Shown here one piece after another: positions 1 to 37,120 of a DNA stretch of 37,120 nt. A program made the translations under genes and the position numbers. Under the pieces are notes generated by a model. The model saw only the letters and a program-made list of their open reading frames with translations, did not search any database and was not told the origin of the DNA. The stretch lies in NCBI GenBank assembly GCA_938084455.1, contig CALKDX010000061.1, positions 1 through 37,120 on the forward strand. The letters run 5' to 3'. Numbering within the stretch: the stretch's first letter is position 1; the number at the start of each line of letters is the position of its first letter. This DNA comes from Candidatus Poseidoniaceae archaeon. GTDB taxonomy: Archaea; Thermoplasmatota; Poseidoniia; Poseidoniales; Poseidoniaceae.

Positions 1-1
1 A

Positions 2-373
2 CACATCACTGTGGGCGTGGACGATACGCTCCAAGAAGGGGCAAAGAGAATGATGAGCATTCAGGGCGGCATTGTCATTGTCCTGAACGATTCAAACAAT
101 GTCAAGGGTGTTCTAGGCACCAACCAATTCCTCAAAGCCATATCACAGGCGGTGGATCCAAGTGAAACCAAATGCGCTGAATGGATGGAAATGGATTTTC
201 TCAAGGTTCAGCAAACGGATACACTGAAGCATGTTTTGTCAGAAATCAAAAAACGATCACCTCAAGCCGTTGTTGCAGTGGATGAAAACAATGAGTTTTG
301 TGGCTACTTTTCGCCATCAGACTACACAGAGGCCACGAGTTTGGTAGGAAGCCTTGCTCAACTTGGGCTTTGA
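2..373 (+). CDS. CBS-domain protein, C-terminal part (5' truncated by window edge)
   Basis: The reading frame is open to the left edge, so the true start lies outside the window; the GTG at 11 falls inside the domain and is not a likely start. The visible 120 or so residues form two CBS-like halves. The first runs from about HITVGVDDTL through VLGTNQFLKAIS, the second from WMEMDFLKVQQTDTL to FCGYFSPSDYTEA. Paired CBS domains usually bind adenine nucleotides (AMP, ATP, SAM) and regulate an attached or partner protein. No attached effector domain is visible here, although one could lie upstream. The protein ends a few residues after the second CBS half. Its TGA directly abuts the stop codon of the convergent membrane-protein gene, with no space for a separate terminator. 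Family call is fairly sure; function is unknown. Confidence 0.75.
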   Translation, partial: HITVGVDDTLQEGAKRMMSIQGGIVIVLNDSNNVKGVLGTNQFLKAISQAVDPSETKCAEWMEMDFLKVQQTDTLKHVLSEIKKRSPQAVVAVDENNEFCGYFSPSDYTEATSLVGSLAQLGL

Positions 374-2422
374 TTACGCTACAAGTTTGATCACTCGGTC
401 ACAACCGGCGCAGGCGAACCGTAGAGGGCGTTCCTCGCTCAAGACTGCGTTCTTTGTCGAACATGCAGGGCAAGGAATATTCGGGGTATTCATTTGTTCT
501 AGCGCCTCGATTGAAGGCCGACTTCTTGGGCTTGCAGCCGCCGAAATCCACCACAATAAAATCGTGAAGACCACGGCTCCACCAACGAAAAGTGGGGGGT
601 AGGCAAAGAAATGGATGAATGCCACCATCGGCACAAGAACGAGTTCAAGCATCAAGATTTTTCGCTCACGGGTGCGAGTCATTCGTAAGGCAACAATCAA
701 CCCGACCAACAAGGCTACACCGACACCAGCAAGCAGAGGTACAGGGGCATTGAGTGGGGCATTGGTTGGAATAAAACTGAATGTGAAATCAACGTCTTGG
801 TCAAGGTCTGAGCCTTCAATTGAGATTGTCTCGCCCCAAGGGAGCCGAGAATGTGATAGTTTGACCTCTGTGGATTCCAAAACTTTCGGACCTAAGTAAG
901 CTGAAAACCCTGAAGACTCCCCTTCGAAAGAGAGGGTCAAATCAGACCACAAAGGAGCTGGCTGGACGGTTATAAAGTTTCGAAGCAATGTCATTTGTTG
1001 GTTAATATCGACAAACTCTGAGGTTCGGAAAACAAGGGTCACTGGATGGTTCACAACATCTTGTTGGCCGTTCAAATCCAGATCGATTGAAATGGTCTCA
1101 AAGTTCCTGAAACTTCCAAGCAGTTCTTCACTGTCAAGACCAAGACCGACGCTTAGGTAATACGAACAAAGACCGGATGATGTCGAGGCGCCGGTGAGCA
1201 TCTGCCGTTCGAATTCATTGATCTCATTTGGTTCAATGCTACGACTGACGCGCTCATCTTCAGTGACGGAGCCTTCTTGGAAGCTTTTCAACACCGGGGA
1301 AAGGTCATTGACGTCGTCACCAATGTGGTCAAGTCCCCAGCGCATCCAAAATGCCATTTCGCCACCAAGGGTGATGCTGGTCTCGCGAGTGAGCCGAATC
1401 GCCCCTTCATCTGGGCTGATTTCGAAGGTACCTACGACCTCAATTGGGCTTCCGTCTCCGTTTGTTTGCAGCGGTTCATCTGGTGGGTAATAGGTCCCAG
1501 TCCCGCTGTCCGAATCGAATGTTTCGATGGCAAACGAAGCGCTGCCTGAGAGCGTTGCACCTCCGACCTGGAGCACAAGCTCAACCTGAGCATCGACCGT
1601 CTCCTCGCCACCAGCAGCGTCGAGCCAAGTCCACGTCACCCGCACACCGTCCCCTTGAGAGGTCTCGATTGGGTCGCCGCTGAGCAAGTTTCCATTGACT
1701 CGCATGTTCAAAGAATCCGAGTTTGAGAGGATTTTAGTGCCCCAGTAGGAATCAATCACAACTGAAAAATAAACTTCTGACCCTTCAACTTCCGGATCTT
1801 GCAAAGTCAGGGAAAGGAGAGGCATCTCACCTTCGATGTGGGAATCTGCATCCTCGCTTCCCCACTGGAATTCTAAATTCGCATCACCGGTTGGAAGGCT
1901 AAAAACAACGGTCTGGGCGGTCAGCGTTAACACGACATTGCTCGAAGAGGAAATTGTGGTCGCCTCCACATCGATGTCAAACGTAAGAGTCCCTGTGCCT
2001 TGAGCGAGGAAGGAATTTCCTGCTGGCGTTGTCGCGCTGTAGGTTTGGGAGCCAATTTGGAGCGATGCGGTAGCATTGACTTGAGCGCCTGCTGCGTCGG
2101 TGACCTCGTAAGCCATGCTAAGGCTCCATGTCGAGGCAGGCACTGTACCTGGCCAGACTTCAGGCAACGACCACGTCCCTACCGTTTCTTCGGAGGTGAC
2201 GGCAGTTGCGATTGTTTTGGTCATGGTCGTTTCGCCCAAATCTTGGGCGAAGGGTGACAATGTACCGCTGCTATCCGAACCGATCAAATACAGATTTTGC
2301 GAGATTGAATCACAGCAAACGATGGTGTCTTCGGCTTCGGCTTGGCCGACCAAAGAGGAGTTCATTGGCGCAATGATCGCTACTAAAAAGATCGAGGCAA
2401 AGAGCAAAGGGCGCCACGACAT
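374..2422 (-). CDS. Secreted/membrane protein with large ectodomain, three C-terminal TM helices and a zinc ribbon
   Basis: About 682 residues. The N-terminus (MSWRPLLFASIFLVAII) is a signal peptide. It is followed by about 540 residues of beta-rich, Ser/Thr/Gly/Asp-rich sequence typical of Ig-like ectodomains, with no family I recognise. Three hydrophobic helices follow at roughly 560-579, 589-607 and 610-628. The cytoplasmic tail carries a zinc ribbon, CPAC at 651-654 and CAGC at 671-674. I chose the ATG at 2422; the frame also offers GTG 2431 and ATG 2428 just upstream. It is the last gene of the arcS-rps15 run, 68 bp after the small helical protein, and may have its own promoter. An extracellular domain joined to an intracellular metal-binding module could suggest sensing or anchoring, but that is inference. 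Confidence 0.8.
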   Translation of the reverse strand: MSWRPLLFASIFLVAIIAPMNSSLVGQAEAEDTIVCCDSISQNLYLIGSDSSGTLSPFAQDLGETTMTKTIATAVTSEETVGTWSLPEVWPGTVPASTWSLSMAYEVTDAAGAQVNATASLQIGSQTYSATTPAGNSFLAQGTGTLTFDIDVEATTISSSSNVVLTLTAQTVVFSLPTGDANLEFQWGSEDADSHIEGEMPLLSLTLQDPEVEGSEVYFSVVIDSYWGTKILSNSDSLNMRVNGNLLSGDPIETSQGDGVRVTWTWLDAAGGEETVDAQVELVLQVGGATLSGSASFAIETFDSDSGTGTYYPPDEPLQTNGDGSPIEVVGTFEISPDEGAIRLTRETSITLGGEMAFWMRWGLDHIGDDVNDLSPVLKSFQEGSVTEDERVSRSIEPNEINEFERQMLTGASTSSGLCSYYLSVGLGLDSEELLGSFRNFETISIDLDLNGQQDVVNHPVTLVFRTSEFVDINQQMTLLRNFITVQPAPLWSDLTLSFEGESSGFSAYLGPKVLESTEVKLSHSRLPWGETISIEGSDLDQDVDFTFSFIPTNAPLNAPVPLLAGVGVALLVGLIVALRMTRTRERKILMLELVLVPMVAFIHFFAYPPLFVGGAVVFTILLWWISAAASPRSRPSIEALEQMNTPNIPCPACSTKNAVLSEERPLRFACAGCDRVIKLVA

Positions 2423-2490
2423 CAACATCACTCAACTCAACGAAAACGACATGGCTCATAACATACACGCTGATTCGTGAGTTAATGTTC

Positions 2491-2841
2491 TCAAAGTGCC
2501 TTTTCCAAAAGGGCCCCGAGTTCTTTCTCGAACAGCGAGACCACTGCCTCGCCAACCTCGCCTTGGAGGTCATCGGGAAGCAATCGAAGACCAAGGCGAG
2601 TAGCAGCCCTTGTCGCCTTTAACTCAGCGTAAACGGTGCGTGCCTTGGTGTGGAAGTAGTAAGCTACAGCCTCCTTAATTTCGGCCTTTAGTTCTGGGTC
2701 TTCGTCGACCTTGTTGCGAATGTGTGCTTTGAGTTCGTCCTTGACCAGATCCCTGAAAGCCTCGATAACGAGGTCTTCTGTTGACATCAATTCTTGCACT
2801 TGGTCACGAATGCTTCCCGTCAGAAGTCGCTCAATCGCCAT
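2491..2841 (-). CDS. Small helical protein of unknown function in the S15 operon
   Basis: 116 residues, predicted from composition to be almost entirely alpha-helical, rich in Glu, Lys, Ala and Leu, with no signal peptide or membrane segment. The middle (DELKAHIRNKVDEDPELKAE) is strongly charged; the C-terminal half contains LGLRLLPDDLQGEVGEAV. The start ATG lies 25 bp after the stop of the RecJ-like gene, so the two are probably co-transcribed with rps15. In haloarchaea and some other euryarchaea the gene after the rps15-recJ pair is often the KEOPS subunit Pcc1, but this protein does not look like Pcc1. The stable position next to translation and replication genes suggests a housekeeping role. 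I do not recognise the family. Confidence 0.75.
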   Translation of the reverse strand: MAIERLLTGSIRDQVQELMSTEDLVIEAFRDLVKDELKAHIRNKVDEDPELKAEIKEAVAYYFHTKARTVYAELKATRAATRLGLRLLPDDLQGEVGEAVVSLFEKELGALLEKAL

Positions 2842-2866
2842 GGTCCAGCGAAGAGGCTACGCCGTT

Positions 2867-3790
2867 TCAATCCGTCGATGGGGCCGAAGGGGTCAAAGCA
2901 CCGTGAACGATGAAGAAATCAGCCAACTTAGAGGCATGGAGTTTAGCCTCGTCTTTCCCTTCTGGCCAGTCTTTCATCGCGAGGTGAACTTGACTTACAA
3001 CATCAACAGGATGATCGCCAACCAAAAGTCGGTGCCAGACGAGTTCTTCCAGACGGGGGGTTGAGAGGTTTGAGTTGGTCAGTGCAGGTAAAACCAATTC
3101 TGATAGCGCTTGAGTCCTTGCATCAACATCCATTTTTGGCCATGCCTTGGAAAGCCTCGATAACATGCGTTGTGAAAGATGTGGGATCATTGATTCAGAA
3201 GGAGATGGGACATCAGGCAACGCAACAACTCGCAAAGATCCTTCACCACTTAGCAGGTCTCGGATAGCGGTGTGCACGGGATCAAATGTGGTATCTAGGG
3301 CCTCTCGAAGCCATAATCCCGATCCTGCAAATGGCCTTAACCGTCGCACACGTTGACCGTTAGGGGCAAGTTCTGCAGCGATTGCTGCACACTGTGCTAC
3401 AACATCTAAAGCACCACGTCGCTCACTCTTCTTAGAACCAAGTCTGATGTTGACTGCCAGGGGTGTGATGTGGAGGTATTGTTTTTGTTGGACTTCAGAA
3501 ACATCCCAAGTGTTTTCAAAGGGGTCCAAAAACAACAGGCAACCATCGTCGGTTTGGTTGGGATGAACCACTTCATCTCGTGGCAAAGTGCGATGCGGTG
3601 GCATAAACCGCCGAGCATAAGGAAGACTCAAATCCAAGCATGCGGCCTCGATGAAAGCGAGACCCAAGACACCCACCGCATCCGCAGGTGCATGAATGTG
3701 AACCATTGAGGCGGAGCGAATGCTCTCGCAGATGTTCTCAAGCAGAGAGCGAGCATCGTTGAATGGAGGGGATGCTAACAGATTGTTCAT
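2867..3790 (-). CDS. RecJ/DHH-like protein lacking catalytic motifs (candidate Cdc45/GAN-like pseudoenzyme)
   Basis: About 307 residues. Position is the main clue: many euryarchaea carry a RecJ-like DHH phosphoesterase directly after rps15, and this gene is 70 bp after rps15 on the same strand. The N-terminal segment (MVHIHAPADAVGVLGLAFIE) looks like a decayed version of the first RecJ motif, where active enzymes have DADG after a beta strand. A later segment (CLLFLDPFENTWDV) occupies the place of the second Asp motif, and no DHH triplet is found. Archaeal RecJ-family proteins include GINS-bound Cdc45 counterparts, some catalytically inactive. The gene may therefore encode a replication scaffold and not a nuclease. 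The start is the ATG at 3790, preceded by GGTGG; upstream GTGs at 3802 and 3799 are alternatives. The family call is an inference from context and weak motif resemblance. Confidence 0.55.
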   Translation of the reverse strand: MNNLLASPPFNDARSLLENICESIRSASMVHIHAPADAVGVLGLAFIEAACLDLSLPYARRFMPPHRTLPRDEVVHPNQTDDGCLLFLDPFENTWDVSEVQQKQYLHITPLAVNIRLGSKKSERRGALDVVAQCAAIAAELAPNGQRVRRLRPFAGSGLWLREALDTTFDPVHTAIRDLLSGEGSLRVVALPDVPSPSESMIPHLSQRMLSRLSKAWPKMDVDARTQALSELVLPALTNSNLSTPRLEELVWHRLLVGDHPVDVVSQVHLAMKDWPEGKDEAKLHASKLADFFIVHGALTPSAPSTD

Positions 3791-3831
3791 CGCTGCCACC
3801 ACTCTAACGGTGTCGATGGTTGTTCATCAGC

Positions 3832-3843
3832 CTGCCGAAGCAG
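3832..3843 (-). promoter_or_regulatory. UUCG-tetraloop hairpin after rps15
   Basis: On the minus strand the sequence CTGC TTCG GCAG forms a 4-bp stem (5 with a U-G pair) closing a cUUCGg tetraloop, the most stable RNA loop known. It lies 17 bases after the rps15 stop, after a short T-run (CCTTTTCTG), and 42 bases before the RecJ-like start. It may protect or mark a processed 3' end of the rps15 message and separate its level from the downstream gene. The stem is short, so function is uncertain. Confidence 0.35.
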
Positions 3844-3860
3844 AAAAGGGATTGAGGAAC

Positions 3861-4319
3861 TCACTCGACCATTAGGCGGAGTTCGTCTCGCTTGTATCGC
3901 CAATCTGATGGAATTTGACCTTCAGCCTTGTAGTAATTTGCCAATCGGCGAATCTTTGCTTCGGTGATTTCAAGCGAACGCTTGTTGTGAAGATCCTTGT
4001 GGTTGCCACTGCCGAGGTGGTTGATGATGCCGACTGCTTGGCGCATGAGGTTCATCATATCTTCAGGGTAGGTGCCCCCGATGTCGTTTTCGGCTAGGAC
4101 AGCACCGATGCGCTTTCCTAGAACGAGGCGAACGTTTGGCACTGCGTGTTGATCGCGTAGAATGGTACCAATGGCTGCTGTGGAATGTCCTGCTTTACCA
4201 AGTTCTAGAATGAGTTCTGTAACTGCCTTAGCATCGGTGTTTGACCACTCAGGTGCTTCACTCACAAAGGGCTTGGTTGAGCCGCTCTTTCCTTTCCGTG
4301 ACTTGTACATACGTGCCAT
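3861..4319 (-). CDS. rps15: 30S ribosomal protein S15 (uS15)
   Basis: 152 residues, the usual length of archaeal/eukaryotic S15, which is longer than the bacterial form. The N-terminus (MARMYKSRKGKSGSTKPF) and the WSNTDAKAVTELILELGKAG segment are typical of the archaeal extension. The core contains the family-typical HLGSGNHKDLHNKRSLEITE and the ending RLANYYKAEGQIPSDWRYKR. The protein binds 16S rRNA in the small-subunit platform. The start codon follows GGAG at about eight bases, a good ribosome-binding site. It lies 112 bp downstream of arcS and 70 bp upstream of the RecJ-like gene on the same strand. The 112-bp gap leaves room for a separate promoter, as expected for a highly expressed ribosomal gene. 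Confidence 0.97.
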   Translation of the reverse strand: MARMYKSRKGKSGSTKPFVSEAPEWSNTDAKAVTELILELGKAGHSTAAIGTILRDQHAVPNVRLVLGKRIGAVLAENDIGGTYPEDMMNLMRQAVGIINHLGSGNHKDLHNKRSLEITEAKIRRLANYYKAEGQIPSDWRYKRDELRLMVE

Positions 4320-4431
4320 AAGGACATCTCCAAGGGAAACGGCGACTTGTCACCCCTTCTTAATCGCTCCGCTTCATAACCACGCCCGACCATGCTGTCA
4401 TTCGATTGACTGCCACGCCGAACACCTAATT
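4320..4431 (-). promoter_or_regulatory. Intergenic leader upstream of rps15
   Basis: 112 bp between the arcS stop and the rps15 start, unusually long for this compact window. On the minus strand it holds TGGTTATGAAGC and CGATTAAGAAGG as TATA-like candidates, and a GGAG ribosome-binding site eight bases before the rps15 ATG. A separate promoter for rps15 is plausible. I see no long hairpin that would suggest an S15 autoregulatory structure. Confidence 0.3.
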
Positions 4432-6207
4432 TCAAAGACGCTGATGTGACTTCGCCAGACGCCCCGGAGTGGACGGCCATTCCCAACCTGGAGCTTGGGC
4501 CCGAGCGAGTCCAACGACGGCGCCATCTTGATACACAAGCAAATCTGCTCCAGTGCGAATGTCTTCATCGAACCGTTCGACAATGGTGCCAAATATGTCC
4601 CCCTTCCATTTGACATCTGCACGTAGGTGAACGGCCGGCAGTGCATTGGTGGAAGCCAAATCCTGAATCACGGCCTTTGAAAGCGAAAAGCCCCCTCGAT
4701 CAATCGACCATAATGCCACCTGTGTTCCATCTTTTTCCAAGCGGTAGCGAGGAGGTTTGCCACGAACCTTTAGTGGCTTTACCCAGTCATCGTTCTTCAT
4801 TGTCTTTCGGGCTACGCTGGCAAAGGTATCAAGCAGCATGCGTTCATTTTTTCTGCCACGAGCGCTCAATTCATCGACAGCAGCCCGAACGGCCTCAGTG
4901 AGTCGCTCGAGTGCTGCGTGGCTACCTGCACCCTCGCCGCTTCTTGTGTCAATGACATCGATTGTAGCGTGCTCCAATTCCATGCCGGAATGATTGATGA
5001 TGCGTTTGTAATTGTGGCGATCGACGAGCCGTTGAAACATCCTACGGATTCGGTCCTCTTCGTCACTGCTCCAGTCTCCCGTGACGGGAAGATCATAATG
5101 GGCAGCAGGCCAAACTTCTTCCAAATCTCTTGGCACAAGGCCAAGCGGAGAGGTCACCATCACCTCATGGCATGCACTGGTCCCAATCGCACGGATAAAA
5201 CGTCCATGAGATTTTGAGAGACGGTACGGTTTTCTCGCCGAACAGGGCAACAACACCAGAATGGTATCCAATCCTTCTGGAGCGGTGTAGGTTTCACTCA
5301 TGAATGATTCCCAATCACCGATCAGAGGGTCGGTTTGTATTGATGCACTGTGGCAAGGGAATGCGTGGGTGCGGGCAACATGGGAAGAAAGCAAGCCTGG
5401 AAGATTCGAGCAGAGGGCGTCATGGCGTCGCAAATGCTCCACAGATCGTGCGCTGTTGAGCGATTGCCGGTCCACAAGCGAACGCATTTGATCGGTCGAT
5501 AGGGCTGAGCGAACTTCCGCAATGGCAGCCTCCCAGTGCCCCACTTGATCCTTCATGGAAGCAGATTCACCCATGGATTCGACAGGATGACGTGGTCCAT
5601 TCCCGGTCAAAAGAACCCCTGCTGCAGTTGCCTGCCTGCTTCTTGAGAGGTCGAAAAGATCAACACCGAACCATGTGAGAAGCGCCACGTTGTCTGGACC
5701 ACCAAGGCCAGGTGTCCAAAGAAGGGCTCCAGGAAATTTACGTTTGAGGACAGTGATTGCTTCAATCAACCGACCCGGTTGTGATGCAAGTTGCAACGCA
5801 TCCACCAACACCACAACATCAGGTTTGAGCGTTGGGTCGGTCAATGCGTCATCGTGGTTCAATCGCTGCCATGAGACTGGAAGCAATTGGGCCGTTCCAG
5901 CTGGCTCGCCTGCATCTGCCTCTTCAAGCGAGGGAGGAAGCACATGGCCGACTGAGACCGTCCATTCTGGTGATGGAGCCGCAAAGTCGGGTGGGGAAAG
6001 TGGTAGCCTGCTTCTCATCGACAACGTGGATGGAATGGTGGTTGTGCTCGTCGATTCGAACGGGGCAAGCGCCGCATTGACATCGATGTCTCCATCCAGT
6101 AGGACGAGAGCGGGTGTGAAGGCAACTGGGTGCTTTCGGTCACCCAAAGCCCATGAACGAGCAAACCGATGCCGAGCGATAACGCTGCGTCCCAACCCTT
6201 CGCCCAT
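4432..6207 (-). CDS. arcS: Archaeosine synthase ArcS (TgtA2), tRNA-guanine transglycosylase-related with PUA domain
   Basis: About 591 residues. ArcS acts after TgtA has placed preQ0 at position 15 of archaeal tRNA and takes part in converting preQ0 to archaeosine. The N-terminal half is a divergent TGT-like barrel (SVIARHRFARSWALG, then PVAFTPALVLLDGD). At residues 321-334 is the ArcS signature PCSARKPYRLSKSH, matching the conserved PCS, KPY, Ser and His residues of the family. The C-terminus (about 520-575, LPAVHLRADVKWKGDIFGTI) is a PUA RNA-binding domain. The frame stays open upstream to 6519, but that part overlaps the signal peptide of the divergent gene and has no family resemblance. 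I start at ATG 6207; an in-frame TTG at 6249 is possible. It heads the minus-strand run leading to rps15. Confidence 0.88.
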   Translation of the reverse strand: MGEGLGRSVIARHRFARSWALGDRKHPVAFTPALVLLDGDIDVNAALAPFESTSTTTIPSTLSMRSRLPLSPPDFAAPSPEWTVSVGHVLPPSLEEADAGEPAGTAQLLPVSWQRLNHDDALTDPTLKPDVVVLVDALQLASQPGRLIEAITVLKRKFPGALLWTPGLGGPDNVALLTWFGVDLFDLSRSRQATAAGVLLTGNGPRHPVESMGESASMKDQVGHWEAAIAEVRSALSTDQMRSLVDRQSLNSARSVEHLRRHDALCSNLPGLLSSHVARTHAFPCHSASIQTDPLIGDWESFMSETYTAPEGLDTILVLLPCSARKPYRLSKSHGRFIRAIGTSACHEVMVTSPLGLVPRDLEEVWPAAHYDLPVTGDWSSDEEDRIRRMFQRLVDRHNYKRIINHSGMELEHATIDVIDTRSGEGAGSHAALERLTEAVRAAVDELSARGRKNERMLLDTFASVARKTMKNDDWVKPLKVRGKPPRYRLEKDGTQVALWSIDRGGFSLSKAVIQDLASTNALPAVHLRADVKWKGDIFGTIVERFDEDIRTGADLLVYQDGAVVGLARAQAPGWEWPSTPGRLAKSHQRL

Positions 6208-6291
6208 GGCTTGGCCTGCGGCCCTTGCTTCTTGAAAGATTGGAAGCAAATCATGCCTTAAGTTGAAAGCAAGTTCCCAACAGCCACCAGC
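6208..6291. promoter_or_regulatory. Divergent promoter region between arcS and the 741-residue membrane protein
   Basis: An 84-bp gap serves two divergent genes. A self-complementary CTTAAG at 6257-6262 lies about 30 bp before the plus-strand ATG, a position that fits a TATA-like element for a leaderless transcript; the same element is about 50 bp before the arcS ATG (6207). No purine-rich ribosome-binding site precedes the plus-strand ATG, which also fits a leaderless message. If arcS started at TTG 6249 the gap would be only 42 bp. Confidence 0.3.
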
Positions 6292-8517
6292 ATGGACGGG
6301 ATGAACGCAACCCTTCGTGCCATCACCTTGGCACTGGTGCTCGTCCTCATGACGGTGGCTTCCCCGGTAGAAACCTCGGCACAAACGCCTGAAGCCAACC
6401 AAGAAACCGTCCGCGATGGGCGGATTATTGGAGTCCTCACTGTCCCCGACCAAACCTATGAGCGCACATGGCAGATGAAGCAAGGGGAATGGACAAGTTT
6501 GAGCGTTGATTGCGATCAATGCAGCGTAATGTTAGAGCTTGATGGGGTTTCGACAAGCGTGACTTCAACGCTCAATGAACAGGCGGATGAAGATCAAACG
6601 ACTCGAATGACCATCACATCACCCATTCAGGAATTTGTGTCGTATTCACTGATTGAAGCAATTGATGAAGCCAACCCGACCGTTCGCCCCAGCCCGGGAG
6701 AGGCAATGGTGTCTTCACAAGCATGGATGTGCCAAATTGAGAGCGACTGTTTTGATACAACTCGAAGTTTAGATTCAATTCCATCAAGTGAATTTGACTC
6801 CGAACAGTTCTTGACAGGTATGCTCCAACAAAACCAAGCGGAATTTATCGCCGTACCAGCGACGAAAGGTCAGACTTTGGAATTGAAATTTTCCCACCTG
6901 ACAGGTGATGTGGAACTTCAAGTCTTTTTCCAAAACGAAACTGAAACGTTGTTGAGTCAAGGGATTTCGCACAATGTTCCGTTGCCAACCAACAGTCAAA
7001 CAAACTCTGAGTTTTGGTCCGCAGAAGGGGATGGTCGATTCATCATTAAAGTCTCAAGTCAATCGCCGGAAACTGCCTATGCATTGATGCGAACCGTTCA
7101 CCTCAACGAGCAAACATCCTCCATGATTGAACTTGGTTCGAGCCTCATCCTGCATGGCCATCATTCCAAGACTGTTGTTGTCGAAACCAATGACACATTT
7201 GCACTCACCATAGAACCGCTTTACAGAAACTTCACAGGCCAGGTTGAGCAACTGGTTTCAGGGTCATGGTTGTCGGGCACATCGATGGAATTTACGCATT
7301 CAGAAGTTAGCCACCTCTACCCCTATCCAAACGCTTCTGCCTTCAAGCTCTCAATCGATGGTGAACGGTTCGCCTTTGAGTTGAGCGGCAAGTCCTTTGC
7401 AGATCTTGATTCTGGCCAGGAGGCACCGACTGTCCGCCCATCAAGCAACAATGTGAGCAACAGTTCATGGCCGCAACTTTACCCCCCCGCCGATGGGATC
7501 GAGGGGGAACTCACCTTGGCGATTCATGACACTGCTGATGTGTTCAAAATCGAAGTGACCGGATATGAATCATCAATCCACCTAATCCAAGTCAAGGTGC
7601 TCAGTGAGCAGTTGGAACACCTCCAACTCGAATTGTGGGACATTGACCAAACCACTTGGGAAGTGGTTGATGAACGAGTTGTCCAGCAAGTCAATGGGAA
7701 GCTGCAAACTGCGTTGGAACTTCAACCTGGAACCCATTTTGCTCGAATAAGTCACGTGGATGTTGCCAACGCCACTAATCACAGTTGGGGGTCGAATGCC
7801 GACCGTTTGCCGTATGTGTTGTCGACCGCCTATACGATGATTGACGAAGGCGATGAACCCTATTTCCCACCCGATGATTCAACAGTGAAATGGGGCGAAG
7901 TTGCCCGGTGGGTGATGGGTCTTTTGTTCCTAGTCCCCTGCCTTTACTTTGCATTGATGTTCTCGGCTGACAGAAAACTTGCCCAAGAATTGTCCGTCAA
8001 AACTGCTCAACTTCAGTGGTTCAAGAGCCAGATGGATGCGGGACAGGAAGCCCCTGCTAAACTTCGTAAATCACTCGATCGTTCCCTCCAAGCCATCACT
8101 CAGCTCGATTGGGCGACGGCGTGTGACACTTGGGGCCCAACAGATATCGAACATCGAACCGATGGACTGGCGATGGCCGTATGGCGACTTGACCCGAGGT
8201 TAGCTAACCAAGAAGGTGCATTACCCATCATGGTGGGAATCCACATCACCCAAGGTAACTGGGAACTTGCTGCACTCCGATTTGACGCCCCAGAAGGTGA
8301 AGGATGGACGGTGGGGCAAGTCGAGCCAAAATTCCTCCACAGAGGGGAGGAAATCTTCGTCGACACCATGCGTGAAGGTAACCTCACATTCCTCACCCTT
8401 GAATTGCAGGGCAGTGCTTCAGCAGTTGACATTGAAATGAATGGACGTTGCAACGGTGAAGCAATGGCAGCGAAGATTCCTCGCACGTTGCAAATGATAA
8501 GCAAAGAGGAAGAATGA
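6292..8517 (+). CDS. Single-pass membrane protein with large ectodomain and about 180-residue cytoplasmic domain
   Basis: 741 residues. The N-terminus (MNATLRAITLALVLVLMTVA, from the second Met) is a signal peptide ending near ASPVETSAQT. The ectodomain, about 520 residues, contains beta-sandwich stretches resembling bacterial prepeptidase C-terminal (PPC) domains, for example EFIAVPATKGQTLELKFSHL and the segment after GIEGELTLAIHDTADVF. A single TM helix lies at about 541-561 (WVMGLLFLVPCLYFALMF). The remaining 180 residues are cytoplasmic, start with a helical stretch and contain WDIEHRTDG-like mixed alpha/beta sequence that I cannot assign. The gene is divergent from arcS and ends flush against dnaJ. 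The architecture fits a surface receptor or scaffold; no enzymatic motif is visible. Confidence 0.85.
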   Translation: MDGMNATLRAITLALVLVLMTVASPVETSAQTPEANQETVRDGRIIGVLTVPDQTYERTWQMKQGEWTSLSVDCDQCSVMLELDGVSTSVTSTLNEQADEDQTTRMTITSPIQEFVSYSLIEAIDEANPTVRPSPGEAMVSSQAWMCQIESDCFDTTRSLDSIPSSEFDSEQFLTGMLQQNQAEFIAVPATKGQTLELKFSHLTGDVELQVFFQNETETLLSQGISHNVPLPTNSQTNSEFWSAEGDGRFIIKVSSQSPETAYALMRTVHLNEQTSSMIELGSSLILHGHHSKTVVVETNDTFALTIEPLYRNFTGQVEQLVSGSWLSGTSMEFTHSEVSHLYPYPNASAFKLSIDGERFAFELSGKSFADLDSGQEAPTVRPSSNNVSNSSWPQLYPPADGIEGELTLAIHDTADVFKIEVTGYESSIHLIQVKVLSEQLEHLQLELWDIDQTTWEVVDERVVQQVNGKLQTALELQPGTHFARISHVDVANATNHSWGSNADRLPYVLSTAYTMIDEGDEPYFPPDDSTVKWGEVARWVMGLLFLVPCLYFALMFSADRKLAQELSVKTAQLQWFKSQMDAGQEAPAKLRKSLDRSLQAITQLDWATACDTWGPTDIEHRTDGLAMAVWRLDPRLANQEGALPIMVGIHITQGNWELAALRFDAPEGEGWTVGQVEPKFLHRGEEIFVDTMREGNLTFLTLELQGSASAVDIEMNGRCNGEAMAAKIPRTLQMISKEEE

Positions 8518-9642
8518 TCAGGACCTTCGGTCTGATGCGTCTCTTTTGATCCGATCGATGAGATCGGTTGGGGCTAACGAAGAGCGAAGTTCTTGCAAAG
8601 CCTTCTTCGATTTCTTGTCCACCTTTTTTGGCATGTGAAGTTTAACCAAGACAATCACATCACCCCTACCACCAGAACGACGCCCTGGCAGTCCTCTTTT
8701 TCGAATTTCAAGGGTATCACCTGAGTTTGTTCCTGCTGGAACTTTGATGGTGAGGCTTTTTCCATCAAGGTGGTCGAGAGAAACCGTGGTCCCAAGAACA
8801 AGGTCTGCATATCCAAGGGGCAAGGACATGATCAAATCAGGCCCAGAGCGTTCAAACCAAGGATGTTCTTCAACTTCAATTTCAATAAACAAGTCGCCCT
8901 GTTGACCTTTGCCCTTTGGTGCCGGCTGACCTCTGCCTCGCATGCGAAGTCGTGTCCCTTCTTCAGTGCCAGCAGGGATCGAGAAGCGCAGTGTGGTCAT
9001 TTTCATGGTTTGACCTGTGCCATCGCAAGGTGGACAGGTATGCGCTGCTGTTTGGCCAGCACCGTTGCAAGTAGGGCACTCTCGGACCACGTCTTGAACG
9101 AAAGGACCGACTTGTTGCCGCATTCGAACACGCCCTTGACCACTGCAGTCTGGACAAGTTTGGGTCTCTCCCCCCTCTGCACCAGTTCCATCACAGGCGT
9201 CACAAGGCGTTGGAAGTTCCAATTCAACTTCTTCACTGCTTCCAGAATAGATGTCTTGCAGTGACACAGTATGGCGAATACGAATGTCATTCCCACGCCG
9301 TCGTGAGGAGCTTCCCCCTCCACCCCCAAACATGCTGGAAAAAAAGTCACCTCCCAAAATGTCCTCCAAATTGATGTTAAAGCCCCCGCCTCCACCAAAC
9401 CCACCAAACGGTGAGCCACCTGGACCGTTGTGTCCGAAGCGATCGTATTGAGCACGTTTCTCTTGGTCGGAAAGAACGGCATATGCCTCTTGAATTTCTT
9501 TGAATTTATCTTCAGCACCATCTTCGGTGCTGCGGTCGGGGTGGTACTTGCGAGCAAGGCTCCTGAAGGCGTTTTTCAAATCCCCTTCAGTGGCATTTTT
9601 TTCAACACCGAGAACCTCGTAATAGTCACGTTTGTCAGACAT
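8518..9642 (-). CDS. dnaJ: Chaperone protein DnaJ (Hsp40), full-length type I
   Basis: 374 residues with the complete type I layout. The J domain is at 1-70, with HPD at 34-36. A Gly/Phe-rich linker runs from about 70 to 110. The zinc-binding domain has four Cys pairs, CDAC 147-150, CPDC 163-166, CPTC 189-192 and CPPC 203-206, each followed by a GxG. The C-terminal substrate-binding domain follows. It stimulates DnaK ATPase and delivers unfolded clients. Archaeal dnaJ genes were acquired from bacteria; dnaK and grpE are not in this window, so the gene is detached from its usual partners. I start at ATG 9642, preceded by GGTGAT four bases upstream; ATG 9648 and GTG 9651 are alternatives. An imperfect hairpin lies in the leader at 9676-9703. 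Confidence 0.98.
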   Translation of the reverse strand: MSDKRDYYEVLGVEKNATEGDLKNAFRSLARKYHPDRSTEDGAEDKFKEIQEAYAVLSDQEKRAQYDRFGHNGPGGSPFGGFGGGGGFNINLEDILGGDFFSSMFGGGGGSSSRRRGNDIRIRHTVSLQDIYSGSSEEVELELPTPCDACDGTGAEGGETQTCPDCSGQGRVRMRQQVGPFVQDVVRECPTCNGAGQTAAHTCPPCDGTGQTMKMTTLRFSIPAGTEEGTRLRMRGRGQPAPKGKGQQGDLFIEIEVEEHPWFERSGPDLIMSLPLGYADLVLGTTVSLDHLDGKSLTIKVPAGTNSGDTLEIRKRGLPGRRSGGRGDVIVLVKLHMPKKVDKKSKKALQELRSSLAPTDLIDRIKRDASDRRS

Positions 9643-9675
9643 CACCATCACCCGTTGAACAAGCCTGTGGCAAGA

Positions 9676-9703
9676 CCTCTTTCAACCTTGAGTTGCAAAG
9701 AGG
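9676..9703 (-). promoter_or_regulatory. Imperfect inverted repeat in the dnaJ leader
   Basis: On the plus strand the left arm CCTCTTTCAAC (9676-9686) and right arm GTTGCAAAGAGG (9692-9703) pair over 11 bases with one bulged C and a 5-base loop. The element begins just past the stop of the upstream gene and lies about 34-61 bases before the dnaJ start. No T-tract follows on the minus strand, so it is not a typical intrinsic terminator. It could be a DNA operator for a heat-shock repressor or an RNA hairpin in the leader. It differs from the bacterial CIRCE element. Confidence 0.4.
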
Positions 9704-9706
9704 CCG

Positions 9707-10681
9707 TCATACATCAAGACCACAATGTAGGCAGAAGCGCTCTCCAGGAGTGACTGGTTTTTGACATCCTTTGCAAAGTACACCCTGAGGTGCTTTTGAT
9801 TGGACCATGGGTGCAGAGGTTACAATTGGGGTTGAGAGCATGGCCATTGATTCAATGCTCGTTGCATTTTGGGATTGTTGTGGCTGATCCCATGCATACA
9901 CTTTTTCTGACTCGGTCAAGGGACGGGATTCTTCAATCATTTCCCCTGATGCAGTTACCGTCGAATCGACCCCGCCTCCATCGCTCACCGAAGTGACTTG
10001 CAACGTTGTATCTTCTGATGCGCCTGCGGCGCGGATAGGCGCTACCGGCCGTTGTGCAGTGACTGGATCGGCTTTCGCTGCCGCTGCTAGACGAGCTTGT
10101 TGTCTCGAGCGACGGCGGTCTTCCGAATCACCGCGGCCAAAGAGAACAGAGATTGAATCGAGGAACGAATCCATGGGTGATTTCTTTCGCACGGCCCCGA
10201 TGGTGGAATCAATACCTTGTTCACCGAAGGTTTCAGTTCCACTCACCCTTCTGTTTGCTTTTTGGATGTGTTCTGCGTCCATCAACATGGTGACGTCAAC
10301 GCGCTCGTCTTCACCAAGCGTCATCTCTGGTGCCTCTCCATCGATGCTGGATACTTGACCACGAAGTTTCAATTGGGCCTCAGCAGAAAGTTCCGAACCA
10401 AGTGCAGCATTGCTTTGCCAAACACCCTCTTCCTCGGCTTCGTAGACCTTTTTCATCTTCTTCATCACTTGGGAGCGATGGTATTCATGGTCCTTAACCA
10501 TGGAGGACTTTCGCCATAACACCAACCCAAGAACCAGTGCGATTGCGTACCAAGCATACATCAGCGATGGTTCGATCTTGAACATTTCACGAAGCGGGGA
10601 AACGGTGAGATGGATTAAGGCCATCAACAAAAGAGGAAGGGCTGCGACACCTTTCGAGGTTACACTCCGTTCGTTCCCCAT
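9707..10681 (-). CDS. Two-helix membrane protein with C-terminal zinc ribbon
   Basis: About 324 residues from the ATG at 10681, which is preceded by the purine-rich AGGAAGAGAG; a start at 10705 is also in frame. Two hydrophobic helices occur at about 11-28 and 41-58. A long charged, low-complexity cytoplasmic region follows, with a basic Arg/Ala-rich stretch (RRRSRQQARLAAAAKAD). The last residues are a zinc ribbon, C303, C306, C317 and C320 (CKGC and CLHC). Such terminal ribbons are common on archaeal membrane proteins of unknown role and may bind a partner protein or nucleic acid. It precedes dnaJ by 64 bp on the same strand and follows the glycosyltransferase gene by 61 bp, with an AT-rich stretch (CAATTAAGG on the minus strand) that could be a TATA box. 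Confidence 0.8.
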   Translation of the reverse strand: MGNERSVTSKGVAALPLLLMALIHLTVSPLREMFKIEPSLMYAWYAIALVLGLVLWRKSSMVKDHEYHRSQVMKKMKKVYEAEEEGVWQSNAALGSELSAEAQLKLRGQVSSIDGEAPEMTLGEDERVDVTMLMDAEHIQKANRRVSGTETFGEQGIDSTIGAVRKKSPMDSFLDSISVLFGRGDSEDRRRSRQQARLAAAAKADPVTAQRPVAPIRAAGASEDTTLQVTSVSDGGGVDSTVTASGEMIEESRPLTESEKVYAWDQPQQSQNATSIESMAMLSTPIVTSAPMVQSKAPQGVLCKGCQKPVTPGERFCLHCGLDV

Positions 10682-10742
10682 GCGCTCTCTTCCTTTGCTT
10701 TGCACCTTAATTGATGTATGTTACCGTGGGTTGTGTCTGTGG

Positions 10743-11777
10743 TTAACGATCAGAAGAAGCCCTACCGTTACGCAAAAAGCCGTCCAGCAAACCAATTGAG
10801 AAACTGGTGTGAAGAAGAACCATGCAGATAGGAACACCAATCACCAAAGAAGGACGTCCAAAGCGCATCATCATTCGAACCCCCTCCAAAAAGAGCACGC
10901 TCGCATAGGCCAGTATGGGCACAGAAGCATAGACTGGGGTGATGGAGGCGAGCGCAAATGTCATGATAAGGCCGAACCACGGTAAGTATTCACGAACACT
11001 CAGACGTTTTGGATGTTTGAGAACTGTTTTTGTTCGCCAAAAACCATACCTGTGCCCCATCTTCCACCACCGGGAGAGGTCGGTTCGTTTGGTCATATGA
11101 ACCGAGGCGTTTGGTGTCCGCCAAAGCGCGTAGCCCTTTCCAGCCAACCGCATAGACAAGTCACTGTCTTGGCTTGAGATGAATGATTCATCCCAACCGT
11201 CGACGTCTTCGATTGCTTTTCGTGAATGAAGGACAAAGGCTGGAATACGGCATGGTGATGCCTTCTCAAAAGCATCAAATTGCCCCCCTCCGCTTCCTAA
11301 TGGAGAATTGAGGGTTGCCTCAACCCATGTTTCAATTCGTCCTAAGTCACCCTCACGGGGCAACACCCGGCTCCCAAGTGCGGCGAGGGGTTTACCCTCT
11401 ATTGCTGCGATGCGCTCCCACTCTGTAGCTAAAGTTTCGAGATGATTTACGGCGACAGTGCTGTGCCCGATCAACTCAAGCACGTGAGTGGCTTCATCTG
11501 GAAGCATTGCCATTGCTAGGTTTCGCCCTTGTGCGACAAATTTCCCTGGATTGTGGTGCAACTCAATGTTCGGGCCACCCGCTTCGTGAGATACTTTGGC
11601 TGCTTCGCGTACCAGTTCCTTAGTTCGATCTGTCGAGCCACCATCAAGCACGATGATCGAATGAAGGCCAGAAGGGTATGACTGTTCAATCAGAGAGTGA
11701 AGACACGCTGCAATGTATTTTTCTTCATTCAACACGGGCAGGACAGTCACAATGTTCGGTGTGAAAACTGCCCCCAT
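10743..11777 (-). CDS. Family 2 glycosyltransferase, ExoA-like, with C-terminal membrane helices
   Basis: 344 residues. The N-terminal GT-A domain opens with VTVLPVLNEEKYIAACLHSL and has the nucleotide-binding LDGGSTDRT at 44-52. Further matches to the succinoglycan ExoA-type subfamily are HNPGKFVAQGRNLAM near 75-90 and WDESFISSQDSDLSMRLAGK at about 195-214. Three hydrophobic helices at about 265-330 place it at the membrane, with the active site facing the cytoplasm. It probably adds a sugar to a lipid-linked or surface glycan, perhaps for S-layer or surface-protein decoration. The position where ExoA-like enzymes have a metal-binding Asp (DAH) reads LIGHS here. The gene is divergent from the UPF0201 gene with a short 63-bp gap; no clear ribosome-binding site is seen, so the transcript may be leaderless. 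Confidence 0.88.
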   Translation of the reverse strand: MGAVFTPNIVTVLPVLNEEKYIAACLHSLIEQSYPSGLHSIIVLDGGSTDRTKELVREAAKVSHEAGGPNIELHHNPGKFVAQGRNLAMAMLPDEATHVLELIGHSTVAVNHLETLATEWERIAAIEGKPLAALGSRVLPREGDLGRIETWVEATLNSPLGSGGGQFDAFEKASPCRIPAFVLHSRKAIEDVDGWDESFISSQDSDLSMRLAGKGYALWRTPNASVHMTKRTDLSRWWKMGHRYGFWRTKTVLKHPKRLSVREYLPWFGLIMTFALASITPVYASVPILAYASVLFLEGVRMMMRFGRPSLVIGVPICMVLLHTSFSIGLLDGFLRNGRASSDR

Positions 11778-11840
11778 GAATCGTGCTGATGATTGGGGAT
11801 TTTCACCTCTTCGCTTTCAAATGCGATGAAAGGCATGTTC

Positions 11841-12383
11841 ATGTGCACCATGCCCATAGCGAACATCATGGACCAACCTCTTGTCAAACTCAATGGCATA
11901 GATGAGGGGGTTTCCATCAAGATCATCACTCGACTAAAAGGAGCAGACGATCCAAACAAAGTGGCCGATGCTATGCAGGCATTGTTTCCTGAATTCCCCC
12001 TTCCAACAGAAGTTGTTCAGCCACAATTTGGATCTGCCACTGGACAAGAATGGGCCGCAGAAGACGTACCAATTGGTAAATTCCTTGTTCTTCTTCATAC
12101 CCAACGAATCCTTGACACCGCATTGGACGCAATGGGGCGTAATATGAAGGAAAACACTACCCAATTTTCATTGTCTCGGCAGGCTGCTATTGTTGGAAAG
12201 GTCGCTTTTCCTCTTCCTGATGAAACGCCGCTTGGTGGCACAATCGATGTCCACCTCACAGCACCAAACTTGCTCGATTGGCTTCATGCTGCCACATGGC
12301 ACAAAGGACGAGACCATGTTCCCAGAACATTGGATGATGAACGGGCAATGGCGAAGGATGGAGAAGCCAGCACCTGGACTTAA
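11841..12383 (+). CDS. UPF0201 family protein (COG1931, archaeal RNA-binding-like)
   Basis: About 180 residues. Family hallmarks are an N-terminal beta-alpha unit (VSIKIITRLKGADDPNKVAD), a middle helix with QRILDTALDAMGRNM, then FSLSRQAAIVGKVAFPL followed by PLGGTIDVHL and a closing LLDWLHAAT. UPF0201 proteins are conserved in archaea, resemble ribosomal L5-like folds and are thought to bind RNA, but their function is not established. The start is uncertain: in-frame ATGs occur at 11793, 11826, 11835, 11841, 11850 and 11868. I chose 11841 because AAAGG lies seven bases upstream; family alignment would also permit 11868. Its TAA overlaps the stop of the convergent Pcp-Nudix gene by four bases (TTAA). 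Confidence 0.8.
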   Translation: MCTMPIANIMDQPLVKLNGIDEGVSIKIITRLKGADDPNKVADAMQALFPEFPLPTEVVQPQFGSATGQEWAAEDVPIGKFLVLLHTQRILDTALDAMGRNMKENTTQFSLSRQAAIVGKVAFPLPDETPLGGTIDVHLTAPNLLDWLHAATWHKGRDHVPRTLDDERAMAKDGEASTWT

Positions 12384-13450
12384 CTCAAATGCCCGCCATC
12401 CAAAAGGGCCACTGCAATGTGTTGGTCTGAACCTGTGAAATCAAGAATTGAACTGCTTGGGACCGTGTGCCACTCAACTCGATCGTGTGAAGTCCAGCGC
12501 TCCTGGACCTCGAATGAAGGGAAATCGCCATCAAAATTGCATAAGATTGCATTCAAAGCAATGGTGACTGACGGAAAATGATGCCACCATGTCCCAATGC
12601 TTTTTTGAGCTTGAACCTTCCAACCAAACTCTTCCTCTATTTCCCGTTCAATGGCGGCATGCGGCGTTTCTTGAGGTTCTAATTTCCCACCTGGAAATTC
12701 CCAAGTGCCAGAATGTGACTCATGCTCTGCCCGCCGTGCGACCAAAAATCGGCCATCGTGAGTGAAAACAGCACCTGCAACGGACATCACAGGTTTGTGA
12801 GCCATTCGGGCAAGAACTTCCTGCACCACTTCCATGCTTTTCTCGAATGGATATGTTTCCGCTTTCGGGAGGTGTAAAAAGAGACATGGCATTGAAGTAT
12901 CGCCAAGCGCTTGTAAACTCCGATAGAGCGTTTCATTGCAGATGTAGGTGCCAGCATCGAAGGATGCCTTAGCATCTGTATACCAATTCTGAAGCCACAG
13001 ATTGATTGGCGCAGTGCTCGTAAGATCCCCCTCGCCGGAAAGTGTCATGGATTGTTCCTGACGTCCACTGTTGTCAGGTATCTCCATGTGCAGCAGATCT
13101 TGGGCTCGCCGTTCAAGGTGAGGGGTCGTGCATGTACCGCATACGCCAATGTGGAGAATGCCATCCCATTGTTCACCCTCAGCAATTCTTTGCGCTGTTC
13201 TCTGACTTCCCTTTTGGTCCACAGTTAGAATTTCTCTTTCCAACAACGTGTGAATTTTGGCATCGGGGATTTCACGTTGCGAAGACCAAGGATCTTCACA
13301 CAACATGGATTCCTCCAGGGCCAGGACGGCATCCTGAGAAACATTGACCTTAGAGGCGCCAAACGGCTCAAACCCTGTGACAAGAATGCGCTTCACGGTG
13401 GTCGCTCGAGGTGCCAGTTTTTGAGTCCTCACCTCGTTTCCATGCGTCAT
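12380..13450 (-). CDS. Pyroglutamyl peptidase (C15)-Nudix hydrolase fusion
   Basis: 356 residues combining two enzymes. Residues 20-215 are a pyrrolidone-carboxylate peptidase, which removes N-terminal pyroglutamate. They contain the opening ILVTGFEPFG, LERRAQD with Glu113, GTYICNETLYRSL with Cys171, and LFLHLP with His193, so the Glu-Cys-His catalytic set is present. Residues 220-356 are a Nudix domain with a perfect box: G255, E261, R269, E270, E273, E274, G276. The WEFPGG lead-in and final DGG segment resemble MutT-type 8-oxo-dGTP or nucleotide pyrophosphatases. Both parts look intact. No internal stop or frameshift is visible, so this is a genuine fusion in the sequence as given. The gene overlaps UPF0201 tail to tail and is divergent from a small membrane protein. 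A joint substrate is not obvious. Confidence 0.9.
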   Translation of the reverse strand: MTHGNEVRTQKLAPRATTVKRILVTGFEPFGASKVNVSQDAVLALEESMLCEDPWSSQREIPDAKIHTLLEREILTVDQKGSQRTAQRIAEGEQWDGILHIGVCGTCTTPHLERRAQDLLHMEIPDNSGRQEQSMTLSGEGDLTSTAPINLWLQNWYTDAKASFDAGTYICNETLYRSLQALGDTSMPCLFLHLPKAETYPFEKSMEVVQEVLARMAHKPVMSVAGAVFTHDGRFLVARRAEHESHSGTWEFPGGKLEPQETPHAAIEREIEEEFGWKVQAQKSIGTWWHHFPSVTIALNAILCNFDGDFPSFEVQERWTSHDRVEWHTVPSSSILDFTGSDQHIAVALLDGGHLS

Positions 13451-13508
13451 CTTGACAAAGAGGAAGACCTACCAAGTATCAGAGCGAAGGGGGGATTTGT
13501 TGGAAGAT

Positions 13509-13832
13509 ATGGTTGTACAGTTCCCTGCGCCTGACAAAAACCAAATTTCCGACCGTCGAGAAGTGAGGTTCTTTCGAGAAGTTTGGCGGCAGATTACCTT
13601 TGGTGTTGGGGCATGGGGGACTTTGAGGCCTCTTGTTGCCGCTTTGCTTGCTGCAGTCCCGTTCCTCTTCCTTGGCCAGCATTTCAATCGACAACATCGG
13701 CGAGGATTTGACTGGTTTTTGCTCCAAATACCATTGGCGTTAACATTGGTTCTTTGGCTTGGACTTTGGCTTTTCTCCATCTATGATGCGTGGTCGAGTG
13801 CCACGAAATTTGGCACAGAGCCCAATGATTAA
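13509..13832 (+). CDS. Small two-helix membrane protein of unknown function
   Basis: 107 residues. The ATG at 13509 follows GGAAG by three bases; an earlier in-frame TTG at 13452 would add 19 residues that look unconvincing. A charged N-terminal part (PAPDKNQISDRREVRFFREV) precedes two hydrophobic helices, LRPLVAALLAAVPFLFLG and FDWFLLQIPLALTLVLWLGL, joined by a short basic loop. The tail (YDAWSSATKFGTEPND) is short. I recognise no family. The gene is divergent from Pcp-Nudix (58-bp gap) and its TAA overlaps the stop of the convergent protease gene by four bases. The length and amphipathic N-terminus fit a small accessory membrane protein. Confidence 0.7.
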   Translation: MVVQFPAPDKNQISDRREVRFFREVWRQITFGVGAWGTLRPLVAALLAAVPFLFLGQHFNRQHRRGFDWFLLQIPLALTLVLWLGLWLFSIYDAWSSATKFGTEPND

Positions 13833-14623
13833 GGACGCCAAAGTTGGCTTGTGCAGGATATTGAACCATCGGCGAGTCCGACCATGTCATCGAGGTCGTC
13901 TTGATCAAATTCTGTCGGCAAATCACCCGAAATGAAGGACCCGACTGAACGTGATTCAATAGCCCAGTACATGACTGAGTCTTCATTGTTCGAATGGCCT
14001 TTGTTTTCAGAATCTTCATGGTCTGCGGGTGAAGTGTAGACGAGGTTCACCAAACCAAGCAGATGACCCGCTTCGTGGATCACAACGCTGTTTTCAACTT
14101 CTTCTGCAGATGGACGTCCAAAGAATCCCTCTGCTTCATCGACAGATTCGCCAAAGATAGCAATCGTCGAAGCATCAACTGCGACACCAAGCACGTTGTC
14201 ATCCTCATAGGTGTTGGAAGGGAAGATGATTTGCCACGTCAAAGTGGAGCCGTCACGGACATCTGCGTCCTTTGTTGTCCAAGCCTTATCGCGCACATCC
14301 TGAGCAGTCCATGTCCCCTCATGTTCAAAATCAGTGTTTGCGAAGACAATTTCAACGCCCCGAGGCTTATCACACACTTGCTCCAATCGTTCAACAAGCA
14401 TATCCGTACTGCTGCTTTCTGGTTTGTGGCCAGTTTCATAATCGACTTCAATCACCAGTTTGGTGTAGGTGCTTCCATCAAGACAAGCAAGAGTTAAGCC
14501 GCCTGGTATGCCTTTTTCATTGAGCAATTCCTCAACAAAGTCAGAACCGCCAAGACATCCTGACATGGCTGGGAGAATCAGCAACGCGAACAGGGCGAAA
14601 CCAAACAATTGTTTTCCCTTCAT
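13829..14623 (-). CDS. Lipoprotein with metzincin-like HExxH zinc protease motif
   Basis: 264 residues. The signal sequence ends in a lipobox, LPAMSGC, with Cys23 as the predicted lipid-anchored residue; the mature protein would be attached to the outside of the membrane. The protease signature HEAGHLLGLVN spans 183-193, so His183 and His187 are zinc ligands and Glu184 the catalytic base. A Met-turn-like SVMYW lies around Met218, with further His at 202 and 210. This resembles metzincins (HExxHxxGxxH/D), but the third-ligand position is Asn193. The start ATG has an excellent GGAGG seven bases upstream. It is the last gene of the giant surface-protein run, 37 bp after a small helical gene, so it could process those proteins or their partners. 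Protease assignment is likely, substrate unknown. Confidence 0.82.
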   Translation of the reverse strand: MKGKQLFGFALFALLILPAMSGCLGGSDFVEELLNEKGIPGGLTLACLDGSTYTKLVIEVDYETGHKPESSSTDMLVERLEQVCDKPRGVEIVFANTDFEHEGTWTAQDVRDKAWTTKDADVRDGSTLTWQIIFPSNTYEDDNVLGVAVDASTIAIFGESVDEAEGFFGRPSAEEVENSVVIHEAGHLLGLVNLVYTSPADHEDSENKGHSNNEDSVMYWAIESRSVGSFISGDLPTEFDQDDLDDMVGLADGSISCTSQLWRP

Positions 14624-14660
14624 GTCAAAGCCTCCATTGCCAACTTTTCAAACCCATGCA

Positions 14661-15113
14661 TCACCAATCTTCTGGAATTTCCAGCGGTGAAAAGAGTTGA
14701 CCTGGACCTTGTGCCCGAGCAAGTTGGGAGCGTGAAAGTGCTTCCCAAGGACGCAACGCCAACAACCCCTCTGCCAAGGTCGCTTCAATCTCGACCAATG
14801 TCACACGAATGAGGGTCGAAAGGATATCCATTCGATCTTCATCAATGATTTTGAATATTTTTTCGAGGTCGAATGTGGCGCTAACATCCCCTTCCGTCCC
14901 TTCTTCAATGGGCCAAGGAGTGGTAATTCGCTCATTGAAAACTTGCCCTGTGGCTTCGATGTGGGCGTCAAGCGAGCGAGAAAGACCGGCGATGTGACGA
15001 CCAACCACAAGACTGACTTCGATCAGCGGCATGCTAAGTTGATTGATGAGATTGACAACTCGCTCTTGCATGGTAACCATGCCTTCGACGGCCGTATCCG
15101 GTGCATCTGACAT
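14661..15113 (-). CDS. Small helical protein of unknown function between surface-protein genes
   Basis: About 150 residues, no signal peptide or membrane helix, likely cytoplasmic and mostly alpha-helical (TMQERVVNLINQLSMPLIEV, then DLEKIFKIIDEDRMDILSTL). The ATG at 15113 is preceded by GAGG at eight bases; this site overlaps the stop codon of the giant surface gene just upstream (10-bp gap), so translation is probably coupled. A GTG two codons earlier is an alternative start. It sits between an 1802-residue surface protein and a lipoprotein protease. A role as a cytoplasmic partner of the surface protein's tail is conceivable but only inferred. No family recognised. Confidence 0.75.
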   Translation of the reverse strand: MSDAPDTAVEGMVTMQERVVNLINQLSMPLIEVSLVVGRHIAGLSRSLDAHIEATGQVFNERITTPWPIEEGTEGDVSATFDLEKIFKIIDEDRMDILSTLIRVTLVEIEATLAEGLLALRPWEALSRSQLARAQGPGQLFSPLEIPEDW

Positions 15114-15123
15114 TGACACAGCC

Positions 15124-18100
15124 TCACTTCATCATGGATTCGACGTATTGCCATCCAAAGTGGTTCCATTGATCTTGTGTCCAACCTTCAGGAAGACCAG
15201 TCGGAGGAAGTGGAGGCGGAGGTCGCTGCTGGGAGGTGGAGGTTTGTGCTGGAGCTGTGACCGGTTCAGTGGCCGCAGGTGTGTTTTGAGCTTGGGAATC
15301 TCCCAAGAACACATCGGGTACATTCTTGGCCTGATTGAGGTCCTCTAACACAGATTCTGCTTCGTCTGTCACACCACCTTCAAGCTCTTCGACTTTCATT
15401 TTTCGAGTCATAACAAGCATCCACATGGCAAATGAAAGTGAAACGATTGCGACGAGGTAGAGAACGATGGCAAAGGTGCTCTCAGATGCTTGTTGAGCAA
15501 GTGCGTCGCCATCACGCACCGTTTCCCCCTTGACAATCAATGGATCTACAGTTCGGCGGTCCATTTCGACTTCATCCACGAGAACAAGAACACGGTATTC
15601 CACTGTTTCCCCGGGGCTAACATCGGCTATTGTCGGCAATTGTGTTTCCGTTAGACCGCCCGCTGATGCAACGACATCGCTTCTTGCTACTTCTGCCCAA
15701 AAGCCACCTTCAACAGCGCGCTGTAGGACAAAAGCGACATCGCCCTTGCCGCCTTGGTTGAGAACCATGACATTGAGGTTGACTGCTAAGCCTTCAACTG
15801 GGGAAGGATTGCTCCATGACAATCGTGTGTCCTTATGACTAAAATCCACGGATGGTCCAACAAGCGCCAACGGCCATGAGGCAATCGGCGTGTTGATCGA
15901 GTTGTCGATTGTATCAAATGGATTGCCAGCAGCGTCAGAGCCGGATACCCAGACATCAACGACATAGGACGGCAACAGGACAGTGGCTCCAGAATCTGTG
16001 AGATCGAGGGCCCCTGTCCAGAAGAATTGGTCGCCAAACGGTGTTGTCTCTGGGAGGGGGACGCTGCCACGCGAAATTTCTGCCTCACCTGCTCGAACCC
16101 TGTAGTGGAGAACTGCCGGTTCGTCGAGGTCGAATCCATAGTCGTCAATGGTTTCGAGCATCACCAGCAAGTCGCCTGCTTCACCGATTGAGAGCGGTGA
16201 ACCTGAGGAGACTTCCTCGAGCGAAATGGCTGCAATTGTTGGTCGCGTGCTGTCAACCGCAAGGCGAACACGAGGAATGATTTGCGTTTCGTCCATCGCC
16301 AAACCAGGTAGATCGTCCATATCCAAACGGAGATCGAGCTGACCGGAACGAACGGATGGGACCAACAGGTCGAGGCTGAATTCGCCGGCTTCCCTTGTCG
16401 ATGTTCGCCAAATATGGTCATAATCCCCAAACACGACATCAAAGGCGCCTGCTGGAGCAGGGGTTTCATCCTCCGAGAAGAGGACTCGACCGCTGACGCG
16501 GAGGGCTTGTCCAGCACCGATGAGCGTTTCCTTGAAATCGTCATTGTAATGATTTGTCCCGTCGCGAAGTTCGACTGCTCGTATGTGACCGTCCATCGTG
16601 TCGAATCTGAAGTCATTGTCCAGGCTCCATGCATCATTGCCCAATCCTGCTTTGGCTTCGAAACATGGCGTGACCTCCCCTTCATTGCATGGTAAATCAG
16701 TCACCAGGATTTTAGGGATCACTTGATTTTCTCCGTTGGTATCGAAACTCTCAGGGAACGTCCAAGTCAATTGGAACCGTGCGAGAATCTTGATGATGCT
16801 GTTGTTGTTTTCGTCAAGTGAGACCGAGGAATACAAATTGGAAACAGCTATGTTGTTTGAGCCAGATTCCATGACGGCTTGGGGCTCACCGTTTTCGTCA
16901 GCCATGAGGGAGATGAACACCGAAGTATCATCGTCGTCATAATCTCCGCCAAGAGCGAGTTGGACATACTGGATATCTTGCCAACCATTGCGATCGGAGA
17001 GAACAATTTGAGCGGAGTACGGAATACCAGGGTGCAAAGCAGCTTGGTCATCGTGGCCTAAAATGGTAGAATTATCCAAATCCAATTGCGGTTCAAATTC
17101 GACGCGGATTTTGTAAGTCCCCAAATCATTGTTCCAATCAGGTTGTGTTTCGCCAGGGGCGTAACCACAGGGCTGACTTGAGTCTGGACACACAGGTCCA
17201 CGACCCATTGCAACAGCATTGTTTTGTGCGTCTTTTCCTGTGACGTAATAGGACACGCGTTGCCCATGGGTGAGCATTGAATCATCAATGAGTCCTTGGA
17301 AGATGTTAAGGCCACCTGCTTGAATCTCAGGAGAGGACAGCGTCTTCAATTCATATTCATCTTCATTAGGCAGTCCGTCAAAGTTGTAATCGCTGCAACC
17401 AATCGCCGAACTTGCTTTGCATCCAATCCAGTAATGCAGAGTGATTTGGTTTGGTGGGTCAACCGAATCTTGAATGACAACGCTGAGAGACTGACCTCCT
17501 GGTGCAGGCGGTCCAGCGTGGCGTTCTTCACCATCACCGGGGGTTGATGAAAGGACAAGTGGTGAATTTCCATCCAACACCAAACGCATCGAATTGTAAC
17601 CGGGGTTAGCATAAGTGGATCCGTTCGGTAAATCTGTGGCTATGACGTAGAACACCATTCCACCGGGGGCAGATTCCACAGGTGAGGTGAAGGTGATGTT
17701 GTACCTTCCAAATGCAGGATTTTGCTCTGTGGCCAAGACGACAGGTTCGCCAATCGGATCTCCATCATAGGTTACATTTTGCCCAATAATGGTCAAGTTG
17801 AACTGTCCGGCAAGGGGGGATAGTTGTGAATTTTGGAAGTGTATACCTCCTGTGAAGGTGAGGTTGAAACCACCTCGAACCCAATCGAGGTTGTACAGTT
17901 CTCTGGTGCCTTCTTCATAGATACGAAGCCCATCGAGTTGGATGTCATTTTCCACAACCAAATCAAGGGATGGCGTTTCCCAAGCGGCAACGGCCAGTCC
18001 GAGGGCATCTTCAACCGAAATCAAGGCTTGTGTTCCCGATTCATCATCCCAACTCCAATCGATGGTCATCGGCATCCGAATTGAAACAACACCCAATGCA

Positions 18101-20532
18101 TCCGTGGTCGAGGTGCAATTTGCCGCGTCAAAGACGACAATTCCACCACCATCGCTGACAACAGAACAAGCATCACCGCGTTCCCATGAGAATGCAGGAT
18201 TCTCACCGTAGGAATTGCTCAGCGCCACCAAGGCATCGGTGACGTAGTCAACATCATCGCCAGGTGCAACGCGTGTGATGAGATTGCGATAGACACCATC
18301 AGGGGCGACCATGCCGCCCTCTAGTGAAGCATCAACTGCCCGGGTTTGCATCTTGTAAGCAATATCGATGTTGGAAATTTTCACCCTTCCTGAACTCGCT
18401 GCTTTGACTGCAATTGGGATCAAAACATCGCCTTCGCCATTATCAGGGACTGCCGCATTGAACGCTGCGATCAATGTGGGTGCAAACTTCACATCCACCG
18501 AGACGACGGATTCATCGCTTGCCTCAACAGCAGATTCATTGAGGAAAAGCAGGGATTCCCAATCCCAAACTAAGTCGTTACCAACGTCAAGTTGAGGCCG
18601 GTCGGGATAGCCCTCTTCGTACTCAAGGAGCATTGTATCAATCATCGGCGTTACAGAAGGGTCGCTTGTTGACATGCTCACAGCATATCGAACGATTGAA
18701 CCAGCTTCATCGGCAGAGAAACTAACTTCTTGGCCGTTGACTGCAGGCAACCATGTGGACCCATTGTCGTTGGATACCTGAACTTGGAGGGATGTGCCAA
18801 CCGGTGTTGTTGAAACCCACTGTGGCCGGACCTTTCCGACCTTTGTACCGACCGTTAACGGGTCTGATGTCCATGAACCACTGGCGACGTAGGTCGTTGC
18901 CATCTCGACATCGACCCACCAAGAAACTGCTGTTGAACCGATGAGTTGAGCTTTCCACACGAGGTTGTTTCCGGGATAGGCAAAGTGAATGGTTTCATTG
19001 GAAACGACAGATTCCCAGTGAGTTCCATTATCTGCAGAGATCCAATAATCAACTCGGTCACCTGTGGAGGCGGCGGACCAGTAGGTCTGCATGTTAGCTG
19101 CGACGATGTTTTCGCTGGAAGTGGTCACTGGACCGTACCATGTGGTCGTGCCGGGAGCAGGTGTTGTTTCGTATTGCCAACCAGTACCATATTCACGATA
19201 ATACAGGGTAGAGGAGGACCAAGTTGAATATCCACAGTCAACGGTTACGAAGTGATTTCCATCGTACTGCAAGCCATATCCAAGGGCTGAAATCAAGCGG
19301 GTTCCAAGTTGAGGGACGAGGGAGGTCGAGGACCCGGAAATGGACCAGGCTTCGAGTTGATCTTTGTCTTGGCTCGTCGAACCTTTTTGACATCGCATGA
19401 AGAACGTGGTGTCATTCACTTCGAGGCCACGCACTTGCTGTCCTGTTTTACCACATTCGAACGATGAACCTGAGGAGGAGGAATACGAATACATGTTCGA
19501 ACCACGCGTGTATTGTCCATCAGCGGCATCAGAGAAGGTGTAGGGGACAATCCGTCGCTGGGTGTTATGAACAATCCAAACTTCTTCTGTTGTGCGATCA
19601 TAGGCAATAGCAGTGTAGTCCGAATATTGTGGAGACACATCATACGTATCGAGGCAAACCCACGTATCGTCCCGAGAAATATCCATTTCCACAACACGGT
19701 GATATTGTGTCGGGGCAGAGGCACTGTAGTGATAGCGATATCCTGACAGAATTGCGAACATTCGTTCGTCGTCTGTGACCGCCCAATCACGGAATCCATA
19801 CGAACCGTAGTAGGTGCTCGGGTGAAGGAAATTGATGTTGCAAGAACCTTCATCGAGGTGCAAGGTGGATTCCCTCGTGAGGTTGTTTGGGTAGAGTCGT
19901 TGGACGATGTTATTGAAATTCGATGAACTCCAAGTGGACATGAACACCCAATCGTGGTGTTGAAGAATGGCTCCTTGGGACTGTTTCATCAACGCAGTAC
20001 TTGTTTTTAGGGTCTGCTGGGAGAACCGGCTTTCGGTGGCGTTCGAGGTGTGCGGCTGCCGGAGCGCATAGGAACCATTGTCCAGCCAAGCATCGGAATT
20101 AGGATCTGTAATTTCGTCGTAACCATGCGAGAAGAAGGCCTCAGTGGTGTTCTCGAAGGCGAGGCTGAGGTCACCGCTACGTGCATCGCTGGAGGAAGGT
20201 TGACCTGCCATCCAATCTGATCGATCGTCATCGAGAATTTGTGACCAACCGGTTGCTGATGCCCCTGAAAGGGTCATGGTGACATCGGTAATTTTTGCCC
20301 CCCTTGGCAAGGCGATTTCCGCGCCTGCGTCGGGATTTCCACCTTGATACAGGGCAACATATTCTGTTGAGCCATCGGCGAATTCGTAGACGTGGCGAGC
20401 GACGCCTGACGCCTCGGCGGGTTCCACCACGACATCTGCAAGAGGTGACATTGGTGAGAGCACCATGATGGCAAAAAGCATGAACATCACGCCGCGCCCG
20501 GATGAAATGTTGTCATGCATGACGCTTCCCAT
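15124..20532 (-). CDS. Giant anchored surface protein with C-terminal TM helix and Pro/Trp-rich tail
   Basis: 1802 residues. The signal peptide is GVMFMLFAIMVLSPMSPLAD. The N-terminal 450-residue region after it has repeated aromatic/Ser/Thr beta strands (TYDVSPQYSDYTAIAYD, EVWIVHNTQRRIVPYTF) that may form a beta-propeller. The middle consists of many Ig-like beta-sandwich segments; one calcium-loop-like element, NYDFDGLPNEDEYELK, is seen. A TM helix (FAIVLYLVAIVSLSFAMWML) lies near 1685-1705. The cytoplasmic tail of about 95 residues is Pro/Gln-rich and ends with GLPEGWTQDQWNHFGWQY. It is 57 bp after the even larger calcium-repeat gene and 10 bp before a small helical gene. Likely an S-layer-like or adhesion protein. 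A second Met at 20520 is a possible start. Confidence 0.88.
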   Translation of the reverse strand: MGSVMHDNISSGRGVMFMLFAIMVLSPMSPLADVVVEPAEASGVARHVYEFADGSTEYVALYQGGNPDAGAEIALPRGAKITDVTMTLSGASATGWSQILDDDRSDWMAGQPSSSDARSGDLSLAFENTTEAFFSHGYDEITDPNSDAWLDNGSYALRQPHTSNATESRFSQQTLKTSTALMKQSQGAILQHHDWVFMSTWSSSNFNNIVQRLYPNNLTRESTLHLDEGSCNINFLHPSTYYGSYGFRDWAVTDDERMFAILSGYRYHYSASAPTQYHRVVEMDISRDDTWVCLDTYDVSPQYSDYTAIAYDRTTEEVWIVHNTQRRIVPYTFSDAADGQYTRGSNMYSYSSSSGSSFECGKTGQQVRGLEVNDTTFFMRCQKGSTSQDKDQLEAWSISGSSTSLVPQLGTRLISALGYGLQYDGNHFVTVDCGYSTWSSSTLYYREYGTGWQYETTPAPGTTTWYGPVTTSSENIVAANMQTYWSAASTGDRVDYWISADNGTHWESVVSNETIHFAYPGNNLVWKAQLIGSTAVSWWVDVEMATTYVASGSWTSDPLTVGTKVGKVRPQWVSTTPVGTSLQVQVSNDNGSTWLPAVNGQEVSFSADEAGSIVRYAVSMSTSDPSVTPMIDTMLLEYEEGYPDRPQLDVGNDLVWDWESLLFLNESAVEASDESVVSVDVKFAPTLIAAFNAAVPDNGEGDVLIPIAVKAASSGRVKISNIDIAYKMQTRAVDASLEGGMVAPDGVYRNLITRVAPGDDVDYVTDALVALSNSYGENPAFSWERGDACSVVSDGGGIVVFDAANCTSTTDALGVVSIRMPMTIDWSWDDESGTQALISVEDALGLAVAAWETPSLDLVVENDIQLDGLRIYEEGTRELYNLDWVRGGFNLTFTGGIHFQNSQLSPLAGQFNLTIIGQNVTYDGDPIGEPVVLATEQNPAFGRYNITFTSPVESAPGGMVFYVIATDLPNGSTYANPGYNSMRLVLDGNSPLVLSSTPGDGEERHAGPPAPGGQSLSVVIQDSVDPPNQITLHYWIGCKASSAIGCSDYNFDGLPNEDEYELKTLSSPEIQAGGLNIFQGLIDDSMLTHGQRVSYYVTGKDAQNNAVAMGRGPVCPDSSQPCGYAPGETQPDWNNDLGTYKIRVEFEPQLDLDNSTILGHDDQAALHPGIPYSAQIVLSDRNGWQDIQYVQLALGGDYDDDDTSVFISLMADENGEPQAVMESGSNNIAVSNLYSSVSLDENNNSIIKILARFQLTWTFPESFDTNGENQVIPKILVTDLPCNEGEVTPCFEAKAGLGNDAWSLDNDFRFDTMDGHIRAVELRDGTNHYNDDFKETLIGAGQALRVSGRVLFSEDETPAPAGAFDVVFGDYDHIWRTSTREAGEFSLDLLVPSVRSGQLDLRLDMDDLPGLAMDETQIIPRVRLAVDSTRPTIAAISLEEVSSGSPLSIGEAGDLLVMLETIDDYGFDLDEPAVLHYRVRAGEAEISRGSVPLPETTPFGDQFFWTGALDLTDSGATVLLPSYVVDVWVSGSDAAGNPFDTIDNSINTPIASWPLALVGPSVDFSHKDTRLSWSNPSPVEGLAVNLNVMVLNQGGKGDVAFVLQRAVEGGFWAEVARSDVVASAGGLTETQLPTIADVSPGETVEYRVLVLVDEVEMDRRTVDPLIVKGETVRDGDALAQQASESTFAIVLYLVAIVSLSFAMWMLVMTRKMKVEELEGGVTDEAESVLEDLNQAKNVPDVFLGDSQAQNTPAATEPVTAPAQTSTSQQRPPPPLPPTGLPEGWTQDQWNHFGWQYVESMMK

Positions 20533-20589
20533 GCGTGGGCACAGGAGAGGGAGGCTTTAGACAATACGCCGTCGTGTCAGTCGGCTTCA

Positions 20590-23500
20590 TCAGCCAGTTT
20601 GACGTGAATCATAACGAATCGGAGAGGAATCGCCCCGAACCCCGTCTTCTTCATCGTCGCGAACTTCGAACCAGTCCACCATCCAATCACCATCGGTATC
20701 CCAGTTGGTCGGATCTGTTCCCTCAGCAATGTGATCGTTGTCGTAATCCAAAAGATACCAGCCATACTCATGTTCACCAACAGCACGAACCGGCGCTGTG
20801 AATGGCGAACCAGAGTAGTATATCTCCCATGCATCGGTCCAATTTCCGGCCAGATGGACCTCATCATCACCCGCATCAAGAACAAGGAAATTAGAGTCCT
20901 TGTCATCAACAATGTAGGCAAAACGGATGTCATTGGAGAAGGATTTGTCCATCTTTAGATAATTTTCCGAACTGGAACCTGTTTCATCGAGGCCCAGCAT
21001 GGCAGCTCTGAATTGCCACCATTCTAGGACAATTTCGCCGTCATAGATGAGGCCACTCAAGCGAACTGCATTTGGTGATGAGAATTCACTGTCCGTTACG
21101 GCATAGAATTCTTGGAAATTGGTGTACGGTTCATAGACACAACCTGCTCCGCTGCAATCCCAATTTCCATCTTGATCAGGGTCCAGATTCGCATCCAAAG
21201 GATCTGCTGGGTCCAATGTGAACCAGGTGTAGGTCAAGTCTGGACGGCTGAGAATACCATCAGCGCCTTGTTGTGAAAGTGGCAAGCAAGAATTCGTATC
21301 GGTGTCGCATTGACCTCCTGTCGCAGCATCAATCCAAACCACTCGGATTTGAAGGAATGAACTGAAGTTGTCATTTGATTCGTTCCAAGCCTTGGCATAC
21401 TCATACCAATCGGGTATCATGTCGCCATCTGTGTCGTTATCGCTCGGGTTAATCCCGTACTTGAACACCTCACGACCGTCAGAGAGATTGAAATCTCTGT
21501 CGTGAGCAACAACAGCACCATTAGAGATTGTGGTTGTGTACGAGATGCTGTCACCGTCTGAATCATTGAGGTCTGGACGAGTATCGTTATCCCATTCCAT
21601 CCAATTGGTGAACGGCAAGTCACCGATGCCTGGTTGGACAATGGAAGAAGATGGCGTGAACACGCGCCCATCCCATGTGCCTTGGCCAGCAGGTATGTCG
21701 AACGCAGAGCGGTCGTACCATCCATCCCGGTCACCGTCGTAAGCCACATCCCAAGGATTGATTGGGTTAGAAGCCCAATGGTTGATTGTAGATGGGTCTT
21801 CCATCCCATACACGGCATAGCAGAATTCCCAACCATCAGGTATCCCGTCGCCATCAGAATCTGCGCTTGTTGGATCGGCGACTCCGATGAGGGTCCGGTT
21901 GAAATTGTCGAAATTGTTCTGGTTAATCTTGGTCATCCTTGCCGCACTTTCCGGGGACTTTTCGATGAAATCATCGTAGAGGGCATCTTTTGCTTGAACG
22001 AGAGTCATACCGGTTTCTTCCATGTAAGCTGACATGGCGTCTTCGCCGAAATCAATGATGCCTAAAGCTGCAGGAACGGTGGTTCGTTCGCTGTATTTGC
22101 CCCAGGTTCTTGACTCCCATTCGCGTAAATTCGTGAATTGTTCTTCTTCGCTGATCGAGCCGTCGTTATTGCAATCGAAGCTGTCCCCGTCCGTGTCAAG
22201 ATTGACGTCATTGTCAATCAGGGGGTTCATGCTCCAGCGATTTTGATCAAGGTCCCATTCTGTAAACCAATATTCGAATCCATCGTACATTCCATCGTCG
22301 TCCGTGTCCGGGTTGGTCGGATCCGTCATGCCCAAAAGAATAGAGATAATTGCATTGGGCGGTTCGCCTTGCTGCCACCCATTGAAGTCTGTGAGCAACC
22401 GCTTGCCTCTGGTTTCTTTTGTGATCAGGATGTTAAACACCCGTTGTGCTTTTTCCGAGGCTTGCTGGGCATCGCCGTCAATGTGGAGGAGTGGTGCGTC
22501 GCTGGGTTGATCAATGCCGTTATCGGGATTGGTGGTCGCTAAAGCAAATTCCTGTGCATCGATGAGTCCGTCTTCATCACCATCGAAATTACCATCCCCA
22601 GCAACGAGTGGATTCAAGGTCCATGTCTCGGCTGAAAGGTTCCAAGCAGTAAACAGATGCTCAATTCCGTCAATCATACCATCTCCGTCCGTATCGACGT
22701 TGTTTGGATCCGAAGTCCAGCCACTGATGTTAATCTGTTCTTGCGTCAAGAAAGAGCCGAACGATTCTGTTGTCGAGATGCTTGGCCACTGTTGAAGCGC
22801 AAATGCCGATCCGACCGTGGTGACAAACCATTGAGGAGAGGAACGATTGGCGTCGGTCTCGCTGTATTCGGGGGCAATGGCGTTGTACTCTTCCCAATTC
22901 GCCATCCCGTCTTCATCTGCGTCCTGCCAGCGATCGCTTGCATCAAGCGGGTTCAGAGTCCATGCATCGGCTAGAATGTCCCATCGAGCAAACCAAATCT
23001 CCCATCCATCAGGCATCCCATCGTTGTCGGAATCCGCATTGAGTGGGTCCGCTGCACCCTTGCTAGTGAGTGGTTGTGGTGCAGTAACTGCTCCGGAGGC
23101 ACGCTCGCCAAAGGTGCCTTCTGGCGCCCCGTAGTCACCGATATTTTGGAATAAGTCAGTGCTGAAACCGTCTGGGAGTGGTTGACCAGTCAGGGTTGTG
23201 TTGGTGCTGAACAAGTCAGAACGAACGTGGAATTCAAGCCAGTTGACGAAGGCCTCGTTCTCTTCAAGAACGCCATCTCGGTCGATGTCATAGCCGTCCC
23301 CGTCTGGGTTTTCAAATAAATCCGAACCGTTGAGTGGGTTCACGCCTCTCCGCGACGGGTCCCAGTCACAGGCTCCGTCTGACTCCCACCCGTCTGGCAA
23401 GGAATCACCGTCAGAGTCGACGTTGTTTGGATCTGCAGTGGACCAAGATTCTGCCGCCTCCGCAGTTTCCCCGTGAGTTTCGAGCAACAGGCCTTCCATT

Positions 23501-26343
23501 GCTGCACCCTTTACCAATGACCATTGGTATTCACACAAATTTGGCAAACCATCTCGGTCTGCATCCCAATTTGCATCATCTGCTCGGTTTGGGTCGAGTG
23601 ACCAATTATTGCCGCCGGTGAAGCTCGAACCGACCCATCGGCGGTGAGTGATTTCCCATCCATCAGGCATACCGTCACCATCGGAATCGAAATTCGTCGG
23701 GTCCGTACCAAGGTCACTTGACGACAGGCCGAGGTAAGTAGCGTTGGCAGCAGCGCCCGTAGCATCATCGCACACGTACTCTAACTGCACGGTATAATGG
23801 CACCAAAGGTTGCTTTCTTGGTAGAAAAATCCGAAGTACTCCTCACCATCACCGAGCCCATCCCCATCGGTATCACCGACGCGAGGGTTGGTCGAGTTGT
23901 AACCTTGAGTGGTTGTTTTGACGTACCTAAATTCGTCCAAGTTCGTCCACAGGCGTTCTAGGAAACCATCGTCCAATTGATCAAGGTCCAGCCCGTCCCC
24001 ATCCATATCAAGAAGGGCATCCCAGGGATCTGTCGGGTCAAGACCATTGGCGACTTCCCAGCCATCCGGCATGCCATCGTTATCAGAATCGTTCGCACCT
24101 GGATTCATCAGTTCCAGATTGGCATACATCCCCGGTGCAGAGCCAGCAAGGATGGTGATGTTGCCCTCATCGGCAAACCAATTCAGCGTGGTCAACTCAC
24201 CATAGATGGCCTCTTGGTTTTGCAGACCATACACTGCTGTGTAATCACCTGTGATGGCCCATAGGCCCTTTTGGGACCCAATAAGAAGTTCGTCACCGGT
24301 TGGGAAAATGGAGTGGATGTTGTTGAGTTCTCGAGTGAATTTTCCTTCGAGACCTGGGTGTTCGAGCAATCCGCTATGGCTGATGGAATTGCTGAGCAAG
24401 TCCATACGATGCAAGCCCGATGGCGTTCCAAACCAGACCACTTGAGCGTTGTCTGAATTCGGCCCATCGATGACCAAAGTTCGAACTTCTGCTGGATTTG
24501 CAACCATGCCGAGGGAAAGCGATCTCAATTCATCAATATTGGTTGGAATTGGAGTGGTTTCCGTGGTGTAATGGAACCGCCATGTAGCTGTGAGGTCGTC
24601 GCGGACGGTTGCCGTTTCTGCAGTAATCATCCCACGGTCGGTCCCAACAATCAGCATGTTGGTGCCACCACCCACAGCACCATGCGCAATGGATGTCACG
24701 CTGGCGTTGGATTCACTAAGCAGGGAAGTGAGCGTGGCTGATAGAGCATAGGTATCGACAATACTACCTGCTGAATTGATTTCAATGACCGCACCTGCTC
24801 CAGCATCGCCTAATGCCACTAATTGCTGGTTTTGTCCTTCAATGTCGAGCATTGTAAGTGCGTTCAATCCATCGCCCATGCTCCATGACCAGCCGCTTAA
24901 TTCAGAGAACGATCCGTCGGCTTGCAGTGGCGCCACCGCAAGACCTGCGCTTGTTGCTAGCGCAAGAGCAAAGGCATCGTCTTCATTCTTCAAAAGCAAT
25001 GAATCATGCAGTTCTACCCCTTGTGGCATCCATTGATCTGTGTTTGAACCGAGGTCCATGTCAAGGAATGTCAAGCCGTAGCGCGTGGTCACATAGACAT
25101 TGGTTCCATCCGTTTCGATGTCACGTATGTCGTAATGCATGACGCTCAATTCTTCAACTGGGGCAGTGAACGAAAGGGGGACCATTGCACTCGTACCCTC
25201 TCCGGCGCCATAAGCGACGGTCTTCAATCCGGCAATGACAGTGTTGCCATCGTCTTCGTGAACGAGGTATTCTTCGAGTGTGGACAAGGCTTCACCCAAC
25301 TTGATTGCAGTCAGGGTACGGCTTACATCCGGCGATACACCTCCGTCACGGTTGGCATCCCAGCCATCTTGGTCGTGATCGATTAAAGCGTTGGTTCTGT
25401 TCAGTGGGTCGAGTCCGAAGTGAACCTCCCAACCATCTGGTATTCCATCTCCAAAAGAAGGGAAGAGTCGTCGAACTGAGAAACCGTCCCAGTGGTATCG
25501 GTCTGAATCATCGAGGAGGGGGTCGGTTCCGAGCCACAAATCTTCATCGACGACATTCGTGGCGTTGGTTGTGCACGCTGAAAGTAAATTGTCAAAGGTG
25601 GCGTTTGCACCGGTTGGAATGAAAGGCCAATTGAGTAAAATGGAGCCTTCTGGCAGGGTCGCAGAACACCAAAGTCCATCCAATTCAGTGGTGTGATTTG
25701 CTGGTGCCCCTTGTCTGTATTCCTCGGGAGAGGTGAACCGTTCGGTGACCGAGAGCACACCGTCACGGTTGACGTCAAATCCGTCTTGGTCGGGGTCATC
25801 TGTGAGGTCACTGGCATTCAATGGATCGAAAGCAGGACAAACATATCGGAGTGTGAAGATGTCGAACCCACCCGTACGGTGGCACATGTAGGCTTCGTAG
25901 CCATCCGGCATACCGTCACCGTCAGTGTCAGCAACTCGAGGATCGAGGTAACTTCGGTCCCCTTCAGCGTTAACGGTGCCGGTCAAGCCCCGTGGGAATC
26001 CAGAAGCAGTGCAGTTCGCTGGGTATGGCCAACAGTATTCCTCAGTAGCGTTCAAACCGTCTTTATCAAAATCGACGAAGGCATCTGATGCGTCTTCACG
26101 ATTCATACCCGGTATGTACACATCCCGACCATCGACCGTGGTCCAATTCATCCATTCTTCGAATAAATTTTCATGGACATCCGGTATTTTGTCACCGTCC
26201 GTGTCTGTCGAAGGCGGACGTTCCCCCTCTGTGGTTTTAGGATGGACGCTGGAAACCGAGGAAATCGCAGGAAATTGCGACATAAAGACGAGGCTCGCCA
26301 CAACAGCAAGCGTGGTGAGAAGAGTGGTTAGGCTTCGTCGCAT
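20590..26343 (-). CDS. Giant secreted protein with about 14 thrombospondin type 3-like calcium repeats
   Basis: About 1917 residues from ATG 26343 (the frame extends to a TTG at 26361, but MRRSLTTLLTTLAVVASLVF is a clean signal peptide). Acidic modules of the form DxDxDGMPDGWE recur at least 14 times, for example DTDGDGMPDGYE, DSDNDGMPDGWE, DSDGDGIPDGWE and DTDGDMIPDWYE. These are thrombospondin type 3/EF-hand-like loops that bind calcium and stiffen extracellular proteins. Spacers often begin with LDP or NPL plus WD. Residues about 400-745 lack repeats and look like a beta-propeller (IRDIETDGTNVYVTTRYGLT). No C-terminal membrane helix or lipobox is seen; the protein stops after a final repeat at RYDSRQTG, so anchoring must be by another partner. 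It leads the four-gene surface cluster and is probably co-transcribed with the next giant gene. Confidence 0.9.
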   Translation of the reverse strand: MRRSLTTLLTTLAVVASLVFMSQFPAISSVSSVHPKTTEGERPPSTDTDGDKIPDVHENLFEEWMNWTTVDGRDVYIPGMNREDASDAFVDFDKDGLNATEEYCWPYPANCTASGFPRGLTGTVNAEGDRSYLDPRVADTDGDGMPDGYEAYMCHRTGGFDIFTLRYVCPAFDPLNASDLTDDPDQDGFDVNRDGVLSVTERFTSPEEYRQGAPANHTTELDGLWCSATLPEGSILLNWPFIPTGANATFDNLLSACTTNATNVVDEDLWLGTDPLLDDSDRYHWDGFSVRRLFPSFGDGIPDGWEVHFGLDPLNRTNALIDHDQDGWDANRDGGVSPDVSRTLTAIKLGEALSTLEEYLVHEDDGNTVIAGLKTVAYGAGEGTSAMVPLSFTAPVEELSVMHYDIRDIETDGTNVYVTTRYGLTFLDMDLGSNTDQWMPQGVELHDSLLLKNEDDAFALALATSAGLAVAPLQADGSFSELSGWSWSMGDGLNALTMLDIEGQNQQLVALGDAGAGAVIEINSAGSIVDTYALSATLTSLLSESNASVTSIAHGAVGGGTNMLIVGTDRGMITAETATVRDDLTATWRFHYTTETTPIPTNIDELRSLSLGMVANPAEVRTLVIDGPNSDNAQVVWFGTPSGLHRMDLLSNSISHSGLLEHPGLEGKFTRELNNIHSIFPTGDELLIGSQKGLWAITGDYTAVYGLQNQEAIYGELTTLNWFADEGNITILAGSAPGMYANLELMNPGANDSDNDGMPDGWEVANGLDPTDPWDALLDMDGDGLDLDQLDDGFLERLWTNLDEFRYVKTTTQGYNSTNPRVGDTDGDGLGDGEEYFGFFYQESNLWCHYTVQLEYVCDDATGAAANATYLGLSSSDLGTDPTNFDSDGDGMPDGWEITHRRWVGSSFTGGNNWSLDPNRADDANWDADRDGLPNLCEYQWSLVKGAAMEGLLLETHGETAEAAESWSTADPNNVDSDGDSLPDGWESDGACDWDPSRRGVNPLNGSDLFENPDGDGYDIDRDGVLEENEAFVNWLEFHVRSDLFSTNTTLTGQPLPDGFSTDLFQNIGDYGAPEGTFGERASGAVTAPQPLTSKGAADPLNADSDNDGMPDGWEIWFARWDILADAWTLNPLDASDRWQDADEDGMANWEEYNAIAPEYSETDANRSSPQWFVTTVGSAFALQQWPSISTTESFGSFLTQEQINISGWTSDPNNVDTDGDGMIDGIEHLFTAWNLSAETWTLNPLVAGDGNFDGDEDGLIDAQEFALATTNPDNGIDQPSDAPLLHIDGDAQQASEKAQRVFNILITKETRGKRLLTDFNGWQQGEPPNAIISILLGMTDPTNPDTDDDGMYDGFEYWFTEWDLDQNRWSMNPLIDNDVNLDTDGDSFDCNNDGSISEEEQFTNLREWESRTWGKYSERTTVPAALGIIDFGEDAMSAYMEETGMTLVQAKDALYDDFIEKSPESAARMTKINQNNFDNFNRTLIGVADPTSADSDGDGIPDGWEFCYAVYGMEDPSTINHWASNPINPWDVAYDGDRDGWYDRSAFDIPAGQGTWDGRVFTPSSSIVQPGIGDLPFTNWMEWDNDTRPDLNDSDGDSISYTTTISNGAVVAHDRDFNLSDGREVFKYGINPSDNDTDGDMIPDWYEYAKAWNESNDNFSSFLQIRVVWIDAATGGQCDTDTNSCLPLSQQGADGILSRPDLTYTWFTLDPADPLDANLDPDQDGNWDCSGAGCVYEPYTNFQEFYAVTDSEFSSPNAVRLSGLIYDGEIVLEWWQFRAAMLGLDETGSSSENYLKMDKSFSNDIRFAYIVDDKDSNFLVLDAGDDEVHLAGNWTDAWEIYYSGSPFTAPVRAVGEHEYGWYLLDYDNDHIAEGTDPTNWDTDGDWMVDWFEVRDDEEDGVRGDSSPIRYDSRQTG
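20645..26209 (-). repeat. Dispersed calcium-loop coding repeat within the giant secreted gene
   Basis: A degenerate DNA repeat of about 35-50 bases, read on the plus strand as variants of CCATCNGGCATNCCGTCNCC followed by GTCNGAATC, recurs at for example 21833, 22990, 23388, 23653, 24060 and 25902. It encodes the DxDxDGMPDGWE loop. Copies differ at synonymous positions and spacing is irregular (roughly 200-700 bases), so this is a protein-domain repeat, not a tandem DNA array. Confidence 0.8.
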
Positions 26344-26575
26344 AGGAACACCGGGGGCCAAGCATAGGCTTCGCTAACCTTCAACCTCAAATCGACACTT
26401 ATGAGGATGATGGAACGATGTTCGGACATTTCTGAATTATGCGGCTAATATTTCAATCCCAATCACATCTAAAAACCGGTTTGAATCAAACATAGCAACT
26501 GTCAAATGAGCGTATACACATCAAATCATAGCGCACTGTTCAAGTTCCGAACGCGCTCAGGCCGAGTTGAACCCC
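26344..26575. promoter_or_regulatory. Divergent intergenic region between the giant calcium-repeat gene and the YycJ-like gene
   Basis: This 232-bp stretch is the largest non-coding gap in the window and must hold promoters for both directions. It is AT-richer than the neighbours. TATA-like stretches are ATATTTCAA near 26447 (GAAATATTAG on the minus strand) and GCGTATACAC near 26509-26519 on the plus strand, about 60 bp before the YycJ-like start. No tRNA or stable long hairpin is apparent. The element positions are guesses from sequence resemblance. Confidence 0.4.
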
Positions 26576-27394
26576 ATGTCAATGAGCATCACACACCTTG
26601 GAACCGGAAGTCGAGGCAACTCGACGCTCTTGGAGACAAAGGGTGCAAAAGTGCTCATTGACCAAGGATTTAGTGGAGCTCAGTTAGAGAAGCGACTCAA
26701 TCGTCTGGGGATTAAACCAACAGAAATCGATTGTGTTTTCATCAGCCACCACCATGGTGATCACGGCGGTGGGGCTTGTATTGTTCAGAAGCGTTGGGGG
26801 TTGCAAGTGCTTGCCAATGAGCGCACTGCACAGGAATTAGGCCTGAATCCAGAGTTGACCTCGTACTTTGAGGCGCTTGACATGGTGCGAGTGGGTGATG
26901 ATTTAGCCATCCTCCCCGTCCCTGTCCCTCATTCAGGTTCCGATAACGTTGCTTTCGTAGCCAGCCATGGAGGTGAACGGGCAGCTATTATCACAGATTT
27001 AGGCTCCTGGACCGACGAACTTGTCAACCATGTTCGCGGCTGTGAGCACATCGCTATTGAAGCAAACTATGACCATGACCGACTCATGAACGGCCCGTAT
27101 CCATATTCGCTTAAAGATCGGATCAGTGGCAGAGGAGGCCACCTTTCAAACGACCAAACAGGCGCCTTCTTGGCACAAGTCTGCACGGCGGCTACCAGAA
27201 GCATAAGCCTCACGCATCTGTCAGAAAAGAACAACCGTCCGCACCTCGCGGAATCAACTGTCCTTTACCACATTGACGAGGTGTTCTCCGGTGACATCTC
27301 CATCTCGCTTCAAGACGGTCCAGAAGTGACCCATTATGTCGGCCAAACAGACGACGAAGCCTCGGTTGAGGCGAACGATTCCGTCAAAGCATGA
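26576..27394 (+). CDS. YycJ/WalJ-like metallo-beta-lactamase-fold hydrolase
   Basis: About 272 residues from ATG 26576 (MSMSITHLGTGSRGNSTLLE); a TTG at 26567 and ATG at 26582 are alternatives. The metal-binding motif HHHGDH (His58, His60, Asp62, His63) is intact. Later motifs match the YycJ/WalJ subfamily: ITDLG with a metal Asp, IEANYDHDRLMNGPYPYSLK, GRGGHLSNDQ and a terminal LTHLSEKNNRPHLAE. Bacterial YycJ has been reported as a 5'-3' double-stranded DNA exonuclease linked to mismatch repair; others in this fold act on RNA or small molecules. It lies 47 bp upstream of the pilin trio on the same strand, but there is no evident functional link. Family call strong, substrate unproven. Confidence 0.9.
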   Translation: MSMSITHLGTGSRGNSTLLETKGAKVLIDQGFSGAQLEKRLNRLGIKPTEIDCVFISHHHGDHGGGACIVQKRWGLQVLANERTAQELGLNPELTSYFEALDMVRVGDDLAILPVPVPHSGSDNVAFVASHGGERAAIITDLGSWTDELVNHVRGCEHIAIEANYDHDRLMNGPYPYSLKDRISGRGGHLSNDQTGAFLAQVCTAATRSISLTHLSEKNNRPHLAESTVLYHIDEVFSGDISISLQDGPEVTHYVGQTDDEASVEANDSVKA

Positions 27395-27415
27395 ACGGGT
27401 AAGATATGGCTCAAA

Positions 27416-27433
27416 TCACCCTGTGAAAGGTGA
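27416..27433 (+). promoter_or_regulatory. Short hairpin containing the Shine-Dalgarno site of the first pilin gene
   Basis: TCACC at 27416-27420 pairs with GGTGA at 27429-27433 across an 8-base loop. GGTGA is the core of the ribosome-binding site (AAAGGTGAAGG) eight bases before ATG 27442, so the stem would hide it if the transcript extends upstream. A TATA-like AGATATG at 27402-27408 could instead start transcription near 27430, which would exclude the left arm. Only a 5-bp stem, so evidence is modest. Confidence 0.3.
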
Positions 27434-27441
27434 AGGGCTAA

Positions 27442-28527
27442 ATGGTACCGAACCCTGTGTCACCCGTGAACACAGAAGCCTGCTTCGTTTCGCGCCCATC
27501 TCTGCGAAGGGATGACCGCGCGGTAAGCGAGGTATTGGGCGTGGTGATGTTGCTCGCAATGGTCATCACCATCATGGGCGGCGTGTGGATTTTCCTTAAC
27601 CCATACTTGAGTGATTTTGAAGACAACACAAATTGGAACAGTGCAGTTGGAATTTCGGAGCGGTTCCAAGACCGAATTGATGTTGCTGGAGCAGCACCAG
27701 AAGGCACTGGGATACGTCATACACTTGCTCTACAGGCCACATACATTCGCCCAATAGACAAGGTCGAAACTTGGACCATTGCTGCGGACCTCGTCCCCAA
27801 TGAAGAAATCACGATTCAGCACTTGAATCAATCGACCATCGGTATTTTTGCGGTGAATGAGACGGCTCGATCCGTTTCCATAGATTCCCCGCTTGGTTCC
27901 GAAACCATCGCTTTTTCCGCCTCTCATGAAGAAGTGCCAATTCAACACAACGCATCAAGGGCCCATTGGATGATCATCACCGTGCACGATGAGGAGAACC
28001 AACCAATTCATCGTAGCCTGAGTTATGCCCTATCCGGAATTCAAATCACGACATCACTCGGGCAAGGTGAGCATGAACTCGCCCTAATGAACAACGCAAG
28101 GGTCGAACATTTTCCAAACGAACCATGGCGGGTGACCTCCTACCCGAGCGTGGGCCTAGACCAACTTGTTGATGGAGAATATCGGCTTTCAATGATGCTC
28201 TCAGATGTGACCATTAACGGCTCGCTAGGCACTGGGAACAACATAGGAATGAACATGCTGTCTTTAGGCCCGATGACACTGTTCACCGGTGAAGCCTACA
28301 ATCTGCGGTTTACCGTGATCAATGAGCTAAACGACCTCATCACTCCACAATACCACGACCACTGGCTGGATGAATACAACCTCAACCGTGCCTCAGGCAC
28401 CCTTGACACATTCGTAGGCTATGGACCGTATGAACGGGCCAGTGGGGCTGATGGATTCACCATCGATACCCATGGAGTTCCACTCTACCTTGAAGTGGAT
28501 GTTCAACGCGTGGAGGTCAGCCGATGA
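27442..28527 (+). CDS. Archaeal type IV pilin-like protein (first of operon)
   Basis: 361 residues. A class III (prepilin) signal is seen at 22-33: RRDDR followed by AVSEVLG, then a hydrophobic helix (VVMLLAMVITIMGGVWIFL, about 34-52). In this family a prepilin peptidase cleaves before the hydrophobic segment, and the mature helix packs into the filament core. The SEVLG motif is typical of archaeal pilins. The remaining 300 residues form a beta-rich exposed domain, much longer than a typical pilin (100-180 residues). A strong ribosome-binding site (AAAGGTGAAGG) precedes the ATG. Its TGA overlaps the next ATG by four bases (ATGA), so translation is coupled. No PilB/PilC-like assembly ATPase or membrane platform is in the window. 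Confidence 0.85.
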   Translation: MVPNPVSPVNTEACFVSRPSLRRDDRAVSEVLGVVMLLAMVITIMGGVWIFLNPYLSDFEDNTNWNSAVGISERFQDRIDVAGAAPEGTGIRHTLALQATYIRPIDKVETWTIAADLVPNEEITIQHLNQSTIGIFAVNETARSVSIDSPLGSETIAFSASHEEVPIQHNASRAHWMIITVHDEENQPIHRSLSYALSGIQITTSLGQGEHELALMNNARVEHFPNEPWRVTSYPSVGLDQLVDGEYRLSMMLSDVTINGSLGTGNNIGMNMLSLGPMTLFTGEAYNLRFTVINELNDLITPQYHDHWLDEYNLNRASGTLDTFVGYGPYERASGADGFTIDTHGVPLYLEVDVQRVEVSR

Positions 28528-30755
28528 AATCGAACCTGCAGCGGGATGAAGATGCAGTTTCGGCAGCAGTTGCCACAGTCCTCATGTTTGGAGGCGTTCT
28601 CTCCATTATTGCAATGATGATGGTTTCCATGATTCCAGTCATTGAGGAACTCGAAGGATCAATTGAGCGGCACGACATGTCGGCCCAGATGTCGCTTCTT
28701 GCCCACCAAACTTCGGCGTTGAGCGAAAAAGGAATGCCTGGCGACTCGACATCAATTGACCTCATCCCCGTTGATGGAAGCCTTGAATGGCAGCACACGC
28801 AAAGCGGCATGTGGTATGCTGCAACATGGCATGAAGACATGTCCTTCAGAATGCGTGGTGCGCTTAATTTCGATGATGAACTCGAGGTGCGCCATCCAGA
28901 AACGGTCAACACTGCATTGTGCATCGATGACCTCAGATTGGGCCCGGCAAACCCCTACTATTACACCGTCCCAAGTTGGGCTGAAAAGGTCATTTTCACA
29001 GTCATGCCGGGCTTGGCAATTCCCCTAGGACCCGTTGATGTTGATGTCTTGAGCAACGGAGAGACGATTCAGAACATCAAACTCATGGTCGATGGCCTTC
29101 ATGAAATGGACGCTCTCAATCTTGATGCATTTACCCTTGCCTCCAGCCATGAACTCAATGTGTTCATCGAGCGAGGCGCAGGAGGTGCGACGGTGGTCAC
29201 GCCAAACGATGCGAGTCCAATTGACAAAACTGGAAGATCTTGGTCAATCCCAGTACCTGTCGGTACAAGCCAACTGCACGTGATCAGTGAAGATGCGAAT
29301 CAAATCAGCATCACCAACGAAACAACAACTTCAACCTCCTATGCCCTCCCAAGTGGACAGAACCAGATGGGTGTTGAATTCACTCATGTCATCTCACGAA
29401 CCACGCCCGGTGTCATCCATCTTTCAACCAGCGATGAATCAAGGCTCATGCTCCAAACTTCGACAGACGCTTCTCGCGGAATTTTTGCAATGCCCAGTCA
29501 AGATGGTCAATACCTCGGCCATTCGTTCTTGACCCCCTCACTCGACGGTGAGATGATGTTCACGAACCCAGGAGAATCCTCAGTCACCGTGACTTGGCGA
29601 GGCGGCGGCCTCTCGGTTGCACCCAACCAGAGCCTCGGATTTGAGTGGCCTCCAGCTGGCGCCAATGGTGCACCTTTGGTGGAAGCCGAAGGAGACGTGT
29701 TCCTCACTTGGAGAAGCGCTGAAAGCAACCAAGGTGCAAACACATCAGGGTTGTTCATGCTCGCTGCAGACGACACTGGAGCAAGTTCGGGGCAGGCCCA
29801 CACCATCCACACGGAAGCATCGGAGATCGAACAAACTCTGCACCTGATGCGTGGTGGGCAGACGCTGTCTTGGAACATGACTGGTTCGACCGAAGCGAAC
29901 GGCACAATGTTCGGAGAAACGGAATCTGCAGTGGTCAACCTAAGCCAAGGTACATCCTCTTTGGCTGTCACCGACGGTCACACACTTCGTTTGACTCGCA
30001 TCAGTGGTGATCACGGGCTTTTGCAACTGCGCCATGACGGAGCCGAACGCTGCCTAAGCATTGGCGTCGAAGCGAGCGGTTGGATTGCCATGGACCTTCC
30101 TTGGACCACGATGAGTGGTCGCGGCGAAATTGATGTGAAGAACGCATGGAAGCAGGGAACCCACCCGTCAAGCATGCAACTCACCTTGATCGGTGGCATT
30201 GGGGTTTCAACCCACGCAACCATAGGAACCGTTTGGGGCTTCCATCTGTCAAGGTTAGCCTACGGTTTTTCCTCATCAATCATGGGCATGGAAGTAGCTT
30301 ATTCTGGTGGTGCGGTGCTTACCAATCATCCAGAATTTGAGTCGTATGTGGTCGTTGCACCCTCGGACAGAGGTGGTCCAGGTCCGAGATTTGCCGCCAC
30401 GGTGCCAGCCCTCCACCCTACCGCAAGCAGCACCACTGGAGCGGGTGCAATGCACCTTGACATTGAACTGGTCGATCGCTCCTCCCTCGCATCAACAACA
30501 GCTTACGAAATTCGTAGAGGTTGGTCTGAGCCCTACGGCACCGCAATCGCAACTGCGTCTGCAGACGGGCTCGAATCAAGTGAAGATTGGACCATCTATC
30601 CGGGTCAAATCAATTTGTTGACCGACTATGTGGGATGGGTCCCAGACCCGAGTTATGGAACAAGTGAAGCAGTGTGGCATACAAATGGAGAAGCCATTCA
30701 ATTTACGCTTCAAATGTCATCATTGAATGTTCACATGACGGAGGCGATTTCATGA
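28524..30755 (+). CDS. Giant pilin-like protein (second of operon)
   Basis: 743 residues. The N-terminus MKSNLQRDEDAVSAAVATVL carries a class III-like signal: an arginine, two acidic residues and AVS leading into a hydrophobic helix (MFGGVLSIIAMMMVSMIPVI). The remaining 700 residues are beta-rich with many Ser, Thr and Gly and little Cys, suggesting stacked Ig-like or jelly-roll domains, for example VTWRGGGLSVAPNQSLGFEW. This is far larger than known filament subunits, so it may be a tip adhesin or a cap rather than a repeated subunit. It overlaps both neighbours by ATGA. The hydrophobic helix lacks the Glu at position 5 seen in many bacterial pilins. Pilin-like call is inference from the N-terminus and operon. 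Confidence 0.8.
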   Translation: MKSNLQRDEDAVSAAVATVLMFGGVLSIIAMMMVSMIPVIEELEGSIERHDMSAQMSLLAHQTSALSEKGMPGDSTSIDLIPVDGSLEWQHTQSGMWYAATWHEDMSFRMRGALNFDDELEVRHPETVNTALCIDDLRLGPANPYYYTVPSWAEKVIFTVMPGLAIPLGPVDVDVLSNGETIQNIKLMVDGLHEMDALNLDAFTLASSHELNVFIERGAGGATVVTPNDASPIDKTGRSWSIPVPVGTSQLHVISEDANQISITNETTTSTSYALPSGQNQMGVEFTHVISRTTPGVIHLSTSDESRLMLQTSTDASRGIFAMPSQDGQYLGHSFLTPSLDGEMMFTNPGESSVTVTWRGGGLSVAPNQSLGFEWPPAGANGAPLVEAEGDVFLTWRSAESNQGANTSGLFMLAADDTGASSGQAHTIHTEASEIEQTLHLMRGGQTLSWNMTGSTEANGTMFGETESAVVNLSQGTSSLAVTDGHTLRLTRISGDHGLLQLRHDGAERCLSIGVEASGWIAMDLPWTTMSGRGEIDVKNAWKQGTHPSSMQLTLIGGIGVSTHATIGTVWGFHLSRLAYGFSSSIMGMEVAYSGGAVLTNHPEFESYVVVAPSDRGGPGPRFAATVPALHPTASSTTGAGAMHLDIELVDRSSLASTTAYEIRRGWSEPYGTAIATASADGLESSEDWTIYPGQINLLTDYVGWVPDPSYGTSEAVWHTNGEAIQFTLQMSSLNVHMTEAIS

Positions 30756-31228
30756 ATCACAACGCACTTCGCAGAGATACAAACGCTGCTGCCACCGAAT
30801 TAGGTTACATCTTCACATTTTTGCTTGGCGTATTGTTGCTCACGATGTTCAGTTTGTGGGCTTGGGACATCGAAACCGCTACGCGCGAACGATGGAATGA
30901 AAATGCAATCCAAGCCAATATGGATGATTTGGCAGCAGCAGTCGAACGCGCTGATGAAGCGAGTCGAATGGGTGCTGTGGATTACGCAGAGCGAGTGGAA
31001 TGGAGACTTACCGAAGCAGATGAGTCACGCATGACCATTATCTTGACCGATACCAACATCGAACTGATTCATGACACTGGAGATTTAGACACCAATGTCT
31101 CAATCTCAGGAACCGGTGCTGGAAGTCATGAAGGGACACTCACCCTCGCTGGAATCGATAGCATTTGGGTTGTGCATTACCAAGGCGTCACATCAATTGA
31201 ATACGATCGCCCTCAACACCAGCAGTAG
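30752..31228 (+). CDS. Small pilin-like protein (third of operon)
   Basis: 158 residues from ATG 30752, which overlaps the stop of the giant pilin (ATGA). The reading frame extends further upstream to 30674, but that part overlaps the preceding gene and lacks a signal. The N-terminus is MNHNALRRDTNAAATELGYI followed by a hydrophobic helix (FTFLLGVLLLTMFSLWAW): an RRD signal, then a TELG motif similar to the SEVLG of the first gene. The rest is short, with a helical EAASRM-type stretch and a beta domain ending in DRPQHQQ. Its length is typical of a pilin or pseudopilin. The TAG at 31226-31228 lies two bases from the convergent STAND gene's stop. Confidence 0.82.
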   Translation: MNHNALRRDTNAAATELGYIFTFLLGVLLLTMFSLWAWDIETATRERWNENAIQANMDDLAAAVERADEASRMGAVDYAERVEWRLTEADESRMTIILTDTNIELIHDTGDLDTNVSISGTGAGSHEGTLTLAGIDSIWVVHYQGVTSIEYDRPQHQQ

Positions 31229-31230
31229 GC

Positions 31231-33756
31231 TCAACGGCCCATAACTGCGGCGTGTACTTGGGCCTGAACCTCACGCATGCGAGACTTAGCACCAAGTTCT
31301 CGGAACACAGCAAGCGCCCGTTGAAGGTATTCCATGCGCCGTGGTTTGTCCGGAGCGACACCACCAAGGCGAGACAGGAGTTCACCAATTTGCATACGTA
31401 AATCATTGGCTTCAGCGATTACAAGAGCCTCGCGATAATGTTCCATCGCATCTTCCGCTCTGCCAGCGTCTTGAACAACTTCGCCCAAGAGGATGGTGAT
31501 TTCAACAAGAGAAAGCAAATCACCTGCGACGCTCATCGTTTCCAGTGCAGTCGAGTAGTGGTGAGATGCAACGTCGGCGTCTCCAACTTTCGCATAATAG
31601 CGGCCAAGAACCGCCTGAGCGCGAGCGTGAAGAACGGCGTCTTCGCCTCCATCGGTTCGTTCAAATGCTTCGAGTGCATGGTCACGAGCGCGGTCAATTT
31701 CACCTAGGTCAAGGAATGATCGGGCTAGGATGAGTTGTGAACCGATGAGGTCCGTACCATCGGATTCCTTGAGGATTGTTTCGACTTCTCCGTACGCTTC
31801 AAGGGCTTTTACACGGTCATTTTTCCGCCTCAACAAGTAGCCCATGTTGTTGTAGGAGCGAGCTGCTCCCTTTGGGTCCTCAAGTTGTATGAACTTCTCC
31901 AATGCTTCCCTGTGCATCTCTAATGCTTTGTCTGCATTGCCTTGCTTCAACGAAATATCTGCTAATGCCGCCAATATTTCGGCTTCAACAAGGGTTGATT
32001 TAGAGCGTGCCGCAAGCGCTTGGGCTTGGGCAAAGACCTCTTCGGCTTCTGTAAATCGTCCGAGAAGAACGAGAACTTCGCCCCTTAGTTGAGAAACACG
32101 CATGAACACCTCTGCTGGAAGATCAGAGCCATCAATTGATTCCATGAGTGGTAAAAGTTCCATGTGTCCTTGAGAGACAAGCGTGCGGCCATCCGTTGAA
32201 ATGAGCGTGGAAGCGGCTTCATGATTGTCAGAACGAATCAAGTGGAAAATATGTTCAATGGTCAATTCGGAATTCGGGCTTTGCTTTGCATACCAATTGC
32301 AGCATTTGGCATGGAACGATTTGCGAGTTGTTTCATCGAGGCTGCGGAGTAAAAACTCCCGAATCAAATCGTGGACATCATAAGTTTCTGCATCTGCCTG
32401 TCGAGCAAGACCTTGTTCAACGAGGGAATCCAATTCATCGGTATCGAGATCTTGCTCCGCAAGCGCAGCCAATTCTACTGGTTCTCGGTAAATGGCAAGC
32501 GCAGACAACACTCGCTTTTGTTCAGCACTCAATTTAGAAAAGATTTCCACAGTGACATAATTTTCCAACGTTTCGTGGAAAGCACCAGCCGACGCACCAC
32601 GGTTGATCAGTTCAAGAACGAGGGGGTGACCTCGAGAAAGACCGTGAATGTGGAGCCACTGCTCCTCTGCGAGTTCATCAAAACTGCTCAACAACTTCCT
32701 GCCCGCATCGGAGTCTAAACCATCAAGAGGTAAAACGAGGCTGGCAATTCGTCCTTCGGCGTCTTTGGTGGGCACCACAGGTTTGAACGAACGTGAAAAG
32801 AGGACAAGGGCTATTTCTTCCTCGCTCCCTAGCAGGGCAATGGACATTGCCTGGAACGTTTGGTGAAGCGTTGCATCTGCCACTTTATGGAAATCATCGA
32901 TCACGATCAGTGAAGGCGTCCCTTCCAGAGCATCAACCAACAAGCGGGCTGCATCTGCGGGTTGGGGAACCGGTGTCGCAGCAAGATAGTCCGCAAATGT
33001 GGAATTCCCTATGTTCGCCAACCAGTCTGCAACCGATTCAAAAAACGAACGTGAACCTTCCCAATCTTGGCAGCGATGGTAGAGCAAGTTTCGCCGATGC
33101 ATGAACCGTTCAATCAATTTTGATGCGACGGTGGTTTTTCCGATTCCAGCAATACCAGGAACCAGCAACGTCGTCGCACGGGCTTCGATCAGGCTCGCCA
33201 TGTTGTCGAGTTCCTTTTCGCGTCCGTAGAAATGTCTCAGTCGAGGTAGGTCGCCGAGCGAAGTGACGAGTTGTTTCTCGACATGCTTTGACAAATCTCG
33301 TTCAATTAAATCCGCGGAAAGCGAACGAGCATCAAGAACGCAATTGTCATCCATGTACCGAATGATGTCCACCGGGCGCATCGAAAAGGGTAGTTTTTCA
33401 TTGATTTCACTCAAGGTGGAATGGATTGTTTGGCCATCTTCGAGGATTGCCCGCAATGGAAAAGAGCGCAGACGTCGCCAAGTCTCTTCACTGAGGTTCA
33501 TACCGGGGTCTGTCAAAAAATAGGCCTTACGCTTTCTTGAAACTCCTTTGACGTGGGCTTGTCGTTCGATCAGCAAGCCTTGGTCCTTCAAACCGGCAAT
33601 GGCTCTGGGAACGTTCGAGCGGGCAATAGCAACGGCGTTAGCAATGCCCATTTGCGACAGAGCGAATGGAACTTCAACGCTGTTTTTAAAATCCGTGTAA
33701 TCCAACAAGTGGAGAAGGATTCGTTCCTGAACCCCCGGCTTTGGATGCGCTGCCAT
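31231..33756 (-). CDS. STAND-type ATPase regulator: winged helix, NTPase and TPR repeats
   Basis: 841 residues with three parts. Residues 1-85 form a winged helix-turn-helix (QMGIANAVAIARSNVPRAIA helix pair, RKRKAYFLT wing). Residues 175-420 are a P-loop NTPase of the STAND/AAA type, with Walker A GIAGIGKTT at 201-209 and Walker B SLIVIDDF at 282-289, followed by a LVLFSRS sensor segment. From about 540 the protein is a long array of TPR-like helix pairs (GRFTEAEEVFAQAQALAARS, GNADKALEMHREALEKF, GEIDRARDHALEAFE). This layout resembles MalT-like regulators: ligand or protein binding by the repeats controls ATP-dependent oligomerisation and DNA binding. It is 57 bp downstream of a surface gene on the same strand and tail-to-tail with the pilin operon. 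A defence role for such proteins is known elsewhere, but regulation is more plausible here. Confidence 0.88.
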   Translation of the reverse strand: MAAHPKPGVQERILLHLLDYTDFKNSVEVPFALSQMGIANAVAIARSNVPRAIAGLKDQGLLIERQAHVKGVSRKRKAYFLTDPGMNLSEETWRRLRSFPLRAILEDGQTIHSTLSEINEKLPFSMRPVDIIRYMDDNCVLDARSLSADLIERDLSKHVEKQLVTSLGDLPRLRHFYGREKELDNMASLIEARATTLLVPGIAGIGKTTVASKLIERFMHRRNLLYHRCQDWEGSRSFFESVADWLANIGNSTFADYLAATPVPQPADAARLLVDALEGTPSLIVIDDFHKVADATLHQTFQAMSIALLGSEEEIALVLFSRSFKPVVPTKDAEGRIASLVLPLDGLDSDAGRKLLSSFDELAEEQWLHIHGLSRGHPLVLELINRGASAGAFHETLENYVTVEIFSKLSAEQKRVLSALAIYREPVELAALAEQDLDTDELDSLVEQGLARQADAETYDVHDLIREFLLRSLDETTRKSFHAKCCNWYAKQSPNSELTIEHIFHLIRSDNHEAASTLISTDGRTLVSQGHMELLPLMESIDGSDLPAEVFMRVSQLRGEVLVLLGRFTEAEEVFAQAQALAARSKSTLVEAEILAALADISLKQGNADKALEMHREALEKFIQLEDPKGAARSYNNMGYLLRRKNDRVKALEAYGEVETILKESDGTDLIGSQLILARSFLDLGEIDRARDHALEAFERTDGGEDAVLHARAQAVLGRYYAKVGDADVASHHYSTALETMSVAGDLLSLVEITILLGEVVQDAGRAEDAMEHYREALVIAEANDLRMQIGELLSRLGGVAPDKPRRMEYLQRALAVFRELGAKSRMREVQAQVHAAVMGR

Positions 33757-33792
33757 ATTGTCCCACCCGCACTTATCCTCTTCAACTCTTGC

Positions 33793-33805
33793 GGCTCATT
33801 GAGCC
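33793..33805. promoter_or_regulatory. Perfect 13-bp palindrome upstream of the STAND regulator
   Basis: GGCTCA T TGAGCC is a perfect inverted repeat with a one-base centre, located 37-49 bp before the regulator's ATG (33756) and about 8 bp after the stop of the upstream surface gene. It could be an operator bound by the regulator's winged helix (autoregulation) or form a short 5-bp, 3-base-loop RNA hairpin at the end of the surface gene's message. Only one copy is noted in the window. Confidence 0.35.
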
Positions 33806-33813
33806 TTAGATGT

Positions 33814-36800
33814 TCATTGGTCTGGCGTGTAATTTGGATCTGGAACCCAGCTGTTGGTTGCTTCATCCCATAGCCAACCTGGATGGTTGGATGCTGCTGG
33901 GGTAGCAGCGACAGCTGCAGCCACTGGAGCAGCAGCCTCTGTTTGAGGGAGGTCCACAGGGTTTTGCTTGGCTTTGGCCCACGCATAGGGGTCTTCAGCA
34001 GCTTGTGCTTCATTTTCAGCCATTTGTGCGTCGTCTTCAAACTCTTCATATTCCACTTGGAAGAAGAATGCACCAGCACCGAGCAAGGCGATAATGCCTA
34101 CAATCGCACCGATGATCAACAGCAGGTTACTGCTTCCTGATTCGGATGAAGCCGAACTGATTTGGAATTGAGTATCCGAAGCGGTACCGGGTGCAGAGTA
34201 CACCTGCCCATCCATTTCAAAGATGATTGATGCCTTATCGAGACCTGACAACTGATTGCTTGCGATGTTCATTTCCCAATTGCCATCAGCGCCAACTCGG
34301 GTGGAATTCAAGCGAATCCCCTTTGCATCGTCAAACCGTGCAGCGACAATGCTGTTCGGCAGACCTTTGCCGCCAAAGACGGCTGGATCCGTAGCCGTGA
34401 TTGGCCCTGAATCAGTACGCTCAGCGCTGAAAGCGACGGAAACTACAACGACATTTACCGTGTATGAGTAAGCCACTGAATCATAGGAATCACGAGCCTC
34501 GAACATCAATCCGACCAAGGACCATTCAGAAATCTCTGAGGTTGGTTGAACCCACGGTGGGTTGTAGGTCGCTACGCCTTGAGCGTTGATTGAAACATAA
34601 TCTGCATAGAAGTCATCATCGAGGTTGCTGGCGTCGTCAAAGATATCAAACAGCAAATCGTTTTCAGCCTCTCCTGTACCATCTGGATCAGAGAAGAAGT
34701 TTGTCAAATCGATGACTGCACCTTCTCCGCAACGGTCGATGGCGTTTGAGTTGGCATCACAGAACACAGTGATGGTGTTCGTCCATCCTTCGGTGATGAA
34801 GATGGGGGCAACGTTATCCGCATCGGTTGGATTGTCAATTGTGATTCGAATTCGCTGTTCTATCGAGTAATCTTCACCATCATACGCTTTGATGACCAAT
34901 TCATACTGTTGATCATGGATCAGTTTCGATGTATCCCATGTTGTGGCCCATGCACCATTAGGGGCAAAGGTTGTCACAGGGTTTGGCCCGTTGTTGAGCA
35001 TTAGACTGCTTGCCAAATCTTGAATTTGTATTTCCACCCGGGTCACTTGACCATCGTTGTCTCGAGCAACCCCCTGAATCAGTTGCTCCTCGGATGCTCT
35101 CAAGACATCGCTGTTGATTGGTTCACTGATTTGGACAAATGGTAAGGCGTTGTCATTCAAGATAGTGAGGGTTCGTGTTTCAGCATTGCATACACCGACG
35201 AGATCGATACAGAAATCACTGTCTGCGGCCCAGATACTAAAGGTGTAGGTTCCGCTTGCGAGTTCTTCAAACTGCCAGTCATACGACCATGCAGTGGAGC
35301 CCTCAATTGCGAAGTGGGAGGTGTAGCCGTTTGGACCGTTGATATCGAACCAAATGGATTGGATATCACTGCCCCAGGTCCCACTGTACGGGTCGCTGGC
35401 TGAGCCGGTGAAGGTGACCTTGTTGTTGTCATGAGAGCTACCGTCATTCGGAGTTTCGACCAAGATGGTTGGTGCTACGAGGTTCAATTTGTACTTGCGG
35501 ACTTCAATTGGTGAGTAGTCCAAGCCGTCGTAGGAACGAACACGGAAGGTGACATCGCCTTCACCCTCAGGATGGGCAGACAAATCCCAATCGAACGACC
35601 AGGACTTGAACGGGTGGTTCGAGAGGGTGATTTCACCACCAGCTCCGGAGGTATCGATTGCTGAATTCCACTCGGATGATCCCGGTGGTTGGACCTCAAC
35701 GCGCTTGATGAGGCCGAATTGTTTCTCATAGGCCACAATATCAAGTGGATATGGTCCTGCTAGACCGTCCCATGCCGTGCCAGTGAGAGTGACAGTGGTG
35801 GCAAACGATGCACCATCACCTTGAGTCACTGCGACTGAGGGTTTGAGGTTATCAAGGCTGATGATGTCTTCAATTGGCCCGTTCAAAACGAAGTCAAATG
35901 ACTTGGTGCCCTTTCCGAACTTGTAGGCGTTGACGCTGTAGAACGGCAGTTCACGGTTCCCTGTTTCACAGTTGGAAGTGTCTTGAGAAGACTGAGATTG
36001 ATCGCCCTCGTCAACAAAGGTATCACCATCGTTATCATAACCATCAGAGCAGGTGTTTTCATCCATGAATTCAGTGATCCCTGGCGATACTGTGACCTCA
36101 ACGTTGGACTCACCCACAAGGTGGTTCCAATTTCTGTCAAGGTAGAAATCACTTGGGAGCGAAATTTGTGGAGTGAAGCCAAAAGCGTCGGTCTGCAACG
36201 TATAGAGAGGCAGTCCGGTGGCATCGCTGATGACGACTGTTGCATCCGCAACGTTGCTGTTCTTAGCTTTCACTTGGTATCGGACAAGTTCACCTTCGCG
36301 AACTTGCGATCCCCATGCTGAATTTTGGTTTTGGACGTGGACCTTGCTTGCGTCGAAATTCTGTAAATCAGCAAAGGAAAATACCGTTGAGTTGTCGACT
36401 ACCTCGAGGGCCATTGGCATGAAGCGAGGGGGCATGACTGCGGTTGATGGGACTTGCAGGCATTCATCGAGGACGTATGGGCATTCAGCGCCAAGCCATT
36501 GAAGCGATACTGGATATGAAAGCGTATCGTCGTTGCCGTCGCCATCGTAATCCGTAGGGATTGCATCTGGGATGTATTCTGATTGAACGGTGACTCGGGA
36601 TTCAGTGATGTTGTACACTTGTAAAGCGTTGGTGTATGAGTTGCCCGAGAAGTAAGCGATGGACCCGTACTTGTTCCCATAGTTGTCATCGTACATCGAG
36701 ATGTTTGCTGCGAAGCCGCCAACCTCCACAGTGTTGCGTTGTGCGTTGAAAATACCGCCCTTGATTCGGAAACCATCACCAGCATTGTTCGTGATGGTGT

Positions 36801-37119
36801 TATCGTAAACTGTCGCGGAGGACATGAACACGTGAACCGCTGGACAAGCGAAGTCGCCACCGTACATTTGTGAACTACATGTGCCGGTGTTGTTGCTGAT
36901 TTGATTGTTAGCAAGGTAGAGGCGAGCAGCTGTTGGTGTTGGCACGTTCCATCCTTGGTCGTTGAAGTGGTATTCCCCGATCAAAACTGCTTCTTTAGCG
37001 GTGTCTTGAATGGTGTTGTTTTCAGCAACGACATCAGAGGTTCCGTAGATCCACAATCCATTCCAACCACCAATGGGCCCGATCTGGTTGTTGTGGATGT
37101 GGACGGTCGAGGAGCGAAT
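33814..37119 (-). CDS. Beta-helix surface protein, C-terminal 1100 residues (5' truncated by window edge)
   Basis: The frame is open to the right edge, so the N-terminus lies outside; the TTG at 37056 is not a real start, because the sequence before it (STVHIHNNQIGPIGGWNGLW) is already beta-helix. About the first 150 visible residues show parallel beta-helix rungs (VVAENNTIQDT, YLANNQISNNTG, TVYDNTITNNAGDGF). A calcium-loop region (DENTCSDGYDNDGDTFVDEGD) and several Ig-like domains follow. A TM helix (LLLIIGAIVGIIALLGAGAFF) lies near the C-terminus. The cytoplasmic tail is acidic, then Ala/Pro-rich, and ends in HPGWLWDEATNSWVPDPNY. Likely a cell-surface adhesion or glycan-binding protein, NosD/pectate-lyase-like in fold only. 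Co-directional with the STAND gene 57 bp downstream. Confidence 0.88.
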   Translation of the reverse strand: MRSSTVHIHNNQIGPIGGWNGLWIYGTSDVVAENNTIQDTAKEAVLIGEYHFNDQGWNVPTPTAARLYLANNQISNNTGTCSSQMYGGDFACPAVHVFMSSATVYDNTITNNAGDGFRIKGGIFNAQRNTVEVGGFAANISMYDDNYGNKYGSIAYFSGNSYTNALQVYNITESRVTVQSEYIPDAIPTDYDGDGNDDTLSYPVSLQWLGAECPYVLDECLQVPSTAVMPPRFMPMALEVVDNSTVFSFADLQNFDASKVHVQNQNSAWGSQVREGELVRYQVKAKNSNVADATVVISDATGLPLYTLQTDAFGFTPQISLPSDFYLDRNWNHLVGESNVEVTVSPGITEFMDENTCSDGYDNDGDTFVDEGDQSQSSQDTSNCETGNRELPFYSVNAYKFGKGTKSFDFVLNGPIEDIISLDNLKPSVAVTQGDGASFATTVTLTGTAWDGLAGPYPLDIVAYEKQFGLIKRVEVQPPGSSEWNSAIDTSGAGGEITLSNHPFKSWSFDWDLSAHPEGEGDVTFRVRSYDGLDYSPIEVRKYKLNLVAPTILVETPNDGSSHDNNKVTFTGSASDPYSGTWGSDIQSIWFDINGPNGYTSHFAIEGSTAWSYDWQFEELASGTYTFSIWAADSDFCIDLVGVCNAETRTLTILNDNALPFVQISEPINSDVLRASEEQLIQGVARDNDGQVTRVEIQIQDLASSLMLNNGPNPVTTFAPNGAWATTWDTSKLIHDQQYELVIKAYDGEDYSIEQRIRITIDNPTDADNVAPIFITEGWTNTITVFCDANSNAIDRCGEGAVIDLTNFFSDPDGTGEAENDLLFDIFDDASNLDDDFYADYVSINAQGVATYNPPWVQPTSEISEWSLVGLMFEARDSYDSVAYSYTVNVVVVSVAFSAERTDSGPITATDPAVFGGKGLPNSIVAARFDDAKGIRLNSTRVGADGNWEMNIASNQLSGLDKASIIFEMDGQVYSAPGTASDTQFQISSASSESGSSNLLLIIGAIVGIIALLGAGAFFFQVEYEEFEDDAQMAENEAQAAEDPYAWAKAKQNPVDLPQTEAAAPVAAAVAATPAASNHPGWLWDEATNSWVPDPNYTPDQ

Positions 37120-37120
37120 A

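Follow-up and report, generated by a model that had tools for sequence, protein, structure and literature searches.

The gene directly downstream of rps15 in the stretch of DNA analyzed here (37,120 nucleotides of a Candidatus Poseidoniaceae genome, referred to below as the window) raises the question of whether a RecJ/GAN-type protein that appears to have lost its nuclease motifs could still serve replication as a counterpart of Cdc45. The reading frame is real: it covers positions 2867 to 3802 on the minus strand, with a GTG start and 311 codons. An in-frame internal ATG at 3790 is the commonest start among relatives and yields the coordinates, 2867 to 3790, used in an earlier note on this DNA that was made from the sequence alone. 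We annotate the putative Cdc45/GAN-like gene, whose DHH domain is dead and whose DHHA1 domain is missing, from this ATG, and the in-frame GTG at 3802 is a possible start. The gene was said to follow rps15, and it does: ribosomal protein S15 is encoded directly upstream at 3861 to 4319 on the minus strand (NCBIfam S15 equivalog, E 3e-53). The remaining neighbors lie on the minus strand as well. Upstream of rps15 is a conserved gene for a DUF5591 protein (4432 to 6519; PF17884, E 1e-39), which we take to be an ArcS-type archaeosine synthase. Downstream of the Cdc45-like gene are a 116-amino-acid (aa) open reading frame (ORF) at 2491 to 2841, with matches mainly in family f1 and none to a protein family, and the conserved neighbor on the other side, a 685-aa secreted or membrane protein (374 to 2431) whose gene directly adjoins rps15 at loci lacking the Cdc45-like gene.

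Within the GTDB family to which the window belongs, 158 of 170 genomes contain a match to the Cdc45-like protein. Among genomes of the class that are at least 85% complete, the family is present in 82 of 96: all 50 of family f1, 32 of 38 of family f2, which we take to be Thalassarchaeaceae, and none of the 8 of family f3, presumably MGIII. The Poseidoniales (f1 and f2 together) thus account for 82 of 88 such genomes, and the named relatives are records of Candidatus Poseidoniaceae or Poseidoniales. No relative of the protein was found among IMG/VR viral contigs. Between close relatives, the NG86 dN/dS ratio is 0.037 to 0.065 in the five of seven chosen pairs for which it could be computed, the other two containing N bases. 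Because 158 of 170 genomes hold the gene and dN/dS is this low, the Cdc45-like ORF is not a decaying reading frame. The suggestion that it is fast-evolving finds mild support: mean identity is 35%, compared with 44% among intact GANs matched for S15 divergence (60 to 70%; six GAN pairs).

In all 38 family loci examined, the gene adjoins rps15, on the same strand in 36, and the gene for the 685-aa membrane protein follows in 37. In the two exceptional loci, L098 and L107, the Cdc45-like gene and rps15 lie on opposite strands and so cannot form one operon. We compared these loci with 20 other rps15 loci of the phylum, 4 of them from the window's own class and 1 ending soon after rps15; an intact GAN/RecJ-type gene follows rps15 in 14. 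The block that encodes the 685-aa and 116-aa proteins (374 to 2841 in the window) is inverted in several f1 genera (for example, L043, L048, L050, L051, and L053) relative to others.

Sequence searches gave no family assignment. The window protein had no match in Pfam or NCBIfam (0 families at E ≤ 10) or among PDB sequences; the curated Pfam DHH, DHHA1, and DHH-CID models and the NCBIfam RecJ models did not match it; and 29 members matched seven families at E ≤ 1, none of them a DHH family. These empty single-sequence and HMM searches alone would suggest an orphan protein, a reading set aside when profile-profile and fold comparison gave GAN/RecJ. Using hhalign, we compared a profile of 44 family members with one of 18 intact GAN/RecJ proteins (13 of the 14 rps15-linked ones and 5 others). 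Family columns 15 to 261 aligned collinearly with GAN residues 9 to 285, with a score of 48.7, a probability of 83%, and a single-pair E of 9e-6. Fixing the match states to the window protein gave a score of 50.2 and a probability of 85%, and global mode a probability of 91%. The nulls peaked at 25.3 for 150 column shuffles, 28.4 for 100 block shuffles, and 13.3 for reversed profiles, and four neighboring gene families, used as real-family controls, scored 11.8 to 19.7. Against a 14-member GAN set (A3) the score fell to 33.5 and the probability to 18%, a score that nonetheless exceeds those of all the shuffles made with the 18-member set. Posteriors are 0.96 to 0.99 over residues 20 to 60, fall beyond about residue 80 (to about 0.2 to 0.5 in the middle), and are 0.7 to 0.95 over residues 220 to 270, which correspond to the stretch of GAN immediately preceding DHHA1. 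When 250 genomes of the phylum were searched, only eight matches came from outside the order, all below threshold; five of them fall in the motif I region of intact RecJ/GAN proteins of 428 to 514 aa, and the other three were not fetched.

Structure searches pointed the same way. AlphaFold models of two members, built from 13 sequences, are of low confidence (pLDDT 50 and 56). When they were searched with Foldseek against 350,542 PDB chains, only RecJ, GAN, and RecJ-Cdc45 structures occupied rows 1 to 23 for model 1 (best match GAN 5ghr_A, E 2.8e-4) and rows 1 to 20 for model 2 (best match 7bih_B, E 2.7e-3). VIA-align gave a Z of 12.2 to 5ghr_C for model 1 (149 residues, 4.0 Å) and of 10.0 to 5ght for model 2 (154 residues, 4.4 Å), with sugar isomerases and unrelated DHH proteins ranking below GAN. 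TM-scores are low, about 0.3, so the structure search supports a DHH fold without proving it. An unrelated predicted fold, which would have told against a RecJ-like protein, did not emerge: RecJ/GAN structures top both Foldseek lists, albeit from low-confidence models. The DHH-domain fold of the Cdc45-like protein should be read as a supportive prediction of the models only. The region matching the GAN DHH domain by hhalign, Foldseek, and VIA-align comprises about residues 15 to 190 (numbered on the 311-aa form; 3233 to 3760, minus strand).

It could be argued that the likeness to RecJ/GAN is not homology at all and that an unrelated Rossmann-like protein came by chance to lie after rps15. The lack of any significant match to Pfam, NCBIfam, or PDB by single sequence or profile HMM speaks for this, and the hhalign probabilities of 83 to 91% fall under the usual 95% comfort line, with a weak middle of the alignment. 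The profile-profile score nevertheless far exceeds the shuffled and real controls, RecJ/GAN ranks first in two structure searches, and the chromosomal slot is shared with GAN. A chance resemblance is already disfavored by these results and, in our view, highly improbable. As the profile comparison and both structure searches bear out, the Cdc45-like protein is very likely homologous to the RecJ/GAN/Cdc45 branch.

We next consider the active site, numbered on the GAN of locus L155 from the profile alignment with the 18 intact GAN/RecJ proteins. The earlier note had read HAPADAVGVLG where the DADG motif should be and LFLDPFENTWDV in place of the following Asp motif, with no DHH triplet; both strings are indeed present in the window protein, and the triplet is absent. 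In the motif I remnant, VHIHAPADAVG (residues 34 to 44; 3671 to 3703, minus strand), the invariant GAN H34 corresponds to P39 (H in 1 of 44 members), D36 to D41 (D in 20 of 44), and D38 to V43 (D in 1 of 44), so that 43 of the 44 have lost the second DxD Asp. In the motif II remnant, FLDPFE (residues 91 to 96; 3515 to 3532, minus strand), GAN D85 corresponds to D93, with a posterior of 0.55, and D is found in 17 of 44 members. The GAN DHH triplet at 105 to 107 is unaligned in the family, and the only DHH string among the 44 members (L051) is in a different region. The claim that the DADG and DHH motifs were lost thus holds for D38 and for the triplet, which has no counterpart. It needs refining for the DxD motif, where one Asp survives in the window protein as D41, and the motif II Asp may also be retained there, as D93. 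Loss of the active site is well supported by this alignment, and the protein would lack nuclease activity.

The C-terminal DHHA1 domain is absent as well. All 44 members are 279 to 324 aa long, whereas the aligned rps15-linked GANs measure 424 to 466 aa; no member contains GGH, and the alignment stops before DHHA1. What precedes the lost domain seems to be retained. A helical region at residues 205 to 270 or thereabouts (2993 to 3190, minus strand) matches by alignment the central GAN segment before DHHA1 (CID/linker), in a part of the protein where Pfam DHH_CID gave no match and the models are weak. We also considered whether DHHA1 persists as a separate gene, with a 336-aa DHH-DHHA1 protein of the same genome (C66) as the candidate. 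This was rejected, since similar matches of about 330 aa occur in class genomes with intact GAN (G177) and without it. Among ORFs of at least 60 aa in the 38 family loci, GGGH was found in only one, a 132-aa ORF within the ArcS region of L098 that we take as spurious.

Ten columns are invariant across 44 diverse members, several of them charged, and the protein might therefore still be an enzyme, with an active site rebuilt from the newly conserved W164, D170, D174, R250, E252, and E253. Position 174 is D in all 44 members, and position 170 is either D or E in every one of them. Weighing against such an enzyme, the DxD and DHH motifs have gone, and so has DHHA1, the domain by which the substrate groove of RecJ is closed according to PMC5484177. 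The invariant residues also lie partly in the CID/linker-matching region (W221, R250, E252, E253, W256, and D267), where a binding surface would fit. We give a rebuilt active site very little credence and favor a noncatalytic protein.

If so, does the genome encode a second, active RecJ? No intact one was found. Two DHH proteins were found in the window's own genome, C90 (470 aa) and C66, neither of which is a RecJ above the NCBIfam cutoff. C90 was the candidate for an intact RecJ, as it carries DHH and DHHA1 domains, but its NCBIfam matches are pyrophosphatase/NrnA-like; C66 matches the archaeal RecJ model at the DHHA1 end only. Across the order, a GAN profile matched with its N-terminal DHH part in 0 of 88 Poseidoniales genomes, while matches to the DHHA1 region only were found in 65 of 88, mostly in ORFs of about 325 to 380 aa. 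Full-length GAN was detected with this profile in 1 of 96 class genomes (G177). The loss of DHHA1, the lack of intact RecJ/GAN in the order, and one genus without the gene had been overlooked in the earlier note.

A GINS partner appears to be available. A GINS-like protein was first traced by weak Sld5 matches, and its gene lies at G000:C95:528-1589 in the window's own genome. Of 20 genomes chosen for a survey, 17 encode it; these are all from Poseidoniales, with 5 of 5 genomes of genus g13 among them, and the 3 genomes from f3 gave none. Pfam Sld5 alone is too insensitive for these GINS genes, with matches above its cutoff in a single genome of 96 and a single control of 14. The best PDB match of the GINS-like profile is the PSF1 B domain (E 0.16). 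At E ≤ 1, Sld5 (4 of 14 members) and PSF1_C (3 of 14) are the most frequent Pfam matches, and two members match NCBIfam Gins23 (best E 3e-6). The putative GINS assignment rests on weak but concordant matches, and the protein may be either PSF1-like or Gins23-like.

Taken together, the gene is probably a degenerate GAN ortholog that encodes a noncatalytic, truncated Cdc45-like subunit of the replicative helicase. Four observations lead us to infer the helicase role: the homology, the position of the gene, the contact domains that were kept, and a GINS gene in the genome. In this scheme, an archaeal GAN ortholog would have kept its slot after rps15 and lost both the two-metal active site and the C-terminal DHHA1 domain. 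The PSF1-like GINS protein would dock through its B domain onto the β-sheet of the DHH domain, the CID region would contact the MCM ring, and the two contacts together would brace that ring. In the accounts given in PMC5484177 and PMC12035558, the DHH domain binds the B domain of GINS51/PSF1 and the CID binds MCM. By analogy, the Cdc45-like protein would bind GINS and MCM and stimulate the helicase. With DHH and apparently CID kept and DHHA1 gone, it would suit a scaffolding role in which it braces GINS and MCM but does not handle DNA.

Genus g13 counts against this role, as it keeps a GINS-like gene without a Cdc45-like gene. No copy was found in 5 of 5 g13 genomes with a more sensitive profile. 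In the one of the five in which the rps15 locus was seen (G183, L156), the gene order is ArcS, S15, 685-aa protein, with nothing between the last two. Either the Cdc45-like protein is not strictly required in g13, or it has changed beyond recognition there. The same genus, along with the far divergence from GAN and the fixed position beside rps15 and the ArcS-type gene, could be taken to mean that a dead RecJ/GAN homolog works outside the replicative helicase, as a scaffold or regulator of translation or tRNA modification. The slot after rps15 is, however, the ancestral place of GAN, a replication protein, as described in PMC3307487, and the retained half is the one that contacts GINS and MCM in homologs. 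We regard a translation or tRNA role as unlikely and retain the helicase subunit as the preferred reading, although a moonlighting role could have been acquired in this old clade, the Poseidoniales.

The other absences lie in f3. There, G177 has the order S15, GAN, methyltransferase, TrxB, and genus g23 (L153 and L154) has S15, methyltransferase, TrxB, with GAN missing (product names were assigned by eye). The lack of GAN at rps15 in g23 is a clean absence, independent of Poseidoniales. The g23 genome G175 encodes a separate Sld5-matching protein of 230 aa. A stepwise dismantling of Cdc45/GAN in the class, from intact (one MGIII-like genome) to a dead contact half (Poseidoniales) to none recognizable (two genera with GINS-like genes), is a tentative reading that we find possible rather than likely.

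The closest comparison is archaeal GAN (arCOG00427; Thermococcus kodakarensis GAN, PDB 5GHR/5GHS/5GHT), with which the window protein shares the position after rps15, a DHH-type fold by structure search, collinearity to the CID, and a GINS-like gene in the genome. Thermoplasma belongs to the same phylum as Poseidoniales. Archaeal GAN and Thermoplasma acidophilum RecJ2 are active nucleases with DxD, DHH, and DHHA1, whereas the window protein has lost DHHA1 in its entirety, DHH, and one of the two DxD Asp residues. RecJ2 is described in PMC7776575 as active and CMG forming, and Sulfolobus Cdc45 as truncated and GINS binding.

Dead RecJ/Cdc45 proteins beside rps15 are already known from other archaea. 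In PMC3307487, Makarova et al. (2012) describe dead RecJ by rps15 in Halobacteria and Desulfurococcales and a very divergent one in Thermoproteales, and propose the dead proteins as structural parts of CMG. Sulfolobus RecJdbh/Cdc45 (arCOG05902), Desulfurococcales arCOG00432, and Thermoproteales arCOG05692 resemble the window protein as RecJ-family Cdc45 counterparts with dead DHH domains, and an rps15 neighborhood is described for the last two (PMC3307487). They are separate inactivations in another phylum, set apart here by their descriptions, not by their sequences; arCOG05692 is described as keeping most DHHA1 core elements, unlike the window protein. Halobacterial arCOG00428, also compared by description, is a dead DHH protein in an rps15 neighborhood of a euryarchaeal lineage (PMC3307487). 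Halobacteria are, however, described as encoding further RecJ homologs (PMC7776575), and no intact RecJ/GAN was found in 88 Poseidoniales genomes. Eukaryotic Cdc45 is likewise a noncatalytic RecJ-fold protein of the CMG helicase, and human Cdc45 (5dgo) appears at a VIA-align Z of 8.8, but according to PMC5484177 it keeps DHHA1 and a long DHH insertion. It is also about twice as long as the window protein. Neither "marine group" nor "Thermoplasmat" appears in the main text of PMC3307487, and our literature search found no description of a Poseidoniales Cdc45/RecJ. What is new here is a case, apparently independent, in which DHHA1 has been lost and the order has no intact RecJ.

PMC6461757 describes Poseidoniales (Marine Group II) as the planktonic archaea with the highest abundance in surface ocean water. 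A Cdc45 counterpart of about 300 residues with neither the nuclease site nor DHHA1 would reveal the half of Cdc45 on which the helicase depends, and the Poseidoniales protein would offer a compact natural construct with which to test MCM activation by GINS and Cdc45. The intact, dead, and absent series at the rps15 locus makes the dispensability of Cdc45 in some archaea testable. If stepwise dismantling were true, some archaea would replicate with GINS and MCM without Cdc45, contrary to a universal archaeal CMG.

Some minor observations accompany these results. The small DNA primase family has two matches in 6 of 16 genomes, the window's included (G000:C39:11866-12561 and G000:C74:6355-6699), with the second in ORFs of about 430 to 540 aa. 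Two adjoining, very long ORFs of 1802 and 1923 aa occupy positions 15127 to 26361 of the window and, judged by their N-termini, probably encode large surface or secreted proteins. At 27442 to 31225 are three successive ORFs whose N-termini resemble archaeal pilin/archaellin signal regions.

Follow-up and report, generated by a model that had tools for sequence, protein, structure and literature searches.

Archaea of Marine Group II (order Poseidoniales) are abundant in the surface ocean and uncultured. In the two main genome surveys of this order, attachment was described in terms of the archaellum, flotillin and, in one survey, thrombospondin genes; type IV pili were discussed in neither of them and are mentioned only in the title of a reference (PMC6461757, PMC6336850). 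We found no earlier report of a pilin set for Poseidoniales in the open-access literature.

The pilus system considered here is itself known in kind. In the euryarchaeal clade 2 type IV pilus, which has the minor pilin arCOG02911, the ATPase/TadC module and the pilins are separable, pilins encoded away from their own engine are documented, and stand-alone PilA major pilins are combined with a minor-pilin set (Makarova et al. 2016, PMC4858521). The minor pilins of this type have a FlaFind-type signal and an all-beta structure, and they are prone to duplication and length variation (PMC4858521). These features of signal, fold and gene arrangement recur in the Poseidoniales set described below. 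In haloarchaea, the genes for DUF7289 and DUF7266 proteins share a single cluster with those for a PilB ATPase, TadC, DUF7287, DUF7288 and DUF7261, and the cluster of Haloferax mediterranei on pHME505 has the order ATPase-TadC-DUF7287-DUF7288-DUF7261-DUF7266-DUF7289. Loss of the haloarchaeal pilB-pilC genes lowers adhesion (PMC6491452). The Poseidoniales genes appear to belong to the same set of families as the pHME505 cluster (DUF7289, DUF7266, ATPase, TadC and DUF7288/DUF7261-like). However, the pHME505 genes form a single cluster with TadC in one long gene, whereas the Poseidoniales genes occupy two loci and include two DUF7289 pilins; moreover, DUF7287 was not found in the Poseidoniales set.

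A conserved locus of three pilin-like genes

The window analysed is an entire contig of 37,120 bases (contig C61) from a Poseidoniales genome of 1.93 Mb that is 85% complete. It contains three overlapping open reading frames on the (+) strand, at positions 27442-28527 (gene 1, 361 aa as called), 28524-30755 (gene 2, 743 aa) and 30752-31228 (gene 3, 158 aa). Consecutive genes are joined by ATGA stop/start overlaps at 28524..28527 (+) and 30752..30755 (+). The sizes, the signals and both overlaps are thus as an earlier note on this DNA had claimed for three consecutive pilin-like frames. The 4-base overlaps were retained in 59 of 61 loci at the joint of genes 1 and 2, and in 57 of 62 loci at the joint of genes 2 and 3, which supports the translational coupling proposed in the note. 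Gene 1 was found in 56 of the 63 genomes of the genus, the other seven being incomplete drafts. Across the order, the three genes co-occur in both Poseidoniales families, and their order is identical in every locus as far as the contig extends; homologues lacking this co-occurrence, which the earlier note had named as grounds for abandoning its proposal, were not encountered.

The conserved layout also includes the neighbours on either side. A gene for an MBL-fold hydrolase (26567..27394, +) ends 47 bases upstream of gene 1 and is possibly co-transcribed with the triplet; we found no evidence of a pilus role for this syntenic hydrolase. Downstream, a convergent and strictly syntenic gene for a STAND ATPase/TPR protein (31231..33756, -) marks the end of the operon. 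A search for PHROGs matches gave no indication of a viral origin of the locus.

Genes 1 and 2 probably encode minor pilins of the DUF7289 type. The window proteins themselves score 22.3 bits (gene 1) and 18.7 bits (gene 2) against DUF7289, under the cut-off of 27; the family is matched by 23 of 25 gene 1 homologues (best 1.6e-6) and by 24 of 25 gene 2 homologues (best 3.8e-8). The AlphaFold2 (AF2) models of both proteins contain an all-beta ectodomain, which follows N-terminal helices in gene 1 (pLDDT 78) and a helix of residues 9-69 in gene 2 (pLDDT 81, pTM 0.81). A comparison of the gene 1 and gene 2 profiles aligned the N-terminal 56 residues only, and no homology between the ectodomains was seen by this approach. 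Homology of the two ectodomains is supported indirectly, through the shared DUF7289 matches and through homologues that fit both profiles.

Gene 3 probably encodes a small pilin of the DUF7266 type, for which an alternative reading of 184 aa from an upstream GTG exists. The window protein did not match DUF7266; the family is matched by 6 of 25 gene 3 homologues (best 2e-6), and a positional counterpart in a locus outside the order (L188, see below) exceeds the DUF7266 cut-off (31.8 versus 27.6 bits).

The start of gene 1 merits a correction. In two relatives with proteins that are 98-99% identical (G010 and G020), gene 1 has an in-frame TGA near its start, at codon 7 in G020. Since this stop codon precedes it, the GTG at codon 9, or a later codon, is read as the real start in these two relatives at least. 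Gene 1 of the window probably starts at the GTG at 27466 or later, which would give a protein of 353 aa or less.

Predicted prepilin signals and the enlarged second pilin

Each of the three proteins begins with an R/D-rich stretch, followed by A|VSEVLG in gene 1, A|VSAAVA in gene 2 or A|AATELG in gene 3 (A|AATELGYIF, with the predicted cut after the first A), and then by a long hydrophobic helix. In gene 1, this class III (prepilin) signal and helix, RRDDRA|VSEVLGVVMLLAMVITIMGG, lie at 27517..27600 (+). Pilin_N matches this segment at 20.6 bits, under its cut-off of 25.2. It is also the sole segment to which solved archaeal pilins align in a PDB sequence search (E 0.1-0.6), and such searches returned nothing convincing outside the N-terminal signal.

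Among 25 diverse homologues of each gene, the -1 residue is A, G or S and the motif at +1 to +8 is nearly invariant, with S+2 and G+6 each present in 25/25 homologues of gene 1, and A+1, T+3, E+4 and Y+7 each in 25/25 homologues of gene 3. Because of this near-invariance, the conserved signals are not a product of chance, and for genes 1 and 2 the combination of a class III signal with a hydrophobic helix was borne out by these homologues and by the helices in the AF2 models. The idea that the N-termini are those of archaeal type IV pilins was thereby upheld, and the absence of a conserved peptidase site, which would have told against it, was not observed. The FlaFind-type check proposed along with this idea had a divided outcome. 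The strict pattern ([KR][GA] at -2/-1) was present at the cleavage site in 11 of 25 gene 1 homologues, and in none of the 25 homologues of gene 2 or of gene 3, where position -2 is mostly D, E, S, N or H.

Gene 2 (28524..30755, +) is the only large member of the triplet. The earlier note had measured all three proteins against usual pilins of 100-180 aa, and this proved to be the wrong yardstick, as published minor pilins of the type measure ~250-550 aa (PMC4858521), a range that includes gene 1. With its 743 aa, gene 2 lies outside this range, which is usual rather than defining, and we call genes 1 and 2 arCOG02911-like only. The size of gene 2 is ~680-750 aa in one Poseidoniales family and ~736-795 aa in the other, so that it cannot be ascribed to an assembly fault.

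The cause of the enlargement is an insertion. On the gene 2 profile, a homologue of 391 aa (L201) covers only positions 4-67 and 566-670, with its residues 2-65 and 200-309, respectively, and its match over the latter positions is weak (E 0.02). Between these stretches, ~500 profile positions correspond to ~135 residues of the homologue, which gives an insertion of ~365-370 residues. Together, this alignment, the AF2 model and the cysteines place the beta-rich insertion approximately at residues ~134-509 (28923..30050, +). Cys133 and Cys510 are invariant, are usually the sole cysteines in gene 2 and flank the insertion, for which reason a disulfide between them is likely at its base. The most fitting description of gene 2 is therefore an ordinary DUF7289 pilin into which an all-beta module has been inserted between two invariant cysteines.

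Fold searches returned only generic proteins of the jelly-roll or beta-sandwich type, and the TM-scores, normalised by query length, were below 0.2. A binding function was not derived from these matches, given their low scores and generic nature. In a profile comparison for tandem repeats within the insert, one weak hint was obtained (residues 137-215 versus 312-400, 67%), and the outcome was otherwise negative.

Large size alone is not new, since pilin-like proteins of 1145-1242 aa are encoded beside or near ATPase-TadC genes in other Thermoplasmatota. In these proteins (L191, 1242 aa; L193, 1145 aa; L194, 1190 aa), a pilin N-terminus is likewise joined to a very large ectodomain. They exceed gene 2 in size and differ from it in their ectodomains, with a HINT domain in L193. 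The suggestion that giant size makes the triplet a special pseudopilus was therefore not sustained: gene 1 has the usual size of its family, gene 2 belongs to this family too and carries an insertion, and larger pilins occur elsewhere.

A separate engine locus and competing readings

The window contains no secretion ATPase or TadC platform, and the earlier note had supposed that an engine would be borrowed from elsewhere. Such an engine was indeed located in the same genome, on contig C31, where genes for an ATPase (508 aa) and two TadC proteins (339 and 531 aa) are followed by genes for two small DUF7288/DUF7261-like proteins (of the QVHILEML and QMLLATG types). Two further ATPase/platform sets are encoded in this genome, namely an archaellum-like set on C2 and a set on C112 that comprises an ATPase of 412 aa and two short TadC proteins; a fourth, weaker match to the ATPase domain lies on C105.

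The gene order in relatives outside Poseidoniales pairs the triplet with the C31 set. Outside the order, the proteins most closely related to the C31 ATPase share 56-58% identity with it and group with it in a single clade (support 100/99). In three loci of the same class (L185, L186 and L187), the order is DUF7289-like pilin, DUF7266-like pilin, ATPase, TadC1, TadC2, DUF7288-like and DUF7261-like, with the DUF7289-like pilins directly upstream measuring 330-392 aa. A fourth locus (L188) has the same order with two DUF7289-like pilins before the DUF7266 pilin and the ATPase, so that its three pilin genes are arranged as in the window. Unlike their Poseidoniales counterparts, these four operons are unsplit and lack an enlarged gene 2. 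The first pilin of L188 matches the gene 1 profile at 9e-15 over positions 4-219, and the pilins of the other three loci match it in the ectodomain too. Since pilin N-termini resemble one another, PilA-type pilins were run against the gene 1 profile as a control; they scored 2e-5 or worse and matched over the N-terminal 30-40 positions only. The simplest reading of these gene orders would be that Poseidoniales split this operon, leaving the pilins at the C61 locus and the engine at the C31 locus. In agreement with this, the 15 of 22 genera that have the gene 3 family are also those that have the C31 ATPase. We thus consider it likely, with good confidence, that a euryarchaeal type IV pilus of the DUF7289/DUF7266 (PilB-TadC) kind is encoded here by a divided operon, the triplet being its pilin part.

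The genus pattern carries limited weight in this argument, because the losses may be a single event and because the C112 ATPase shows the same pattern as the C31 ATPase and the triplet; on its own, it offers no choice between the two engines. Conceivably, then, the triplet could be assembled by the C112 engine or be common to both, and haloarchaeal PilB paralogues are indeed partly able to use each other's pilins (PMC6491452; PMC4858521). We regard this as unlikely, however, as the C112 relatives score only 158-166 bits against the C31 ATPase in BLAST, whereas the engines beside DUF7289/DUF7266 pilins score 459-617 bits, and as the former fall in a separate clade. The C112 locus, moreover, has a PilA-like pilin gene of its own ~6 kb away. 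The archaellum on C2 offers another homologous engine in the same genome, of which the triplet might be an accessory. This is extremely improbable, and the archaellum was rejected as a partner on account of the disagreeing genus distributions: in genomes of genera g17 and g22, which keep the triplet, an archaellum-type ATPase is generally not seen, whereas in g14 and g21 this ATPase is present and the triplet is absent.

The nature of the product also allows more than one reading. All three proteins are minor-pilin-like, no obvious small major pilin is encoded within the triplet or the C31 locus, and gene 2 would seem too bulky for packing as a repeating subunit. The proteins could accordingly be pilin-like anchors of a non-filamentous membrane complex without a long fibre, either a secretion pseudopilus or a sensor/adhesin patch. 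We hold this to be fairly unlikely, since PilA-like pilins above the Pilin_N cut-off are encoded on C108, C112 and C29, and such stand-alone pilins are the documented arrangement for systems of this kind (PMC4858521). It is very unlikely that the resemblance to pilins is superficial and that these are ordinary surface proteins anchored by their N-termini. While genes 2 and 3 miss the strict cleavage pattern, and while gene 2 shows recognisable homology to known pilins mainly in its N-terminal part, the signal motif is strictly conserved, the genes are co-conserved, and homologues occur in operons with a pilus ATPase and TadC.

Peptidase and proposed mechanism of the putative pilus

A prepilin peptidase with both Asp motifs (MDHKERK and GGADAK) is encoded on contig C26 (C26:4814-5806) by a frame of 340 aa, of which 331 aa were aligned. 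PF01478 fails to score this protein, which was located through an orthologue search. Orthologues were present in every triplet genus tested. They also occurred in two archaellum-only genera, in g21 and in one of two genomes of g14, and the five genera tested that are without any such ATPase yielded none.

For a split type IV pilus operon, the following course of events can be proposed. The preproteins would be inserted into the membrane via their hydrophobic helix, and the C26 peptidase would cleave them ahead of VSEVLG, VSAAVA and AATELG. The C31 ATPase and the two TadC proteins would then extract and stack the pilins. The products of the triplet would form a complex of minor pilins, and this complex would prime or cap a filament built mainly from separate PilA-like pilins. 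The earlier note had envisaged gene 2 as a large tip or spine; a position at the tip is plausible, and a role as the spine is not, because the likely filament subunits are encoded by the separate PilA-like genes. The beta-sandwich insert, its base held by the probable Cys133-Cys510 disulfide, would form a large protruding head, the most likely role of which is to attach the cell to particles, algae or other cells. Based on the haloarchaeal counterparts (PMC6491452), the enlarged head and the ecology of the group, the triplet is probably the minor-pilin set of an adhesive pilus.

A more far-reaching proposal is offered tentatively, and we consider it rather doubtful as a whole. It holds that Poseidoniales possess a pilus dedicated to adhesion and distinct from both the archaellum and the C112 system. 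The tandem DUF7289 pair with its order-specific, disulfide-bracketed beta-sandwich insert would form a large adhesin at the tip of this pilus, directed at algal or particle surfaces. At least part of the particle attachment that has been credited to the archaellum might then be the work of this pilus, and all such attachment might have been lost in genera g12, g13, g16, g18 and g20.

With a named set of pilins, an engine and a peptidase, the putative pilus would provide Marine Group II with a concrete second attachment machine that has a clear pattern of presence and absence among genera, and this pattern is testable against size-fractionated metagenomes. The pilin and engine modules are separated within one lineage, and both are still conserved.

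The start of gene 1 and the large neighbours of the pilin operon

At codon 7 of gene 1 of the pilin operon (window 27460–27462), the window has TCA, whereas the close relative G020 carries an in-frame TGA at this position (locus L103). Judged from the sequences, this indicates that the true start of gene 1 would lie further downstream than the one that was called.

The operon is flanked on both sides by very large conserved proteins (window 15124–26361 and 33814–37119 (−)). These comprise a protein of 1802 aa, a protein of 1923 aa with a TSP3 repeat (20590–26361), and a protein exceeding 1101 aa that combines beta-helix and Big_7 domains with a membrane helix at its C-terminus. In genome G180, a 2237-aa relative (42%) of the TSP3-repeat protein is encoded immediately 5′ of the C31-type ATPase, in the same direction (contig C4, locus L092). 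The position of this relative at an engine locus raises the possibility of a link between the TSP3-repeat surface protein and the pilus.

Distribution of the filament machinery

A second non-archaellar engine of the own genome (contig C112, locus L048), whose platform comes as a pair of short TadC genes (193 and 244 aa), has the same genus distribution as the pilin triplet. In the second family, genera g12, g13, g16, g18 and g20, whose genomes are smaller, have neither the triplet nor any of the three T2SSE-type engines; the prepilin peptidase was not found in those of their genomes that were tested. Apparently, these genera have lost the type IV filament machinery altogether.

Pilin-like proteins in very long open frames

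On contig C29 of the own genome, an open frame (L234:1–7410) spans no fewer than 2469 aa. It covers a giant surface protein bearing a C-terminal membrane stretch, and no stop codon separates this from the complete PilA-like pilin that follows, with the signal DDDA|AVSPVIATILMVAITVV. Either this single frame would encode an adhesin-pilin polyprotein that a prepilin peptidase could split, or else the pilin would have an internal start. In other Thermoplasmatota, a 1145-aa pilin-like protein encoded beside ATPase-TadC genes (L193:11631–15065) contains a HINT/intein-type domain (residues 135–260; PT-HINT, 1.4e-15), placed shortly past the pilin helix.
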